DNA of 64,000 nucleotides from Kineosporia babensis (lineage in GTDB: Bacteria > Actinomycetota > Actinomycetes > Actinomycetales > Kineosporiaceae): NCBI RefSeq assembly GCF_021129305.1, contig NZ_JAJOMB010000001.1:62001-126000 (forward strand), read 5' to 3'. The notes below the pieces were generated by a model, which saw nothing but the letters and a program-made list of their open reading frames with translations, searched no databases and was not told where the DNA came from. Of the stretch, positions 1 through 64,000 are shown piece by piece. Numbering within the stretch: the first letter of the stretch is position 1; the number at the start of each line of letters is the position of its first letter. Position numbers and translations under genes: made by a program.

Positions 1-656
1 AGCGAGCCGTCGCTGCCGGTGAGCGTGGAGCCCAGCAGCAACGCCGTCCACTGCTTCTTGAAAACCCCGGTCTCCGGCCCGGCCGCGAACTGCGGAAACA
101 GCGCCTGGGGCAGGTCGTTCCAGGTGATCATCGGGACGATGCTGTCGACCCGCGGATCGGCGGCGGCCAGCATCAACGCGAGCGCCCCGCCGTACGAGGC
201 ACCGACCACACCCATCCAAGGGTCGCCGTCCGCGTCCTTACGCACTTCTGGTCTGGCCGCCAGCTCGTCGAGCAGGCGCCGGCCGTCCTCGATCTCGAAA
301 TCCGGGTGGTCCAGGTGGATCAGGCCGCCCGAGGCCCCGAATCCGCGGGCGCTGTAGGTGAGCACGACGTAACCGCGACCGGCCAGCTCCTCGGCGTCTG
401 CGGCCACGCTCCGTTTGCTGCCGCCGAACCCGTGGGCCAGCAGGACTGCCGGGGCGGGCGTGCGTTCGGGCAGGTAGAGCGTGGCGTCGAGATCGACCTC
501 GGCCCCGTCGGCCTCGGGCGTGCCGCCGACCGTGAGCTCCTGCTCGGTGAAAACGGCCTCGGAGTCACCGGAGCGGGTTGCGGTGAGCCAGAAGGCGACG
601 ACCACCAGAACCAGCAAAAGGACGATGGGGGCCAGGAACCTGCGTCGAGCCAGCAA
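1..656 (-). CDS. alpha/beta hydrolase (CocE/S15-like), 3' end cut by window
   Basis: Seen: the reading frame begins with TTG at 656, preceded by GGGGAG at a good distance. It opens with LLARRR and a hydrophobic stretch (about residues 7-25) that looks like a signal anchor. The mature part contains LLAHGFGGSK (oxyanion-hole region) and later the nucleophile elbow GASYGG, followed by VPMITWNDL, which is typical of CocE/NonD and S15-type hydrolases. The acid and histidine of the triad lie beyond the window. Inference: a membrane-anchored or secreted serine hydrolase acting on an ester or peptide outside the membrane; the substrate is unknown. It lies downstream of the acidic-tail membrane protein, separated by a hairpin, so it is probably a separate transcription unit. 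The fold is fairly certain; the exact start is less so because TTG is rare. Confidence 0.8.
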   Translation of the reverse strand, partial: MLARRRFLAPIVLLLVLVVVAFWLTATRSGDSEAVFTEQELTVGGTPEADGAEVDLDATLYLPERTPAPAVLLAHGFGGSKRSVAADAEELAGRGYVVLTYSARGFGASGGLIHLDHPDFEIEDGRRLLDELAARPEVRKDADGDPWMGVVGASYGGALALMLAAADPRVDSIVPMITWNDLPQALFPQFAAGPETGVFKKQWTALLLGSTLTGSDGS

Positions 657-706
657 TCGCTACTCCCCTTGATCAGCGGTGAGCTCACTCCCCGGACGGC
701 CAAACT

Positions 707-748
707 ACGGCACGGGCCGTCTGCCCGAAGGCTGACGGCCCGTGCCGT
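707..748 (-). terminator. 15-bp perfect stem-loop after the acidic-tail membrane protein gene
   Basis: Perfect 15-bp arms (707-721 and 734-748) flank a 12-nt loop, 39 bp past the stop codon of the minus-strand gene ending at 787. On the minus strand it is followed only by a short AGTTTGG tract, so it is a GC-rich terminator of the kind common in actinobacteria rather than a classic T-tract terminator. Confidence 0.6.
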
Positions 749-786
749 GGGTACTGCAGTTGACCTGTGCTGTTCTCAGCGGCCGA

Positions 787-1914
787 TCAGGGGTTGACCT
801 GCTCCTGCATCTGGCCTTCGGTGCCGCTGCCGTCGTCCTGCAGCGTGCTGTCGCCCTCGGTGGCGGCGTCGGTGCTCTGCTGCGTGGACTGCGTGTCCGA
901 ACCGGTGGACGGGTCGGTGGCGCTGTCGGTGGCGGTCGGGGCGGTGGTGGCGTTCGCGTCCGGCGTGGCCGACTCGCTCGGCACCGTGCCCTCGTCGGCC
1001 GTGGCGGTCGGCGTGGCGGAGTCGGTCGGGGTGGCCTCGTCGGTCGGGGTGGCGGACTCGGTGGGAGTGCTGGTGCTCTCCTCCTCGTCGCTGCCGTCCT
1101 CGTCCTCGCCGGTGCTGCTGGTGTTGTTGCTGACCAGCTTGGACAGCGTGGTGCCCTCACCGCCCGAGATCGTCTTGCCGGTGGTGCCCTCGATCCCGGT
1201 GATGAAGAACATCGCGATCAGGAAGCCGGCCATCGAGATGCCCGCCATCATGAAACTCGGCTTCTTCCACCAGATCTGCTCGGCCTGCTCGGCCTGCTTG
1301 CGCTGGCTGCGGCTGGCCGGCGGCAGCCCGCCGGAGCGGTACTGGCTGGTCTGCTCGTTCAGGTGGAACGACTCAGGCCCGCCCGGTCCGTTGCCCCGGG
1401 CCGGTGGCATGACCTGGGTGGAGTCGTCGTAGCCGTTCATCACCTGGGTGGCGTCGGCGATCGGCACCTCGACGTGCTCGACGTCGAGCCGGCGGGTGTC
1501 CTCGGCGCCGACCCGGTTGAGCGAGTCGGCCACCGGCACCCCGGCCGGGCCGCTCATCCGGCGGATGTTGTCCGCCTGGGACAGATCGTTCGGGTAGCGG
1601 GTGACCACCACGGCGGCGGTGGTCTGGATCGTCTTGTGCGCCTTGTTCAGCGACTCGGTGTAGAAAGCACCCGCCACCGACGAGACCACGGAACCGAAGG
1701 CCGCACCCGCGAGCGTGCCGCCGACCCCGAAGTACGACGCCGCCACGGCTGAGGTCACTGCGGCACCGGCGCTCGCACTGATCTGAACCACGTTGACGGG
1801 GAGCTTGAACTTCTTCTCTTCCTCGATCTCGCCGACCGGCTCGGGATCGGGCGACGGGTAACTCGTCGGTCCCGGTGAGCCGGCTCTTCGCGGCGGATGT
1901 TGTCTGTCGGTCAT
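787..1914 (-). CDS. membrane protein with glycine-rich N-terminal region and acidic Ser/Thr/Pro-rich tail
   Basis: 375 aa from ATG at 1914 (GGAG seven bases upstream; upstream in-frame codons look non-coding). About residues 1-30 are polar and proline-rich. Residues about 40-80 form a small-residue, Ala/Gly-rich amphipathic or membrane-active stretch (GAAVTSAVAASYFGVGGTLA). The centre is hydrophilic. One clear transmembrane helix follows WWKKPSFMM near residue 230. The last ~120 residues are low-complexity Ser/Thr/Glu/Asp/Pro with repeated TPT, SATPT and TDSAT units and end in GQMQEQVNP. Topology by the positive-inside rule puts the acidic tail outside the cell. No family is recognised. The tail resembles spacer or O-glycosylatable wall-crossing regions, but that is inference. 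Transcribed divergently from the BTAD regulator. Confidence 0.75.
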   Translation of the reverse strand: MTDRQHPPRRAGSPGPTSYPSPDPEPVGEIEEEKKFKLPVNVVQISASAGAAVTSAVAASYFGVGGTLAGAAFGSVVSSVAGAFYTESLNKAHKTIQTTAAVVVTRYPNDLSQADNIRRMSGPAGVPVADSLNRVGAEDTRRLDVEHVEVPIADATQVMNGYDDSTQVMPPARGNGPGGPESFHLNEQTSQYRSGGLPPASRSQRKQAEQAEQIWWKKPSFMMAGISMAGFLIAMFFITGIEGTTGKTISGGEGTTLSKLVSNNTSSTGEDEDGSDEEESTSTPTESATPTDEATPTDSATPTATADEGTVPSESATPDANATTAPTATDSATDPSTGSDTQSTQQSTDAATEGDSTLQDDGSGTEGQMQEQVNP

Positions 1915-2365
1915 TGATCTCCGGTCGTACGTTTCTCGGCCAGCAATCAGTTTCGCCCATCCTCCCGCCGGTGCGCGAACTGACCATGCACATGTCGGCA
2001 AAGTCTCAGCAGCGCAGTGATTTACGACCGATTCGCGGGCGCGTCGCCGACCCGCCGAAACAGCTGGGGAAACCCTGGGAACCAGCCGCGAAAACGGCGG
2101 TGGCCAGCGCCGGATTCGACAGGCGAATAGCGCTGAGAGGCAGTACCTTCCACCCCTGGATGCAGTTCGCGTGCAGCAAGAGAAATAGATCACGCGAAAA
2201 AGCTGTAACACTTCGGCAAGTGCGGAGTCTTTACGTCCTCCGGAGGCAGGCTTTGCATGTTGATCATGCACGGTGGGGACCGGTCGGCACCGAACTGCCC
2301 GTCCGTGCTGACACGATCACAAATCTCCCCTGAACCACCACCCCACCTCGGTACGTTTACGTTCG
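1915..2365. promoter_or_regulatory. divergent intergenic region, 451 bp
   Basis: No convincing gene. It separates the minus-strand membrane protein from the plus-strand BTAD regulator and is richer in A/T than its neighbours, so both promoters should lie here. The BTAD start has no Shine-Dalgarno; a TACGTT hexamer ends nine bases before its ATG, which would fit a leaderless transcript, but no good -35 accompanies it. Confidence 0.45.
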
Positions 2366-5245
2366 ATGACACTCCGTCAGGACGATCCCTCCCGTCTGGC
2401 GATTCGGCTCCTCGGCCCGCTGGATGTCACCGACGACGGAACACCAGTCACTCTCGGTGGCCGCCAGTTACGCGCGGTGTTTATCTTGCTGGCCCTTTCG
2501 GCCGGGGGCCCGGTCTCCGCCGACCGGCTGATCAACCAGCTGTGGGACGACGAGCCGCCGACCGGGGCGGTGAACACCATCCAGGTCTACGTCTCGCGGC
2601 TGCGGCGGGTGCTGGGCGAGCCGGTGCTGCTCACGACCGCGCACGGGTACCGGCTGGACGTCCCGCCCGAGGCGCTGGACCTGTACCGGTTCGAGCAGGC
2701 CGAGGCGGCCGGGCAGGCGGCGCTGGCGGCCGGGGATCCGGCGGGGGCGGCCCGGGAACTACGGGCCGCTCTGGGTCTGTGGCGCGGGCCGGCGCTGACC
2801 GACCTGACCAGCAGCATCGGCGAGGTGCACCGGGCGCGGCTGGAGGGGCTGCGGTTGTCGGCCCTGGCCGGGCGGCTGGATGCGGATGCGGCGCTTGGAC
2901 AGGACGCGGCGATCGTGCCGGAGTTGCAGGAGCTGGTGCGTCGGTATCCGCTGGACGAGCGCTTCACCGGGCAATTGATGACGGCGCTGTACCGGTCGGG
3001 GCGGCAGGCGGATGCGCTGGCAGCTTTTGCCGTAGCGAAGCGGAGGCTTGGGGCGGAGTTGGGAGTCGATCCGTCACCGGAGCTGCAGGGGCGGTACGCG
3101 GAGGTGCTGCGGCACGCCACCTCGTTGACTCCGCCGCGCGGTACCGGCCCGTCCCGGCCGTCCTCCGGGCTGATCGGACGGGCGGCGGAGCTTGCTCGCG
3201 GGCGGGAACTGCTGGCCGGGAAGAGCCGATTGGTGACGCTGGCCGGTCCGGGTGGGGTGGGTAAGAGCCGGCTGGCCGAGGAGCTGGCCGCCGGATTCCC
3301 GGGCCGGACGCTTCGGGTCGGGCTGGAAGAGGTGCGCGGCGACGAGGAGGAACTGCTCGCCACCATCGGGAAGGGGCTGGGGGGCGGCCGGCCCGGTGAG
3401 ACGGTGGCGGCCCGGCTCGAGGAGGAGCCCACCCTTCTGGTCTTGGACGAGGTGGAACCGACCGCGGCGATCTCCCGGCTGCTGGAGCATGCGCCATCGC
3501 TGAGAGTCCTGGCCACCGCCCGTTCCGCCCTGCAGCTCAGCGGCGAGCAGGTGCTGCCGGTGCCTGCGCTGTCGCTGGACGAGGCCGTTCAGCTGTTCCA
3601 CCACCGGGCGGGGGCCGCGCGGCCAGGTTTCGAGGTGAGCAGCGTCAACGCCGACGAGGTGCACGCGGTGCTCAGGCAGCTGGGCGGCCTGCCCCTGGCG
3701 ATCGAGCTGGCGGCCGCGCAGATCCGCACCCGGCCACTGGAGGAGCTGCGCCGTCGGCTGCTCAAGGCCGATGTGCTCGAGGTGGTGATGCAAGGGCTGC
3801 TGGCCGATCTGTCGGTCTTCCGCGGCGGCTGGACCTTGGACGCGATGCAGGCGGTCTGTGCGACCGGCAACGTCGAGGGATTGATCGAGAGCCACCTGGT
3901 GCTGGTGGAAGGCGACCGGTTCCGCCTGCCCGGCCTGGTCCGCGAGTACGCGGCCGCCCGGCTGGCCGAGCGCCCGGCCGAGCAGCGCCGGGTGCTGCTG
4001 GAGCGGCACGCGCGTTACTACGCCGGGCTGGCCCGGAGCCGGGCCGACGAGCCGGACCCGGCCGGGCTGGAGATCGAGTCGGCCAACCTCCGGGCCGCAC
4101 TGGAGCACGCGGCCGCCGCCCGCGACGGGAGTCTGCTGGTCAACCTGGTCCTGAGCCGGCTCGGGCAGTGGTTGCACACCGGCCGCCGGCGGCAGGCCGA
4201 CCGGTGGGTGCGGGCCGCCAAGAAGCTGGCGACCTCGGACTACGAGCGCGCCCAGCTGCTGCTGACGGTGGGCAACCGGGCGCTGGCCCGGGCCGATCTG
4301 AGCCGGGCCGAGCCCGCCCTGGCCGAGGCCCACCAGGCCGCGTCGAGGTTCGGCGAGGGCGAGCTGACCGCGCGCACGCTGGCCGCCCGGTCGGTCGCGG
4401 CCCGGGCCGGGGGCCGCCACCAGCAGGCGCTCGACCTGATCGAGAAGGCCCTGCAGGAAGCCCGGGACGCCGGGGCCTGGGCGATGGTGGTGCGGCTGGG
4501 CAACGAGCGGGGTGAGCTGCTGGACGAGACCGGTCACCCGGACGCCGCGCACTCCCTGTTCGAGTCGTTCCGGGCCTGGTCGCAGGTGGAGCAGGCGACC
4601 AGCAACCTGGCCGTGGCGCTGGTCAACCTGGCGGTGGTGGCGGCCGGGCAGAACGATCCGGAACGGGCCTCGCAGCTGCTGGCCGAGGCTGCGGCGGCGG
4701 CCACCTCCGGGCCGTCGGTACCGCTGCGGGCCGATGTGCTGGCCGGCACCGGGCTGGTGCAGCTGCGGCTGGGCTGCCCGGACGCGGCCGGTACCGCGCT
4801 GCGAGCTGCGCTGCCCCTGATGTACGCCTCCGGCCGGCTGATCTCCCTGCCGGATGCGGTGAGTCTGCTGGGCGCGGTGGCCTTGGCCGAGGGCGATCGG
4901 CGCAGTGCGGTGCGGCTGCTGGCCACCGGACGGGCCTGGCGCCAGCAGCGGGGACTGGCGGTGGTGGGGCGGCTCACTCGGGAGGTGCTGGCGGCCACCT
5001 TGCTGGAGCTGGAGCGGGCCGGCCCGGGTGAGCACGACGCCCTGGACGACGAGCAGGGGGCCGCGGTGCCGTTCGCCGCCCTCGACGTTCTGGGGTCTCC
5101 GGCGGCGTGGGGCGCCGGGCGCCCGTTTGTCCCATATTCCGGACAGTCTGTTCAAATTTTGGACTCGCGAGCAGGGCCGCCGGTCCTTGGCAACCGGATC
5201 ACCCTGCCGGAACAGCATGGCCTTGCGGCAGACTCAAGCCCATGA
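2366..5245 (+). CDS. BTAD/SARP-type transcriptional regulator with NTPase and TPR-like domains (AfsR class)
   Basis: 959 aa. Residues ~10-95 form an OmpR-like winged helix (VTLGGRQLRAVFILLAL, SADRLINQLWDDEPP, VNTIQVYVSRLRRVLG). Residues ~97-240 match the bacterial transcriptional activation domain. A P-loop GPGGVGKSR at ~297 and LLVLDEVEP mark an NB-ARC-like ATPase reaching ~480. The rest is helical TPR-like repeat (~530-930). This is the AfsR/large SARP architecture: an ATP-dependent switch that binds direct repeats overlapping -35 regions. Its stop overlaps the ATG of PEP carboxylase (ATGA), so the two are translationally coupled. The last ~40 residues are lower in GC and not typical of the family; that stretch may also hold a promoter for ppc. 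Start ATG lacks a Shine-Dalgarno, compatible with leaderless translation. Confidence 0.9.
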   Translation: MTLRQDDPSRLAIRLLGPLDVTDDGTPVTLGGRQLRAVFILLALSAGGPVSADRLINQLWDDEPPTGAVNTIQVYVSRLRRVLGEPVLLTTAHGYRLDVPPEALDLYRFEQAEAAGQAALAAGDPAGAARELRAALGLWRGPALTDLTSSIGEVHRARLEGLRLSALAGRLDADAALGQDAAIVPELQELVRRYPLDERFTGQLMTALYRSGRQADALAAFAVAKRRLGAELGVDPSPELQGRYAEVLRHATSLTPPRGTGPSRPSSGLIGRAAELARGRELLAGKSRLVTLAGPGGVGKSRLAEELAAGFPGRTLRVGLEEVRGDEEELLATIGKGLGGGRPGETVAARLEEEPTLLVLDEVEPTAAISRLLEHAPSLRVLATARSALQLSGEQVLPVPALSLDEAVQLFHHRAGAARPGFEVSSVNADEVHAVLRQLGGLPLAIELAAAQIRTRPLEELRRRLLKADVLEVVMQGLLADLSVFRGGWTLDAMQAVCATGNVEGLIESHLVLVEGDRFRLPGLVREYAAARLAERPAEQRRVLLERHARYYAGLARSRADEPDPAGLEIESANLRAALEHAAAARDGSLLVNLVLSRLGQWLHTGRRRQADRWVRAAKKLATSDYERAQLLLTVGNRALARADLSRAEPALAEAHQAASRFGEGELTARTLAARSVAARAGGRHQQALDLIEKALQEARDAGAWAMVVRLGNERGELLDETGHPDAAHSLFESFRAWSQVEQATSNLAVALVNLAVVAAGQNDPERASQLLAEAAAAATSGPSVPLRADVLAGTGLVQLRLGCPDAAGTALRAALPLMYASGRLISLPDAVSLLGAVALAEGDRRSAVRLLATGRAWRQQRGLAVVGRLTREVLAATLLELERAGPGEHDALDDEQGAAVPFAALDVLGSPAAWGAGRPFVPYSGQSVQILDSRAGPPVLGNRITLPEQHGLAADSSP

Positions 5246-8094
5246 GCAACGACTCCACACCGGCCTCGCCGCCGTCGGTCCAGCAACTGGTGGACGCCGA
5301 CCGCCGGGAGCCGGATGTCGGGCAGTTCGCCGGTGGGGTGGCCTCCGACGAACAGCACGCCGCGCTGCGTGCCTCGGTCCGGCAGCTGTCCACCCTTCTC
5401 GGCGAGGCCCTCACCCGGCACGAGGGACCCGAGTTGCTGGCCCTGGTCGAGCGGGTGCGCCAGCTGGCCCGCCGGCCCGACGACGGCGAACTGCACACCC
5501 TGCTGTCCGGTCTGGACGACCCGACCGCGATCGTCCTGGCCCGGGCCTTCACCGGCTACTTCCAGCTGGCCAACATCACCGAGCAGCTGCACCGCTGGCA
5601 GGAGCTCACCGCCCGCCCGGCCGGGCCGCTGCAGGTGGCGGTGGGCCGGATCGGCGAGGCGATCGAGTCCGGGGAGATCGCGCCGGACCTGGTCCGCGAG
5701 ATCCTGGCCCGGGTGGAGCTGCGGCCGGTGTTCACCGCGCACCCCACCGAGGCCAGCCGCCGCTCGGTGCTCGACCTGCTGCGCAAGATCGCCGACCTGA
5801 TCATGGCCGCCGAGGACCCGCGCGGCCGGGACAGCGACGTGGCCCGCACCCACCGCCGCCTGGCCGAGCTGGTGGACCTGCTCTGGCAGACCGACGAGCT
5901 GCGGGTGGAGCGGCCCAAGCCCACCGACGAGGCCCGCACCGCGATCTACTACCTGCAGACCCTCACCGCCCAGGTGGTGCCGGACCTGCTGGAGGAGCTC
6001 GACCAGGAACTGGCCTCGATCGGGATCGAGCTGCCGGCCGAGGCCCGCCCGCTGCGCTTCGGCACCTGGGCCGGCGGCGACCGGGACGGCAACCCGAACG
6101 TCACCCCCGAGGTGACCCTGGACGTCCTCGGTCTGCAGCACGACTTCGGCGCCCGTGAGCTGATCTCGGCGCTGGACGAGCTGATCCTCGACCTGGCCTC
6201 CTCGACCCGGGTGGTCGGGATCAGCGAGGAGCTGAAGGCGAGCCTGGAGGCCGACCGCAAGGCCCTGCCCGGCGCCTACGCGGCCTTCATCGACCTGAAC
6301 GCCGAGGAGCCCTACCGGCTCAAGCTCAGCTACATCCGGGTCCGGCTGGCCCGCACCCGGGACCGGCTGGAGCACAGCACCCCGCACGAGCCCGGCCGCG
6401 ACTACCAGTCCATCGCCGACGTGATCGACGAGATCCAGCTGGTGCGCTCCTCGCTGCTGGCCAACCAGAGCGAGCTGATCGCCAACGGGCCGGTGCTGCG
6501 CCTGCTGCGCACCGCCGTGGCTGCCGGGCTGGGCCTGGCCACGCTGGACGTGCGTGAGCACGCGGGCCGCCACCACGCCGCCCTGGCAGTACTTTTCGAC
6601 CGGCTGGGCGAGCTCGACGTGCCGTATGCCGACCTCGACCGGCCCACCCGGATCAAGGTTCTGTCCAAGGAACTGGCGCACCGGCGTCCGTTGATCGGAG
6701 CGGGAGTCGACACTCTCCCCGAACCCGCCGCCGGCGTCCTGGAACTGTTCCGGACCATCCGTAACGCGCTGAAGAAGTTCGGCCCGGGGGTGATCGAGAG
6801 CTACATCGTCTCGATGTCCCAGGACATCGACGACATCCTGGCCGTAGTGGTGCTGGCCCGGGAGGCCGGGCTGGTCGACACCGGCAGCTCGGCGGGCGAC
6901 AGCGGGGCCTGGGCGAAGATCGGTTTCGTGCCGCTCTTCGAGACCGTCACCGAGCTGGAAGCGGCCGGGCCGCTGATGAATTCGCTGCTGTCCGACCCGG
7001 CCTACCGACGTGTGGTCACGGCTCGCGGCAATGTCCAGGAGATCATGCTGGGCTATTCCGACAGCAGCAAGGACGCGGGAATCGCGGCCTCCCAGTGGCA
7101 GATTCACCGGGCCCAGCGGGCGCTGCGCGACATCGCCGCCCAGCACGGCGTGGTGCTGCGGCTGTTCCACGGCCGGGGTGGTTCGGTGGGCCGCGGTGGT
7201 GGCCCGACCGGCGAGGCGATCCTGTCCCAGCCGTACGGCAGCCTGAACGGCCCGATCAAGGTCACCGAGCAGGGCGAGGTGATCTCGGACAAGTACACCC
7301 TGCCGCAGCTGGGCCGGGAGAACATCGAGCTGGCCCTGGCCGCGGTGCTGGAAGCCTCGGTGCTGCACCGTAGTTCGCGGCTGCCGGCCGATGTGCTGGA
7401 CGGCTGGAACAGCACCATGGATCTGGTCGCCGGCTCGGCGCAGAAGACGTACCGGTCGCTGGTCCGGGACGAGCAGCTGGTGCCGTTCTTCGTGGCCGCA
7501 ACCCCGGTGGACGAACTGGGTAACCTGAACATCGGTTCCCGGCCCTCGCGGCGGCCGGGTGGTGCGGGTGGCCTGGACGACCTGCGGGCGATCCCCTGGG
7601 TGTTCGGCTGGACCCAGTCGCGGATGAACCTGCCCGGCTGGTTCGGGGTGGGCAGTGGTCTCCTCGCGGCCCGCGAGGACGGCCGCGAAGAGACCATGAA
7701 GCAGATGTACGGCTCCTGGCACTTCTTCCGGACCTTCCTCTCGAACGTCCAGATGACGCTGTCCAAGACCGACATGCAGATTGCCGGGCGCTACGTGCGC
7801 ACGCTGGTCCAGGACCCGGCCGCGGCCCGGCTGTTCGAACTGGTCGAGGCCGAGCACGAGCGCACGGTGGCCGAGGTGCTGCGGGTGACCGGGCAGGACG
7901 AACTGCTGGCCACCTCGCCGGTACTGCGGCGCACGCTGGAACTGCGTGATTCGTACCTGGCGCCGCTGCACGCCCTGCAGATCTCCTTGCTGGCCCGGTC
8001 CCGGCAGGGCGACCAGACGCCGGACCCGGATCTGCAGCGGGCGCTGCTGCTGACCATCAACGGCATCGCGGCCGGGCTGCGTAACACCGGCTGA
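5242..8094 (+). CDS. ppc: phosphoenolpyruvate carboxylase
   Basis: 950 aa, normal length for bacterial PEPC. It catalyses PEP + bicarbonate to oxaloacetate + phosphate, the anaplerotic feed of the TCA cycle, in the cytoplasm. Catalytic signatures are present: FTAHPTEASRR with His167, GTWAGGDRDGNPNVT, GYSDSSKDAG with Lys610, LFHGRGGSVGRGGGP (His643, Arg645) and RAIPWVFGWTQSR near the active site, ending with the canonical RNTG C-terminus. The ATG overlaps the stop of the upstream BTAD regulator by the ATGA arrangement, which is an unusual partner. The low-GC stretch around 5125-5165 could carry an independent promoter. Nothing is broken. Confidence 0.98.
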   Translation: MSNDSTPASPPSVQQLVDADRREPDVGQFAGGVASDEQHAALRASVRQLSTLLGEALTRHEGPELLALVERVRQLARRPDDGELHTLLSGLDDPTAIVLARAFTGYFQLANITEQLHRWQELTARPAGPLQVAVGRIGEAIESGEIAPDLVREILARVELRPVFTAHPTEASRRSVLDLLRKIADLIMAAEDPRGRDSDVARTHRRLAELVDLLWQTDELRVERPKPTDEARTAIYYLQTLTAQVVPDLLEELDQELASIGIELPAEARPLRFGTWAGGDRDGNPNVTPEVTLDVLGLQHDFGARELISALDELILDLASSTRVVGISEELKASLEADRKALPGAYAAFIDLNAEEPYRLKLSYIRVRLARTRDRLEHSTPHEPGRDYQSIADVIDEIQLVRSSLLANQSELIANGPVLRLLRTAVAAGLGLATLDVREHAGRHHAALAVLFDRLGELDVPYADLDRPTRIKVLSKELAHRRPLIGAGVDTLPEPAAGVLELFRTIRNALKKFGPGVIESYIVSMSQDIDDILAVVVLAREAGLVDTGSSAGDSGAWAKIGFVPLFETVTELEAAGPLMNSLLSDPAYRRVVTARGNVQEIMLGYSDSSKDAGIAASQWQIHRAQRALRDIAAQHGVVLRLFHGRGGSVGRGGGPTGEAILSQPYGSLNGPIKVTEQGEVISDKYTLPQLGRENIELALAAVLEASVLHRSSRLPADVLDGWNSTMDLVAGSAQKTYRSLVRDEQLVPFFVAATPVDELGNLNIGSRPSRRPGGAGGLDDLRAIPWVFGWTQSRMNLPGWFGVGSGLLAAREDGREETMKQMYGSWHFFRTFLSNVQMTLSKTDMQIAGRYVRTLVQDPAAARLFELVEAEHERTVAEVLRVTGQDELLATSPVLRRTLELRDSYLAPLHALQISLLARSRQGDQTPDPDLQRALLLTINGIAAGLRNTG

Positions 8095-8196
8095 CCTCTG
8101 CGGACGCGGCGGTCCGAAGTTCAAGCTCCGGGCCGCCCCGTCCGATCCCCTCATTCGGATGGCGTAACGCGCCGTCGGTTGAGTGGGAGGTCAGTG

Positions 8197-9759
8197 GTGT
8201 TTGGCAGGAGCCGTTCGGCCGGTACGTCGGCCCCGGCCATGTCGCCGGCCGATGCGCCGCGCGATGTGGAGACGTACGCCGAGGTGATCGCGGCGCTGGA
8301 GTCGGTGACCAGCGAGGAGAGCGCCTACCAGGTCGCCGTGGACGCGTTCGTGCGAGCTAGCGGGGTCGACTACGGCGCGGCCTGGCTGCCGATGTCCGAC
8401 GGCGGCGAACTGCGGATGATCCACGAGACCGGCCGGATCGCGGACGGGATGGCCGCTGCCTTTCCCGAGCGGCGCAACACGGTGGACGCGAGTCTGGTCG
8501 GGCGCGCATACCGCACCGGAGAGCCACTTTTCATCGAGGACCTGACCCTGGCCACCAGCTCGGTACGGGCCCAGGCGGCCCGCAACCTGGGCATGACCGC
8601 CGGAATGTTCTACCCGGTGGCGGACCAGGGCCGGGTACGCGGGGTGCTGGAGTACTTCTCGGCCCGCCCGATCGCCCCCAACCCGGGCCGACGGCAGAAG
8701 ATCGTCGAGATCGCCAAGCTCGCCGACATGGCCGTCTACCGGGCGATCGCCCAGGCCCAGCTGCAGGAGGTGGCCGACGACCGGCTCGCCGTGACCGACG
8801 TGGTCAGCAGCCTGAACCAGGCCCGGGACGAGGCGACCTGCACGCGGACCGCGCTGGAGGTGGTGCGCGAGGCGTTCGGCTGGGCCTACGGCTCGTACTG
8901 GACCATCCACGACGGCGAGGACGTGCTGCGCTTCAACCTGGAGTCGGGCTCGGCCGGGGACGAGTTCCGCCGGGTCACCCTGGCCGCCAGTTTCGCCGAG
9001 GGCGTGGGCCTTTCGGGCCGGGCCTGGCGGGCGCGCGACCTGGTGTTCGTCCCGAACCTGGCCGATCTCACCGACTGCGTCCGGGCGCCCGCGGCAGGCC
9101 GGGCGGGAGTGAAGTCGGGGATCTGCTTCCCGATCATCATCGCCGGGCGGGTGATCGGCACGATGGACTTCTTCACCACCGAGACGATCGCCCTGTCCGA
9201 CTCGCGGATGGGGGCCCTGCGCAACGTGCAGCAACTGGTCTCGCAGCGACTGGAGACGATCCGCCGGGCCGATGCCGAGAAGAGCGGCGCCCGGAACCTG
9301 CTGGAAACCGTGGAGCAGCTGCGCGGGGCCACCAACGACGCCAACCGGGTGACCGGCGAGGCGGTGGAACGGGCCGGGGACATGAGCAACGAGGTGGACA
9401 GCCTGGGCGCCGCCTCGGCCGCGATCGGCGACGTGATCAAGCTGATCTCCGGCATCGCCGACCAGACCAACCTGCTGGCCCTGAACGCCACGATCGAGGC
9501 CGCCCGGGCCGGCGAGGCCGGTAAGGGCTTCGCCGTGGTCGCCAGCGAGGTGAAGAACCTGGCTCAGGAGACCGCCCGGGCCACCGGCCAGGTGTCCGAC
9601 CAGATCGCCGCGATCCAGCAGAACGCCCGGTCGGTGGCCACCGGTATCCAGAGCACCAGCGAGATCATCGGTCAGATGGACTCGGTACAGGTGCGGATCC
9701 AGGAGATCCTCGAGGTGCAGGCGCAGATGGCCCGGGAGCTCGAGGAGGCCGAACTCTAG
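8197..9759 (+). CDS. soluble GAF-GAF methyl-accepting chemotaxis-type receptor
   Basis: About 520 aa from GTG at 8197, six bases after GGGAGG (8185-8190); TTG at 8179 and GTG at 8194 are worse placed. Two GAF-like sensor domains occupy roughly residues 25-175 and 190-355. The C-terminal ~150 residues are a receptor signalling hairpin containing the conserved tip [20 protein letters not shown], followed by [20 protein letters not shown]. There is no transmembrane segment, so this is a cytosolic sensor expected to control CheA or a related kinase. No che genes are in the window. The signalling arms are short compared with classic MCPs. Its TAG stop interlocks with the egtD stop in the palindrome CTAG (9756-9759), so the two genes converge without a spacer. 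Confidence 0.88.
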
Positions 9760-10739
9760 ACGGGTCGCCAGAGGGAGAGCGAGTAGCGGCCTTCTGGATC
9801 GGTCCACCAGCCGTCCGGGCCGAAACCGGCCTGCCCCAGTTCCTCCTCCAGCCGCTCGGCGGTGAACTTGGAGGAGATCTCGGTGCGCATCTCCTCACCC
9901 TCGCCGAACTCCACCGCCAGGTCGAGATCGGCGAAACGAACACTTGTTCGGCGTGAGGCCCGCAGGCGCATCTCTATCCGCGCCTGGCCGGAGTTCCAGA
10001 CCGCCCGGTGGGCAAACTCCGAGGCATCGAAGTCCGCCCCCAGCCGGCGGTTCAGCACCTGCAGCAGGTTCAGGTTGAAGGCCGCGGTCACGCCCGCCGC
10101 GTCGTCGTAGGCCGGCAGCAGCACCTGCGGGGATTTCACCAGATCGGCGCCGAGCAGGAAGGCGTCGCCCGGATCCAGCCCGGCCCGCACGCCGGCCAGC
10201 AGCACCGAACGCTCCTGCGGCTCGAGGTTGCCGATCGTGCCGCCGAGAAAGGCCACCAGCCGGCCGCCCTCGCCGCGGCCGGTGAGCGGATCACCCAGCA
10301 CGGTGGCCAGATGCTGCTCGAAGTCGGCGCGCACCGCCTGCACCACCAGGTCCGGATAGGTCACCGCCAGCGCCTCGGCGGCCTGGCGCAGCGCGCTCTC
10401 GCTGACGTCCAAGGCGGTGTAGACCGAGCCCGGACCGGGCCGCTGGTCCAGCAGCACCCGAGTCTTCTCCGATGATCCGGAGCCCAGCTCGATCAGATGC
10501 CGCGCGCCGGAACCGGAGACGATCCCGGCCGCGTTGGCCTGCAGAATCGCCCGCTCGCTGCGGGTCGGGTAGTACTCCGGCAGCCGGGTGATCTCCTCGA
10601 ACAGCTCGCTGCCGGTCTTGTCGTAGAACCATTTCGGGGGAAGCGTCTTAGGTCTGTCCACCAGGCCGTCGAGCACATCGCGGCGCAGGGCGGAGTCGGA
10701 GAAGTCCTCGGGCAGAAGGTCAGTGAACCGATAGGCCAT
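9756..10739 (-). CDS. egtD: L-histidine N-alpha-methyltransferase (ergothioneine biosynthesis)
   Basis: 327 aa, the usual EgtD length. It transfers three methyl groups from SAM to the alpha-amino group of histidine to give hercynine. Seen: N-terminal [18 protein letters not shown] and [10 protein letters not shown], the SAM-binding [11 protein letters not shown], and the C-terminal YSLSLWRPV, all hallmarks of the EgtD/DUF2260 family. ATG at 10739 is chosen because AAAAGGA lies at the right distance; a GTG 15 bases upstream directly abuts the egtC stop and is possible. Last gene of the egtABCD operon. Its TAG stop overlaps that of the converging MCP-like gene. Confidence 0.96.
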
Positions 10740-10754
10740 GTGATCCTTTTCCAC

Positions 10755-11489
10755 TCAGAGATGGTGGACGGAGACCTCGCCGCCATCCACCGTGATCAGC
10801 CGACCGTCGGGCACGTCGTGCCAGCCCGCGGCGTCGTCGTACGCTTCCGAGGCCACCACCACCCCGCCGTCGGTCTGCCGGTAGGACAGACTGGCGCCGG
10901 CGGTGCTCCCCGCGATCTGCCGGCCATCGGTGAGCAGCAGATTCACTCGCCCACCGGTGACTTCGAGGGTCCGCTGCACCACCTGGGCCACGGCCTCACC
11001 GGGCGGGCAACCGGCCTCCAGTTGCTCCAGGGTCAGGGCCCACAGCGTGGCGGCGTCGGTGGGTGCGTCCAGCCGCAGCAGCCGCACCGGATCGATCTGC
11101 TTCACCAGGCCGGCACCCGACTCGGGCCAGCCCGGCAGCGCCCCGTTGTGGCTGAACAGCCAGCGGCCGGAACGGAACGGGGCCGCGGCACCTCGGCCGG
11201 AGACCATGCCCTCGGTACCGGAGCGCACCGCCGCCAGCAGCGCGGTGGTGCGGATCACCCGGGCCAGGTCAGCGAAGGTCTCGTCGCCCCAGACCGGTCC
11301 GTCGCCGCGGTGACGAGCCGGCTCGGCCTCACCGGCCGCGTACCAGCCGAGCCCGAACCCGTCCACGTTCATGGTGCCGTGGGTCTGCCGGCGCGGTGCC
11401 CAGGCCTGCCGGGTCAGGGCGAACGGTGGATCACTGACGAGTTCGCCCACCCGGATCTCGGTTCCGACATAAGCCAGATGCCTACACAT
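10755..11489 (-). CDS. egtC: gamma-glutamyl-hercynylcysteine sulfoxide hydrolase
   Basis: 244 aa class II glutamine-amidotransferase-type Ntn hydrolase. It starts MCRHLAYVG, so Cys2 becomes the N-terminal nucleophile after Met removal. NVDGFGLGWY and FSHNGALPGWP are further family motifs. It removes glutamate from gamma-glutamyl-hercynylcysteine sulfoxide. The ATG lies inside the egtB 3' end (8-nt overlap), indicating translational coupling, and the stop lies 15 bp before egtD. Confidence 0.95.
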   Translation of the reverse strand: MCRHLAYVGTEIRVGELVSDPPFALTRQAWAPRRQTHGTMNVDGFGLGWYAAGEAEPARHRGDGPVWGDETFADLARVIRTTALLAAVRSGTEGMVSGRGAAAPFRSGRWLFSHNGALPGWPESGAGLVKQIDPVRLLRLDAPTDAATLWALTLEQLEAGCPPGEAVAQVVQRTLEVTGGRVNLLLTDGRQIAGSTAGASLSYRQTDGGVVVASEAYDDAAGWHDVPDGRLITVDGGEVSVHHL

Positions 11490-12822
11490 GCGCTTCTTCG
11501 CGGGTGGCCGAACGGGCGGTGCGCAGCCCGGCGAAGATCTGCCGGCGGATCGGGTAGTCCCAGTTGCGGAAGGTCGCGCGCACGGCCGAGGGATCAGACC
11601 CGAACGAGCCGCCGCGCAGCACCCGATAGTCGCTGCCGAAGAACACTTCCGAGTACTCCCGGTAGGGCCAGGCCCGGAAACCGGGGTAGCCACGGAACGT
11701 GCTCGAGGTCCATTCCCAGACATCGCCCATCAACTGATGGACGCCGTGGGCCGACCTTCCGGCCGGATAGGCGCCGGCTGCTGCGGGTTCCAGATGCTGC
11801 TGGCCGAGATTGGCGTGTTCCGAGGTGGGATCGTCGTCACCCCAGGGGAAGCGCCGCGATCGGCCGGTAGCCGGGTCGAACCGGGCGGCCTTCTCCCATT
11901 CGGCCTCGGTCGGCAACCGGCGGCCGGACCAGCGGGCGTAAGCGTCGGCCTCGTACCAGCACACGTGCACCACCGCCTGGTCCAGGCGCAGCGGCTCGGT
12001 CCGGCCGAAGACCTTGCGGAACCATTTCTCTCCGGCGCCGACCCAGAACTGCGGCGCCACCAGGCCGGCGCTCTTGACGTGTTCCCAGCCCTCCGGGTGC
12101 CACCAGCGCGGGTCCTGGTAACCACCGTCCTGGATGAACGACAGGTAGTCGGCGTTGCTCACCGGGGTGGTGTCGATGAAGAACGCGGGGACGTCCACCG
12201 CGTGCGCCGGGCGTTCGTTGTCCAGCGCCCAGGGTTCGATGTCGGTCCCCATGGTGAAGCGGCCACCCGGGATCAGAACCTCCCGAGTGGCGGGCAGTTC
12301 GGCTGCTCGCGGCGCCGGCGGGGCGGTGAGCAGAGCCTGCCCGACCCGCAGTTGATGGGTGGCCAGCATGGTCTCGTCGTGCTGCTGCTCGTGCTGCACG
12401 ATCATGCCGAAGGCGAAACCCTTCTCCAGCAACGGCCGGCCGTGCAGCGGGATCCGCTCCAGCACGTCCAGCACCTTGCCCCGCACGTCGTCCACGTACC
12501 GTCGGGACGGAACCGGTTCCAGCAGAGGCAGCTTCGGCCGCTCGCTCCGGGCGTGCTGGAACGCGTCGTACAGCTGGTCCACGGTCTCCGGCAGCAACGG
12601 GTCGCGGCCGTCCACGTCGCGCAGCAGCCACAGCTCTTCCTGGTTGCCGATGTGCGCCAGATCCCAGACCAGCGGCGACATCAGCGGCGAGTGCTGGTGC
12701 AGCAGCTCGGCGTCCTCCACCTCGGTCAGCCGCTTCGTCCGCTCCCGGGCCCGGATCAGGTCGCCCGCGAGCCGCTCGCGCAGTTCGGCGCCCTCGAGCT
12801 CGGCCGGGTTGGTCCTCAGCAA
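11482..12822 (-). CDS. egtB: hercynine oxygenase (sulfoxide synthase)
   Basis: 446 aa. A mononuclear iron enzyme that joins hercynine with gamma-glutamylcysteine (or cysteine) and oxygen. The N-terminal DinB-like domain supplies the iron-binding histidines His57 (WDLAHIGNQEE) and His144/His148 (HEQQHDET). The C-terminal half is a formylglycine-generating-enzyme-like fold (FTMGTD, RLPTEAEWEKAAR, GDVWEWTSS, VLRGGSF). TTG at 12822 is the start: AAGGAGG lies seven bases upstream and the codon overlaps the egtA stop by 7 nt. The downstream end overlaps egtC by 8 nt. Confidence 0.96.
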   Translation of the reverse strand: MLRTNPAELEGAELRERLAGDLIRARERTKRLTEVEDAELLHQHSPLMSPLVWDLAHIGNQEELWLLRDVDGRDPLLPETVDQLYDAFQHARSERPKLPLLEPVPSRRYVDDVRGKVLDVLERIPLHGRPLLEKGFAFGMIVQHEQQHDETMLATHQLRVGQALLTAPPAPRAAELPATREVLIPGGRFTMGTDIEPWALDNERPAHAVDVPAFFIDTTPVSNADYLSFIQDGGYQDPRWWHPEGWEHVKSAGLVAPQFWVGAGEKWFRKVFGRTEPLRLDQAVVHVCWYEADAYARWSGRRLPTEAEWEKAARFDPATGRSRRFPWGDDDPTSEHANLGQQHLEPAAAGAYPAGRSAHGVHQLMGDVWEWTSSTFRGYPGFRAWPYREYSEVFFGSDYRVLRGGSFGSDPSAVRATFRNWDYPIRRQIFAGLRTARSATREEAHV

Positions 12823-14111
12823 GGTGCAGCCTCCTTGGCAGCGTTCGGTTCGGCAGCGCTGAGCGCCACCCGATCCAGGTACTCCCCCGCCATCCGGGCC
12901 AGTTCGGGCTGCCCGTCACGGTCCAGGGCCTCGGCGGCGACCGTGAGCACTCCACGGGCGGCGTGACAGATGCGGGCATCGGTCAGACCGGCCCGGGCCG
13001 CCAGCTCCCACTGGTCCCGCACCGGCTCACAAGCGGCCAGGGCCACGTCCCCGGCGGTTTCGTCCTCGAGCAGAGCCGACACCACCGCGGCGGCCATCCG
13101 CCACCAGGGCCCGGGCTGGGCGTCCAGGTAGCGCACCTCGAAGTGGCCACGGGCCCGGACCGGCGGGAACAGCGTGGTCAGGTGGAACTTGAGATCGTCC
13201 AGCGTGGGCGGCGTCGCGTCGGGTACCGCGGCCTGCCCGTGGCGCAGCCACTGGCGGAAGGTCAGACCGGCCGGAGCCGTCCACGGCCGCCCGGGGCGCT
13301 GCACGGCGAGCACCGGCGCGTCCAGAACCCAGCGGGCGTACGCATCCTGAAGCGATTCACCAGCGGCCGGGACCGACGGGTGACAGCGGGCCGGATCGAG
13401 CACCCGCCAGATGCCCTGGCGCACAAGCCGATACCCCCGCAGCCGCGGGTCGTCGAGCAGGTGCCGGCTGGGCCGGCCGAACGCGGCCGACGTGGCCGGG
13501 CCGATCGCGTGCAGCAGTTCCCAGCGCCGCTGCAGATCGCCCGGCCCTGCCCCGGTGCCCGCCGCCTCCACGTTGACCTGCACCGATGCACTGGAGCGCA
13601 TCATGATCCGGCCGGCGCTGCCGGTGCGGTCGAAGTATTCCTCCATGGCCGCGTAGCGGGGCTCCTGCAGGAACCGGGCGGGCCGCGGGAGAGCGTCGAT
13701 GCCGGTACCCACCAGGCGGACGCCGTGGCGTCGCACGACGCTGGTCAGAAGTGCGAGATCGGTTTCCACGTCGGTGATCGCGGCGCGGAGGTCCTCGGCC
13801 GGGAGGGAGCTGAGCTCGACCTGCCCACCGGGTTCTACGGTGAAGCTGGAACGGAACGGCTGAGTGCTGAGATCCTGGTGCAACCGCCGGATCTTGTCCG
13901 GTTCCAGGTGTTCTGGCGGGTCGGTGTCGCGGTGCAGCAGGAACTCCAGCTCGATCCCGATCCTGCGGGGTGGGCCGTGCTTGAAACAGGTTCGCGGAAT
14001 CCAGCCTTCGGCGTCGGACTCGGTGAGTGGCTGCCCCTGGTCGGGGTGCGTCACCGGCCCGCGCCCGGGACCCGCTTCCTGGGTGAGATCTTCGACCGAC
14101 ACGCCGACCAT
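12816..14111 (-). CDS. egtA: glutamate-cysteine ligase of the ergothioneine cluster
   Basis: 431 aa from ATG at 14111. GCS2-type glutamate-cysteine ligase supplying gamma-glutamylcysteine for EgtB. Seen: RIGIELEFLL, VEPGGQVELSS, LVGTGIDALPRP, RIMMRSSASVQVNVE and HFEVRYLDAQPG. First gene of the operon. No Shine-Dalgarno precedes the ATG. A TACAAC hexamer lies ten bases upstream, so a leaderless or near-leaderless transcript is plausible; an in-frame GTG eight bases upstream is an alternative start. Divergent from the molybdopterin oxidoreductase gene. Confidence 0.93.
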   Translation of the reverse strand: MVGVSVEDLTQEAGPGRGPVTHPDQGQPLTESDAEGWIPRTCFKHGPPRRIGIELEFLLHRDTDPPEHLEPDKIRRLHQDLSTQPFRSSFTVEPGGQVELSSLPAEDLRAAITDVETDLALLTSVVRRHGVRLVGTGIDALPRPARFLQEPRYAAMEEYFDRTGSAGRIMMRSSASVQVNVEAAGTGAGPGDLQRRWELLHAIGPATSAAFGRPSRHLLDDPRLRGYRLVRQGIWRVLDPARCHPSVPAAGESLQDAYARWVLDAPVLAVQRPGRPWTAPAGLTFRQWLRHGQAAVPDATPPTLDDLKFHLTTLFPPVRARGHFEVRYLDAQPGPWWRMAAAVVSALLEDETAGDVALAACEPVRDQWELAARAGLTDARICHAARGVLTVAAEALDRDGQPELARMAGEYLDRVALSAAEPNAAKEAAPC

Positions 14112-14281
14112 AGTGCGCACCGTTGTACGCAAAGCGCTACCCGAAGTGACGGGCCAATTTCCCCGGTCCGCGCGCCGGATGCCGCTACCTGCGACGATGC
14201 TGCGGAGAGGAGAATGTGGCGCAAACAACCCGAACGGCAACACAATCGGTGAACCGCTTAAGTGTTGAAGGAGGATCTGTC

Positions 14282-14881
14282 ATGGCGCGACTCGGCTTCG
14301 GCCGCGGGCAGCTGCGCGACGACCGGCTGCCCCCGGGGCAGTACGACACCGGCAGCAGTTTCCCGGTGCTCACCGCGGAGGTGAGCCCCAAGCTGACCGC
14401 CCAGAACTGGAGCTTCCGGGTGGACGGGCTGGTGGAGAAGGCCCGGACCTGGGACTGGCAGGCCGCGCACAAGCTGGCGGCCTCCGGCTACGAGGGCGAC
14501 ATCCACTGCGTCACCAGCTGGTCCAAGCTCGGCACCTCGTTCTCCGGGGCCAGCCTGGACACCTTCCTCGCCGAGGCCGGGGTGCTGCCGCAGGCCACGC
14601 ACGTGGTGGCCTGGAGCCACACCGGCTACACCACCAACCTGCCGCTGGCCGAGGTCACCGGTGGGCGGGCCTGGGTGGTCTGGGAGCACGAGGGTAAGCC
14701 GCTGCCGCCCGAGCACGGCGGTCCGGCCCGGCTGCTGGTGCCCCGGCTGTACTTCTGGAAGAGCGCCAAGTGGATCGGCGGGGTCCGGCTGCTGGACCAC
14801 GACGAGCCCGGGTTCTGGGAGCAGCGGGGCTACCACGAGCTCGGCGACCCCTGGCTGGAACAGCGGTACGCCGGTGACTGA
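14282..14881 (+). CDS. sulfite-oxidase-family molybdopterin-dependent oxidoreductase
   Basis: 199 aa from ATG at 14282 with AAGGAGG seven bases upstream. A compact, cytosolic member of the oxidoreductase molybdopterin-binding family. The predicted molybdenum-ligating cysteine is in DIHCVTSWSKLGTSF, and LYFWKSAKWIGGVRLLD plus GFWEQRGYH are family motifs. No Tat signal or haem-binding domain, unlike secreted sulfite oxidases. It overlaps the following flavin reductase by 8 nt, which therefore probably feeds it electrons. The substrate is unknown; sulfite or a sulfoxide would fit the family. Proximity to the ergothioneine operon is suggestive only. Confidence 0.88.
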   Translation: MARLGFGRGQLRDDRLPPGQYDTGSSFPVLTAEVSPKLTAQNWSFRVDGLVEKARTWDWQAAHKLAASGYEGDIHCVTSWSKLGTSFSGASLDTFLAEAGVLPQATHVVAWSHTGYTTNLPLAEVTGGRAWVVWEHEGKPLPPEHGGPARLLVPRLYFWKSAKWIGGVRLLDHDEPGFWEQRGYHELGDPWLEQRYAGD

Positions 14882-15680
14882 CGACCTGCCGGCCCTGCCT
14901 TCGCTACCTTCGCTACCCGATCTTCCTGCCTTGCCCACGCTCGGGCCGGTGACGCGCCGACCGCCGGCCTCCGGCGCGCGGCGGCTGTGGCGGGCGGCCG
15001 AGGTCACGGCGGTGCACGACGAAACGGCCACCGCGCGCACCTTCCGGATGCGGATTCTCGGCGCGGGCGCGGTGGACCGGCACGTGCCCGGCCAGCACTA
15101 CGACGTGCGCCTCACCGCCCCCGACGGCTCCACGGCCCAGCGTTCGTACAGCATCGCCTCGGAGCCCACCGACGGGCGCGAGGTGGAGTTGACGGTCGAG
15201 CGGATCGAAGACGGAGAGGTCTCGCCCTACTTGCACGACGAGATCGCTGTTGGTGATCAGGTCGAGCTGCGCGGGCCGTTCGGCGGCTGGTTCATCTGGG
15301 CCGCCGATACGCCCGCGTTGCTGCTCGGCGGCGGTTCGGGCGTAGTTCCACTGATGGCCATGCGGCGTTACTGGCATTCGACGGGTGGGGCTACCCCACT
15401 CCGGGTGCTGGTTTCGGTGCGGCGTCCGGAAGATCTTTACTACCAGGGTGAATGGGGCACCGAGACCACGGTGATCCATACTCGGCAGGCACCTTCGGGT
15501 GATCCGCGGACGCCTGGCCGGCTCACCGCCGCAGATCTGGAGCCTTTGCTGGCGGCCCTGCCGGAGCCGGTGGCGTACATCTGCGGCTCGGCCGGTTTCA
15601 CCGAACACGCCTCACAACTGGTGGTTTCGCTGGGCCTGCCCGCCCCGAACGTCCGGATCGAGAGGTTCGGGCCCGGCTGA
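14874..15680 (+). CDS. ferredoxin-NADP reductase-like flavoprotein
   Basis: 268 aa from GTG at 14874, inside the 3' end of the molybdopterin gene. After an odd N-terminus of repeated Leu-Pro-x units (LPALPSLPSLPDLPALP) there is an FAD-binding barrel (GQHYDVRL, RSYSIAS for flavin binding, LRGPFGGWFIW) and a nucleotide-binding domain (LLLGGGSGVVPLMAMRR, VAYICGSAGF). It has no 2Fe-2S domain. Likely passes electrons from NAD(P)H to the overlapping molybdoenzyme in the cytoplasm. The Pro-rich head may be a flexible docking tether (inference). Confidence 0.88.
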   Translation: MTDDLPALPSLPSLPDLPALPTLGPVTRRPPASGARRLWRAAEVTAVHDETATARTFRMRILGAGAVDRHVPGQHYDVRLTAPDGSTAQRSYSIASEPTDGREVELTVERIEDGEVSPYLHDEIAVGDQVELRGPFGGWFIWAADTPALLLGGGSGVVPLMAMRRYWHSTGGATPLRVLVSVRRPEDLYYQGEWGTETTVIHTRQAPSGDPRTPGRLTAADLEPLLAALPEPVAYICGSAGFTEHASQLVVSLGLPAPNVRIERFGPG

Positions 15681-15727
15681 CCACCTCAGAAGGTGAGCCG
15701 ACACCGTCCTCTGCTCGGCTCTTGAAA

Positions 15728-15778
15728 GAACCTTGCGGGAACCTTGCCGTCGGGGCGGTTCTGATCGGGACCGCCCCG
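15728..15778 (+). promoter_or_regulatory. 11-bp-period direct repeat and hairpin upstream of the TasA-like gene
   Basis: GAACCTTGC occurs twice with an 11-bp period (15728-15736, 15739-15747), the spacing used by OmpR/PhoB-type and SARP-type DNA-binding domains. A perfect 9-bp hairpin (15751-15759 with 15770-15778) follows. The site lies 55-105 bp before the TasA-like start. The response regulator at 17862-18761 is a candidate ligand; the hairpin could instead terminate the upstream operon. Confidence 0.45.
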
Positions 15779-15832
15779 CCGACTCGTAGAGGGACAGCGC
15801 GACATCCCCCGCCAGCAAGGAGAGCACGGCAG

Positions 15833-16450
15833 ATGAAGCTCGGACTGACCACGATGACCGGCAAGCTCGTAGCTTCTGTCGCCGTCCTCGGCTCGGCGGC
15901 AGCCGTGGCCAGCCTCGGTACCTTCGGTACCTTCACCTCCTCGACCGACGCGGCCACCACGGTGGCCACCGGAACCGTGGCGATCGCGCTGGGCACGCCC
16001 GGTTCCGCCGCGAACCGCCTGACCATCGGTGCAAGCGGCCTGGTTCCGGGCGACACCATGCAGCGGGCGGTCGACCTCAGCAACACCGGCAACCAGAACC
16101 TGGCCAGCATCGTCCTGACCACCACGGCGACCACTTCCAGCGTGCTGAACACCGACGCCACCAACGGCCTTCAGCTGAAGATCGAGTCCTGCCCCACCGC
16201 CTGGACCGAGGGCGGCACCGCACCTGCCTACACGTACACCTGTACCGGGGCCACCACCAAGCTGAACGCCACGGGGGTGATCCAGACGAACCAGGCTCTG
16301 ACCGGACTGAGCGCCCTGACCGCCAATGGAACCGATCATCTCCTGGTCACTCTGTCGCTGCCGCAGACCGCAGACAACACTTTCCAGACCAAGAGCAGCA
16401 CGATCAACTTCAACTTCCTCGGAACCCAGCGAGTCGGCACGAGTAAGTAA
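15833..16450 (+). CDS. TasA/camelysin-like secreted surface protein
   Basis: 205 aa. ATG at 15833 follows AAGGAG. A long hydrophobic signal (MKLGLTTMTGKLVASVAVLG, Ala-rich after it) runs into GTFGTFTSSTDAATTVATGTV, closely like the processed N-terminus of SipW substrates (TasA, CalY). The rest is Thr/Ser/Asn-rich and beta-strand-like (VDLSNTGNQNLASIVLTT, FNFLGT). The next gene is a SipW-type signal peptidase, which supports this as its substrate. Inferred role: extracellular fibre or surface layer component, as TasA proteins form biofilm fibres in Bacillus. Not proven for actinobacteria from sequence. Confidence 0.78.
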   Translation: MKLGLTTMTGKLVASVAVLGSAAAVASLGTFGTFTSSTDAATTVATGTVAIALGTPGSAANRLTIGASGLVPGDTMQRAVDLSNTGNQNLASIVLTTTATTSSVLNTDATNGLQLKIESCPTAWTEGGTAPAYTYTCTGATTKLNATGVIQTNQALTGLSALTANGTDHLLVTLSLPQTADNTFQTKSSTINFNFLGTQRVGTSK

Positions 16451-16514
16451 TCTCGGCCCACCTTCCGGCCGACAGTAAGGATTGACAGCTACACCGCCCG
16501 GGGAGGTCGAGGAC

Positions 16515-17267
16515 ATGGCCGTGGTCACCACCATCGCGCCGGTCCACGACCTCCCCGAAACGGTTTGCCCAACCTTCGACGAGATCGTCCAGAACACCGG
16601 GCCGGCCGCCGAAATGGGTCTGGGCCAGGCCGCGCACCCCTCGGTCACGCTGACCCCGCACCGGCTCTTCGCCGAGGCCCGCTGGGCGCAGCTGCTGGGG
16701 CGCGTTCTGTACCAGATCGGGAACATCGTCAGCACGCTGGCCTTCTCGCTGTTCCTGTTCCTGGCGGTGGGCCCGCACCTGTTCCCGTACCAGACCATGA
16801 CGATGCTGACCGGAAGCATGTCGCCGACAATCGATCCGGGAGACGTCGCGGTGGACACCCAGGCCTCGATCTACGACCTGAGGCCCGGCGACATGATCAC
16901 CTACCAGATCCCGATCGACGACAACCGCGTGGTCACCCACCGCATCGTCGAGGTGAGACCTGAGCCGGACGGCAGCATCACGGTGCAGACCAAGGGTGAC
17001 GCCAATCCGGCGAACGACCCGTGGCAGGCCAATTTCGAGGGCGGCACGGTCTGGCGGGTGAAGACGGTGATCCCGCACATCGGGCAGGGCATCCGGTTCT
17101 TCCAGCAGCCCGGAGTGGCGCAGGTTGCCCTGTACCTGGCGCCGGCTCTGGCTGCCGCACTGGTTCTTCAGGCGATCTGGCGGCCCCGGTCGCGGCGACG
17201 CAAGGGCGTTGACCCGCACGACGAGCAGACCCGGTGCAGCCCGTTCGCCGCGGACGGCCGGCGATGA
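16515..17267 (+). CDS. SipW-type (Ser/His) signal peptidase I
   Basis: About 250 aa from ATG at 16515, eight bases after GGGAGG; a TTG at 16482 has no usable Shine-Dalgarno. Membrane helix ~60-90, catalytic box TGSMSPTIDPGD (Ser101) and VVTHRIVEV in which a histidine replaces the lysine of ordinary bacterial signal peptidase I, the signature of the archaeal/ER/SipW class. A second helix lies at ~212-235, followed by a basic tail. It should cleave TasA-like precursors at the outer face of the membrane. The stop overlaps the next gene (ATGA). Confidence 0.9.
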   Translation: MAVVTTIAPVHDLPETVCPTFDEIVQNTGPAAEMGLGQAAHPSVTLTPHRLFAEARWAQLLGRVLYQIGNIVSTLAFSLFLFLAVGPHLFPYQTMTMLTGSMSPTIDPGDVAVDTQASIYDLRPGDMITYQIPIDDNRVVTHRIVEVRPEPDGSITVQTKGDANPANDPWQANFEGGTVWRVKTVIPHIGQGIRFFQQPGVAQVALYLAPALAAALVLQAIWRPRSRRRKGVDPHDEQTRCSPFAADGRR

Positions 17268-17722
17268 GCTTCTCGCTGCGCGGAATCCGCCGCCAGTCTG
17301 CCCTGATCACCATGGCCGCAGCCGCTTTCGTGCTGATCTCGCCGATCGAGGCGCAGGCCGCCTTCCAGAGTTCCGCCGGCGCCGCCACCACCGTGGGCAC
17401 GGCAACTCTGAACCCGGTCAGCGGGGCCACGGTCTCGACGAGCAAGTGCGGCACGATCCTGACCGCGGCCTATCTCACCGTGAGCTGGACAGCCACACCC
17501 TCCACGTTCGCCACCGGATACACCGTGACACCACTGCTGAACGGGAGTGCGCTGAGCGCGATCAGTGTGCCCAGCCGGACCACGACCACCGTGGACGTGC
17601 CGGTCATCCGAGGGCTGCTCGCGACTTACCCCTACACGTTCCGGATCCAGGCCGTGGCCGGCAACTGGACCAGCACCACGGTGACCACCAGCCCGGCCTA
17701 CAACTGCCCCGCCGTCGCCTGA
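17264..17722 (+). CDS. small secreted protein of the TasA/SipW operon
   Basis: 152 aa. Start ATG overlaps the signal peptidase stop (ATGA). The N-terminus is a signal peptide (MSFSLRGIRRQSALITMAAA, cleavage probably near AQAAF). The mature part is Thr/Ser/Ala-rich with two cysteines and a fibronectin-III-like pattern (LTVSWTATPS, YPYTFRIQAV, NWTSTTVTTSPAY). No named family recognised. Probably exported and part of, or attached to, the surface fibre made by the TasA-like neighbour. Confidence 0.7.
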   Translation: MSFSLRGIRRQSALITMAAAAFVLISPIEAQAAFQSSAGAATTVGTATLNPVSGATVSTSKCGTILTAAYLTVSWTATPSTFATGYTVTPLLNGSALSAISVPSRTTTTVDVPVIRGLLATYPYTFRIQAVAGNWTSTTVTTSPAYNCPAVA

Positions 17723-17736
17723 TCGCCCCGTCGTGG

Positions 17737-17839
17737 TTGTCGCACTGCGCGGCCGGAAGTCGCACTACGCAGCTGAAAGTTGCAGAATCCCAGGCCGAAA
17801 TGAGGATATGGCGCCATCAAGCCCCGCCAAGTGCGACAA
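17737..17839. repeat. three GTCGCACT motifs in the convergent intergenic region
   Basis: TTGTCGCACT at 17737-17746, AGTCGCACTACGC at 17758-17770, and the inverted copy AGTGCGACAA at 17830-17839. The first and third form a perfect 10-bp inverted pair around an ~83-nt interior. It lies between the secreted-protein gene and the converging response regulator; it could be a bidirectional terminator scaffold or a binding array. Confidence 0.4.
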
Positions 17840-17861
17840 GCCCACCGCAGCCCACGAGCCG

Positions 17862-18761
17862 TCAGTAGGTGGTCGGCAGCCCGGTGTGCTGGCCGGCCGA
17901 CTGCGCCGGATCCACCGGTGCCATCCGGTACCCGATCCCCCGCACGGTCTTGATGATCGGCACCCCGGCCCCGGCCACGTCCGCCAGCTTGCGCCGCAGG
18001 TTACCGATGTGGACCTCGACCACGTGATGGTCCGACCACTGCCCGCCCCAGACGATGTTCAGCAGGGTCTCCCGGCGCCAGACTCGGCGCGGATTGCCGC
18101 TCATCGTGGCCAGCAGGTCAAATTCGATCTTCGTGAGCGGCAACTCGGTGCCCGCATACGTGGCGATCCGGCCCTCGACGTCGATCGTGAGCCGGCCGTG
18201 CCGCAGCACCCCGGGCTCCTCCGGCGCGGTCAGCCCCCAGGGCGGCGCGTCCGGAACCGTGGCACCGCCGGGCGTAGCGTAGGCATGACGGCCCTCCGGC
18301 CCGACCACCCCGGCCGAAGAAGCCGAGGAGGCATGGCGCCCGGGGTTCAGATAGCTGCGAGGCTCGGTCTGTTCGGGGCGCGAAACCCGGCGCGGGCGGC
18401 GGAACATCGCGGCCACACGGGCCTGCACCTCACGCGGGCTGAACGGCTTGGTCACGTAGTCGTCCGCGCCGGTGGCCAGGCCGACCAGCCGGTCCGCCTC
18501 GTCCGAGCTGGCAGTGATCATGATGATGTAGGCGTCGGTCAGCTCCCGGACCCGGCGGCACACCTCGACGCCGTCGAAACCGGGCAGCACCAGGTCGAGG
18601 GTCACCAGGTCCGGGTTGTGTTCCCGGACCAGAACCACCGCATCGTTCCCCGTCGTCGCCTCGAACACCGAGAACCCGGTCGCCTCCAGCACAGCGCGCA
18701 GGATCATCCGGATCTCGGGGTCGTCGTCCACGATGACAGCAGTTCTCACCCCCTGCACCAT
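17862..18761 (-). CDS. OmpR/PhoB-family response regulator
   Basis: About 299 aa. Receiver domain at residues ~6-120 with acidic triad AVIVDDDPE, phospho-acceptor in LVTLDLVLPGFDG, ITAS switch Thr/Ser and Lys in VTKPF. An extended, Ser/Gly/Pro-rich linker (~120-190) is longer than usual. The C-terminal winged helix (~190-285: LPLTKIEFDLLATM, VWRRETLLNIVW, VEVHIGNLRRKL, TVRGIGYR) is intact. ATG at 18761 lacks a good Shine-Dalgarno; GTG a few codons downstream is an alternative. No histidine kinase is adjacent, so this is an orphan regulator. Candidate target: the 11-bp direct repeat at 15728. Confidence 0.92.
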   Translation of the reverse strand: MVQGVRTAVIVDDDPEIRMILRAVLEATGFSVFEATTGNDAVVLVREHNPDLVTLDLVLPGFDGVEVCRRVRELTDAYIIMITASSDEADRLVGLATGADDYVTKPFSPREVQARVAAMFRRPRRVSRPEQTEPRSYLNPGRHASSASSAGVVGPEGRHAYATPGGATVPDAPPWGLTAPEEPGVLRHGRLTIDVEGRIATYAGTELPLTKIEFDLLATMSGNPRRVWRRETLLNIVWGGQWSDHHVVEVHIGNLRRKLADVAGAGVPIIKTVRGIGYRMAPVDPAQSAGQHTGLPTTY

Positions 18762-18827
18762 GCAGAGGTTCTCGTTAGGGGCACCCCGCCGGTACAGCAC
18801 CGATCAGCGAAAAGCCCCGAACGGACG

Positions 18828-19262
18828 TCACTCGGTGACAGAGCGTGAGAAGAACGAGCTGCGCACCATCTTCCGCAGCCGCAGCAGCTCCTCGGCCGGC
18901 ATCGACGGGTTCATCGGCAGCGGGTCGGGCATCCAGTCCAGCAGCAGCACATGCCCTTCCTCGTGCGGCTGCGGAATCTTGCTGACCGCGCAGACCCAGG
19001 CGATCACGTCGGCCGCCAGCTGGGCGTTACCGGCGCTGATCCCGATCGCCTCACCACTGCGGTGCAGCCCGAGCACGCAGCCCCGGGTCCCGCCCGGCTG
19101 ATGGTGCCCGGGCAGATGCAGGTAGGAGCGCAGCACGTCGGCCGCCTGCCCCTGGGCCCGCACCTGAGCCGCCTCCGGCCAGACCCGGGCCGCCAGGTCG
19201 GCCAGCAGATCGGCGTCGAACCGGAAGCGCCCGCCGTTGACCGCGAGCATCACCTCGATCAC
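18828..19262 (-). CDS. small cytosolic protein of unknown function
   Basis: 144 aa. The GTG start overlaps the stop of the large membrane protein (GTGA, 19259-19262), showing translational coupling. The sequence is soluble with VLRSYLHLPGHHQPGG, GCVLGLHRSGEAIGISAGNA and a C-terminal EELLRLRKMVRSSFFSR. No family recognised. Its function is presumably linked to its coupled membrane partner. Confidence 0.65.
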   Translation of the reverse strand: MIEVMLAVNGGRFRFDADLLADLAARVWPEAAQVRAQGQAADVLRSYLHLPGHHQPGGTRGCVLGLHRSGEAIGISAGNAQLAADVIAWVCAVSKIPQPHEEGHVLLLDWMPDPLPMNPSMPAEELLRLRKMVRSSFFSRSVTE

Positions 19263-21643
19263 GGCTGCACCACCACGATGCCGGGGATCGCCAGCCGGTC
19301 CATCCGGACCTGCACCGCCTCGGCCACCCGCTGATCGTTCACCACGACCTCCACCGCCCGGAACGGATTGCCCGGATAGTTCACCACCGTGGTGAATTCC
19401 AGCAGCCGCCGGTCCAGCTCGAGGTCGGCGCGGTGCCGCACCACCTCGGGCAGGCTCTCGGACACCTGCCAGGAGGACCCGCCGGAGTACCAGAGCCCGA
19501 TCACGCACAGGCCGTAGGTCAGCGAGCGCTCGGTGCTGCCGGACGACCAGATCTCCGGCCGGTTGCCCACCATCCGCTCGAACCGGCCCAGGTGCCGGAC
19601 CCGCCACTGCTCGCCCACGCCCTCCGGTTCGGGCTCGAACCGCTCCAGGCCGTCCAGATGCTCGGCGAACTCCCGCTCGGCGTCCAGGCTCAACGGCGAA
19701 AGCAGCCGCCCGTCAGCCAGCTTCAGCGCCGGCAGCTCCTCATCGGTGCGACGCCTGCGCACCGGCACCACCGGCGGCAGCTCTTCCTCTTCGGCGGGCG
19801 GCGCCGCCCCGGCCCGGATCTGCCGACGCCGCCGCTCGATGAAGGTCGGCGGGTCGGACCGGAAATCTCCTACCGCAGCCCGGATCGCGGTACCGGAGGG
19901 ATGAGTCTCGGCCCGGCTGGGCAGGGTTCCGGCGATCAGGCAGAACAGGTCCACCAGGGCGGCAGAAACGCTGGTCCCCCGCAGATATTCACCGATCGAG
20001 GAGCGCCCGGACGGTACCGGCCGCCGGGTCAGGAACGTGTCCCGCCCGCCGAAGGCCGACCAGTCCGCCACCCCGGCCAGGAACAGCAGCACGGCCAGAA
20101 CCTGAACTACCCAGACTCCGCCGGCGAAAGCCGATTCCTGCCACCAGGTGACGAACTCGGCCACCGCCTCGCCGGGCCAGGCCGCCGCGGCCAGCGACTC
20201 ACCGGCGGCCGAGACCCTGGGCAGCTGCCCGGCCCACCAGGGGCCCAGTCCAAGCGCCGCACCGAGCAGCACCAGCACCCCGGAGAAGCCGAAGAGCCGG
20301 TTACGCCACAACGACCACCGATTGTCCGGATCGGCCGCCAGCGAGATCGCCTCGGCCCGGATGTAGCGCACCATCACCCCGGCCGCCCGGCCCCGGCTGA
20401 TCGCCGTCCACCGCACCGCCCCCGAACCCCGGCCACTGCGCCGGACCGCGGCGAACACCACGCCCAGATCGCGCCCGGCGAAGGCGAACACCGAGCAGAT
20501 CGTGGCCACCACCCAGACCATCGCCGCCACCAGCCGCGAGGAACTGGTGCCGGCCCAGCGCGTGGCCTTACCGGCCCAGGCGTCTGCGGCCTTGACCGGG
20601 TGGAAGGGGTAGGGCACCGGATCCGGCTCCACTTCGGCCGCATTCCGCAACCGCCCCGCGTCCACCATCAACCCCAGCGCCAGCATCGCGACCAGCAGCC
20701 AGCCGAGCGCCACCCCGCCACCGGTCAGCCAGTAGCCCAACTCCAGCACGTCCGGCGCCGGATACAGCGCGTCGTCCATCAGCCGGTCCAGGTTGGCCAT
20801 CGCCTGCGCACTCACCGCCAGCCACCACAGCAGGACCGGCCAGGCCAGCGCCAGAGCCAGCCAGACCACCCGCCCGGGCAGCGACAGCGCCGTCTTACCG
20901 GCGTGCCGCCGCGCCGCCACCGCGAAGCCCAGCCCGGCCGCGACCAGTCCGGTGAGCACATGCTGCCCCACCAGGCCCGGCTGCGGCCCGGCGAACAGGC
21001 TCACCGACAGCCCACCCACGCCCTCGGGCTGGATCAGCGCGGTGGTGAGCTGGAATCCGGCCCCGACCACCACCCCGGCCAGCAGCCAGTCGGTGAACGA
21101 CAGCCGCCGGGCCCGCGAGGGCAGCGCCAGGGGGATCAGCGCCAGCGGCACCAGCAGCAGCGACTGCTGGAACATCGCGGTCAGCACCGTGGCCTCGGGC
21201 AGCGTGGCCACCCCGGTCACCCGGTCCGGGTCGAGCGCCACCGCCAGGCCCCAGGCCCCCACCGCCACCAGCAGCGCCCAGGGCACCGACAGCAGCAGCA
21301 GACCGACCACCGAGGACCAGGACAGCGTCTTGGTCCGGGCCGCGACGAACCAGAACAGCACCAAGTACGCGGTCAGCAGGACCGCGGCCGAACTCTGCCG
21401 CAACTCCCAGAAGACCAGCCCGCAGGTGATCAGCAACAGCGGCAGCGCGACCCACCCCAGAACCGCACGCACCGTGTCCGCCCGCCGCCGTTCCAGCGTC
21501 CCGGTTCGGGGCGGATGCGGTGTGCGGGGCTTGCGGGACGAGCTGCGCGGCGGTCTGACGACTCTTACCGGGCGCGCGTCAGTAGTGACCGGAGCCGCCG
21601 GGACCCCCGCCAAAACCCCAGGTGGACGACGCATGTTGCCCAT
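19259..21643 (-). CDS. large multi-pass membrane protein of unknown function
   Basis: About 794 aa from ATG at 21643 (GAGGAG 12 nt upstream); a GTG at 21709 would add 22 residues. After a basic Pro/Arg-rich head, ~10-12 hydrophobic helices run from about residue 60 to 520. Some spacing recalls PrsW-like or ABC-2-like membrane cores, but no catalytic motif is convincing. The C-terminal ~270 residues are soluble: a charged linker (EEEELPPVVPVRRRR) then a globular domain ending VVVQP. It is co-translated with the small gene at 18828. Function unknown; it may scaffold or regulate an envelope process. Confidence 0.7.
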   Translation of the reverse strand: MGNMRRPPGVLAGVPAAPVTTDARPVRVVRPPRSSSRKPRTPHPPRTGTLERRRADTVRAVLGWVALPLLLITCGLVFWELRQSSAAVLLTAYLVLFWFVAARTKTLSWSSVVGLLLLSVPWALLVAVGAWGLAVALDPDRVTGVATLPEATVLTAMFQQSLLLVPLALIPLALPSRARRLSFTDWLLAGVVVGAGFQLTTALIQPEGVGGLSVSLFAGPQPGLVGQHVLTGLVAAGLGFAVAARRHAGKTALSLPGRVVWLALALAWPVLLWWLAVSAQAMANLDRLMDDALYPAPDVLELGYWLTGGGVALGWLLVAMLALGLMVDAGRLRNAAEVEPDPVPYPFHPVKAADAWAGKATRWAGTSSSRLVAAMVWVVATICSVFAFAGRDLGVVFAAVRRSGRGSGAVRWTAISRGRAAGVMVRYIRAEAISLAADPDNRWSLWRNRLFGFSGVLVLLGAALGLGPWWAGQLPRVSAAGESLAAAAWPGEAVAEFVTWWQESAFAGGVWVVQVLAVLLFLAGVADWSAFGGRDTFLTRRPVPSGRSSIGEYLRGTSVSAALVDLFCLIAGTLPSRAETHPSGTAIRAAVGDFRSDPPTFIERRRRQIRAGAAPPAEEEELPPVVPVRRRRTDEELPALKLADGRLLSPLSLDAEREFAEHLDGLERFEPEPEGVGEQWRVRHLGRFERMVGNRPEIWSSGSTERSLTYGLCVIGLWYSGGSSWQVSESLPEVVRHRADLELDRRLLEFTTVVNYPGNPFRAVEVVVNDQRVAEAVQVRMDRLAIPGIVVVQP

Positions 21644-21802
21644 GGCGCGATAACGCTCCTCTTCCGAACGGCCCACCGTTTCGATGCTGGTGTCACCCGG
21701 TGGAAGCACGATTCTGGCGTATCGGTCTGGGCCGTGGCCATTGCGTCACTCAGCGCAGTCGCAGAAGTACCGTCCCAGGGGGTACCCCGAGTTCCTTGAT
21801 CG

Positions 21803-21856
21803 CCACCCTGGGGTGGGCCCGGGGATCGCCGCGTCAACCCTGGGGTCCGACCCTGA
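21803..21856 (+). promoter_or_regulatory. ACCCTGGGGT operator-like cluster upstream of the ECF sigma gene
   Basis: Near-palindrome CCACCCTGGGGTGG (21803-21816) and AACCCTGGGGTCCGACCC (21836-21853), the latter containing the inverted repeat GGGT-N3-ACCC. The same GGGTCC(A/G)ACCCTGA block recurs at 25674-25687 in the promoter of the LAL regulator and DyP locus. A common regulator is likely; see the findings. Confidence 0.55.
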
Positions 21857-21923
21857 TCCGCCCCGCTCCCGGCGTCTCTAACTTTTGAGGTGTTCTTCCA
21901 CGAACTACCGGAGGCAAGTAGCC

Positions 21924-22553
21924 ATGACCGTTCTCGACGTGATCGAAGAGACCGACCGGACGCCGCGCAATCGGCCGGCCGACGCGGACATCAGCGTCGC
22001 TGACCTGGTTCTGGCTGCCCGCCGCGGTGACCGCCGCGCCTACGAACTGCTGGTGGAACGCCACCAGCGTCAGGTGTGGGCCGCCGTCCGGGGCTTCCGG
22101 CTCAGTGAGGCCGACGCCGGCGACGCGGTGCAGATGACCTGGCTGCGCCTGGTCGAGAACCTGCACCGGCTGAACGACCCGGAGCGGGTGGGGGCCTGGC
22201 TGACCACCACCGCCAAGCGAGAGTGCCTGCGGCTGATCCGCCGCCGCGGCCGCGAGGTCGGTACCCCCGACGAGTTCTTCGCGGCGGTGCCGGACGAGTC
22301 CAACCCCACACCGGAGAAGCAGGTCACCGACGACGCCATGGACCAGGTGCTGTGGGGCTTCGTCGACGAACTGCCCACTCGCGGCGCCCACCTGCTGCGC
22401 GCGGTCACCGGCTCGGACCGGCCCGCCTACGCCGAGATCTCGAAGCAGACCGGGATGGCGGTCGGCAGCATCGGCCCGACCCGCGGTCGTTACCTGACCC
22501 GGCTGCGCAAGCGGATCGAGGAGTCCGGCCTGGACGCCTACGCGTGGCGCTGA
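21924..22553 (+). CDS. ECF-type RNA polymerase sigma factor
   Basis: 209 aa, start ATG at 21924 nine bases after GGAGG. Region 2 spans ~residues 25-90 (GDRRAYELLVERHQRQVWAA, DAGDAVQMTWLRLVENLH, RVGAWLTTTAKRECLRLIRR). Region 4 spans ~135-190 and is atypical (YAEISKQTGMAVGSIGPTRGRYLTRLRKRIE), as in the sigma-70 family proteins of actinobacteria that follow signals through other regulators. No anti-sigma gene is adjacent. A strong terminator follows. Confidence 0.9.
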   Translation: MTVLDVIEETDRTPRNRPADADISVADLVLAARRGDRRAYELLVERHQRQVWAAVRGFRLSEADAGDAVQMTWLRLVENLHRLNDPERVGAWLTTTAKRECLRLIRRRGREVGTPDEFFAAVPDESNPTPEKQVTDDAMDQVLWGFVDELPTRGAHLLRAVTGSDRPAYAEISKQTGMAVGSIGPTRGRYLTRLRKRIEESGLDAYAWR

Positions 22554-22646
22554 GGTACTTCGCAGAATTCACAGAGCAGCTGCTGGGGTGGGCAGCGCCT
22601 AGGTGCGGTCGGTCTGGAGGGTCCGGCCTGCACCAGCTGGGGGAAA

Positions 22647-22701
22647 GAGGGGCGGCGACGAGGATCAGGGGCCTCGTTGCCGCCCCTCGCTTTTGTGTTT
22701 G
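22647..22701 (+). terminator. intrinsic terminator after the ECF sigma gene
   Basis: 17-bp arms (22647-22663 and 22672-22688, one mismatch) with an 8-nt loop, followed by GCTTTTGTGTTTG. It can stop transcription of the sigma gene and, to a lesser degree, the converging LAL gene. Confidence 0.85.
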
Positions 22702-22815
22702 TCTTCAAACCCAATGAAAGACTGGGGGCACCTCCCGGCCCTCCAGGGCTGGGGGATTGTGGGCGCCGACAGCGCTCGGCTCACCACCGTCCTTTGGTTG
22801 GGTTTCAGGGCCCCT

Positions 22816-25590
22816 CTAGCTGGGCGCCTCGGCCAGTACCGACAGATCGTTGCGCGAGCGCAGACCGGTCTTGCGATAGACGTTGCTGAGGTGGTACTCG
22901 ATCGTCTTCTGGCTCAGGAACAGCTGCGCGGCCGCCTCGGAGTTGCTCGCACCGCGCGCCACCACCAGCGCCACCTGAAGCTCCTGCGGAGTCAGATCGG
23001 CGGCCGGGCCGGTACCCCGGTCCAGCGTCTCGCCGGTGGCCTTGAGCTCGTTACGGGCCCGCTGGGCCCAGCTCGGCGCATCCAGTTGCTCGAAGATCTC
23101 CAGCGCCCGCCGCAGATGGGTACGTGACTCGGCGCGCTGGCGGCCCCGGCGCAACCGTTCCCCGAAATACAGCAGGGTGCGCGCCCGCTCGAACGGCATC
23201 GGCAGCCGGTCGTGGGCGTCCAGCGCCTGACCGAACGCCGCCGCGATCGCGCTCTTTCCGGTGGCCAGCAGACCCCGGCAGCGCCAAGTACGAGCGATCA
23301 GCAGGTCCGAGCGCACCCCCTCGGGTGCCTCGTCCACCGCGATCTCCTCCAGCAGCCGCTGCGCGTCCTCCCCCCGCCCGGCCCGGGCGTAGGCCTCGAC
23401 CAGGTCGAACGCCCACGGCACGATGCTCTGGTCGCGGGTGTGGATCGCCACCGGCAGCTGGCCGGTCTGCTCCAGCCGGGCGATCGCCTCGTCCAGGTCT
23501 CCTTCGCCGAGCGCCAGCAGCCCCTGGGTGTGGGTGGTCTGCAGCTTCAGCCCGGGCGCCTCGAACCGGGTGGTGACCTCGTCGATCACCTCGATCAGGC
23601 GCAGCGCCTCGGCGGCCCGGCCGCGCACGGCGTGGTTACGGGCCCTGAAGTACAGGCCGTACACGTTGGGCTGGCGGGTCTCCTTGGCCAGCTCCACGCT
23701 CTCGTCGGCGTAGGCCTGGGCCTGCCGCCAGCGCCCGGTCCGGAAGGCCAGCTCGGCGCCGACGGTGAGGCACTGCGGCAGGATGCCCAGCGCCCCGTTG
23801 GCCCGGGCCTCGCTGATCACCGCGTCCAGCAGCTTCTCGGCGACCGGGTAGTCCTCCAGCCACATCGCGATGAAGGCGGCGTGCGCGAACTCCTGGGCCC
23901 GCGGCATCGGCGGGAACTCCAGCAGCACCGGCACCACCTCGGTGAGCAGCTGCTGCCCCTGGGCCCGGTGCCCGTTGATCACCAGGCCACCGCTGTAGGC
24001 CACCTGGGCCACCGGCCGGGCCACCCCCTCGGTGCCCTCGCTGAGCTCGAAGGCGCGCCGGGTGGCGGCCAGCAGCTCGACCGGCTCGCCGCGCATGAAG
24101 TGGGCGATCGCGGCGTCGGCGTACATCAGCGAGGCCCGCGCCGCGTCCACCTGCTCGACCTCGTCGGCGCCGTCGATCATCTCGGCCAGCGCATCCTTGG
24201 GCAGTTCCCGCCACATCCGCACGTACCCGCGCATGTGCCGGATCAGGCCGCGCAGCTTGGGATCGTCGGACAGCTCCAGCGCCTCGTCCAGCAGCGGGAT
24301 CATCTTCCCGGTGCGCCCGGCCACCTGCCAGCAGCGGGCCGCACGCAGCAGCAGAGCCGGCCGGGCCTGCGCCGAGCCGAACCGTGCAGCCTGCTCGAAA
24401 GCCCTTGCTGCCTCCAGGTTCCCGCCGCGGAAGCGGGCCCGGGTGCCGGCCTCGGCCAGAAGTTCGCTGACCCGGTCGTCGGGCGGCAGCACGGCCTGGG
24501 CCAGGTGCCAGGCCCGGGCATCGGCGGCGGCCTCGCCGGGCACCTGGGCCAGCGCCTCGGCCAGGGCGGAGTGCGCCGCCGTGCGCTCGTGCAGGGTGGA
24601 GGCGGAGTTGAGCACCGAGCGCATCAGCGGGTGCCGGAAGTCCACCTGCTCGTCATCGGCCAGCAGCAGCCCGGCGTCCTCGGCGGGCGCGAAATCGGCC
24701 AGTTCCAGGCCGATCACCCCGGCCGCGCGGCGCACCACGTCGGTCTGCCCGCCCCCGGCCGCGGCGACCAGAAGCATCGCCCGGCGGGTGCGCTCGGGCA
24801 TCTCCACCAGCCGCCCGGCCAGCGCCTGGGTGAGCCGGGAGGCCTGGCTGGGCACCAGCGGGGCGCCGGCGGCGCGCCGGCCCAGGGCGCTGCACAGTTC
24901 CTGGATGCCCAGCGGGTTGCCGGCGGTGTCCGAGTAGATCTGCTCGAACTGCTCGGCCGAGACCGCGGGGGTGAGCGAGCGGCACAACTCGCGCGAGTCG
25001 TCCGGCCCCAGGCCCTGGATCTCCAGCTGCTTCAGCCCGGCGTACTGCCGGTCCAGCCCGGCCGCCCGGTCCGGCTCGGTGCGGATCGCGATCAGCAGGC
25101 CGATCCCGTCGTTGGCCAGGCGCCGGGCGGCGAACAGCACGGCCTCGCGGGAGGAGACGTCCAGCCACTGCAGGTCGTCGATCACCACCAGTACCGGGGT
25201 GTCGGCGGCCGCAGCAGCCAGCACCCCGACCGTGGCGGCGCACACCGAGAACCGGTCGCCGGCCACCGGCGGGCCCAGCGACAGGGCGCTCTGCAAAGCG
25301 GCGGCCTGCGGCGGGGGCAGTTGCGGCAGCAGCGACAGCACCGGGCCGATCAGGTCGGCCAGACCGGCGAAGGGAATTTCAGACTCGGATTCGAAACCGC
25401 GCACCGAGAGGACACGCAGCGGCCCGGCACCGTCGGCCGCCGAGCCGGCCTGCGCAGTTGCGTAGGCCAGGAGGGTGCTCTTGCCGATGCCGGCTTCCCC
25501 GTGGATCACGAGGCTGCCCCCGCGGCCTTCGCGCACGCCAGAGAGCAGTTCGTCGATCACCACTCGTTCGGCGATCCGTCCGAATACCAT
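22816..25590 (-). CDS. LuxR-family regulator of the LAL (large ATP-binding) class
   Basis: 924 aa. Walker A GEAGIGKSTL at ~31-40 and Walker B-like VLVVIDDLQWLD near 155 define an AAA/STAND-type ATPase. A long helical TPR-like region (~350-830) follows, and a C-terminal LuxR helix-turn-helix (LTPQELQVALVVARG, AAAQLFLSQKTIEYHLSNVY, KTGLRSRNDL) closes the protein. This is the MalT/LAL layout: ligand- and ATP-dependent oligomerisation followed by binding to inverted GGGT/ACCC-type half sites. The start ATG has no Shine-Dalgarno. The divergent promoter region contains four AGGGT/ACCCT half-site groups, so autoregulation and control of the DyP locus are likely (inference). Confidence 0.92.
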   Translation of the reverse strand: MVFGRIAERVVIDELLSGVREGRGGSLVIHGEAGIGKSTLLAYATAQAGSAADGAGPLRVLSVRGFESESEIPFAGLADLIGPVLSLLPQLPPPQAAALQSALSLGPPVAGDRFSVCAATVGVLAAAAADTPVLVVIDDLQWLDVSSREAVLFAARRLANDGIGLLIAIRTEPDRAAGLDRQYAGLKQLEIQGLGPDDSRELCRSLTPAVSAEQFEQIYSDTAGNPLGIQELCSALGRRAAGAPLVPSQASRLTQALAGRLVEMPERTRRAMLLVAAAGGGQTDVVRRAAGVIGLELADFAPAEDAGLLLADDEQVDFRHPLMRSVLNSASTLHERTAAHSALAEALAQVPGEAAADARAWHLAQAVLPPDDRVSELLAEAGTRARFRGGNLEAARAFEQAARFGSAQARPALLLRAARCWQVAGRTGKMIPLLDEALELSDDPKLRGLIRHMRGYVRMWRELPKDALAEMIDGADEVEQVDAARASLMYADAAIAHFMRGEPVELLAATRRAFELSEGTEGVARPVAQVAYSGGLVINGHRAQGQQLLTEVVPVLLEFPPMPRAQEFAHAAFIAMWLEDYPVAEKLLDAVISEARANGALGILPQCLTVGAELAFRTGRWRQAQAYADESVELAKETRQPNVYGLYFRARNHAVRGRAAEALRLIEVIDEVTTRFEAPGLKLQTTHTQGLLALGEGDLDEAIARLEQTGQLPVAIHTRDQSIVPWAFDLVEAYARAGRGEDAQRLLEEIAVDEAPEGVRSDLLIARTWRCRGLLATGKSAIAAAFGQALDAHDRLPMPFERARTLLYFGERLRRGRQRAESRTHLRRALEIFEQLDAPSWAQRARNELKATGETLDRGTGPAADLTPQELQVALVVARGASNSEAAAQLFLSQKTIEYHLSNVYRKTGLRSRNDLSVLAEAPS

Positions 25591-25606
25591 TCGTCGAGTC
25601 TATGTG

Positions 25607-25685
25607 AGGGTTCAAGATGGTTTAGCACGATCTGAACCCTGGGTGTGCCTCATCGCGCAGATGCGAATACCCAGGGTCCAACCCT
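25607..25685. promoter_or_regulatory. cluster of AGGGT/ACCCT inverted repeats in the LAL/DyP divergent promoter
   Basis: AGGGTTCA (25607-25614) pairs with TGAACCCT (25633-25640) as a perfect 8-bp inverted repeat. ACCCTGGGT (25636-25644) is mirrored by ACCCAGGGT (25669-25677). AGGGTCCAACCCT (25673-25685) is a compact palindrome. The arms recur at 21803-21856 before the ECF sigma gene. Likely binding array for the LAL-type regulator encoded next to it. Confidence 0.6.
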
Positions 25686-25846
25686 GAAGCGGAGCGTTGG
25701 GCTACCGCCTAGCGTCGGGGGGTCAGCCCTTTCGGCGCCGGTCATCGGTATTGCGTTCGGTAATGACCCGGACACTCTACGGCTAGCCCACCGCTCAGGA
25801 CGACAGCATTCCGGAATTCATTTTCTTCCCACGGAGGGGGCGAGCC

Positions 25847-26521
25847 ATGCGGACGCAACACCACAGCGGCCCAGTGGCACCGGTCGGGCGACTGGAACGC
25901 CTGACCGGCGGTACCGGACCCGGGGCACAGCCCCGGAACCCGCTGGAAAACCAGCCGGACACGCAGCTCGACATCGTCTCGGCGAACCGTTCCGGCAAGG
26001 TCACCGGCCTGACCACGTTCACCCCGCTGCCCCGGCGCTGGTCGCCGTTGGTGCGCAGCGTCCTGCGGGTGAAGTCCTGGTTCGGCCCGGACAAGACTCT
26101 TCGACGCTTGTCTTTCATCCATGTCGCCTACTGGGCCATGGTCGACACCTTTCCCGGGCAGACCCGGCGGCAGCGCTACAGCTATCTCTTGTTCGTCAGC
26201 AATTTCAATGGTTCCTGGCTCGACTACATCGATGTGTTCTCCCGCACGGTGCCGCACAAGATGGCACTGCTGTGGGGATCGTCGTTCGGTTTCCCGGGCG
26301 CCATGCCGCCCCGGCCGTTCACCGATTACATCCGGGGTAACGACTGGGAACTGTCGCATTACTTCTCCGCCTACCCCGGGGCCACCGCCACCGAGCTCGC
26401 CTCCGCGCTGCGGGTGCGCGAGCGCTTCGCGGCCGAGCTGGCCCGCCCGGAAGAGCTCGACGACGTCCATCTGGTGCGGGCCTGGAACGCGCTGCTCGCC
26501 GACACCCAGCGCGACCTGTAG
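25847..26521 (+). CDS. unknown protein sharing a domain with the N-terminus of the next (DyP) protein
   Basis: 224 aa, ATG at 25847 after GGAGG. No named family recognised. The segment RLSFIHVAYWA / YSYLLFVSNFNG / MALLWGSSFGFPG / YFSAYPGATATELASALRVR matches, in order and spacing, FARLTVMAS / VSFLLFTASYDG / DLIWGQCEGYPG / YVFSASDSEPTVEEVRGAL in the N-terminal domain of the peroxidase encoded 15 bp downstream. Both seem to be versions of one ~150-residue alpha/beta domain. No signal peptide or membrane helix. Probably forms a complex with, or feeds, the DyP enzyme (inference). Confidence 0.75.
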   Translation: MRTQHHSGPVAPVGRLERLTGGTGPGAQPRNPLENQPDTQLDIVSANRSGKVTGLTTFTPLPRRWSPLVRSVLRVKSWFGPDKTLRRLSFIHVAYWAMVDTFPGQTRRQRYSYLLFVSNFNGSWLDYIDVFSRTVPHKMALLWGSSFGFPGAMPPRPFTDYIRGNDWELSHYFSAYPGATATELASALRVRERFAAELARPEELDDVHLVRAWNALLADTQRDL

Positions 26522-26536
26522 AAGGAGCAGCCCGCG

Positions 26537-28975
26537 ATGCCTACCAACCTCAGACCGGCTCTGCTGCGCCGGGTCCTGCCGGCCCCGCTGATCGATCGGC
26601 TGCCGGCCGGCCTGGTGCACGAGTACGTCAATCCACCCACCGGTACCCGGCTCCGGGTGCTCACCGTGATGGCCCGGGTGCCCGACGGCGCGGTGGAGGG
26701 CCTGCGCGCCACGCTGGCCGAGATCGACGCCGGCGACAGCCCGTTCCTGCGGGTTCCCGGCACCCACTTCGCCCGCCTCACGGTGATGGCCTCCGAACAG
26801 TTCCGCCCCCAGACCAGCCCCGACCCGTCCCGGATGACCCTGCGTTCCAAGCTGCTGCACCTGGTCATGCACGGTAACCGGGACCAGGAGCCGGACCGGC
26901 CGGAGGTCTCCTTCCTGCTGTTCACCGCCAGCTACGACGGCCGCGGCAACAGCGCCGAGTCCGACCAGGCGCACTACGCCGAGCAGCTGCGCACCGGCCT
27001 GGGTGCCCGGGCCGATCTGATCTGGGGGCAGTGCGAGGGCTACCCCGGCCACCAGGACCCGGCCGCGTTCGCCGGCTTCCTGACCGAGTACCAGCTGCGC
27101 TCGGGCTACGTGTTCAGCGCCAGCGACAGCGAACCCACGGTCGAGGAGGTGCGCGGGGCGCTGGCCCTGCGCCGGCAGATCACCGACCTGGCCCTGGAGA
27201 CCGAGGGCATGGACCAGGCCGCGCTGGCCGCCCGGCTGCGCAAGGAGTGGGAGAAGCGGCCGGCCTCGGGCTTCCTGGACGACCTCAGCGACCTCACCCC
27301 GAACGACCTGAGCTGGTCCACCGCACCGGCCCCGGCGGTCCGGGCCCCGGACCGGGTGCACGCTCCCGCGGGTGCAGTGCCAGTGCAGCAAGAGCCGGAA
27401 ACTCACGCTCCGGTGAGCACCCCGGAAGAGCCGGACGTGCCCCGCGTGAAGCGGCTGGGCGGCGGCACCCCGCTGACCGATCCGGACCTGACCGACGTGC
27501 AGAACCTGGTCAGCTCCGGGTACCCGCGCCACCACGCGGCCCGGCACCTGCTGCTCGAGGTCACCGACCCGGCCGCCGCCCGGGACTGGCTGGCCGCGCT
27601 GATCGAGCACGTCCCCACCGCGGGCTGGGCCGAGAACCTGGTCGACCAGCTGGGCCGCGACGTCGAGGGCGCCGACGCCGGTACCCCGACCAAGGACCGG
27701 CCCAGCTCCCCCACCTTCGCCGCGCACGTGGCCGTCAGCTACACCGGCCTGTCCGCGCTCGGCCTGCCGCCGGCCGAGCTGGAGGGCTTCCCCGACGAGT
27801 TCACCGCCGGGATGGCCGCCCGTGAGTCCGGCCTGATCCCCGGCACCGGCACCACCACCTGGCAGACCCCGTTCAGCGACGCCGGTTCCCCGGACCTGCT
27901 GCTCATGCTCTCGGCCCCCGACCACGCCACCCTCGACGCCGAGCTGCAGCACCGGCCGCAGGTGGTTCCGGGCGAGGGCTCGGGCCTGATCGTGCTGGAC
28001 TCGATCGAGGCCGGCCGGATCTCCGACGAGCCCAGCCCGGACGGCGTCCGCGCGGCCGGGTTCCGCGAGCACTTCGGCTTCGTCGACGGGCTCACCCAGC
28101 CTCGGGTGCACGGTGTCACCACCGGCCGGCACAGCGCCGAACTACCGCCCGGCGAGGCACTTCTGGGCTACGAGGACATCGACGGCGACACCGCCGGGGC
28201 CGGTCTGCCCGCAGCGATCGGGCTCAACGGCAGCTTCCTGGTCTGGCGCAAGCTCGAGCAGGACGTGGCCGGCTTCGACGAGCTCATCCGCGAACTGGCC
28301 GAGAACATGATCGACCGCAGCCCGGCCATCCTGGCCGCCGGTACCGACCCGACCGAGCTGGCCGCAGCCAAGCTGATGGGGCGCTGGCGGGACGGTACGC
28401 CGGTCACGTTGTCCACCGAGGGCCCGCGTCCGGCTCTGGCCAAGCAGCCGTTCTCGTTCCAGGAGAGCGACTCCGAGGGTTACGGCTGCCCGGTCGGGGC
28501 GCACGTGCGCCGGGCCAATCCGCGTGACTCCCGGCCCAAGGACCACGACCCGGACAAGCACCAGAACCAGAAGCCCCACCTGGAGAGCGAGCTGGCTCAG
28601 CGGCACCGCATGCTGCGCCGGGGAATTCCCTACGGGCTACCGGTTTCTGCGGGAATCTGGGCCGGGGCGCCGACCCCCGACGTGAACGACGAGGTGCCGG
28701 ACGGCGAGCGTGGTCTGCTGTTCGTGGCTCTGGTCGGGGACATCCACCGCCAGTTCGAGTTCGTGCAGGCGCACTGGATGAGCGACGGCAACGCCTTCCG
28801 CCTCGGCTCCGACCGCGACGTGATCTCCGGCGCGGCGCCGGCCGGGTCCAAGTTCGTGGCCCAGGGCCGCTGCCCGGCCTTCGTCGAGCAGCGCAAGCAG
28901 GTAGTCACCTGTCGCGGCGGCGAGTACTTCCTGCTGCCCGGGATCAAGGCGCTACGCCGGATCGCCCGGGGGTAG
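26537..28975 (+). CDS. DyP-type peroxidase with an N-terminal domain of unknown function
   Basis: 812 aa, longer than ordinary DyPs (~300-550 aa). ATG at 26537 follows AAGGAG. Residues 1-~265 hold the domain shared with the upstream gene, then a Pro/Ala-rich linker (~270-305), then a DyP core (~315-812): GFVDGLTQP with the distal Asp, CPVGAHVRRANPRD whose His should bind haem iron, QRHRMLRRGIPYG with the distal Arg, and a closing YFLLPGIKALRRIA. A haem peroxidase that oxidises dyes, phenolics or other substrates with peroxide. No Tat signal is seen, so it is cytosolic or carried by a partner. The 3' end overlaps the converging 2H phosphoesterase by 24 nt. Confidence 0.9.
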   Translation: MPTNLRPALLRRVLPAPLIDRLPAGLVHEYVNPPTGTRLRVLTVMARVPDGAVEGLRATLAEIDAGDSPFLRVPGTHFARLTVMASEQFRPQTSPDPSRMTLRSKLLHLVMHGNRDQEPDRPEVSFLLFTASYDGRGNSAESDQAHYAEQLRTGLGARADLIWGQCEGYPGHQDPAAFAGFLTEYQLRSGYVFSASDSEPTVEEVRGALALRRQITDLALETEGMDQAALAARLRKEWEKRPASGFLDDLSDLTPNDLSWSTAPAPAVRAPDRVHAPAGAVPVQQEPETHAPVSTPEEPDVPRVKRLGGGTPLTDPDLTDVQNLVSSGYPRHHAARHLLLEVTDPAAARDWLAALIEHVPTAGWAENLVDQLGRDVEGADAGTPTKDRPSSPTFAAHVAVSYTGLSALGLPPAELEGFPDEFTAGMAARESGLIPGTGTTTWQTPFSDAGSPDLLLMLSAPDHATLDAELQHRPQVVPGEGSGLIVLDSIEAGRISDEPSPDGVRAAGFREHFGFVDGLTQPRVHGVTTGRHSAELPPGEALLGYEDIDGDTAGAGLPAAIGLNGSFLVWRKLEQDVAGFDELIRELAENMIDRSPAILAAGTDPTELAAAKLMGRWRDGTPVTLSTEGPRPALAKQPFSFQESDSEGYGCPVGAHVRRANPRDSRPKDHDPDKHQNQKPHLESELAQRHRMLRRGIPYGLPVSAGIWAGAPTPDVNDEVPDGERGLLFVALVGDIHRQFEFVQAHWMSDGNAFRLGSDRDVISGAAPAGSKFVAQGRCPAFVEQRKQVVTCRGGEYFLLPGIKALRRIARG

Positions 28976-29491
28976 CAGCGTCCAGGCGTGCTTTGCGTCG
29001 GAGTCCCACCGGCGCAAAGCCACCGCCTGGCCTTCGGACTCGCTGAAGTATCCGAGGGTCTGGAATGCCGCCCCCACCTGATCCGGCCGGAATCTCCGGC
29101 CGAGCGTGACATGGGGCGACCATCTTCCGGGCGTCAGCAGATCGTCGGTTCCCGGCAGACCGGCGTAAAGTCTGGCCGCTTCGGCCTGCAGGGCCAGCAG
29201 TTCCGGATTCACCACCACCGAGCGCACCAGAATCTGCCGCCCGTCCCGCTGACCGAACCACAGCAGCCCACCCAGCCGAATACTCACCGGCACCTGCAGT
29301 GCCAAGGCGCGCAGAGCGTCCTCAATTTCGTCCGGAACCTTCTGCGCAACCGCCAAGGTAATGTGCGGGGCGTTGCTAGGTCCGGAATGGTTGCCCTGAC
29401 TCGGAAGTCCGGCCGCCCTCAGCTCGTCCCACTGATCGCGGACCAGGGCGTCGAGTTCGGGGTCGAGCAAAAGCTCCAGGCTTTGCGTCAT
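28952..29491 (-). CDS. 2'-5' RNA ligase / 2H phosphoesterase family protein
   Basis: 179 aa with the paired HxT motifs APHITLA and SPHVTLG that define the 2H phosphoesterase superfamily (LigT, cyclic phosphodiesterases), about 75 residues apart as expected. AGGAG lies five bases before the ATG. The start overlaps the WYL regulator stop (ATGA), so the two are co-translated. Probably hydrolyses or ligates 2',5'- or cyclic nucleotide phosphodiesters. The target RNA or nucleotide is unknown. WYL plus RNA-repair-like enzyme is a recurring pairing. Confidence 0.85.
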   Translation of the reverse strand: MTQSLELLLDPELDALVRDQWDELRAAGLPSQGNHSGPSNAPHITLAVAQKVPDEIEDALRALALQVPVSIRLGGLLWFGQRDGRQILVRSVVVNPELLALQAEAARLYAGLPGTDDLLTPGRWSPHVTLGRRFRPDQVGAAFQTLGYFSESEGQAVALRRWDSDAKHAWTLLPPGDPA

Positions 29492-30465
29492 TTTCGCTCC
29501 TGATAGCGCTCGGTCATTCTCTGCAGCTCCCGAATCATGGCCTGCCGCAGCTCTTCGGGCTCCTTCACCTCGGCGTCGGCGCCCAGCCGGATCAGTTCGA
29601 GCACGGACGCTTCGGGCGACTCTACCGGGATGCTCACCTCGGTCCAGCCCTCCGGGTCCGGGCCGACCGCACTCGCCCGGGCCGCCTCGACCGCGACTGG
29701 TTCCAGCACCTGCGGCAGCCTGAGCACGCCTTCCGGCGTAAGCCTCAGCACGGCCCGGGTGGTGAGCCGGCGCCGGTCGAAGTTCTCGAGCGAGGCCTGC
29801 CAGTACTCGGCCAGATCGAATTCTTCTCTTTCAAAAGTCTTTTGCCCGACTTCGGCCTGGATCACCCTTGAGACCCGGTAACTCTTGAACTGGGAACGGT
29901 GACGCCCCACCAGATACCAGTTCCCGGCCTTGAGCACCAGACCGTACGGTTCGACGGTCCGGGTGACCTCGTGCGGCTTGGCCCAGCGCAGATAGCGCAG
30001 CCGCACCACCCGCTGGTTCCAGGTGGCATCGGCCAGCGCGGCCAGGCAGGGCTCGCGCTCGGTATCGTCGTACCAGGGCGGCACGTCGAAGTAGAACCGG
30101 CCGGCAATCCGATCCGCCCGGGCCCGCAGGGTTTCGGGCAGGGCAGCACTCAGCTTCAGCCGCGCACTACTGGTCGCCCCGGCCAGCCCCAACTGCGCAG
30201 CCGCCGCGGGGAGACCGGTCAGGAACAGCGCCTCCGCCTCATCCTCGCTGAGCCCGGTCAGACGGGTGCGATAGCCGCCGACCAGCCGATAGCCACCTTC
30301 ATGGCCCGCCTCACCGTAAATCGGAACGCCTGCGGCGCTGAGCGATTCGACGTCCCGATAGATGGTCCGCACCGAAACTTCGAGGGCCTCGGCCAGCTCT
30401 TCGGCCGTCATCCGGTCGCGGGTCTGCAGCATCAGCAGCAGTGACACCAGACGGCTCGCACGCAT
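29488..30465 (-). CDS. WYL-domain transcriptional regulator (DeoR-like HTH)
   Basis: 325 aa from ATG at 30465. N-terminal helix-turn-helix (RLVSLLLMLQTR, MTAEELAEALEVSVRTIYRD, GYRLVGGY) followed by a WYL ligand-binding domain around residues 135-215 (VVRLRYLRWAKPHEVTRTVEPYG, KAGNWYLVGRHR) and the C-terminal WCX-like extension. Such regulators sense nucleic acids or nucleotides. Divergent from an NTF2-like gene; the palindrome CACTGACA-N5-TGTCAGTG lies between the two starts and is the obvious operator. Confidence 0.92.
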   Translation of the reverse strand: MRASRLVSLLLMLQTRDRMTAEELAEALEVSVRTIYRDVESLSAAGVPIYGEAGHEGGYRLVGGYRTRLTGLSEDEAEALFLTGLPAAAAQLGLAGATSSARLKLSAALPETLRARADRIAGRFYFDVPPWYDDTEREPCLAALADATWNQRVVRLRYLRWAKPHEVTRTVEPYGLVLKAGNWYLVGRHRSQFKSYRVSRVIQAEVGQKTFEREEFDLAEYWQASLENFDRRRLTTRAVLRLTPEGVLRLPQVLEPVAVEAARASAVGPDPEGWTEVSIPVESPEASVLELIRLGADAEVKEPEELRQAMIRELQRMTERYQERK

Positions 30466-30482
30466 GCAGTCAGTCTGCCTCT

Positions 30483-30503
30483 CACTGACAGAAGATGTCA
30501 GTG
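30483..30503. promoter_or_regulatory. perfect palindromic operator between WYL regulator and NTF2-like gene
   Basis: CACTGACA (30483-30490), five-base spacer, TGTCAGTG (30496-30503). Perfect 8-bp arms, 18 bp from the regulator start and 24 bp from the divergent start, a position typical of an autoregulated WYL/DeoR-type repressor or activator. Confidence 0.75.
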
Positions 30504-30526
30504 AAGTGCGCATAGCGTTTTCCGGC

Positions 30527-31303
30527 ATGACGCTTCCTCAGGACATCGACCGCTTCGTTCGCCAGTATGCCGAGGTCTGGAGCATCCCCGACGCCGACCG
30601 GCGCCGGAACCTGGTGCAGTCGCTGTGGGCACCGGCTGCGACCGAACTGATCAGCTCCGGGACATACAACGGACACGAAGAACTGGTGGCCCGGGTCTCG
30701 GATGCCTACGCCCAGTTCGGCGCTTTCGTTTTCGTTCCGGGTAAGGACGTCGTTGCCCACCATGACGCGCTTACCTTCAGTACCCAGATGATCCCGTCCG
30801 CGGGCGGCCTTCCGGTCTGGTGCGGAAAGGTTTTCGTGGAGTTCGACGAGAATGGCCAGATCCTGCGCGACCATCAGTTCACCGATCCCGCCACCGAGAC
30901 CTACACATTACTGGCCGCTTTCCTTCAGCGGGTGGCTGCGGGTGACGGGGAGCTGGTCGCGGAATTGTTCGCCGAGCCGGTCGACTGGAAACTGAACTGG
31001 CCCGCGGAAGGCCACCCCAACGTCCCCTGGATCCGCGAACGTCACACCCGAGCCGACGTGGCCGATCACTTCCGGACGCTGGCCGAGTACCACATTCCGT
31101 CGGCGCCCGATGCTCCGGAAATCTTCGTGGCGGGCGCGAATGCCGTGGTGATGCTGGTCCTGCGACAGACCGTCAAGGCCACCGGCCGTTCCTATCAGGC
31201 CCGGTGCGCGCTGCATCTGACCGTCGAGAACAACCTGATCACCCGCTACCACGTCTACGAGGACAGCCTCAGCGTGGCCCGGGGCCTAGTCCGTGCCGGG
31301 TGA
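30527..31303 (+). CDS. SnoaL/NTF2-like protein, two-domain
   Basis: 258 aa from ATG at 30527. Two tandem halves show the NTF2/SnoaL pattern: a first copy (FVRQYAEVWSIPDADRR, LISSGTYNGHEELVARVSDAY) and a second (FAEPVDWKLNWP, RADVADHFRTLAEYHIPSAP, YHVYEDSLSVAR). The N-terminal copy could be a polyketide-cyclase-like fold. Function unknown: such domains bind small hydrophobic ligands or act as isomerases. Controlled with the divergent WYL gene through the palindrome at 30483 (inference). Confidence 0.82.
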   Translation: MTLPQDIDRFVRQYAEVWSIPDADRRRNLVQSLWAPAATELISSGTYNGHEELVARVSDAYAQFGAFVFVPGKDVVAHHDALTFSTQMIPSAGGLPVWCGKVFVEFDENGQILRDHQFTDPATETYTLLAAFLQRVAAGDGELVAELFAEPVDWKLNWPAEGHPNVPWIRERHTRADVADHFRTLAEYHIPSAPDAPEIFVAGANAVVMLVLRQTVKATGRSYQARCALHLTVENNLITRYHVYEDSLSVARGLVRAG

Positions 31304-31487
31304 CCACTGCGCACAACGACCAGGTCCGGGAGGAGAGTTGGTGCGCCAGTCGTCGCGGTCCAGGGGCTGTCCTCCCGCCCAGGGGCAGGATCCCAGCCGA
31401 AAGATAACGCCGGTGACGAGTAAATCGTCCGCAAAACGTCTGTTGTCCTCGTCAGGCCAGAGCATTAACGCTCTGACCTGCCGGTTG

Positions 31488-31532
31488 GTGGGCCCCCGGG
31501 GGATCGAACCCCGAACCCGCGGATTAAAAGTC
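31488..31532. repeat. left attachment-site copy (tRNA-Lys 3' part)
   Basis: 45-bp perfect match to 53081-53125, i.e. the 3' part of tRNA-Lys from the anticodon loop through the acceptor stem. It is flanked on the island side by AT-rich DNA. The stem-loop at 31452-31482 just outside is probably the original downstream region of the tRNA gene. Confidence 0.92.
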
Positions 31533-31610
31533 GCCTTTTTCAATGCTTTTCAGTACCATCGCCTGTCGCCTAATGCTAGTACGTGCAGGTCGGGGCGGAG
31601 GCGACTACCA

Positions 31611-31666
31611 GGGCCTGCCGGTTGGTGCCGTCGTCTGCCATGGCATCCCGTCCCATTTCCCTACCA
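31611..31666 (+). repeat. island-end repeat, copy A
   Basis: 56 bp matching 33165-33221 with only a few mismatches (shared core CCTGYCGGTTGGTG and CATCCC-TCCCATTTCCC). The first 14 bases, CCTGCCGGTTGGTG, also occur at 31477-31490 immediately overlapping the left attachment copy. Could be integrase arm-type sites or remnants of nested insertions. Confidence 0.6.
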
Positions 31667-31810
31667 CCACGCCCGCCCCAGAGCGGACCTGGTGGGCACG
31701 GGAGGCGCCGCTTCCCGCCCGTTCGTGGTCGTGCTGCTGCGTGGCCCTGAACTGCGAGACGGTCGAAAACGGGTCGGAACTGTCGGTGGGCGCGGCTATG
31801 GTTCTAAGAC

Positions 31811-33073
31811 GTGGATCAAGTAGCTGGCCCGGGCGTCGTCGGGCGTTCTGACTACGGCTCGGCCCTGGCCGCGGAGGCCGCGCGGCTGCCGATGTCCCTG
31901 CGGGGGCAACTCCCCGTCTCGGAGGGCGCTGTCCTCCTTTGGGACGGCATCGTCGCGATTTGTCACGCGTTGTTACATCCAAGCGATGATCTTGACTGGG
32001 TCCAGCGGTTGACCACGGTTCTCGACGTGAAGGCGGCAGCGTTCACACCGGAAAGCTTGGAGGCGATCAGGTCCGAACTGGAGCGCATCGCCGCCGACAA
32101 GGACGCGGCCTGGTTCACGAACCTCGCCCGGTCGGACTTCCTGAAGTTCCTGGAGAAGGCTGTCGGAACAGCTGCCTACCACCGCATTCGCCGGGCCGTG
32201 CTGGACGACATGGCGACCGTGGCAGAGACGATCCGCGTCGGCGTGCAACTGCTTCAGCCGTACGCCCAGGCGGCGGAGGACATGATCCGAGTCCTTCCGG
32301 CGACTAACCGTGGCGATCTGCGATCCGCCCTCGGTGCGGCCGAACTTGTTCTGGTGAAGCTGGTGATCCAGGCTGACCTTGTCCTGGAGCAGCTTCTGGA
32401 CGCCGCCATCAACGACGAGTTCAGCGACGAGCTGTTCACGAAGCTGCCCGCACCCACGACAGAAGAACTCGAGGCAGTCGTTCCCAAGCTGAGGGCGATC
32501 ATCTCGGACCGGGCCAGGCAACTGGCAGCCGAACTCGGGAGCGGTGTCAGCCGGAAGATCCAAGGAGCCAGGGATGCCATCAGCATGTCCGCGGACCCGG
32601 TCTCGCAGGCCGCGAACTCCTTAATCGAGCTGATCGATCGCCTCCTGAGAACTGCGTTCACTGATGAAGAGGTGCTTGCCTGGATCGACGACAACTACCC
32701 CGCAGCAAAAGATTTGAAGTACGAACGAGGAAAGGCACTGGTTCCGACCAAGCGGGCGCAGGCGCTCTGCTTCGTCTTCGGCGGACAACCACGAGGGACC
32801 GGAGACGACATCCGAGAGACCCTGGCCGAAGTGATCGTGAACGTCCGCAGCCAGCTGCAGGGCCTGAAACACGCCGACACCGGAGAGCCAGAAGAGCTGA
32901 CAGAACTCGGACTTCTGATGGGCGCGGTCGAGAGCTTCTTCGCCGTGGGAGTCCGACTGGCTTGGTCGACCGTACCCGAGGAAGCCCTCCAGCAACTGCA
33001 CCAGCGCATCGATCCGACTCGCCTGGCCGCGGCGGAACCGCATGCGCCCGAGAGGACAGGGACGTTCGGCTAA
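31811..33073 (+). CDS. unknown helical protein at the left end of the island
   Basis: 420 aa from GTG at 31811. No Shine-Dalgarno; a TATGGT hexamer ends eight bases upstream, compatible with leaderless transcription. The protein is acidic and almost wholly alpha-helical (AYHRIRRAVLDDMATVAET, VQLLQPYAQAAEDMIRV, LVLVKLVIQADLVLEQLL), with no signal peptide, membrane helix or catalytic motif that I recognise. It is flanked by two copies of a ~56-bp repeat (31611 and 33165) and converges on the DNA methyltransferase. As the first gene of a defence island, it could be an accessory anti-phage protein, but nothing in the sequence proves that. Confidence 0.75.
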   Translation: MDQVAGPGVVGRSDYGSALAAEAARLPMSLRGQLPVSEGAVLLWDGIVAICHALLHPSDDLDWVQRLTTVLDVKAAAFTPESLEAIRSELERIAADKDAAWFTNLARSDFLKFLEKAVGTAAYHRIRRAVLDDMATVAETIRVGVQLLQPYAQAAEDMIRVLPATNRGDLRSALGAAELVLVKLVIQADLVLEQLLDAAINDEFSDELFTKLPAPTTEELEAVVPKLRAIISDRARQLAAELGSGVSRKIQGARDAISMSADPVSQAANSLIELIDRLLRTAFTDEEVLAWIDDNYPAAKDLKYERGKALVPTKRAQALCFVFGGQPRGTGDDIRETLAEVIVNVRSQLQGLKHADTGEPEELTELGLLMGAVESFFAVGVRLAWSTVPEEALQQLHQRIDPTRLAAAEPHAPERTGTFG

Positions 33074-33164
33074 GGCCGCTTCAGATCATGACTTCCCACG
33101 CCAAGGAATGAACAAGGCTCTGGAATGGGAACTGCGGAAATCAGCGGGACGGGGGCGCCTGCCG

Positions 33165-33221
33165 GGGCCTGTCGGTTGGTGTCGTCGCTTGCCGGGGCAT
33201 CCCTTCCCATTTCCCCTACCA
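33165..33221 (+). repeat. island-end repeat, copy B
   Basis: 57 bp, the partner of 31611-31666; together they bracket the unknown gene at 31811-33073. A weaker relative (GGCCTG-GTTGGGGC ... AACCCTTCCCAT-CCCTTCCC) lies at 52973-53018 near the right attachment site. The rest of the gap 33074-33337 holds no gene that I can support. Confidence 0.6.
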
Positions 33222-33337
33222 TCCTGCGGCACTGGCGGCCCCCGTGCGGGGCTTGTGACGCCGCTCAGCCTGAGCCGGGACAGCCTGCCACGCGTGACTG
33301 CGCTGGTTGGTGACGGCCGGCTCGACCGCAGCGCGCT

Positions 33338-35407
33338 TCATTGCTGGAGGGACTGCGCAGCCTGGGCCGCGGCCTGATTGGCAGCGTGCTCAAGGTGCTC
33401 CCAATTGCTTGTTCTTAAGCGCGTGCCCTGAGCCAGGACGGCTGCGCGCACCGCGGAGCGGGCATCGCCTGCTCCGACCTTGATGCCTCCATCTCGGAGT
33501 TGTCGGATCGCAAGCATGGCATGGTTAGCCAACTTCTTGTGCTGTGCTGCGCGCTGGGAGTATTGCTTTCGCTTGCGCGCGATCACGATCACATCGATCC
33601 GATTGGGTTCCAATGCGCCAATCTTCGACAGCGAGGTGGTCACCTCAGCAACAACAGGTCTTGTGGCCGTCACTTCGAACCTGGCTTCCCGCAGTGCCTG
33701 CATCAGCGCGCTCCAGCCGGTAGCAGTGGACTGGTGGAATGAAAAAACGAGCTGACCGCGAGGTTTCAAAACCCGATGACACTCTTTGAAGACGTCGGAA
33801 ATCATCTCCTTAAACTGGTCGGAACTTGCGTTTTGGACTTCGGAATCATTGCGCGTACTATCACGGTCCGTGTAACCGGAGAATGGGGCCATTGAGCGCA
33901 TCCAGACATGAAAGAAGTCTGCAAGCTCCGCGTAGTGAACGTTGTCTACGTAGGGGGGGTCAGTAATGATGAGATCTATGCTGCGGTTTGGAAGATCGGT
34001 GTCGGCGGCGTCGCCCGTCGTTACATAGGCGGCTGTCTCCGAAGCCTTGAAAGAAGCCCAATCCTCGACGATTTCCCGCTCTAGCGGCTGTGATCGTCCT
34101 CGGGTGCGAGAGACCTTGCCTTGGTCGAGTGTGAGGTCAGAGGGCGCGAGCTTGTATTCATGGGCTCGCCGAAGACGACTGAGGGCCTCCGCGAATCCCC
34201 CGGATCCTCCAGCGGCACCCCACGGATTGCCCTCAACGCTGACTCGTTCCGGTCGCAGCACGTGGTTGTGGAAGACGGATCGGACGGGGCCCGTGCCTTC
34301 ACCCTTGTATGAGCAGAAGAGGTTGTTGTTCTCTAAAGTCTTCGAGAAAGAGGCGACGAGCGCCTCGCGCTCGTGGCTCACCGGAAGAACCTTGAGGGAT
34401 TGAGCGAGATATCCCAAGCACAACAGTTGCCGTTCGTTGTAGAAGCTCTTCCAGGTGGAGTAGCCCCATCGGAGGGCCTGCGTGGTGTTGACTCCGTCGT
34501 CAAGATCCCCTTCGGGCAGGACAAGCCCGTCCATGCTGTTAGCGAGGTCCTTGGCAGCCGCGTCGTATCTCGCCAGGTCCCATTCGTCGATGGGAAGGTA
34601 GGTTCGGGTCCTATCCTCATTGAGAACAAGTTTTGCGAACATCCGGCGCGTGGGCGTCGCCCCGTTCAGGGCGTCCAGTACTGCGGCCGTGTGCCCCTGC
34701 GGGCAGGTCATGTGGCGGTTCTTCACTGGCCCGGCGAGATCGAAGTCCCGCTCGCATCCCTCGCATCTTGCTGTCTTGTCCGCAGTCAGGTCGACTGGGC
34801 AGACGGCGTGGCAGCGGGGGCATGTGGCCTGTCCCGTGGCACGTATCCGCAGGTAGGCGTGCCTGGCGAACACATAGTTGGAGAACAGCTCGACGTCGCT
34901 CTCGCATTCGGGGCATGTGGCTACACTGACCCAGAAGTAGAAGAGGACGGGTCTCCCATCTTTCGCCCGGTAGTAGGAGTCGATCGCTTCTGCCACTTGG
35001 GTCTGCACTTGCTGATGTAACCGCTCGATCTTCTCCCAGTCCCACTGCGCGATCGCCTGACGTTGTGTCAGGGTGGCAACTGGATTGATGTCCCGCCCGA
35101 CAACTCTTGCGCCAAGCTTCAACGCTTCGACCAGAGTCGTTCCGGAGCCGGCGAAGGGGTCAAAGACGATCTTGTTGGACAGCGCGTTCTTGGCCTCGAC
35201 GTTGTCGTGTTCATCCGCTGCGGCCAGCATGACCTCGCGAAACACAGTCCCGAGGCGCCGCGCCCACCACTTATGCACGTAGGTGGCCGGCCGGTAAAGC
35301 TCCTTGCGCCAAGACTCGGCCTCCGCCACCTGGGAGACTCGAACAGGGAGGTGCTCTAGCTCCAGACGGCTGCGAGCCGTGTCCCCACCATGGTGCCGGG
35401 AACTCAA
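33338..35407 (-). CDS. DUF1156/COG1743-type Zn-ribbon DNA amino-methyltransferase
   Basis: 689 aa from TTG at 35407 (GAGAGG six bases upstream). N-terminal YVHKWWARRLGTVFREVML resembles DUF1156. SAM motif I FDPFAGSGTT is at 82-91. A cysteine-rich insert (~160-260: CPEC, CPRC, CEGC, CPQGH) forms zinc ribbons. Motif IV TDPPYVDNVHY has DPPY at 483-486, the signature of N6-adenine or N4-cytosine methylation. In the island it stands divergent from drmE-drmA-drmB-drmC and presumably marks host DNA for that system. It is not the cytosine-C5 enzyme (drmMII) expected for a class 2 DISARM. Intact, with lower GC than core genes. Confidence 0.88.
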   Translation of the reverse strand: MSSRHHGGDTARSRLELEHLPVRVSQVAEAESWRKELYRPATYVHKWWARRLGTVFREVMLAAADEHDNVEAKNALSNKIVFDPFAGSGTTLVEALKLGARVVGRDINPVATLTQRQAIAQWDWEKIERLHQQVQTQVAEAIDSYYRAKDGRPVLFYFWVSVATCPECESDVELFSNYVFARHAYLRIRATGQATCPRCHAVCPVDLTADKTARCEGCERDFDLAGPVKNRHMTCPQGHTAAVLDALNGATPTRRMFAKLVLNEDRTRTYLPIDEWDLARYDAAAKDLANSMDGLVLPEGDLDDGVNTTQALRWGYSTWKSFYNERQLLCLGYLAQSLKVLPVSHEREALVASFSKTLENNNLFCSYKGEGTGPVRSVFHNHVLRPERVSVEGNPWGAAGGSGGFAEALSRLRRAHEYKLAPSDLTLDQGKVSRTRGRSQPLEREIVEDWASFKASETAAYVTTGDAADTDLPNRSIDLIITDPPYVDNVHYAELADFFHVWMRSMAPFSGYTDRDSTRNDSEVQNASSDQFKEMISDVFKECHRVLKPRGQLVFSFHQSTATGWSALMQALREARFEVTATRPVVAEVTTSLSKIGALEPNRIDVIVIARKRKQYSQRAAQHKKLANHAMLAIRQLRDGGIKVGAGDARSAVRAAVLAQGTRLRTSNWEHLEHAANQAAAQAAQSLQQ

Positions 35408-35712
35408 GGATCACCTCTCGCTGCTCGCCCATGGGGGCCTCGACCGGACCGATCGAGGCATTCGGCGATGTTAGCCGCCTGGCGACACCGACTTGTCCAC
35501 GCATATCGGGCCCCTGGCTGTGCAGGCGTCTAACTTTCCGTACCGGCTGGTGCAACTTCCATGCATCGACCGCGCTGATCCGGTAAAAGGTGTATACCGT
35601 AACTCTGAGGTTGTCTTGCACCCTGGGGTGACTGCGGTTTCCGGAAATCTCAGATCTTGGATGGCCGTGCTGAGCATGCTGGGACAGGTGAGGCGTCGAG
35701 GGAGGGGGACTG
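35408..35712. promoter_or_regulatory. divergent promoter region between the methyltransferase and drmE-like gene
   Basis: 305 bp without a gene. Contains CACCCTGGGGTG at 35619-35630, identical to a 12-mer at 21804-21815 upstream of the ECF sigma gene, and TGTATACCG at 35591-35599 as a possible -10 area. Both transcription units must start here. Confidence 0.45.
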
Positions 35713-38130
35713 GTGCCGGCCCTCTACCTGGATGCGCTTGCTCCCGCAGACCCCGGCGACTATGAACTCATAGACCGCATCAACCGAGCTCGGTTGCGGG
35801 ACGAAGGCCGTCCCGTGCCCCTGGGAAGTCTTGACGAGGTCCTCTTTAACCTGGTCATCGAGGTCCTCGAGTCTTGTGGCAAAAATCTGCTGCTCTCCAT
35901 GCCAGCTGGAAAACAAGATCTGGGCATCGCGCTCGGCATCTACCTGCAGTTGAACCGGCGCGGGCAAGCTTTCATGCAGCGTCGAAATCCCGACGCGATG
36001 GCCGGACCGGTTGTCGTTTTGGGTCACAATCTCAATCTCACCAAGCGGCTCCGCAACATCAAGATGGGCTCCCACGACCTCTCGCAGGGGATCGTGGCTG
36101 GACGCGTCAGGGGCGACGGTCAGGTCACGTCTCTGACTGGGATTCTTTCCCCTGCCCGGGTGTGGCGGCACGGCCTGCTGTACTTAAATACCTCGCTGGG
36201 GTATCCGGAGTTGGAGCAGGTCCACCCAGAGGTCGCGATTGTCGATGGCACCACCCTGCGACGCGCTGAGTCGATCGAACGAGCTCTCGACTGGTGCTCA
36301 CGGCAGAACGCCGAGCGCATCTTGCTCCTGACCGAGCTCGGGAGCGAACCCTTGGAGGTGGTCGCGGCCGATCCATCCTGGCGTTCCTTCCCTCTGACTC
36401 CTTCGCTTATCCAAGACGTCCGTGATTCGCTCGATGAGAGCACTCCAGGTGGGGCTCTGTCAGCAAGCGCTCTTACCGTCACAAGACGGCTGGCCCCGGG
36501 GATAGCTGTGTACCGCGCACCCGCCCTGGCTGTCGCCCGCCGAAACGCCTTGAGCGCGATCGCCGCCGCCCGGAAGATCCCTGCACCGCGACCGCGGTCC
36601 ATCCAGAACGCTGTCCGCCTGGTCAACGCTCTTTGTAGTCTCTGGGGAAGTCCCAAGACTGCAGATCGGGTGGCGATCGCTCAGGGCGCGAGTTTCTCCA
36701 TCTCCACGATGTTCCGTCGGGTTGAAGCGGATATGGGAACTGACCAGCATGGCGTGTGGGCAGCCTTCCGTGAGACTCGCTGGACCGACCTGCGGCGCGC
36801 CTGCCTCGATATGGCGGGTCTCATTTTTGAGAAGAACCCTCGTCTGGCCCTGCTTGAATCCTTAATTGCCTGGGCAGAAGCGAACAGGCCGGGAGCTCCG
36901 CTTCGCATCCGCACGGTCGGCCGCTCAGCAGCCCTGGCGCTGGAACACGACCTCCACACGGCAGGCATCGTCTTGGACAGCCTGCCTGAAAGCTCTGTCA
37001 GCCATGTCTCGATCCACCCTCAGGGAGAGCGATTGCCGTGGGCAACCACACCGGCGCTCGAACTTCATCTCGGTCCCCCACCCCCCTGGCGCAGGGCCAG
37101 TCTTCTCGCAGCCAGCGCCACGGAGCATGTCGTCGCCCTCGAATGCGATGAGGTCTCGTGGTTCATGAGCTCTCTCACCATGCTGTCGGCTAGCTGGAAG
37201 ATGGACCTTCAGGAGTTCTCAGAGGAGACAGATCTGGAGTTTCCGAGCGGTGCTGCTGAGGTGTCGACCAGGAGAGTCTTCGGCCCGATCAGCATCGACA
37301 GCCGGCGCGAACGAGAGGCCGCGAGCCAACTCGTCGAGCTTCCCGACTTCGATCTGGCGGCCCTACTTGCTGCCTTCACCGAGACAGTACGAGATGCTGT
37401 GGAAGATCCGGAGGAGGCTGACTACGTTCGCCCTGCGGTACGGGCCAGGAAACTGATTTTGGAGCCTGATGCTCGACGATACTACTTACCTCTCGACGCC
37501 AAAGTTGAGGTTCTTTCCGGCGGCGACTATGCAGTTGTCCCGCTTTCAGACCTTACTGCTGGCATGGCTGTGCTTCTCTCTCGCGGTGAAAGCCGGGGCA
37601 ACCTATTCGCGCGGTTGAAGCTCGCGGCGTATAGCGAGATCGATGTTCTTGCTGCCAATCTTCTTCTCGAGCGGTTCCGCCAGGCCGTACGCGAGCTGTA
37701 CGACCAAGAAGGCAGCTGGAGCAAGGTGTCCAGGGCTATTCAGCGGTATGGAAGCCAGGTCGCGTCCGGGGCTGCTTGCAGCAACTGGGCTAAAGGAACT
37801 TCCATCGCGCCTGAAGATGTCGATGACATCCGACGTGTCTTCTGGGCGGTTGGACGCAACGAGATGACTGCGGATGGAACTTGGCAGCGGCTGGGTGCGA
37901 TCGCGCAAGAGCTGCGCAACATGCACCGCGGGCTTGGGCAAGTGATTTCATCAGCCATTGATGAGGCCGCACGTGGTCGTCTCGGTCCCAGTTGCCAGAT
38001 CATTCAGGAACGATGCGGATTCGATCCCCTCGAGGTACTCGAGGAGTTCCAGGTCGCGCGGGTACGTTCGATCGGTCCCTCTGAGCTCATACAACACTCG
38101 CAACTACGTCTCGTACTACAGCCCAAGTAG
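35713..38130 (+). CDS. drmE: DrmE-like DISARM protein
   Basis: 805 aa from GTG at 35713, seven bases after GGAGG. No enzymatic motif is obvious apart from a region that could be a degenerate NTPase (NLLLSMPAGKQDLGIALGIYLQL near residue 60, where SMPAGKQD sits like a Walker A; VAIVDGTTLRRAES near 175 like Walker B). The C-terminus has helical regions and WSKVSRAIQRYG. It lies immediately upstream of drmA in the position and size of DrmE, the class 2 DISARM protein of unknown function. The name rests mainly on this context. Confidence 0.6.
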   Translation: MPALYLDALAPADPGDYELIDRINRARLRDEGRPVPLGSLDEVLFNLVIEVLESCGKNLLLSMPAGKQDLGIALGIYLQLNRRGQAFMQRRNPDAMAGPVVVLGHNLNLTKRLRNIKMGSHDLSQGIVAGRVRGDGQVTSLTGILSPARVWRHGLLYLNTSLGYPELEQVHPEVAIVDGTTLRRAESIERALDWCSRQNAERILLLTELGSEPLEVVAADPSWRSFPLTPSLIQDVRDSLDESTPGGALSASALTVTRRLAPGIAVYRAPALAVARRNALSAIAAARKIPAPRPRSIQNAVRLVNALCSLWGSPKTADRVAIAQGASFSISTMFRRVEADMGTDQHGVWAAFRETRWTDLRRACLDMAGLIFEKNPRLALLESLIAWAEANRPGAPLRIRTVGRSAALALEHDLHTAGIVLDSLPESSVSHVSIHPQGERLPWATTPALELHLGPPPPWRRASLLAASATEHVVALECDEVSWFMSSLTMLSASWKMDLQEFSEETDLEFPSGAAEVSTRRVFGPISIDSRREREAASQLVELPDFDLAALLAAFTETVRDAVEDPEEADYVRPAVRARKLILEPDARRYYLPLDAKVEVLSGGDYAVVPLSDLTAGMAVLLSRGESRGNLFARLKLAAYSEIDVLAANLLLERFRQAVRELYDQEGSWSKVSRAIQRYGSQVASGAACSNWAKGTSIAPEDVDDIRRVFWAVGRNEMTADGTWQRLGAIAQELRNMHRGLGQVISSAIDEAARGRLGPSCQIIQERCGFDPLEVLEEFQVARVRSIGPSELIQHSQLRLVLQPK

Positions 38131-38179
38131 CGCTTCTTGCCACCTCTTCACCGTCTTTCGCTTCTAAGGGGTTTTCGCA

Positions 38180-41100
38180 GTGCTTGAACAGAGCAAGGTC
38201 AACAAGCGCGAGCGTTCTGTAGTCGAGTGGTTACGTCTACGTCTGGGCAGCCGCCTGGCCGACCGTGAGGGCGGCGTCCACGCAGCCCCCTGGCAGCCAC
38301 GAGATAATGTAATTATCGGGGTCCTGTCCCCACGGCGCGTCAAGTCTTCGCCGCCTCTCGCCGTTGTAGGTGAAGACACTGGGCAGCCAGAATCCAATCC
38401 TCAGTCCGATACCTCACCGCCGCCGAGGGTCGGAGAAGCTGCTTCCATGGGCCTTGACTTCAAGGTCCGTCCCAAACCCGGACAGAGCACTATTAGCCTT
38501 GGCGTCGACGTCAATTTGGCTATCTACCTCGAAGAAATTGCACCCCTGGAGGGGCAGCGCAAATACCACGGCGAAGACTTCTTCCACATCAAACCAGCAT
38601 CCGAAGACCCGGAAAGTAATAGCGAATCTGCCCCGGGGGAAAATGACTCTCTCCCTGAGCTCCCAGCCCGCTTGATCGGTTCTGGGCCGGCTAGCCCGTT
38701 TCGGGAAATCGATGGCGAGACTGTCGCTCCCAACGACGCACCAGTGTCTGCGAAAGTCAGCAAGATTGGTAAGGGCAAAGCGGCCAAAACCCCGACTACG
38801 CGACTTATGAGCCAATGGCGACGAGAAAGCCTCAAGCTCGAGGCGTTGGAACTCGAATGCGCTCTCTCAGGCGAAGTGCAAATCCTCTCCACATCACTGT
38901 CCGCAGTCATCAATGAAGCCATAAGGGCTCACTATTCGAGACCAGAGGCGATGCGCCCACTCAGAGACGACGTGCGCACGAACACGATGCCGGTGGAGGC
39001 ATTGGATTCTGAGGCCGCGCTGGACGGTCAGATTAATCGCATGCTGGTGGCCGAGTTCGATCCCGAACCATTGGAACTCGAGTTAGCAGCCTTTGCCCAG
39101 AGCCTTGGCAACGATGAGTACCTGGTACGAGTCACTTTGTCCAACGTTACGATCTTGCCTCAGAAGCCTATTTCACAAGATCTTTCGGCTTACGACTGCC
39201 AGATTGTCGTCCACGCCGACCCTTCCGCTCCTATTGTCCCTCAGCGCTTTGAACTGCCGCCAGATCAATACCGAATGGAGTCCATCGCAACTGTTGCCGG
39301 CCGTGGCACTGCCTGCGTTGCCCTCGGCACCGACGATGGCGGAATCCGCTCCGAAACGCTACCCATCTATGAGCAAATGGTGACCCGCCCTCGCATCCAC
39401 CGTGGCATTCCTGAACTGCGCTGGGAAAGCCTTGCGACGGACCCATTCCCCATACTCATCGCCATCGAAGCAGCAATGGAGGACTACCTCCGAGAATTTG
39501 AAAAGCGCCTTCGCGAAGACAAGGGGACGCCTCACGAGAACGAGCTGAAACGAGGACGGGATCAGTTTGCAGACGAGTTGCGGCGCTTCCGACTTGGCAG
39601 GACAGTACTAGCCAACGATGCCAGCCTCGAGCAGGCCTTCAGACTTGCCAACGAATCTTTCGCCATAACTAACCAAGGTAAGAGATTTGACACATGGCGG
39701 CTCTTCCAGCTCGTCTACATCGTCTCGCATATACCAGATCTAGCTGCTCGTGAGTCCACGGATCCGGAAGTGAGAGACGAACTCAATTATGCCGACGTTC
39801 TGTGGTTCCCGGCAGGCGGTGGAAAGACCGAAGCATACCTCGGCCTCATCGTTACCGGACTTTTCTACGATCGCCTCCGCGGCAAGCACGCAGGCGTCAG
39901 CGCCTGGATGCGCTTTCCCTTACGTATGCTTTCCGTTCAGCAACTCACACGAATGCTTCGCGTCCTCGTCGCAGCAGAGAACCTTCGCGACGAGCGGTCC
40001 ATCGGTTCACCAGACGATGACCCATTCGCGCTGGGCTATCTCGTGGGCGGACCGGGCACACCCAATGCCTTAAGCTTTGACAACGGCTCATGGTGGAAAG
40101 GCTGGGACCGGGAAGTTCGCAACGTTCGAAAGGGAGAGTTTCAGGAGATCCACGAGAAAGACCGACTGGTAACAAAGTGTCCCTACTGTCGGGCAAAGTC
40201 GGTCGTGATGGACCTCGACCTAGACAACATTCGAGTGCTCCACCGCTGTACTAACGATGTCTGCGGCAAGGTGCTACCGCTGTATATCAGCGATGAGGAA
40301 GTCTTCCGCTACTTGCCAGCCGTAGTGGTCTCCACCGTAGACAAGCTCACCGGCTACACTTGGTTCGGAGAATACACTACCTTCACTCACGGTCCCCGCT
40401 ACCGCTGCTCCAAACACGGCTACTTTGTCTTTCCACGCAAGGGCACCTGTCTCGTGGGCCGCGACAACTGTCCACCTGTTCGTGGCGGACACCCTGCGGC
40501 TCGACCGATCAAGGATCCAGTGCCGGCCCTCACCATTCAAGATGAAATGCACTTGCTCAAAGAGGAACTCGGTGCTTTCTCCGGTCACTACGAAGGCTTA
40601 ATCGCGGAGCTTCAGCGAGGCGGACCTAGCGGGCTGCCATCCAAAATTCTTGCCGCCTCCGCAACCATCGTGCAGTATGAGGATCAGCTGCGCCAAGTTT
40701 ACGGTCGGCGCCCTCGCGCCTTTCCCTCCCAAGGCTTCAAACTGGGCGAAACTTTTTACGTGGAAACTACTCGGAACATCCGTCGAGTATTCCTCGGAGT
40801 ACTACCAAATTATCGCCGCAAAGCAGATGTGGCAGCGACCGTTCAGACCGAACTTGCCCGCGCTATCACCCTCCTTGAAGACGACCCCGGTCGCCTAGCC
40901 GAGCTACAGATCCCACCTGACGACTGGGAGGGTCTGCCCACGGACGCCGACGTTGACAAACTGCTGTTCGACTACGAAGTGTCTCTCGGGTACGTCAACT
41001 CGAAGACCCACGGAGCGAAGCTCGACGAGGAGCTCTCCTTCCTGTCCAGTGCGCTTACATCTGAGGGGCATGGACAGCTCTCGACGCAAGTGCTTACCGG

Positions 41101-41881
41101 TCAAGTGCCTATCCCGGACTTGGCCGACGCAATTGAGCGCGTGGAGGAAGACAGCCTTGTCACCCCACGTCCCGACCGACTAAGGGCGCTGGTAGGTACA
41201 TCCGTAGTGTCGCACGGTGTGGACCTTGACCGGCTGAACAACCTGGTTATGGCGGGTATGCCCACGACAGCAGCCGACTATATTCAGGTCACGGCCCGCT
41301 CCGGACGCACTCATGTCGGGCTCGTGGCGACCGTCTACGATGGGAACGCTGCACGCGAACGATCGCTTTTCTCCAATTTCATGAGCTTTCATTCTTTCCT
41401 TGACCAGATGGTCACGCCAGTACCGGTCAATAAGTACGCCTTTTTCGTAGCCGATCGCACGTTGCCCGGCATAGCACTGGCGCTCTTCCATGACATGGCG
41501 AGACGGGCGGCTCATCACGCCCCTGTCGAAGGGGTCCGCCAAGCAAGAGACTTCCAAAAATGGTGGAACACTTACCGGGCTTCAATCGACGCAGAGATCC
41601 TCCAGCGCCTACCTCTCTGCTACAGCATGGGTATTTCTGGCGTAAATGACCCTGGGATGGAGAAAGAACTAGTAGAGCGTGCGGTTGCCCGGTGGGAGCA
41701 GACCGAACGCAATACCATTACGGCCCCAGCCGAAGTATCCAAGACCGTCGAGCTTTTCAAGCATTTGCCATTGAGAAACTTTCGGTCTATCGATGAAGCG
41801 TCAGGCTTCACGACAGTAATTGGAAGTCGCGACGCTTTTAATGCGCTGACCGGCAGGGCCACAGACGATGAGGATGTCTGA
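38180..41881 (+). CDS. drmA: DISARM helicase DrmA
   Basis: 1233 aa from GTG at 38180 (AAGGGG upstream). Superfamily 2 helicase: Walker A FPAGGGKTEAYLGL near residue 545, SAWMRFPLRMLSVQQLTR (motif Ia), zinc ribbon KCPYCRAK...CTNDVCGK near 665-695, DEMH in LTIQDEMHLLKEE (motif II), LAASATI (motif III), and helicase C motifs VSHGVDLDRLNNLVMAG and QVTARSGRTHVGLV (motif VI). The N-terminal ~400 residues are a specific region of DrmA proteins. Together with DrmB it forms the core DISARM complex that recognises incoming DNA. Two bases separate its stop from drmB. Confidence 0.9.
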   Translation: MLEQSKVNKRERSVVEWLRLRLGSRLADREGGVHAAPWQPRDNVIIGVLSPRRVKSSPPLAVVGEDTGQPESNPQSDTSPPPRVGEAASMGLDFKVRPKPGQSTISLGVDVNLAIYLEEIAPLEGQRKYHGEDFFHIKPASEDPESNSESAPGENDSLPELPARLIGSGPASPFREIDGETVAPNDAPVSAKVSKIGKGKAAKTPTTRLMSQWRRESLKLEALELECALSGEVQILSTSLSAVINEAIRAHYSRPEAMRPLRDDVRTNTMPVEALDSEAALDGQINRMLVAEFDPEPLELELAAFAQSLGNDEYLVRVTLSNVTILPQKPISQDLSAYDCQIVVHADPSAPIVPQRFELPPDQYRMESIATVAGRGTACVALGTDDGGIRSETLPIYEQMVTRPRIHRGIPELRWESLATDPFPILIAIEAAMEDYLREFEKRLREDKGTPHENELKRGRDQFADELRRFRLGRTVLANDASLEQAFRLANESFAITNQGKRFDTWRLFQLVYIVSHIPDLAARESTDPEVRDELNYADVLWFPAGGGKTEAYLGLIVTGLFYDRLRGKHAGVSAWMRFPLRMLSVQQLTRMLRVLVAAENLRDERSIGSPDDDPFALGYLVGGPGTPNALSFDNGSWWKGWDREVRNVRKGEFQEIHEKDRLVTKCPYCRAKSVVMDLDLDNIRVLHRCTNDVCGKVLPLYISDEEVFRYLPAVVVSTVDKLTGYTWFGEYTTFTHGPRYRCSKHGYFVFPRKGTCLVGRDNCPPVRGGHPAARPIKDPVPALTIQDEMHLLKEELGAFSGHYEGLIAELQRGGPSGLPSKILAASATIVQYEDQLRQVYGRRPRAFPSQGFKLGETFYVETTRNIRRVFLGVLPNYRRKADVAATVQTELARAITLLEDDPGRLAELQIPPDDWEGLPTDADVDKLLFDYEVSLGYVNSKTHGAKLDEELSFLSSALTSEGHGQLSTQVLTGQVPIPDLADAIERVEEDSLVTPRPDRLRALVGTSVVSHGVDLDRLNNLVMAGMPTTAADYIQVTARSGRTHVGLVATVYDGNAARERSLFSNFMSFHSFLDQMVTPVPVNKYAFFVADRTLPGIALALFHDMARRAAHHAPVEGVRQARDFQKWWNTYRASIDAEILQRLPLCYSMGISGVNDPGMEKELVERAVARWEQTERNTITAPAEVSKTVELFKHLPLRNFRSIDEASGFTTVIGSRDAFNALTGRATDDEDV

Positions 41882-41883
41882 AA

Positions 41884-43707
41884 ATGTCTGAAAGTCAGAG
41901 GATGCTGCGAAGCCGTAGTCAGGTGATGTATTCCTATCTTCCCGGAGCAGTATTCCGCCATGAGGACCGCGTCTATGGCCGCGTCATAAATGTGGTGGGC
42001 TCGAGAGTGAATCGGCTGAACGAGCAGGTCGTGTTTGAGGAGATCGCCCGCAGCCTCGAGCGATGGAAGGAGGACGACCGCTATAACCTACCTATCCCCC
42101 GGGACTCTCGTGAGCGGGAGTACGAGATCCTCTCACCCGAAGACGTCCGCTTCGAGCTATGGCCCTTGGTCTTTGAATGTTCTCACCGCGAGTGCGCTCG
42201 CGTGAAGAGCTTCACAAATGCACGAAACCTAGTCGGCTCGTCCAGATGTGACGAATGCGGCGGACGACTACGGCAATTGAGATTCTACTCGGCACACAAC
42301 TGCGGAAAAACCGTTCCGATGCAGGTGCCAGCCTGCACGACGCATAACCGTAAACACATCTTCTTCGAAGACACGGGCTCCTTTAGGACTGCGGTCTGGC
42401 GGTGTCGTGCCTGCAGCAACCGCGTCGTAGCACGGACCAATCAGTCCCCCTGCGGCTGCCGGTTCACACAAGAGCCGGCGTTCCAACGAATGCGGGCGCA
42501 TACACTCGATGACTCACGTGCCTACAACATATTAGATGTTGATCTGGTCAACATTGACTCATCGTCTTTCAAGACCTACCAAGCCCACCCTCTTCGTGCG
42601 CAGATTGCTCTGGCTCACTACCTGGGTCTAATAGACGGAATTCAAGATGGTCTGCGTCAGGCAGATACCTCTCCCGGATCGTCAGCGAAGCGAATGACTG
42701 CCAGCGAGTGGGAAACGCAGGAGAGAAAGCTGCGGGCAACGGGGCTGCTGTCAGAAGATGACATTGCCACGTTGCGCACGACGTCCGGGCCAGCTGAAAC
42801 GGGTTTGGCCGGCCTAGGCGAACTACCCCCTGGCGTCCTGGACAAGATCGCTACTGAGCGCCCTTTTCTCGAGCGTGCTGCTGTTTTTGACCCCTCAGAG
42901 CTGCAGCGCACGACGCTGGTCGAACAGCTGAACAGTGCGCGAGCCAAGGGGGATACATTGCAGGCCGCGAGCATCCAATCTGGGATCGACTTAGCAGAGC
43001 GCATGAGCTTCTCGGAGTTGTCTGTTACCTGGGAATTCCCCATCGCGAAGGTAGCTTTCGGGTTCACGCGAGAGTCTGTTGAGCCCGGTGAGTCAGCTGC
43101 TCGGGGCTTCAGAACGCAAACAAATCGCAGCGACAAGTACCCGATTTTCGCCGTGGCCTCCGAGACGGAAGCGCTGCTATTGACTATGTCGGCTGTCGAG
43201 GTCGTAAATTTCCTCGCAGATGATGGCTTCGTCTCTACACGCCCATCGACTGAGGATGAGGCTAAGCGCGATGTCCTCGGCATTTTTGCCCGCGAAAGTT
43301 CGGACCCTCTACCTGCGGCTCGGGTACGCACTCTTCTTCACACTTTGTCTCACTTGCTTCTCCGTGGTCTCGATGACGGCCAAGTTGGCTTCGCGGAGGC
43401 ATCTCTCGGAGAATGGATCGTGCCTGAGACCCTTAGTTTTGCGATCTACGCGAACTCCCTGAAGAGCTTCACCCTTGGCTCCCTGTGGACTCTTCTGACT
43501 AATCGGTCTCACTCCTGGCTTGCTTCAGCGGCAGAGCGAGCGGTGCGCTGTGAAAATGACCCACTGTGCTATCAGCACGATCCGCGAGCCTGTGAAAGGT
43601 GCGCTTACATCACTTTCGGTTGCCGCAGCTTTAACCATGACCTCGACCGCGCCGTGGTAGCCGACTACCTCCGGCGACGGGACGTCTTTACCGCCTTGAC
43701 GAGCTAA
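41884..43707 (+). CDS. drmB: DISARM protein DrmB (DUF1998)
   Basis: 607 aa, ATG three bases after the drmA stop. Zinc-binding clusters (CSHREC...CDECGGRL near 100-125; WRCRACSNRV...CGC near 170-190) and a C-terminal DUF1998 domain (LHTLSHLLLRGL, IYANSLKSFTLGSLWTLL, C-x-H-rich CENDPLCYQHDPRACERC). It pairs with DrmA. GC is lower than in core genes. The following drmC starts one base after its stop, so drmA-drmB-drmC are one transcript. Confidence 0.9.
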   Translation: MSESQRMLRSRSQVMYSYLPGAVFRHEDRVYGRVINVVGSRVNRLNEQVVFEEIARSLERWKEDDRYNLPIPRDSREREYEILSPEDVRFELWPLVFECSHRECARVKSFTNARNLVGSSRCDECGGRLRQLRFYSAHNCGKTVPMQVPACTTHNRKHIFFEDTGSFRTAVWRCRACSNRVVARTNQSPCGCRFTQEPAFQRMRAHTLDDSRAYNILDVDLVNIDSSSFKTYQAHPLRAQIALAHYLGLIDGIQDGLRQADTSPGSSAKRMTASEWETQERKLRATGLLSEDDIATLRTTSGPAETGLAGLGELPPGVLDKIATERPFLERAAVFDPSELQRTTLVEQLNSARAKGDTLQAASIQSGIDLAERMSFSELSVTWEFPIAKVAFGFTRESVEPGESAARGFRTQTNRSDKYPIFAVASETEALLLTMSAVEVVNFLADDGFVSTRPSTEDEAKRDVLGIFARESSDPLPAARVRTLLHTLSHLLLRGLDDGQVGFAEASLGEWIVPETLSFAIYANSLKSFTLGSLWTLLTNRSHSWLASAAERAVRCENDPLCYQHDPRACERCAYITFGCRSFNHDLDRAVVADYLRRRDVFTALTS

Positions 43708-43708
43708 A

Positions 43709-44488
43709 ATGCGCACACTGGTTCCTTTCGCGGTGACGATCCAGGAGCTGGTCCCTCGCTCGGACCAACAAGGCTGGTTGTCGTCTTTCATGTCCTCGGG
43801 TGCGCAAGCGCTTGAAGCTCTTGGACTCAAGGGCGATCATGCCAACACCCTCAGCGTGCAGGCACGGCAGCTGGGGTTGCTTGATGAGCGAGGCCAACCG
43901 CAGCTAATAAAAATGTCAGAACTAGCGGTGGTGATGGATGTCCTTGACGCGATTCCACTCAGGCCGCCTGTCGTCCCGGGACCCGAGCAACTCGTCTTTA
44001 CTGTCCCTCCGCCCGTCAAAGATTTGATTACACCCGCCACGCGCCTCGACCTGCTCGTCAACGACGTAATCGCTCGGGCAGCGTCGACCCTGCACATTGG
44101 GGGGCCCTTCTGGAATGAAGGCGGCTGGGATCTCTTGGAGCCGGTTCTCCTACCAGCTCTTCAAACCCGCGATGTGAGCGCCACCTTCTATCTCCATCCT
44201 CACAATGACACTGACCTCAGACTGATCAAGCGGCGGTTGCGGAAGCTCCAGTATTTTGGTCGAGTAATTCAACGTTGGTGGGCTGGAGGCTTTCCATCCC
44301 TAATGCACGCCAAATTTGTTGTTGCTGATGGTGGTCGGGGCTATTTCGGGTCGGCCAACCTCACGTCTCTCGGGCTCGGTCAACACTTGGAGCTTGGCGT
44401 GACGCTGCAGCCAACGCAGAGCAAAAGTCTTCTTACTCTGCTGGATGCCTTAGAGAATGCCGGTCTATTCAAGGACGCTCCCGAATGA
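43709..44488 (+). CDS. drmC: DISARM phospholipase-D-like protein DrmC
   Basis: 259 aa with a single PLD motif MHAKFVVADGGRGYFGSANLTSLGL (HxK and downstream N/S) in the C-terminal half, preceded by HIGGPFWNEGGWDLL (PLD-like first half with a degenerate site). DrmC is a nuclease-like member of the family, reported dispensable for protection in some DISARM systems. ATG 1 nt after the drmB stop. Confidence 0.9.
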   Translation: MRTLVPFAVTIQELVPRSDQQGWLSSFMSSGAQALEALGLKGDHANTLSVQARQLGLLDERGQPQLIKMSELAVVMDVLDAIPLRPPVVPGPEQLVFTVPPPVKDLITPATRLDLLVNDVIARAASTLHIGGPFWNEGGWDLLEPVLLPALQTRDVSATFYLHPHNDTDLRLIKRRLRKLQYFGRVIQRWWAGGFPSLMHAKFVVADGGRGYFGSANLTSLGLGQHLELGVTLQPTQSKSLLTLLDALENAGLFKDAPE

Positions 44489-44822
44489 CCTTCGATCAGA
44501 ACTCTACGGCGCTTTGCCGACTGGAGACTGCTGATACCGGCCCGGGCCTGACGTTCCATCTCCTTCAGCGTTGGCCCCCAACAGGCGTACATGGAGCTTC
44601 GAAGGGGAGCTCATTTCCGCGACGATGGATCCACAGGGCCGGAACTCCAGATGAGATCCAGTGTTTCGGCGACACATCGGGCCACGTCAAGGAGGAGCCG
44701 ATGACTCGGAGGGCTCAGCTTTCGATGTGACCCAGGCCACTCGAACAAACTGCGCATAAATCCCATCTCACTCTCTGACCGCAGCAAGCGTGCTGGTGGT
44801 CGTAGACGAGGGAGATTGAACG

Positions 44823-45419
44823 ATGGCCAAGACCCGCCAGTACGCCCCATTCATCGCTGGGGCGGGCATCGCTCTGCTGGTCGGCGGGGTCGCTGCCAAC
44901 CTGGTCTTGAAGGACGGCACCGAGCAGGTCTCCGCGGGGCTGGTGTCGGTGTCCACCTCGACGCCGGGGACGGCGAGCGAGCCCAAGACCAGTGCCGCGA
45001 GTGCGGAGGCCGAGAACGCGTCGGTCAAGCCGGTGACGTCCGTCCTGGGTTCCGACGAGGTCGTCGCGGGGGTCGCTCTGGCTGAGTACCAACCTCTGGC
45101 GGAGCCTTTCCCGATCCCGGTCAAGGACTGTGACCCGAGGGGTACGTATCAGGAGGTCGCGAACTGTCACCTCGCTGACGCGGTGAAGGTGGACGGGCAG
45201 ATCAACCGGTTGCAGGAGATCCACTATCTGGCTGTCACGAGTGATGCTGAGCGCCAGGAGCTGAGGACGGAGAATCAGGCCTGGCTCGATGAGCGTGAGG
45301 TTCGGGTCGACAAGATCGGCCTGAACAGTGATCTGCCAGAGGACGAGGCGATCGTGAAGTCGGCGGCGCTGTTCCTGAAGATCAGTGAGGAGCGTCTGGC
45401 GGCGCTTCAGCCGGGCTGA
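44823..45419 (+). CDS. LprI/DUF1311-like membrane-anchored protein
   Basis: 198 aa, ATG at 44823 with GGAG upstream. An N-terminal helix (PFIAGAGIALLVGGVAAN) serves as signal anchor. A Thr/Ser/Ala linker follows, then a C-terminal LprI-like domain (~110-195: NCHLADAVKVDGQINRL, LRTENQAWLDERE with the expected Gln-x-Trp). LprI proteins inhibit lysozyme; one of the usual cysteines is present (CDP, NCH). Extracellular. The 334 bp before it (44489-44822) contains no gene I can support. Confidence 0.75.
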   Translation: MAKTRQYAPFIAGAGIALLVGGVAANLVLKDGTEQVSAGLVSVSTSTPGTASEPKTSAASAEAENASVKPVTSVLGSDEVVAGVALAEYQPLAEPFPIPVKDCDPRGTYQEVANCHLADAVKVDGQINRLQEIHYLAVTSDAERQELRTENQAWLDEREVRVDKIGLNSDLPEDEAIVKSAALFLKISEERLAALQPG

Positions 45420-45500
45420 GTCCGGTAGGGCGGTGTCAGAGGCGGTCGGTCAGACTGCTCGGCCATGGATCAGTGAGTCACCCGGCATGACAGTGTTTGT

Positions 45501-46097
45501 ATGGTGACGTTCGAGGTAGCTGGGCTTGCGGACCTGATCAGGGTTCGTGAGGGTCATTTCCGTTTCGAATCCGGGCATCATGGCACTCTGTGGCTCGATC
45601 TCGACTCGTTGTTTGTCCGTCCCTCGGTGGTGGCGCCCTTCGCCCGACAACTTGCGGAGCAGATCAGCGAGTACTCCGTGGATGTAGTCTGCGGGCCATG
45701 GAGCGGAGGGGCCTTTCTGGCCCAGATGATCGCCGAACAGTTGGACCTGGCGTTCGCCTATTCTCAGCCTGCTGAAGACCACCTGGGCACGGACCAGCTC
45801 TACGCGCGGCCATATTCGATTCCCACCGCGTTCGGGGCTCACCTTGCGGGCAAACGCGTCGCCGTCGTGGACGACGTCATCAATGCCGCGTCAGCGGCAA
45901 CTGCGACCATGGCGGCGCTCAGCGCCGTAAAGGCCCGCATCGTGGTCGTCGCCTCGCTGATGACGCTCGGGCAGGTCGGTCGGCAACGCATTACGGAACT
46001 TGGGCATGTGGTCGAAACGCTCCAATCTCGCGATCACACTATCTGGCCGTCGAACGAGTGCCCGCTCTGCGCCAGTCGTGTCCCCCTCGAATCTTGA
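45501..46097 (+). CDS. orotate-phosphoribosyltransferase-like protein
   Basis: 198 aa, ATG at 45501. PRPP-binding loop RVAVVDDVINAASA and the upstream GPWSGGAFLAQMIAEQL and FESGHHGTLWLDLD fit the type I phosphoribosyltransferase family near PyrE. The C-terminus ends with a small Cys pair (ECPLCASR), a common add-on of ComF-like and island-borne members. It transfers phosphoribose to an unknown base; the genomic setting in a defence island suggests a nucleotide-modifying role rather than UMP synthesis (inference). Confidence 0.8.
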   Translation: MVTFEVAGLADLIRVREGHFRFESGHHGTLWLDLDSLFVRPSVVAPFARQLAEQISEYSVDVVCGPWSGGAFLAQMIAEQLDLAFAYSQPAEDHLGTDQLYARPYSIPTAFGAHLAGKRVAVVDDVINAASAATATMAALSAVKARIVVVASLMTLGQVGRQRITELGHVVETLQSRDHTIWPSNECPLCASRVPLES

Positions 46098-46188
46098 AGA
46101 CTGCCCGAAGCCATAGGCACCCCTCCACAACACGGCGCTCACCGGTGTGCAGAGGAACCCGGACATCCGTGCATGCGAACTCGGACAT
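46039..46188 (-). CDS. possible short ORF with perfect ribosome-binding site
   Basis: 49 codons from ATG at 46188 on the minus strand, preceded by AAGGAGGTGTCG, the best Shine-Dalgarno in this stretch. It reads MSEFACTDVRVPLHTGERR and overlaps the 3' end of the phosphoribosyltransferase antiparallel. Could be the remaining 5' end of a gene truncated by rearrangement, or a spurious match. Confidence 0.3.
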   Translation of the reverse strand: MSEFACTDVRVPLHTGERRVVEGCLWLRAVFKIRGGHDWRRAGTRSTAR

Positions 46189-46329
46189 CGACACCTCCTT
46201 CACGTGATCAAACCAGACATTCAAGCTTCACGTCGGGGCCCTGCGGTGCGGCGTCGGTCGGTCTTCTTGACCATGGCCTGGGCCCAAGTCGAACTCTCCT
46301 CCCCCCACGTGCGTCGAGCATCGGGGTGC

Positions 46330-48050
46330 GGGACTGTCCGGGGAACGGCTCTGGCGCACAAACGGTGGTCGTAGCGCCCAGCAATATCTCAGTTGAGCAG
46401 GATGCGTTGCCGCAGTAGCGGAAACCCAGCTCTCCCGTACATCTGTCGTTTCAGGAGCTTGATCTTCGTGTTCGTGCCTTCGGTCGGACCGTTGCTGTAC
46501 TCCAGACTCAGGGCCGCCGTGACTGCGGCCTGGTCCTGGCGCATGCCGGTGACGAAGCTGCTCAGAGGAGGCTGTTCGAGCGCTTGTGCGGCGTCCATCC
46601 AACCGGCGAGCTTCTCGCCGGCCCGGTTCATCATCATGTGAGCGAACTGCTTGATCAGATTGGCGGATTCGTTCAGGTGGGGACACAGGTCCAGGACTTC
46701 ACTCAGACGCTCGGCATCGTGCTGAGCGAGATTCTCGGGCGCACTCATCAGCCAGGAGGTGACTTTTCGGGGACGGGCCGGCGCGTGTTCCAGATCGAGC
46801 CTGCCCTGGTTGATGTACCGGAACAGCAGATTCTGGCTGCCCGAGTATCCCTGGGCGCGGATCTCTCCCAGCAGATGCGTGATCGGCACCGAAGGCTCCT
46901 CGATCAGACGACGGCGCAGATAGTCGCGGTAAGGGCACACCAACGTCTGCCGGTAGCGTGGTGGGCGCTGCAGTTCCTCTGGCGTGGCCGCTCGCGCATA
47001 CCTTTTCACCGTGTTGAAGCCCCAGCCCAGCCTGCGCCGGCACTCCATCAGGCTCAGCCCTTGAGCCAAGAGATCATGGACCATCCGATGGCGGGCCGCA
47101 GTTCGCTCGTCAATCGCCCGGGCGTGCCACATCTCATGCCTCGGAGGCTCTTTGAGCGCCTTCCCGACGGTCGGACGCCAGCAAGGCGTGTGAGCGACAA
47201 CGACCTTCTCCACGGCCTCGCCCAGCCCGTGCCACAAGTGCCAGCGATCATTGACCTGAACCGCATCCGGTGCACCATCCCGAATGGCCTCAGCGTAAGC
47301 GTTAGAGCCGTCGCGACAGACGATCTCGACCCCAGGATGCGCCTTCAACCACGTGGCCAGGGTGCCCGAGAGCCGGTCGGGCAGGAGATCCAGCGGACGA
47401 TGCGTACCGGCGTCGATGATGATCGTCGCGTAACTGTGGCCCTTGCGGATCGCGACGTCATCCACCCCCAGCACGGCGGGGACCGCTTCTCCCGCGGCCT
47501 GGGCCTGCTCGAACGGCAGCGGCAGCCCCATCACCACCCGCAGCACGGTATCCCGCGAGACCTGCACACCCGCAGCCCCCAGAAGCCGGGAACCCGCACG
47601 CCCAGCGGCCAGAATCCCGAACCTGGCGATCATCGACGTGACCCGCTGCGTGCTCCGCGCCCACCGCCGAGTCAGAGAAGGGATCTGCTCCCGGAACGTC
47701 CTTCGACCACAAGCAGCCTCGACGCACACCAGCCTTCGAGAACGTAGCTCCAGCAGCACGTTTCTGCCTGCGATCGCCACATCCTTCAACCGGCGACGAC
47801 ACCAGCCATGAACCCGGCGCGAGAGAGAACCACACGAAGGGCACGGCGCCTCCGCCGCGGTGGAGACCAACTCGATCCGCAGCCCGTCCCCATCCTCGCA
47901 AACCCCTTCCACCGCGACGGGCACCCCGGGAAACAGCACCTCACCAAGATCAACAGCGCACTCAGATCAAGATCACATAGAACGCGATTCACCGGAAATC
48001 GGCTGCTTCGACCACCGTTTGTGCGCCAGAGCCGGATTCCGGACAGTCCC
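46330..48050. mobile_element. ISL3-family insertion sequence, 1721 bp
   Basis: Terminal inverted repeats of 42 bp at 46330-46371 and 48009-48050, beginning GGGACTGTCCGG, with 38 of 42 matching (differences cluster at positions 13-16). Between them a single minus-strand transposase. The 8-bp flanks (46322-46329 CGGGGTGC, 48051-48058 GTCCGGGT) do not match, so no target duplication remains. Confidence 0.93.
46389..47939 (-). CDS. ISL3-family transposase
   Basis: 516 aa. N-terminal zinc-finger half (CPSCGSLSRRVHGW...CVEAACGRRTF), HTH and catalytic core with acidic residues in LGVDDVAIRKGHSYATIIID and CRDGSNAYAEAIRDGAPDAVQVNDRWHLW, and the late EYSNGPTEGTNTKIKLLKRQMYG typical of ISL3/transposase 12. 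Full length within intact inverted repeats, so probably active. Start taken at 47939. Confidence 0.95.
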   Translation of the reverse strand: MLFPGVPVAVEGVCEDGDGLRIELVSTAAEAPCPSCGSLSRRVHGWCRRRLKDVAIAGRNVLLELRSRRLVCVEAACGRRTFREQIPSLTRRWARSTQRVTSMIARFGILAAGRAGSRLLGAAGVQVSRDTVLRVVMGLPLPFEQAQAAGEAVPAVLGVDDVAIRKGHSYATIIIDAGTHRPLDLLPDRLSGTLATWLKAHPGVEIVCRDGSNAYAEAIRDGAPDAVQVNDRWHLWHGLGEAVEKVVVAHTPCWRPTVGKALKEPPRHEMWHARAIDERTAARHRMVHDLLAQGLSLMECRRRLGWGFNTVKRYARAATPEELQRPPRYRQTLVCPYRDYLRRRLIEEPSVPITHLLGEIRAQGYSGSQNLLFRYINQGRLDLEHAPARPRKVTSWLMSAPENLAQHDAERLSEVLDLCPHLNESANLIKQFAHMMMNRAGEKLAGWMDAAQALEQPPLSSFVTGMRQDQAAVTAALSLEYSNGPTEGTNTKIKLLKRQMYGRAGFPLLRQRILLN

Positions 48051-48212
48051 GTCCGGGTGCAGCCCGTGCTTACCCGTGCTGCAATCCGTGCCGCTTACAT
48101 GTACGGGCGTGACGCGGCGCTGAATGAGGGACCGGAATCCTCCGAGACCCCCGACTTCGATGCCTTCTTGCCGATCCTGTCGGCGTGGGTCGCCGGGGAG
48201 CTCGATGGGTGA
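48051..48212 (+). pseudogene. 3' remnant beside the ISL3 element
   Basis: An open frame continues from the right inverted repeat into VLTRAAIRAAYMYGRDAALNEG and stops after ILSAWVAGELDG at 48212. No start with a ribosome site is evident and no matching 5' part was found left of the IS; it may be the tail of a gene interrupted by the insertion. The next 190 bp carry no gene that I can support. Confidence 0.3.
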
Positions 48213-48405
48213 CGGCTCCGTCCAACATCACTCCACAGCGTCCTGCGGGAGGCATGTACTGATCTACGACGTTCTGCCGCCCGGTGGCGAACGCCTCACG
48301 ATCCGATGAGCAGTTCGTTGGGGATGAGCCAGGGCAAGGGCACCGACTCTCCGTTCAGGCCGTGGTCGGGGCCGGGCGGCGCGATGACTAAGGCTGGGAA
48401 ATGGC

Positions 48406-49467
48406 CTACCGCCCGGCGGGTTGATCGTCGGATGTGGACTTCTGCTGGGTGAGTGAGAGGGGAACTATTTGGCCATCCAGCAGCTTCGTGATCTTCGGCC
48501 CGTGGTTCTCTGCCTCCGTGATGATCGAGGTGGGCCGCTTCAAACAGAGGGTGTCGTAGAGCTTTAACCGCGAGAGGGCGAGCATGGCCGAGAAGCAGGT
48601 CGCGAACTGACCGGCAGCCTCGATCGCGCCCAAGTAGGCCAGCCACGAGAAGGCGAGAGGGGCGAGGGCCAGCAGAATCCAGAAGCCGTCGTCCGCCAGT
48701 AGCACCAGTGTGGCGAGGCAGGCCAGAGCGCCTACGGCACAAAGATTGACGCTCAGGTCGAGCATCTCCCGCGCATCCGAGACCTGGGCCTGCTGGCGCT
48801 CCTCGCAGACCATGGCCAGGTGCGGCGCGACGGTGATGGCATCCAGCCCGTACGGGCGCCCGGACGAGTCCTCCATCCGGCGCAGGGCGTTCCCAAGGCG
48901 AGTGGGCAGCACTCGCCGAGCGCTGGTGGGATACCCGGCGATCGCGGCGGTGGCGGCAGCGTCCTCGAGATAGGGTTGCAGATAGCGGTCCCCACGCCGC
49001 TTGTTCAACCGTCGTTCTCCCGCCCCCCGGACTCCGTCGATGGCGATCAACTGCGTTCGCTCAACCGGGTCCGGCTTGGTCCAAGCCTTCTCGCGATCGC
49101 CCCGCCAGGTGTTCAGGCCGAAAAGCCAGCAACGATGAACTCTGGTGAAGTGCTCGGTGACGCGGATCGCGAGCGTTCCGTGACCCCAGTAGCCTTCCAA
49201 GAGCTGAGTGAAGCGAAAAGTCAGGGGCAGCAGGCAGACACCGGTCGCAATCGATGCGGAGACCACCCAGCCCAGACCGGAGAGCCCAAGCGAGCCCAGG
49301 GCCGCGAGACCAGTGGAAGCCTGGAAAGGGCCGCACAGGGCGCCTGCTGTGAGAAGACCCGTTAGATAGACCACCAGGAGGGTCGCCGGAATCAGGGCGG
49401 CTACGCTGAAGTAGCGCCCGATCGAGCTACCCGCGCTCAGGGCGGCATCCAGCGGAGACCCGGCCAC
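48406..49467 (-). CDS. island membrane protein of unknown function
   Basis: 353 aa. Hydrophobic helices at about residues 20-45, 55-80, 235-255 and 258-285, with a large soluble domain between the pairs (DRYLQPYLEDAAATAAIAGYP, RRVLPTRLGNALRRMEDSSG, YGLDAITVAPHLAMVCEERQ). The 2+2 helix layout with a central cytosolic domain is seen in several uncharacterised actinobacterial membrane proteins. No named family recognised. ATG at 49467. Confidence 0.72.
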   Translation of the reverse strand: MAGSPLDAALSAGSSIGRYFSVAALIPATLLVVYLTGLLTAGALCGPFQASTGLAALGSLGLSGLGWVVSASIATGVCLLPLTFRFTQLLEGYWGHGTLAIRVTEHFTRVHRCWLFGLNTWRGDREKAWTKPDPVERTQLIAIDGVRGAGERRLNKRRGDRYLQPYLEDAAATAAIAGYPTSARRVLPTRLGNALRRMEDSSGRPYGLDAITVAPHLAMVCEERQQAQVSDAREMLDLSVNLCAVGALACLATLVLLADDGFWILLALAPLAFSWLAYLGAIEAAGQFATCFSAMLALSRLKLYDTLCLKRPTSIITEAENHGPKITKLLDGQIVPLSLTQQKSTSDDQPAGR

Positions 49468-49518
49468 AAGCCAATTGTGAGCTAATCGGGGAACGAAAAT
49501 GGGTGGTTCACAACGCGA

Positions 49519-49872
49519 TCAGGGGTTCGGTGGAGGCGGCGGACTGTACGTGTAGTCCCGGTTGAGGGTCCACTTGTGCTTTTCCGGCCCTTCGCACTGC
49601 AGAGGGTTCGGCTGATCCCCGTCAAGATCGAATGCGCTCTCGCAAATCTGTGCGTGTCCTGCGCATCCCTTACCGTGGCTGTACAGCGCCTCTTCACATG
49701 GACAATCGGTGGAGTGCGCCCCGCATGGATCCATGGGCGCCCGGCACAGACTTCCTGCCTGGAGATGTCGCCTACCCGGGAGACCCGGGCCGGGTTGCAG
49801 AACCCCCTGCAGACACATCAACTGCAGAGCCACACGTAACGACTGTCTCAGACCTCGGATCACATTGATCAC
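49519..49872 (-). CDS. doubtful small cysteine-rich protein
   Basis: 117 codons, GTG start without a clear Shine-Dalgarno. N-terminus mildly hydrophobic, six or more cysteines (TDCPCEEALYSHGKGCAGHA), ending in PPPPPNP. Plausible exported peptide, but base composition gives little support. The surrounding 49468-49969 has no other candidate. Confidence 0.3.
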   Translation of the reverse strand: MINVIRGLRQSLRVALQLMCLQGVLQPGPGLPGRRHLQAGSLCRAPMDPCGAHSTDCPCEEALYSHGKGCAGHAQICESAFDLDGDQPNPLQCEGPEKHKWTLNRDYTYSPPPPPNP

Positions 49873-49969
49873 CCCGCCTGACCTTCGGTTTCCTCACTCC
49901 CGACCTTGACCGCGACAGACCCGCCCGCTTCTCAGACCAGGCTCAGCTCTTGCCCTACAGTCGAACGCC

Positions 49970-50491
49970 ATGGCAGAGGTTGAACGGCCACCACCTCGGG
50001 TCGGCCTGGGCCGCTGGGTCCTCTTCGCCGTCGTCATGTTCATGGCCAGCGCGATCACCGCGTCCCTCATGCTGCAAGTCCGCCCATCCACGGATCCCTG
50101 TGATCTGAAACGGGTTCCGCTGATCCTGGACGGCTGCGACCTCACCCGGGAACAGGCGGCCCTTAGCACCACCGACCTGCGCGGGGCCTTCCTGCGCGGA
50201 GCCACCCTGGACGGGATCAACCTTGACAACCGGGATCTGCGCGGCGCCCACCTCGAGGGCGCATCGCTGCGAGCGGTTTCATTGAGCGGAGCGAAGCTCA
50301 CCGGATCCTGGCTTTCCGGGGTGGACCTGACCGGCGGCACCCTGACCCGGGCCTGCCTGCGCGCAAGCCGCCTGGAGTGGGCCGACCTGACCGACGTCAA
50401 GCTCGACGGGGCCGACCTGACCGGGGCCGATCTGGTGGGCGCTCAAGGGGTGAAAGGTCTCCTGCCCAAGCCCGGGCCAGGGTGCGGTTAG
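49970..50491 (+). CDS. pentapeptide-repeat protein with N-terminal membrane anchor
   Basis: 173 aa. Transmembrane helix at ~15-36 (WVLFAVVMFMASAITASLML). From ~residue 65 to 160 about 18 A(D/N)LxG-type pentapeptides (TDLRGAFLRGATLDGINLD, ADLTGADLVGA) form a right-handed beta-helix. The repeat domain lies outside the cytoplasm by the positive-inside rule. Function unknown; DNA-mimic pentapeptide proteins are cytosolic, so that role is unlikely here. Confidence 0.85.
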   Translation: MAEVERPPPRVGLGRWVLFAVVMFMASAITASLMLQVRPSTDPCDLKRVPLILDGCDLTREQAALSTTDLRGAFLRGATLDGINLDNRDLRGAHLEGASLRAVSLSGAKLTGSWLSGVDLTGGTLTRACLRASRLEWADLTDVKLDGADLTGADLVGAQGVKGLLPKPGPGCG

Positions 50492-50701
50492 GCGGGCTGG
50501 CCCACCTGTAAGAGCTCCTGCACAATCCGGCAGACGTCACCCGCTCCCGCGCGGCGGCATCCCGTCGGCGCGCATGAAACAGGCAGCGCACCGGGAATGG
50601 CCAGCTTGTGGATCATCACAGATGGCTCGCCCCGACTCCATCCCAGGCGCGGAGACTGCTCTGGGCTGAAGCGCGACTTCACCGGGATCTACGATTGCGA
50701 T

Positions 50702-50983
50702 ATGTCGCTCCGCTGGACCCGCGCTGAACAGCAGGTTCGCTCCCTCGACCGCCTCGTCGATGCCTTCGGGCTAGACGAGACCCATGACTGGTTGATCACC
50801 ATCACCGCCGAGCAGGTTGCCTGCACGCTGGAAGGCGAACCGCGTCTCGCTCTGGACGCTGACCTCGCAATCGAGGGCGCCAGGATTCAGTACGAAACCT
50901 GGCCTAACCGGTCGGTCGGGGCTTGGCGCATCGAGATGAAGCCTGGCGGCACGAACTTCTACCCGGCGACAGCCGGACTCTAG
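50702..50983 (+). CDS. small protein preceding the ADP-ribosyltransferase-like gene (candidate antitoxin)
   Basis: 93 aa from ATG at 50702. Soluble, with MSLRWTRAEQQVRSLDRLVDAF, DWLITITAEQVACTLEGEPRLALD and SVGAWRIEMKPGG. No known family. Seven bases separate it from the next gene, so they are one transcript. Its size, position and lack of catalytic residues are what one expects of an immunity or antitoxin partner, but this is inference. The stretch 50492-50701 shows no gene. Confidence 0.5.
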   Translation: MSLRWTRAEQQVRSLDRLVDAFGLDETHDWLITITAEQVACTLEGEPRLALDADLAIEGARIQYETWPNRSVGAWRIEMKPGGTNFYPATAGL

Positions 50984-50990
50984 GGGCGTC

Positions 50991-51281
50991 ATGAACCTCT
51001 ATCACCGCACTACCCTGGCCGGCCGTTCGGGCATCGAGAAGGAAGGGTTCCGGCATCGGGACCCAGAAAATGGTGGCCCGGCTTGGGGCAGCGAGTACCG
51101 AGACGTGTTTTGGTTCGCAAGGAGCAAAGAGATTGCCCGAGAGCGGACCGGTTGGAGCGGCGCTTGGGTAATCGTCACTGTCCCCGATGACACCCCTGCT
51201 GACCCGGACAACGCCGACCTGTTCGGGCTGAGCAAGGAGCTGGTGAACTCGCTCGAGCACCGGTTCGAGGACGGTGACTAG
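50991..51281 (+). CDS. small ADP-ribosyltransferase-like protein (candidate toxin)
   Basis: 96 aa. The opening LYHRTTLAGRSGIEKEGFRH resembles the NAD-binding start (H-x-T, then 'I...GF') of small ART-fold proteins, and VFWFARSKEIARER followed by GAWVIVTVPDD fits the second strand pair. There is no transmembrane helix. Together with the preceding small gene this looks like a toxin/antitoxin or immunity module in the island. The fold is a guess from pattern only. Confidence 0.5.
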   Translation: MNLYHRTTLAGRSGIEKEGFRHRDPENGGPAWGSEYRDVFWFARSKEIARERTGWSGAWVIVTVPDDTPADPDNADLFGLSKELVNSLEHRFEDGD

Positions 51282-51673
51282 CGCGAGGGCGTCTGGACGC
51301 CACGATGGCCTCGAGACCGCGGCGGCGGGGCCATGTTTTTGTTTGCTGCTGGTCGGCGCGCTGACCCACACCGCTTGATGGACGGCTCACCACCTGCAAC
51401 AGGATCCCTCCCGCTGGCCGAAGGGCAGCCGGTCTTGCCCGCGTGCGCCTAGCGTCTTGCTGGTTGGTTCGGGACGAGGTTGCGTGGCATGGGCGTCAGC
51501 TCACGTGGTCAGGCCGCCTGAGCGCCCAGCCCACCTAGAGACTTCCGCTCCGAAAATAGTCCGTGGGTTGATCGTGGGGCCGCCCCATAGGAGCATTTGA
51601 GAGGTGCCGCGATAGGTACCGGTTCAGGTTGGGCCCAAACAGGGATCTGGTGCCCTGAAAGGAGGTTGAGCTC
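51282..51673. other. intergenic stretch without genes
   Basis: 392 bp between the ART-like gene and the sigma-like gene. No open frame with a ribosome site. AGGAGG at 51660-51665 belongs to the next gene. Nothing else stands out beyond GGTTGGTTCGG at 51460, a faint echo of the island repeat core. Confidence 0.5.
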
Positions 51674-52579
51674 GTGCGTGAAGCTAACCAGCAGCAGGGC
51701 GTGTCGAGGAGTGGCTTCACGTCGACGAGCGCCTCGCCCTCCAGGCCGGCATCGCAGGCCCAGGGGGAGGCATCCCGAGCCGATGACGCCGCACTCTTAA
51801 CTCGGATCAACCTGGCTCACGTCGAGCGGCAAACCGCGGCACGGGTTCAGGCGACGAGGCTCGAGAGGGCATCCGGTGGCGAAGCGGACGTCTCGGATTG
51901 GGCATTCCGGCCGTGCCCGGAGTACGAGGTCCTCGCCCAGCGTCTCTACCGGTACGCAGTTCCGGTACTGAAGAGCATGCTTCGGACAGGAAGGATCCGG
52001 CAGGCGCTTGCTGACCGGGGGTTGCCCTCCGGAGGGCTGACAGCAACGGACACCATCCGTCTTCATTCCTCGATGGAAGCCCGAGATGCGCTGGCGATTG
52101 GGCTGATCATCGCGGGCGAGCACCTCTTCCGGACCCGGGTCATCCCCGAGAGCAAGTGGAAGGCCGACGGCGGGGCGAGCTTGGAGACGTTCTTCCTGAC
52201 CGGGTGTCTCATGCGGTTCAGCGACACCGTCAGCAAATGGCGGAGCGAGCATCCTGCCTGGTCAGTCTGCGTTAGTGATGACGAGCTTGCTGCTTTAGTT
52301 CGTGATGTCGAGCCTGATCCAGCACAGCAGATCGCCGACCGGGGGTTGCTCCAGCAGATCGAACGGTTCGCATCGCCGACTGTGCGGCAGATTCTGCAAC
52401 TCCTGGGGCACGGTCTGTCGGCAACTGAGATCTCCGACCAGCTCGGCATGAGTCCACGGGCGATTGAGGGACAGCTCTACCGGTTTCGTTCTTCGCTCCG
52501 CGCCGAGCACCGACGCGGCCGGTTGGACCTGCCAGATGCTTGGACTGCGGAACGACGTCCGAAGAGGGACGCGGCATGA
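51674..52579 (+). CDS. sigma-70-like regulator with helix-turn-helix region 4
   Basis: 301 aa from GTG at 51674, eight bases after AGGAGG. The middle (DALAIGLIIAGEHLF, GASLETFFLTGCLMRFSDTVSKW) fits a sigma region 2-like core, and the C-terminus carries an HTH (RQILQLLGHGLSATEISDQLG, MSPRAIEGQLYRFR). Typical of sigma-like proteins on actinobacterial plasmids and islands. Its stop overlaps the next gene (ATGA). Confidence 0.75.
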   Translation: MREANQQQGVSRSGFTSTSASPSRPASQAQGEASRADDAALLTRINLAHVERQTAARVQATRLERASGGEADVSDWAFRPCPEYEVLAQRLYRYAVPVLKSMLRTGRIRQALADRGLPSGGLTATDTIRLHSSMEARDALAIGLIIAGEHLFRTRVIPESKWKADGGASLETFFLTGCLMRFSDTVSKWRSEHPAWSVCVSDDELAALVRDVEPDPAQQIADRGLLQQIERFASPTVRQILQLLGHGLSATEISDQLGMSPRAIEGQLYRFRSSLRAEHRRGRLDLPDAWTAERRPKRDAA

Positions 52580-52848
52580 AGATCGGGAGTATTACCGCGT
52601 TCGGTTCTAGCGCTGCGGCCGCAGTCGGAGGCGCGCCCGCGTACGTGCTAGTGATCTTGCTGATGGTCGGCGCTGTCACGGCGCTTCTACAGCAAGTCTT
52701 TCCCCAAGAGTCCGCCGATCGACTCCAGGTGTGGAAGCTGCTCATCGAAAAGCATTGGAGTGTCCCTAGCCGTCGGCCAGTCCGGTCGCGACGCAGCCAA
52801 GGGAGGCGCCGTAAGCATCGCGATCAGGGTGGTGGCGACCAGCAGTAG
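52576..52848 (+). CDS. small single-TM peptide coupled to the sigma-like gene
   Basis: 90 aa. ATG overlaps the preceding stop by ATGA. One transmembrane helix (APAYVLVILLMVGAVTALLQQVF) followed by a strongly basic tail (SRRPVRSRRSQGRRRKH). Position beside a sigma-like gene suggests a regulator or membrane sensor, but there is no anti-sigma motif. Confidence 0.55.
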   Translation: MKIGSITAFGSSAAAAVGGAPAYVLVILLMVGAVTALLQQVFPQESADRLQVWKLLIEKHWSVPSRRPVRSRRSQGRRRKHRDQGGGDQQ

Positions 52849-53040
52849 CCAGCCCCTGTTTCGGCTTGAACGGTGCCCTTACGTGCATGCGGAAGCCCAA
52901 GCGTGATCACGGCGGGTCACGAAGCCAGCGGGAAGCCTGGGGCGCGTCTGACTCGCTCGGGCCCATCGCGACGGCCTGGTTGGGGCTGAGACCGGGCAAC
53001 CCTTCCCATACCCTTCCCAGAACGGGCCGGAAAGTGGTGA

Positions 53041-53072
53041 ACCTGCGGATACGTTCAGTCGTATCCGCAGGT
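53041..53072. terminator. perfect 12-bp hairpin between the island and tRNA-Lys
   Basis: ACCTGCGGATAC (53041-53052) and GTATCCGCAGGT (53061-53072) around an 8-nt loop, ten bases beyond the 3' end of the tRNA on its transcription side. No T-tract; could terminate the tRNA transcript or be a recombinase site. Confidence 0.5.
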
Positions 53073-53080
53073 CACACGGT

Positions 53081-53125
53081 GTGGGCCCCCGGGGGATCGA
53101 ACCCCGAACCCGCGGATTAAAAGTC
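53081..53125. repeat. right attachment-site copy inside tRNA-Lys
   Basis: Perfect 45-bp partner of 31488-31532, from the anticodon loop of tRNA-Lys to one base past its discriminator. Confidence 0.92.
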
Positions 53126-53154
53126 CGCTGCTCTGCCGATTGAGCTAGAGGCCC
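53082..53154 (-). tRNA. tRNA-Lys (anticodon UUU)
   Basis: 73 nt, intact cloverleaf: 7-bp acceptor (GGGCCTC/GGGGCCC), D-arm GCTC...GAGC, anticodon stem GCGGA/TCCGC with loop CTTTTAA, T-arm CGGGG-TTCGATC-CCCCG, discriminator A. No encoded CCA. It is the integration target of the island: its 3' 45 bp recur at 31488-31532. Confidence 0.97.
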
Positions 53155-53387
53155 ACGGGACGACGACGCCCCGCTCCCCAGGCTAGGGGAGACGGGACCG
53201 GTCGGCAGCCGACCGGAGCGCAATCCCACCCACAGATTACCGTGCGGTACTCCGAATGGTTGGACTACCCGTCGGTCGGATGCCTCATCGGGGCCAAAAG
53301 GTGACCGGTCGGGCTAGCGGATGGTGATCCGGATCCACGGTGGGCAAGGACTTCGTCACGCAGCGGACGCAATTAGTGTGCCGTAGA

Positions 53388-54161
53388 TCACTGTCGCCTG
53401 AAGTAGAAGTCCTGGATCGGCTGGATGCGACTGGTGCCGTCCTTCAGGGTGATCTTGACGTCGGGGTTGGGCATGCCGCTCTCAGCAAGTTGGCCGAGCA
53501 GGGTCTTGGGACGACGTTCGGGCCACCAGGCGGCGAAGTAGCCATCCTTCAAGGTGGCCTCTGCGTACACGCCGCCGGCGTCGAAGCTGATCGCGGCGAC
53601 ATCGTCTCCGACCCGGCCGGTGGCCACGTATTGCACGCCGGCGAACAAGTCCACCTTCATCACGGTGCTGGAAGTGAGGGCATCCGCTGCAGCGGGTTCC
53701 TTCACGGCGTAGCCATTGATCTGCTGTCCACTGCCGTCATAGTTGGCGGGCAGTGGCGTCTCGTCGGTGAGCAGGCAGGTCACTTCGCGTAGGCCGTCGG
53801 AGGAAACGAGGTAGGCCATGCCGAAATGCTCACCCCGAGCTTCCACGATGCGGGCTTCGAACTGCTGGTCGGGCCAGGTGTTGCACTGCTTTTCCCAGTA
53901 GGTCCATTCCTCCTGCGTCACTGGCCGGGGCTTGGACGTCCAGTCCGCGATGGCCGCGTTGCTGCCTCCGAATACCGGAGCCAGGACCGTGCCGAGCGCG
54001 GCGATCGCGGCAGCCAGGAGATAGCGCGTGCGGTGCCGCCGTTTCCCGACCGGGCCGCCTGGGGACGTGGCTGTCACCTGGGCGAACACAGCCTCGGAGG
54101 GTCTGGAGGCAGGCAGGTGCCGGGCCGGGTCGTGACGGCGCAACTGCTGTTCAAGGTTCAT
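53388..54161 (-). CDS. single-TM exported-domain protein, probable partner of the ECF sigma factor
   Basis: 257 aa. The ATG overlaps the sigma stop by one base (TGATG). A ~60-residue cytosolic head (LEQQLRRHDPARHLP) precedes a transmembrane helix (YLLAAAIAALGTVLAPVFGG), then a ~180-residue extracytoplasmic domain (TYWEKQCNTWPDQQFEARIVEARGEHFG). The layout is that of the small membrane proteins paired with ECF sigma genes in actinobacteria, whose head can sequester the sigma factor; no zinc ZAS motif is present, so an anti-sigma role is inferred only from context. Confidence 0.7.
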   Translation of the reverse strand: MNLEQQLRRHDPARHLPASRPSEAVFAQVTATSPGGPVGKRRHRTRYLLAAAIAALGTVLAPVFGGSNAAIADWTSKPRPVTQEEWTYWEKQCNTWPDQQFEARIVEARGEHFGMAYLVSSDGLREVTCLLTDETPLPANYDGSGQQINGYAVKEPAAADALTSSTVMKVDLFAGVQYVATGRVGDDVAAISFDAGGVYAEATLKDGYFAAWWPERRPKTLLGQLAESGMPNPDVKITLKDGTSRIQPIQDFYFRRQ

Positions 54162-54781
54162 CAGGCGTGTCCTTCCGCGCTGGTGGCGAGGCTGCTCGGG
54201 CCGGCAGCGCAGACGTGGGACAGGTGACGTTGCAGGGCGCGGCGGGCACGACTGAGCCGAATCCGGAAAGCAACCGGTGAGATGCCGAGTACGGCGGCGG
54301 CTTGCCCGGCGCTCAGCCCTTCCCACACGGACAGGCTCAGGGCTTCCTGCTGCGCCGGAGCGAGCCGTTGCCAGGAACTGACCAGGTCGACCGAGGTGGC
54401 CACCAGATCGTCATGCTCGAGGGTGTCGACGGCCGCGTGTTCGGCGATGCGCACCGCCAGAGCCCGCCCGCGGCGGTCCGCCCGATGCTCGGCCAGCAGC
54501 AGACGTCGGGTGATACCGAAAAGCCAGGCTCGGGCGTCGTCCAGTTCGTCCGGCAGGTCACCGAGTCGCTGCCAGGCCACCGTGAAAGCCTCGGCCACCA
54601 CGTCCTCGGCCCGTTCCGGCGGGTGCAGACGCCGGACCACGAACCTGGTCAGGTCGGCGTACGTCTGTATGTAGACGTCCCGGAACCACTCGCTGTCGCT
54701 CACACCAGTACATGTCGCTCGGGCGCTCAACGTTTCAGGCAGATCTGGCCGACCGAAATCGTGCCCACGAGCGTCTTCCAT
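54161..54781 (-). CDS. ECF RNA polymerase sigma factor
   Basis: 206 aa from ATG at 54781, which has no Shine-Dalgarno; GTG at 54703 (VSDSEWFRDVYIQTYADL) is an alternative. Region 2: LTRFVVRRLHPPERAEDVVAEAFTVAWQRL, RAWLFGITRRLLLAEHR. Region 4: LSLSVWEGLSAGQAAAVLG, ISPVAFRIRLSRARRAL. Coupled to the downstream membrane protein. Confidence 0.92.
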   Translation of the reverse strand: MEDARGHDFGRPDLPETLSARATCTGVSDSEWFRDVYIQTYADLTRFVVRRLHPPERAEDVVAEAFTVAWQRLGDLPDELDDARAWLFGITRRLLLAEHRADRRGRALAVRIAEHAAVDTLEHDDLVATSVDLVSSWQRLAPAQQEALSLSVWEGLSAGQAAAVLGISPVAFRIRLSRARRALQRHLSHVCAAGPSSLATSAEGHA

Positions 54782-54867
54782 GTGGTGTAGAGATCAAGAA
54801 CCCAATGGTGGACGTCGGTACGCACCGAGCGGTCGCAACCGCACGGCAGCGGGGTGGCCGGGTGGGC

Positions 54868-54898
54868 CCGTATCGCCCGTAGGAGAAGGGCGATACGG
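54868..54898 (-). terminator. perfect 11-bp hairpin after the GPP34 gene
   Basis: CCGTATCGCCC (54868-54878) and GGGCGATACGG (54888-54898), 9-nt loop, 20 bp past the stop of the minus-strand GPP34 gene. Confidence 0.65.
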
Positions 54899-54917
54899 AC
54901 ACCGGAGACGGCAGTTG

Positions 54918-55562
54918 TCAGCTGGAGATAGCGCCCATCGCACCGACTGCAGCGAGGCTGCGCATCGCGGCAGCGACGGCGTCGCCGGCCGGAGACTCGG
55001 CCGCGAGCGCGCGGATCTGGTCGCGCAGGTCACGGGCTGACCGGCCCGGCAGGTCTCGGCCCAGCACGGTTTTGTGGACGCTGAGGGCGAGCAGGATCGA
55101 CAGGATGGTCACGTCGTGTTCGGCCACCGGACCGCCGTCCAGCGTCTGGCGGAGGCGGGCCCGCAGGTCCTGCTCAGGGCCAGGGTCGAGGGTGGGGTAT
55201 TTGGCGGGCACGAGGCCACCGAGGAGGGCTTCGCGCAAATTGAGGACGCCCTTCTCGGCGAGGCGTTCGCCTACCGCTTTCTCCGGGTTGAGCTTTCGGT
55301 CGCGGACCAGCTGAGCGAAGGGCTTTCCGTCGAGTTCGACGAGCCGGGCGAGGGCGGTGTCGAGAACGGGGTCACCGGGCGGGGCGGGGTCCGTGACCTG
55401 GACCCGTTGGTGCTTGGTCCCGTCGAACGTGACCCGGCCGGCGGCTGCGAGGTCGGCGACAACGGCTGCGGTGAGGCCGATTCCGCGTTGTGTTCCGAAG
55501 CCTTCGCGGACACCGGTGTCGGTCGTCAGCAGGAGGAAGAGTTCCTCGCAGATCAGGGACAT
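54918..55562 (-). CDS. GPP34/GOLPH3-family protein
   Basis: 214 aa, ATG at 55562 with AAGGAG upstream. Opens MSLICEELFLLLTTDTG and continues GIGLTAAVVADLAAAGRVTF and VLGRDLPGRSARDLRDQIRAL, the actinobacterial GPP34 pattern; the eukaryotic GOLPH3 relatives bind phosphoinositides and Golgi enzymes. The bacterial role is unknown, probably membrane association. Isolated gene. Confidence 0.85.
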   Translation of the reverse strand: MSLICEELFLLLTTDTGVREGFGTQRGIGLTAAVVADLAAAGRVTFDGTKHQRVQVTDPAPPGDPVLDTALARLVELDGKPFAQLVRDRKLNPEKAVGERLAEKGVLNLREALLGGLVPAKYPTLDPGPEQDLRARLRQTLDGGPVAEHDVTILSILLALSVHKTVLGRDLPGRSARDLRDQIRALAAESPAGDAVAAAMRSLAAVGAMGAISS

Positions 55563-55710
55563 GTTGCTCCTTGTTTTCCGGCCCCTTCCAGGGGCGCGGC
55601 GGTCGGCCCTGGAAAGGGTGCTCAGACCGCACCCTAGATGCCGCCGATCCGCGGGTCGGCTTCGGGTCGATGGCCGGGGAGGCAAGCGCACGTTGGGCCA
55701 GGAACGGCTC

Positions 55711-55845
55711 AGAATTCTGATCGCCGAGGCCTTCGAGGCGTTGCTCAGCACCGAGCCGACGTTCGAGGTCGTCGCCCGGGTCGACTGCGGTGACCAGCTG
55801 CTCCCGGCAGTGGCGAAATACCGACCAGCGCCAGGGCTGGCTATG
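55711..55845 (+). pseudogene. remnant of a NarL/DesR-type response regulator receiver domain
   Basis: The plus-strand frame reads RILIAEAFEALLSTEPTFEV, then VVARVDCGDQLLPAVAKYRP, which follows the beginning of DesR-like receivers (RVLLAED..., LLSLEPDFEVVAEV, GDEVLPA, RPDV). Several residues around the first acidic pair are missing, and it ends before the phosphorylation site and the DNA-binding domain. No start or ribosome site. Likely debris of a two-component system once paired with the neighbouring ABC transporter. Confidence 0.55.
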
Positions 55846-55941
55846 ACCACCGGCGGTGGTCATAGCCAGGTTCGTTACCGGTGCGGGAGGAATGTCGTGC
55901 CCCTGGAGATCACGCGCCCACGACGTCCTTTGGTTGTAGCC

Positions 55942-57276
55942 CTAGACGGTGCGGAGGTTCTCCGGGCCCGAGGTGCTCAGGATCGCGGGCCGCACGCTCT
56001 GAGTCGCGATCAGGGCGGCCAGGGTCGCCGCCAGGACGGCGATCCCGATGGCCAGGGGGAAGGTGAGGAGCACCAGCGGCCAGCCGTACTGGACGCCGAT
56101 CACGTATCCGTAGAAGCCCCAGCCCGCCAGCGCCCCGATCAGCGTGGGAGGGAGCGCGGCAAGCAGCATCTGACGACGGACGATCCTGGAGACGATGTCC
56201 GGCGACGCCGCCAGGGCCACGAAGACTGCAGTAGACCGGGCGTTGTCCAGGATCTGCTCAGTCGCCCCCACCACCAGGGCCGAGGTGGCGACCACTGCGG
56301 CCAGGACCGCCGCCAGCGTCACGGCGCCCATTCCGGCTAGATAGAACTGCCTACTGTCAGCGCTGTATTCACTGGTTACGTTGGCCAGCATCACGGAGAC
56401 AATGCCGAACACCACCCCCACCGCGGCCATTACCCCGACAATCCGGCCGGGGGTACGCACGTCAGCCAGTAGACGCCGGGCCGCCAGCATGGTCAGCAGT
56501 CCGCCCTGTCGGGCCGCCAGCTTTCCGATGAGTAGGACCAGCCAGGGCCCCGCCGTGACCACAAAAGTGATGGCACCCAGGGGCAACAGCAGGAAGGCGA
56601 AGAACGAGTCGGCGTGGACGAACAGGAAGATGACCAGGGTGAAGACCAGCGAGGCGATCGGAGCAATGCTGCCGATCAGCGTCAGAGGGCGAGAACGCCG
56701 GCGGGTGAGGCCCAACGGCGACACGGTCGCGGGATGAGTGGCCTGCTGGGCGAGGAGACCCCCCGCCGCTCCAAGCACCACCACGAGCCCGATCCAGCCC
56801 AGGACCACAGCAATGCCCGGCGTGGGAAGAATTTTCGATCCCATGGGCATACCCGGGCCGAGCACTACCCAGAGCGCGATGTACACCGGCCCAGATGCCA
56901 GAGCGCCCCGTACGGCGGCCCGCGTCCCCTCCAGCAGAGCCAGCCGACGCAGGTCGGACCGGGTTGCCCCGGCCAGACTCAGCGCTGCAAGCCGCCGTTC
57001 GCGGGCCGCCGTACCCGTGCGCAACGCTTGGAGGGCGAAGAGCACGAAGGGGACGATCATTACCAGGACGCCGAACGCGGTCCCGGGCCGGAGACCGCCG
57101 TCGGACACGTAGCTGACGTATCCGAAGTCGTTCTGGGCCGTCAGGATCGCGATGGCGGCAAGGCTGAAGACGCCGCTGCCGGCCACGCCGAAGGACATCC
57201 GCAACGAACGGCGGCGGTCGACCTGGGTGCTGCGGCCCGACATCTCCCAGAAGAACTGGCGCGTGCTTGCGTTCAT
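55942..57276 (-). CDS. FtsX-like ABC transporter permease
   Basis: 444 aa, ~10 transmembrane helices in two FtsX-like halves (helices ~30-75, 120-190, 215-275, 300-345, 385-425). ATG overlaps the ATPase stop by ATGA. Contains ERRLAALSLAGATRSDLRRL, the cytosolic coupling segment of MacB/FtsX-like permeases. Works with the ATPase as an exporter or signal transducer; substrate unknown (antimicrobial peptide or lipid are common for the class). Confidence 0.9.
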   Translation of the reverse strand: MNASTRQFFWEMSGRSTQVDRRRSLRMSFGVAGSGVFSLAAIAILTAQNDFGYVSYVSDGGLRPGTAFGVLVMIVPFVLFALQALRTGTAARERRLAALSLAGATRSDLRRLALLEGTRAAVRGALASGPVYIALWVVLGPGMPMGSKILPTPGIAVVLGWIGLVVVLGAAGGLLAQQATHPATVSPLGLTRRRSRPLTLIGSIAPIASLVFTLVIFLFVHADSFFAFLLLPLGAITFVVTAGPWLVLLIGKLAARQGGLLTMLAARRLLADVRTPGRIVGVMAAVGVVFGIVSVMLANVTSEYSADSRQFYLAGMGAVTLAAVLAAVVATSALVVGATEQILDNARSTAVFVALAASPDIVSRIVRRQMLLAALPPTLIGALAGWGFYGYVIGVQYGWPLVLLTFPLAIGIAVLAATLAALIATQSVRPAILSTSGPENLRTV

Positions 57277-57956
57277 GCCAGCACCGCCTCAGAGACGATC
57301 ACACCGTCGAGCAGATGGATCTCCCGGTCCGCCCGGGCCGCCACCGTGTTGTCATGGGTGACCACGACCAGGGCTGCACCGGCCTTGTGAGCCTCGGTCA
57401 GCATCAGGTCCAGCAACTGACGGCCGCCGGAGGAGTCGAGGCTGCCGGTCGGTTCGTCGGCGAGAATCAGCTGGGGGCCGGTGATCAGCGCCCGGGCCAC
57501 CGCGACCCGTTGCGCCTGGCCGCCGGACATCTCGGCGGGTTCGGCTTCTGCCAGTTCCGTGGCACCGCAGCGCTCCAGCCAACCGGACGCCAGCTTGCGG
57601 GCCTCCTTGGGGTCGTGCCCCTCGAGAAGCAACGGAAGCGCGACGTTGTCAAGGCCGTTGAGTTCCGGCACCAGCTGGCCGAACTGCAGCACCAGGGAAA
57701 GCCGGCTGCGCCGCAGACGGGCCCGGTCGTCGTCGCTGGTGGCGGCCAGCGACTGGCCGAAGAGGTACGCGGTACCACTCTGCGGCCGGATCAGACCGGC
57801 CGCGACGTGCAACAGGGTGGACTTGCCGCAGCCGCTGGGGCCGGTGACCGCCAGCACCTCGCCCGGGCGAACGCTGAGGCTGACGCCCTGAACAGCAAGG
57901 GTGCGGTGGTAGGCGTGCTGGATGTTCTCCAGGACGAGGACCGGGTTCTCAGCCAT
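57273..57956 (-). CDS. ABC transporter ATP-binding protein (LolD/MacB type)
   Basis: 227 aa. Walker A TGPSGCGKSTLL, Q-loop LSLVLQFGQLVPELN, signature MSGGQAQRVAVARAL, Walker B LILADEPTGSLD, H-loop VTHD. ATG at 57956. Overlaps the PadR gene by 8 nt and the permease by 4 nt: a three-gene operon padR-ATPase-permease. Confidence 0.95.
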   Translation of the reverse strand: MAENPVLVLENIQHAYHRTLAVQGVSLSVRPGEVLAVTGPSGCGKSTLLHVAAGLIRPQSGTAYLFGQSLAATSDDDRARLRRSRLSLVLQFGQLVPELNGLDNVALPLLLEGHDPKEARKLASGWLERCGATELAEAEPAEMSGGQAQRVAVARALITGPQLILADEPTGSLDSSGGRQLLDLMLTEAHKAGAALVVVTHDNTVAARADREIHLLDGVIVSEAVLA

Positions 57957-58533
57957 GTTCCTGCTCCTTCGGCGGACTTGCATCGTTCATGAGGTGCACC
58001 GCGCCCTCGGCGGGGCCTGCGTTGCGGATCCGTTCTCCGGTCAGCTCGAGCCAGCGCAGGTCGGCGTCCAGGTGCTGGCGCCGATGGTCACGGGTGACCG
58101 AACTGCCCAGGTTCTCCGGCGCGCCCCGCTCCGGCTCGAGTGCCCGCATGGCCCGCAGGTGCACCGCTCGCTGCCGGGCCACCACGCCGCTCGGATCCGA
58201 GTTGAGGCGATAGGCCGCCAGGGTCTTGCGGATCAGCTCGTCGGCCGGGGCCCCGCCCGGGCCGTTCGGATCGACCGGTTCGGCCAGCCATCCCTGCGCC
58301 TGAGCGCGGCCGGTGGGGGTGAGTTCGTAGATGGTCCGTTCCGGACCGTCCGCCGTCTCGGTCTGCGCGACCTGGATCAGCTCATCGCGCTGGAGACGGG
58401 ACAAAGTGGAGTACACCTGCCCGAATGCCAACGGCCGCAGACCCGAGAACCACTCGTCGTGGGCGCGTTTCAGGTCGTAGCCGTGCTTCGGGCCGGGGAG
58501 GAGGAGCGCCAGGATCGCGTCGCCGGTGGCCAT
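57949..58533 (-). CDS. PadR-family transcriptional regulator
   Basis: 194 aa. Starts MATGDAILALLLPGPKHGYDLK with the winged-helix recognition region LAFGQVYSTLSRLQRDELI and ERTIYELTPTGRAQAQGWL, then a C-terminal helical dimerisation domain of the Vir/class II size. ATG at 58533. Represses or activates the downstream ABC genes in response to a ligand; the palindrome at 58549-58566 just upstream is the expected operator. Confidence 0.93.
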   Translation of the reverse strand: MATGDAILALLLPGPKHGYDLKRAHDEWFSGLRPLAFGQVYSTLSRLQRDELIQVAQTETADGPERTIYELTPTGRAQAQGWLAEPVDPNGPGGAPADELIRKTLAAYRLNSDPSGVVARQRAVHLRAMRALEPERGAPENLGSSVTRDHRRQHLDADLRWLELTGERIRNAGPAEGAVHLMNDASPPKEQEHG

Positions 58534-58548
58534 GCCGATGACTATACA

Positions 58549-58566
58549 CCGAGTACATACACTCGG
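58549..58566. promoter_or_regulatory. palindromic PadR operator
   Basis: CCGAGT-ACATAC-ACTCGG, perfect 6-bp arms, 16 bp upstream of padR, within a run of ATGTAC/GTACAT-type elements (58551-58575) that fits the ATGT-N8-ACAT-like sites of PadR proteins. Confidence 0.65.
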
Positions 58567-58681
58567 TACATACATCAGGTTCATAGTGGCGGGCGGGTGA
58601 CTTGATCCGATTTTGTCGGTGGGCTCCGATACAACTTCTTCCACCCGGAGGGGCCGGGCCAGGAAGGCAGGGGTTGTCCAG

Positions 58682-59167
58682 ATGCAGCAGACCGATCCGG
58701 TGCGCCGGAGCACAGCGCCCCAGGTGCCACCGGTCCACCCGCGCAAGCTGAACAAGGTGCCGTTCGTCGAGTTCTCCGACGGCCGGCTGCAGGGGGTGGT
58801 CTCCAGCGGGTCCGACGTCACGCGGGTGTACGTGTCGTCGATCTCGGCCGGGGACCACGGGCTGGACTGCTCCACGAACAACAACCGGCCGTGCGGCGGT
58901 CTGGGCGCCAGCCCCTGCAAACACATCCAGTCACTGCTGGCCGAGGCGGAGAACCAGTTCGGTTCGGCCCGGGTGGCGCGCTATCTCGGGATCGAGGTGG
59001 CCGAGGGCGGGGGGTTGCTCGGCGGCCTGCACCCGGTCCGGGCGAAAGGGCAGGCGGCCGAGGTGTTCAGCAGTTTCCTGCGGCATCTGGCCTATCTGGA
59101 ACTGCCGGTCAGCGTCGAGCCGCTGTCGGAGATGCAGTGGTTCCCGGCCGGGCCGGTGCAGCTGTGA
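58682..59167 (+). CDS. Cys-rich small protein, first gene of the MoxR-vWA operon
   Basis: 161 aa from ATG at 58682. Contains DCSTNNNRPCGGLGASPCKH, a Cys/Cys/CxH arrangement reminiscent of a SWIM-type zinc finger but not canonical, then a helical tail (FSSFLRHLAYLELPVSVE). Its stop overlaps the next gene's GTG start (GTGA). Presumably a zinc-binding recognition subunit of the AAA+ system downstream. Confidence 0.65.
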   Translation: MQQTDPVRRSTAPQVPPVHPRKLNKVPFVEFSDGRLQGVVSSGSDVTRVYVSSISAGDHGLDCSTNNNRPCGGLGASPCKHIQSLLAEAENQFGSARVARYLGIEVAEGGGLLGGLHPVRAKGQAAEVFSSFLRHLAYLELPVSVEPLSEMQWFPAGPVQL

Positions 59168-60507
59168 TCCTCGCCGACGCCCTGAACCGGGTGCCCGAGG
59201 GCCTGACCGAGGCGATGGCCCTGGTCGACGGGCTGGACGATGCGCTGGTCCACGGTCTGGGCCGGCCCGACGAGAGTCATCTGTCGGCGCTGGCGAATCT
59301 GGCTGCGGTGTTCGCCGGTTCGCCGCTGGCCGAGCCGGTGAACGAGGCCGTGGGCAAGATCGAGGCCGGGTCGGTCACCGACGAGCATCTGCTGGCCCTG
59401 GCCGGAGCCCGGTGCGCACTGCTGGGCGCCGCGCACGATGCCCTGCTGGCCGGACTGGACCAGGCGTTGAGCCGGACCCGGAGCGAACTGGTGGCGCTCG
59501 CGCCCCGCCGTTCGGCACCGGCCGGTGTGCGCTCGTGGCTGCGAGAGCTGGCCATCACCGGCTGGCGCGGGGTGGATCACGAGATCGCCGCGGCCGGCGC
59601 CCGGGCGGTGCCGGGCCTGTTGGAAGATCCGCAGTACCGGCGGCTGGCCGTACTGGTGGACGGCCTTGCCGCCGAACTTCGGGCAGCCGCCCCGGTGGCT
59701 ACTCAGCCGCAGGTCCCGGCCCGGCGCTGGGCTGATCTGTGGGCCCGGGCTCTGCTGACAGCTCAGGCCGATGTGCCGGTTTCGCCGGTGAACGGCCGGT
59801 TCCTGATCCTCGGCGCCGATCTGCGGGAGCACCCCACCGCCTTCCAGGTTCAGGTGCACGGCCTGCTGGAGTCGGGTGCGGAGGTTCGGCTGGCCCGCAC
59901 ATCGCTCACCGCGGCCAAGGTCGACACGATCACCGGTGCTTCGGTCTGGCGTCTACTCGAAGACTTTCCGGTGCTGCTCACCGCGCTCGCCAAGCACCAG
60001 TCCGTCGAGCTCACCGGCATGCCGCAGACCGCCTTTGGAGACCTGCTCTGGGACGATTCGCGCGCCGTGGCGGGAGAAGTCACCGATCCGTTCGCGACGG
60101 CCCGGGTTCGGCTCGGCGGTGCCGTTGCCGCTTCGGTGGCACCGCTGGAACGGCATCCGGCCGCCATTCTCGAGCCCGTGCTGCTGGAGGGGTATCAGAC
60201 CGGCGAAGGCCGCATCGATCTGGGCGGCGCCGTGCTCGACGTGGATCCGCTGCCCGCGGCCGGGCCGATAACCCCGGCCATGGTCGCCGCCTCGAGCGCC
60301 TGTATCGGGCTGTTGCGGCACGATACCGGTGGTTGGTCGGTCCGGCCACTGGCAGTCCAGGCGCTGGTGCGCAAGAAGCCGGTCGAGGCTCATACCGGCG
60401 ACTGGGCGCTGGGCCCCACCGAACCGAAGGCGGCCAAGGCCGAGGCCCTGGCCGGCGCCGCGGTGGAAGTGCTGCGCGAGCGGGCAGGAAGGTTGCTGCG
60501 CAAATGA
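59164..60507 (+). CDS. unknown helical protein of the MoxR-vWA operon
   Basis: 447 aa from GTG at 59164 (coupled by GTGA). Largely Ala/Leu-rich helical (ALVHGLGRPDESHLSALANL, GVRSWLRELAITGWRGVDH). No signal, membrane helix or enzymatic motif. Members of this genomic context carry such a protein next to the vWA and MoxR genes; I do not know its family name. The stop overlaps the vWA gene. Confidence 0.7.
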   Translation: MILADALNRVPEGLTEAMALVDGLDDALVHGLGRPDESHLSALANLAAVFAGSPLAEPVNEAVGKIEAGSVTDEHLLALAGARCALLGAAHDALLAGLDQALSRTRSELVALAPRRSAPAGVRSWLRELAITGWRGVDHEIAAAGARAVPGLLEDPQYRRLAVLVDGLAAELRAAAPVATQPQVPARRWADLWARALLTAQADVPVSPVNGRFLILGADLREHPTAFQVQVHGLLESGAEVRLARTSLTAAKVDTITGASVWRLLEDFPVLLTALAKHQSVELTGMPQTAFGDLLWDDSRAVAGEVTDPFATARVRLGGAVAASVAPLERHPAAILEPVLLEGYQTGEGRIDLGGAVLDVDPLPAAGPITPAMVAASSACIGLLRHDTGGWSVRPLAVQALVRKKPVEAHTGDWALGPTEPKAAKAEALAGAAVEVLRERAGRLLRK

Positions 60508-61844
60508 CCGACTTGCAGGCTGAAGGCCCCGGAGACGAACCGTCGGCGGCCGAGAACCGTCGCCAGGTGCTGTACTGGCGTCTGCTGGCCAGGCTTTTCG
60601 ACCCGGATGAGCAGCCCGCGCTGGAAACCGCCAGCGTCGCCGTCGTGGACGATCTCGACCTGCCGTCCGCGCTGCTCGACCCGGGCACCTCGGTGGACAA
60701 CCTGGTGCAGCGGTTCCCGCATCTGGAGGCCGAGTTCGACGGTCTGATGGCCGAGGGCGCTGGGGCGGACGGCGACAAGGACGACGAGGTCCGCCGGGCC
60801 GCGCTGGTCTCCAAGCTGCTGCTGAACGTGTTCGCCACCGGCAGCGGCAACGTCACCGCCGGGCAGCTGGGCCGTTGGCAGTCCGACGCCGGCTGGTTCG
60901 AGCGGGCCTGCGGTTTCGGCCCGGGCGAGATGCGCGGCCAGGGTTCCGGCAACGGTCTCGGCCCGGTGCTGGCCGGGATCGAGGGCGACCTGGTCAGCCG
61001 GATGAAGCTGCGCGAGGTGCTGGCCAACAACGCCCTGGCCCGGCAGCTCACGCCCAGCATGTCGCTGATCGAGCAGCTGCTGCGCGACAAGAGCAACCTC
61101 GACGGGGTGGCCCTGGCCAACGCCAAGGCGCTGATCAAGAAGTTCGTCGACGAGGTCGCCGAGGTGCTGAAGACCCAGGTGGCGCAGGCCAGCGCGGGCA
61201 CGGTCGACCGAACGGTGCCGCCCAAGCGGGTCTTCCGCAACCTCGACCTCGACCGGACGATCTGGAAGAACCTGCCGAACTGGAGCCCGAGCGACGAGAA
61301 GCTCTACGTCGACCGGCTGTTCTACCGGCAGACCGCCAAGCGGATCACCCCGGCCCGGCTGATCGTGGTGGTGGACCAGTCCGGTTCCATGGTCGACTCG
61401 ATGGTCAACTGCACCATCCTGGCCTCGATCTTCGCCGGTCTGCCCAAGGTCGACGTGCACCTGATCGCCTACGACACCCGGGCCCTCGACCTCACCCCCT
61501 GGGTGCACGACCCGTTCGAGGTGCTGCTGCGCACCAACCTCGGCGGCGGCAACGACGGGCCGGTGGCGATGGCCCTGGCCCGGCCCAAGATCGCCGACCC
61601 GCGCAACACCGTGATGGTCTGGATCTCCGACTTCTACGAGTTCGACCGGTCCCAGCCGCTGTTCGAGGGGATCGAGGCCGTGCACCGCTCCGGAGTGCGT
61701 TTCATCCCGGTCGGCTCGGTCAACAGTTCCGGTTCGCAGAGCGTGAACCCCTGGTTCCGGCAGCGGTTCAAGGATCTGGGCACCCCGGTCCTGTCCGGCC
61801 ACATCCGCAAGCTCGTCACCGAGCTCAAGAACTTCATCGCCTGA
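60504..61844 (+). CDS. vWA-domain protein (CoxE-like)
   Basis: 446 aa, ATG at 60504 inside the previous stop (ATGA). C-terminal von Willebrand A domain with an intact MIDAS: DQSGSM at ~291, distal Thr/Asp in TNLGGGNDG, and WISDFYEF. It is the expected partner of the MoxR ATPase; MoxR-vWA pairs remodel protein or metal centres. Confidence 0.92.
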   Translation: MTDLQAEGPGDEPSAAENRRQVLYWRLLARLFDPDEQPALETASVAVVDDLDLPSALLDPGTSVDNLVQRFPHLEAEFDGLMAEGAGADGDKDDEVRRAALVSKLLLNVFATGSGNVTAGQLGRWQSDAGWFERACGFGPGEMRGQGSGNGLGPVLAGIEGDLVSRMKLREVLANNALARQLTPSMSLIEQLLRDKSNLDGVALANAKALIKKFVDEVAEVLKTQVAQASAGTVDRTVPPKRVFRNLDLDRTIWKNLPNWSPSDEKLYVDRLFYRQTAKRITPARLIVVVDQSGSMVDSMVNCTILASIFAGLPKVDVHLIAYDTRALDLTPWVHDPFEVLLRTNLGGGNDGPVAMALARPKIADPRNTVMVWISDFYEFDRSQPLFEGIEAVHRSGVRFIPVGSVNSSGSQSVNPWFRQRFKDLGTPVLSGHIRKLVTELKNFIA

Positions 61845-61867
61845 AATCCGCTGAGGAGAAGACTTCC

Positions 61868-62978
61868 ATGAGTGACCTGCTGCGCGCCCCGGCCGAGGCC
61901 AAGTACGCCGAGGAGCTGGACTGGCTCGAATCCGTCGACCGGTACCAAGCCGTTCTCCTGGCGGCTCAGCCCGAAGATGGTGCGGACCTTCGTGCTCGGC
62001 TCGGAACGGGCCGACGGCCTGGAGCGCGAGATATCGCAGAAGTGGTTCGGTGACCGCAGCATCGTCGAGCGGGCCATCGTCACCCTGGCCTCCGACCGCG
62101 GTCTGCTGCTGATCGGTGACCCGGGCACCGGCAAGAGCTGGCTGGCCGAACTGCTGGCCGCCGCGATCAGCCGTAACTCCACCCTGGTGGTACAGGGCAC
62201 CGCGGGCACTACCGAGGACCACATCAAGTACTCGTGGAACGTCTCGATGGTGATCGCCAAGGGCCAGTCCCGTGAGTCGATGATCCCCTCGCCGATCATG
62301 ACCGCGATGGAGGGCGGAGTGATCGGCCGGTTCGAGGAGCTCACCCGTTCCACCAGCGACGTGCAGGACGCGCTGATCTCGATCCTGTCCGAGAAGTACG
62401 TCTCGATCCCGGAACTGGACGACGACAACATCGTCTTCGCCAAGCCCGGCTTCTCGGTGATCGCCACCGCCAACAGCCGCGACCGGGGCGTCAACGACCT
62501 GTCCTCGGCGCTGAAGCGGCGGTTCAACTTCGTCCGCATCCCGGTGGTGACCAACAAGAAGAGCGAGACCGAGATCGTCCGTTTCCGGACCGAGGAACTG
62601 CTCCGCCGGCACGCCATCGACCTGGAGGTGCCGCCCACCCTGTTCGACGTTCTGCTGCAGAGCTTCGCCGACCTGCGCGCCGCCGCCGAGGCGGCCAAGA
62701 GCGACGACGAGAAGCTGGAGTCCTCGCTGTCCACCGCCGAGCAGATCGGCGTTCTGGAAGACGCGGTGCTGCACAGCACGTTCTTCGGCGAGAAGGCGCT
62801 CACCGCGCAGACTCTGGCCAGTTCGCTGGTGGGCTCGCTGGCCCGGCGCAGCCCGGAAGACCTGGCCATCCTGAACACCTACCTGCACGGCGTGGTCGAG
62901 CCGCGCAGCAAGGCCGAGGGTGGCCCGTGGGAGGGCTTCCTCGAGGGTGGTCGTCAGGCGATCAGCGCCCTGTCATGA
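61868..62978 (+). CDS. MoxR-family AAA+ ATPase, apparently frameshifted near residue 24
   Basis: Starts MSDLLRAPAEAKYAEELDWLE at 61868 with a good Shine-Dalgarno, but near 61940 the frame changes: the continuing family sequence GTKPFSWRLSPKMVRTFVLG is read in the +1 frame, as if one C (61940, in GTCGAC-C-GGTACC) were extra. Downstream everything is intact: Walker A IGDPGTGKSWLAEL, Walker B/DExx region in GVIGRFEELT, sensor 1 SVIATANSRDRG, arginine region LKRRFNFVRIP, helical lid. ATG at 61977 could restart translation. Either a sequencing error, a pseudogene, or frameshifting. The stop overlaps DUF5682 (ATGA). Confidence 0.85.
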
Positions 62979-64000
62979 GCCAGACCTTCGCCGCGCTGCG
63001 CGGGCAGCTTCTGGACGCTGCCGAGGCCTTCGCCGAAGGCCCGGCCGTGCTCCCGGAAATTCTGGAAGGCCTGGTCAGCGACGTGGACCACGCCCTGGCC
63101 GAGCCGCTGGAGATCTTCCCGGTCTGCCATCACTCACCGGCCTCGGCCCTGGCGATGGGCCGGCGGCTGCGCCAGAAGCAGCCGAAGGTGATCTACCTGG
63201 AGCTCTGCGAGGACCTCGAGCCGATCCTGACCGAACTGCGCAACTGCCGGCTTCCGGTCGCGGTGCAGGCGTTCGCCTCGCAAGTGCAGGGTTTCCCGGC
63301 CGCCTGGAGCCCGCTTAACGTGATCGCGCCGATCACCGAGGCTTCTGCGGAGTACCAGGCCATCGCGTATGCCCTGGAAACCCCCGGCGTAGAACTGGTG
63401 CTCGTCGACCGCTCGGCCGATCACGTGTTCCAGTGGCAGCCCCAGGAGGAGCCGGAAGAGAAGGAAGCCCCGGAGGAAGACCTGCACGGCGCCGCGGTCG
63501 GGGTGGAGATCGGCGATCTGCGGCCGCGGTTCGCCGAACTGGAGCAGTACCTGATCCATCACGGCAAGGTGCGGCACTGGTCGGAATGGTGGGACCAGTT
63601 CGTCGAGCAGCCCCTGGCCGATGCCGACTACGACACCTATCGCCAGGTCATGGCCCTGATCGGCAGCCTCTTCCGGCGGCTCACTCCGGAAGGCAGCCCG
63701 AACCTGGTCTCGGACGAGAATCGCGAGCGCTACATGTGGACGCGGATCCGCGCCCACCTGGCCGAGTCCGGCCTCGACCGGTCCGAGTGCCTGTACGTGT
63801 GTGGTGCCTTCCACGCCGTCAGCCGGGTGGAGGAAGCCGGTTCTGCCCCCGATACACCCGATCTCGAGATCACGCCGCGCACCGGCACGCAGTGGCTGTA
63901 CGGGCTCATCCCGTCCAGTCATTCGGCGATCGAGGCGCAGTTCGGCCTGGCTCCCGGTTCGGTGTCGATCGCCGCTGCTACCTGGGAGAAAGGGCTCAAG
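62975..64000 (+). CDS. DUF5682-like protein, 3' end cut by window
   Basis: At least 342 codons from ATG at 62975 (ATGA overlap with the MoxR gene). Early motif FPVCHHSPASALAMG, typical of the DUF5682/ChaN-TraB-like group, then VIYLELCEDLEPILTEL, VELVLVDRSADHVFQWQ and CLYVCGAFHAVSRV. An acidic linker (EEPEEKEAPEED) interrupts the core. Always found with MoxR and vWA genes in this neighbourhood type; its biochemical role is unknown. Confidence 0.75.
   Translation, partial: MSQTFAALRGQLLDAAEAFAEGPAVLPEILEGLVSDVDHALAEPLEIFPVCHHSPASALAMGRRLRQKQPKVIYLELCEDLEPILTELRNCRLPVAVQAFASQVQGFPAAWSPLNVIAPITEASAEYQAIAYALETPGVELVLVDRSADHVFQWQPQEEPEEKEAPEEDLHGAAVGVEIGDLRPRFAELEQYLIHHGKVRHWSEWWDQFVEQPLADADYDTYRQVMALIGSLFRRLTPEGSPNLVSDENRERYMWTRIRAHLAESGLDRSECLYVCGAFHAVSRVEEAGSAPDTPDLEITPRTGTQWLYGLIPSSHSAIEAQFGLAPGSVSIAAATWEKGLK

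Follow-up and report, generated by a model that had tools for sequence, protein, structure and literature searches.

In the window, that is, the whole 64,000-nucleotide stretch of Kineosporia babensis DNA that was analyzed, we identified a DISARM-type gene cluster next to a DUF1156-like methylase gene. The explanation that we prefer, and that we regard as fairly probable, is that the cluster is mobile, belongs to a deep DISARM-type lineage with DrmE, and acquired its protective DUF1156-like amino-methyltransferase by capture from a restriction-modification pair.

Gene content and family assignments

The cluster consists of five genes, and the reading frames of all of them are open across the family-matched length. 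Four genes form a compact block on the plus strand, namely drmE (35713..38130, 805 aa), drmA (38180..41881, 1233 aa), drmB (41884..43707, 607 aa) and drmC (43709..44488, 259 aa), with intergenic gaps of 49, 2 and 1 nt. The methylase gene (33338..35407, 689 aa) is located on the minus strand and is divergent from the block, its start lying 305 bp upstream of drmE. Both the compact block and the divergent methylase had been described in an earlier sequence-only reading, and all five open reading frames were recovered with the same coordinates. None of the five proteins reached its curated NCBIfam cut-off, and the NCBIfam pipeline therefore probably leaves the cluster unnamed.

The helicase, the separate DUF1998-type protein and the PLD nuclease that DISARM requires were all found. 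DrmA, a YprA-like SF2 helicase, had a best PADLOC match of 364.5 bits and matched the solved DISARM protein 7s9v_A (E 3e-47, with a single protein as query); it contains the motifs GGGKT (residues 546-550) and DEMH (residues 788-791), and its NCBIfam score was 308.1 bits (cut-off 950). DrmB, the partner of DrmA, was identified by PADLOC (131.7 bits) and by its match to the solved DISARM protein 7s9v_B (E 5.2e-15, with a five-row alignment as query). Its conserved cysteines are retained, its NCBIfam score was 46.4 bits (cut-off 240), and the Pfam search gave no match. DrmC, a nuclease of the PLD family, was matched by PADLOC (36.2 bits) and by PF13091 (28.4 bits, cut-off 27) and carries the HAKFVVADGGRGYFGSANLT motif, with an NCBIfam score of 36.6 bits (cut-off 133).

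The 805-aa protein had previously been proposed to be related to DrmE, and its match to Pfam PF24957 DrmE_C (44.9 bits, cut-off 27) bears this out. It is through this domain that the DrmE required for class 2 DISARM was found, since PADLOC gave no match at E 0.01; the NCBIfam score was 27.9 bits (cut-off 80). Judged by these profiles, the window DrmE is distant from canonical DrmE. Its predicted model (pLDDT 77.2, pTM 0.78) showed a likeness to SF2 helicases in a Foldseek search, the motif search found no P-loop, and the PDB sequence search gave a single match, with E 0.069. The deep branches of the DrmE tree were without resolution.

The methylase and its linkage to DrmE loci

By its motifs, the window methylase is an amino-methyltransferase and not a C5-cytosine enzyme. 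We take an HKWWARR-like N-terminus, motif I, a Zn ribbon and TDPPY to be the marks of the DUF1156/COG1743 methylases, and the window enzyme carries this set: an HKWWARR-like N-terminus, motif I DPFAGSGTT (residues 83-91), Zn-ribbon-like cysteines and motif IV TDPPY (residues 482-486). It scored 128.7 bits against NF042963 (anti-phage DUF1156; curated cut-off 1000) and 66.5 bits against PF01555. Its best PADLOC family was PglXI (98.5 bits, best stretch residues 453-612 only), followed by DUF1156_MTase (95.9 bits). These likenesses to BREX PglXI and to anti-phage DUF1156 methylases are partial, and no BREX partner was found among the window proteins scanned. Pfam's own DUF1156 model left the enzyme unmatched at E 0.01; the label "DUF1156-like" refers to NCBIfam, PADLOC and an alignment of almost full length with annotated DUF1156 proteins, and the window enzyme is here called MTaseA type. 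A fold search with the predicted model (pLDDT 70.6) found nothing at E 0.001; the top-ranking rows were mostly SAM methyltransferases. A phage origin was considered and rejected, with one partial match in 50,697 phage records.

Descriptions of DISARM feature two methylases, DrmMI and DrmMII. Both were absent from the 25 top-scoring of 60 PADLOC families for the window methylase, and both profiles also left three other loci (L022, L023 and L027) unmatched; in the controls, DrmMII scored 534.7 bits (L041) and 684.6 bits (L067), and DrmMI 1367.7 bits (L045). Moreover, the C5 enzyme of L041, used as query, matched nothing anywhere in the window at E 1e-8. By these searches the window has neither the DrmMI required for class 1 nor the DrmMII C5-cytosine methylase required for class 2, the latter being part of the PADLOC definition of class 2 as given in PMC9252829. 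As the sequence-only reading had proposed, a Zn-ribbon DUF1156/COG1743-like enzyme with DPPY stands in place of drmMII; by these searches it falls outside the established DrmM families.

The closest methylases outside DISARM belong to six pairs of a DUF1156-like methylase and a predicted PD-(D/E)xK endonuclease (L008-L011, L128 and L129); identity to the window methylase is 37-44% for L008-L011 and 49% for L128. In all six the endonuclease gene is directly upstream of the methylase gene, and D, E and K are invariant (6/6). The endonuclease was identified by motif and gene position; it had no Pfam match at E 0.01, and its best NCBIfam and PDB matches had E 0.14 and E 0.26, respectively. No drm genes were present in the fetched stretches around these pairs. 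The nuclease gene was not found in the window genome, its profile giving no match there and detecting both control genomes. In the methylase tree, the window enzyme groups with those of L007 and L018, both from Streptomyces (support 100/100), and this group is nested within non-DISARM MTaseA enzymes. The nesting, the endonuclease-paired relatives and the failure to find the endonuclease in the window genome together point to a restriction-modification pair as the probable source from which the window methylase was captured, and suggest that DISARM-type defences can swap their "self"-marking enzyme.

The pairing recurs elsewhere. In a neighbourhood survey of fetched stretches, some of which end at contig ends (e.g. 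L129), DrmE-type DISARM adjoins a DUF1156-like methylase at 12 distinct loci in 3 phyla; L015 and L020, each on a contig of 29,586 bases, are the same locus and were counted once. The layout with a methylase divergent from drmE-A-B-C is also found on a Streptomyces cellulosae plasmid and in S. poonensis, so that there are three divergent MTaseA loci, a small number, of which L007 and L018 are nearly identical. A methylase search that did not require DISARM gave matches in 38 of 396 genomes. When the neighbourhoods of 14 of these 38 genomes were checked, the window being considered besides, drm genes lay near the methylase in 3/3 MTaseB-type cases (G502, G572 and G740) vs 0/11 others within the fetched stretches.

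The eight MTaseB rows form one clade of the methylase tree (support 100/100). A single clade of all 12 DISARM-linked rows was rejected by an AU test whose groups were defined after the trees were inspected (p-AU 7.7e-5), and with it one shared origin of these enzymes. In this tree the L019 methylase, truncated at a contig end, covers 21% of the alignment columns. The methylases of this DrmE lineage have more than one origin. On the unrooted tree, DISARM linkage takes three label changes, which may be gains or losses alike, and the linkage was therefore gained or lost repeatedly.

These results bear on the possibility that the methylase is an unrelated neighbour, an orphan or remnant of a restriction-modification system, and that drmEABC acts alone. 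The gene lies on the opposite strand, the nearest relatives of the enzyme apart from L007 and L018 are found outside DISARM, and 12 of the 29 loci with a DrmE match had no methylase of the three searched types in the fetched stretches, which implies that the DrmE core may function without a methylase. This count of 29 includes L086 and L094, whose DrmE matches are weaker, at 140 and 27 bits; L021, whose contig is cut, was entered as having no methylase found. We nevertheless consider this reading unlikely, because the divergent pair is retained in three genomes at a methylase identity of 54-55%, because the linkage has changed repeatedly, and because the enzyme keeps its motifs although the endonuclease gene was not found in the window genome.

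The DrmA lineage and the inserted element

The DrmA tree was built from 47 loci, with a sample of 7 as the class 1 group. Its longest inner branch (unrooted, support 100) sets the window apart from the class 1 loci and the C5-bearing class 2 loci of the sample, which places the window DrmA, on its sequence, in a deep lineage apart from both. The deep split does not follow the classes strictly, because DrmMI-like and DrmMII-like enzymes lie near L039, which falls on the same side as the window. The grouping of the MTaseB-bearing rows into one DrmA clade, also defined after tree inspection, was rejected (p-AU 1.2e-39), and the methylase and DrmA histories therefore disagree.

With class 2 DISARM (DrmA, DrmB, DrmC, DrmE and DrmMII) the window shares the drmE-A-B-C content and order, as in L041 and L067, and the DrmE_C domain, so that one could envisage an ordinary class 2 system in which the C5 methylase underwent a single replacement in this strain. 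This is quite improbable given the deep DrmA branch and the 12 loci with an amino-methylase. The window has a DUF1156-kind enzyme where class 2 has a C5 enzyme, and its DrmE is unmatched by the PADLOC models. DrmA, DrmB, DrmC and an amino-methylase are common to the window and class 1 (DrmD and DrmMI), but the window has DrmE, its methylase is not DrmMI, and the DrmD helicase required for class 1 had no PADLOC match among the 10 window proteins scanned. A hybrid of the two classes, one of the two options offered by the sequence-only reading, was rejected on the methylase families, on the DrmA tree and on the recurrence of the pairing in three phyla. The other option, an undescribed variant, stands in so far as we found no published account of DrmE-DISARM with a DUF1156-like methylase in the literature searched, which did not cover the founding DISARM paper.

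A YprA-family helicase together with an amino-methylase is also seen in ARMADA and other YprA-helicase systems. ARMADA has BrxHII- and PglX-like proteins, according to PMC12458937, whereas in the window DrmA and DrmB are separate and DrmE is present, and BrxHII had no PADLOC match among the 10 window proteins scanned. The Figure 1 legend of that article refers to numerous DISARM-like classes that are uncharacterized, and the type found in the window may be among them.

The cluster is contained in a 21.6-kb inserted element (31488..53080) delimited by 45-bp repeats. The 3' end (53081-53125) of tRNA-Lys (TTT) (53081..53154, minus strand) constitutes the right attachment repeat, of which the left attachment repeat (31488..31532, plus strand) is an exact copy. 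The largest other open reading frame of the insert encodes a transposase of 516 aa. Three observations would fit a decaying island with a cluster that is no longer active: the tyrosine integrase PF00589 was found at 10 places in the genome and at none in the insert, an ISL3 transposase (NCBIfam) lies downstream of the cluster, and DrmC has 259 aa vs 354 aa annotated in L007. This reading is nevertheless very improbable, as all five frames are open and DrmA, DrmC and the methylase carry their catalytic motifs.

Proposed mechanism and implications

In the captured-methylase explanation that we prefer, the enzyme would methylate the host DNA at a specific motif, giving N6-methyladenine or N4-methylcytosine. 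For the DrmAB of another DISARM, whose structure is solved, PMC9142583 states that unmodified DNA carrying a single-stranded 5' overhang activates the complex and that its activity is lower on methylated DNA. By analogy, unmodified 5'-overhang DNA, as in entering phage DNA, would activate the window DrmA-DrmB. DrmE, with its predicted SF2-like fold and no ATP-binding P-loop, could act as a DNA-binding or regulatory scaffold, and DrmC of the PLD family would degrade DNA.

More tentatively, and with greater doubt than belief, we put forward a third deep DISARM class that combines an ATPase-dead SF2 helicase, DrmE, with an exchangeable methylase repeatedly drawn from DUF1156 enzymes, whether of restriction-modification systems or of other kinds. 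If the methylase is such an exchangeable plug-in, the interference core has to recognize a range of different marks, or no particular one.

Under the profile cut-offs used here this variant goes unnamed, and the predicted SF2-helicase-like fold provides a structural hypothesis for DrmE. A DrmE lineage with unrelated amino-methylases, apparently exchanged during its history, makes it testable whether DISARM reads a particular methyl mark or only missing methylation near free ends.

Composition of the cluster and its recurrence

The five open reading frames described in the sequence-only reading were recovered in the window, namely a methylase gene on the minus strand (33338-35407), whose start lies 305 bp upstream of the plus-strand drm genes, followed by drmE (35713-38130), drmA (38180-41881), drmB (41884-43707) and drmC (43709-44488), the latter four being spaced by 49, 2 and 1 nt. 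The best PADLOC matches of DrmA, DrmB and DrmC scored 364.5, 131.7 and 36.2 bits, respectively, and DrmA and DrmB also matched the solved DISARM complex 7s9v. None of the five proteins reached an NCBIfam cut-off. The 805-aa DrmE-like protein had no DrmE match in PADLOC, where the DrmE of the class 2 locus L041 served as a control (676.8 bits); its proposed drmE-like identity is supported by a match to Pfam DrmE_C (44.9 bits against a cut-off of 27). A pyrE-like phosphoribosyltransferase gene is located downstream of drmC (45501-46097, plus strand).

The window methylase contains the motifs DPFAGSGTT and TDPPY, which we take to point to an exocyclic amino-group target, as well as Zn-ribbon-like cysteines; because of these features, an exocyclic amino group (N6-A or N4-C) is its expected target. 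The enzyme matched NF042963 with 128.7 bits, and this family was also matched by the methylases of L007, L022, L023, L027 and L051, all well below the cut-off. The methylase had been suspected to lie outside the established DrmM families, and this view held, since neither DrmMI nor DrmMII was among its 25 best of 60 PADLOC families (PglXI on top, 98.5 bits) and the controls worked (DrmMII, 534.7 bits in L041 and 684.6 bits in L067; DrmMI, 1367.7 bits in L045). The full PADLOC lists for the methylases of L022, L023 and L027 likewise contained no DrmM match at E 1e-5.

Genome contigs were scanned with a DrmA alignment, and the best 80 of at least 590 relatives were used. Local profiles detected DrmE in 28 of 85 loci, and in 29 with the later-found L138. 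Within the fetched stretches, a DUF1156-like methylase was counted in 12 of these 29 loci (window, L007, L016-L020, L022, L023, L027, L051 and L138), a C5 methylase in three (L041, L048 and L067), a short SPPF-type methylase in two (L026 and L035), and none of these types in the remaining 12; the counts are not natural frequencies, because loci were sampled for their similarity to the window. The pairing is therefore not a one-off, and its 12 loci belong to Actinomycetota (in part taken as such), Pseudomonadota (Albitalea) and Deinococcota (Calidithermus). The SPPF-motif methylases, a further type in the lineage, lie beside drmE-A-B-C (L026 15714-16757; L035 2822-3787). In Actinophytocola oryzae (L022), the stretch between drmB and the methylase gene (15263-15399) had no DrmC match, and in L016 drmE extends over two reading frames (9330-12650 and 11054-11860, minus strand), reflecting either a broken gene or a sequencing error.

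Bravo et al. (2022, PMC9142583) name the DISARM methylases DrmMI and DrmMII and describe activation of DrmAB by unmodified 5'-overhang DNA. Under the PADLOC definition (PMC9252829), type II systems must have DrmMII and type I systems must lack drmE. DrmE and DUF1156 are unmentioned in the main text of Bell et al. (2025, PMC12458937), and a literature search, with supplements and most subscription papers beyond its reach, returned no description of this DISARM variant.

Mobility of the cluster

A perfect 45-bp direct repeat was found at window 31488-31532 and at the 3' end of the tRNA-Lys gene (53081-53125). In the regions retrieved from the three sister genomes G758, G759 and G760, this sequence is present once, the 17-35 bases directly left of 31488 match the sequence after the tRNA in all three, and DrmE had no match in any of the five other genomes of the genus; on these grounds, 31488-53080 is an insert. 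Further left of 31488 the relatives differ, which makes the tRNA-Lys site a probable hotspot. A search for tyrosine integrases gave none within the insert. The insert contains an ISL3-family transposase gene downstream of drmC (46389-47939, minus strand) and, convergent with the methylase gene, a gene for a 420-aa protein (31811-33073, plus strand) that matched nothing in Pfam, PHROG, NCBIfam or PADLOC.

By tblastn, DrmE was detected in five of 72,556 plasmid records, four from S. cellulosae and one from Haloplanus. In one of the S. cellulosae records (L007), the cluster is arranged as in the window, with the methylase gene divergent from drmE-A-B-C, and adjoins TnsA-like and transposase genes (L007 24002-28346). 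Beside the near-identical copy in S. poonensis lie ORFs whose sizes and order are broadly comparable (L018 14986-20064).

DrmE fold and DrmA lineage

An AlphaFold2 model of the window DrmE (pLDDT 77.2, pTM 0.78; 20 aligned sequences) was matched by 72 PDB folds with E of at most 0.001 (top match E 7.3e-8, probability 1.00), with low TM-scores (0.14-0.45). The best 50 are all SF2 or SNF2-type helicases or translocases, and the matches include RIG-I, MDA5, LGP2, Dicer, Hef, FANCM and Rad54. In a 20-protein alignment, motif I carries no GK[ST] P-loop in any of the 19 DrmE proteins that have residues at this position, L048 having a P-loop-like string elsewhere, close to its end; the aspartate of motif II is present in all 20 and is never followed by E. 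From model and alignment, DrmE is read as SF2-like, with ATP binding lost. The class 2 DrmE proteins of L041 and L067 appear alike at the motifs, but their identity of 13-14% makes the alignment unsure there. In L029 (2-6325) and L033 (2-6313), an open frame of ~2100 aa containing a P-loop-like motif lies immediately before DrmE; in L029, the C-terminus of DrmE matches PADLOC HEC-07 (58.5 bits).

In a quick, unrooted DrmA tree of 47 rows, the longest inner branch (1.64 and 0.37 on the two sides of the root as drawn; support 100) separates 19 rows, including every class 1 and C5 class 2 locus sampled, from 28 rows including the window. The one exception to a clean class split is the haloarchaeal DISARM locus L039: it groups on the same side as the window, its neighbouring enzymes (4970-9136 and 16145-18466) resemble DrmMI (338.9 bits) and DrmMII (197.2 bits), and it had no DrmE match. 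PADLOC DrmA models match the window-side lineage (364.5 bits in the window, 354.2 in L020, 381.0 in L026 and 385.6 in L035), and its DrmA is therefore recognised as DISARM-like even where other parts are not.

Methylase relatives and exchange

The methylase was matched at E 1e-10 in 38 of 396 genomes of the window's phylum. Among 12 neighbourhoods fetched around such matches, only that of G740 (L138) has drm genes; these are also present in the methylase-positive G502 and G572, fetched earlier via DrmE. In all six closest non-DISARM loci (L008-L011, L128 and L129), a gene of 265-281 aa lies directly upstream of the methylase gene, that of L129 starting at the contig end. The six products are homologous (51-60% identity to the L128 copy) and share invariant D62, E73 and K75 within YPDF...EGYExKGL, which is read as a PD-(D/E)xK nuclease signature. 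They had no Pfam match at E 0.01, and their best PDB and NCBIfam matches were only E 0.26 and E 0.14, so the label "endonuclease" is one that we infer. A profile of this predicted endonuclease found the control genomes G432 and G442 as expected and had no match in the genomes of the window, G502, G572 and G740; a local profile gave no match across the 12 DISARM loci. The ~270-aa predicted endonuclease and the DUF1156-like methylase possibly form an undescribed R-M pair.

In a 29-row methylase tree, all eight MTaseB-type rows, every one DISARM-linked, form a single clade (100/100). The MTaseA-type enzymes of the window, L007 and L018 form another (100/100), which lies within non-DISARM enzymes and has L128 as its sister (97/93), and L023, on a long branch, stands apart from the other DISARM rows; the DISARM label requires three changes, gains or losses. 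With groups defined after the trees had been inspected, AU tests rejected a single clade of all 12 DISARM-linked methylases (p-AU 7.7e-5), the same clade with L023 left free (p-AU 0.0024) and, in a 20-row DrmA tree, one clade of MTaseB-bearing rows (p-AU 1.2e-39). The direction of methylase exchange is assigned by parsimony. The histories of the methylase and the DrmA helicase differ, and exchange therefore took place.
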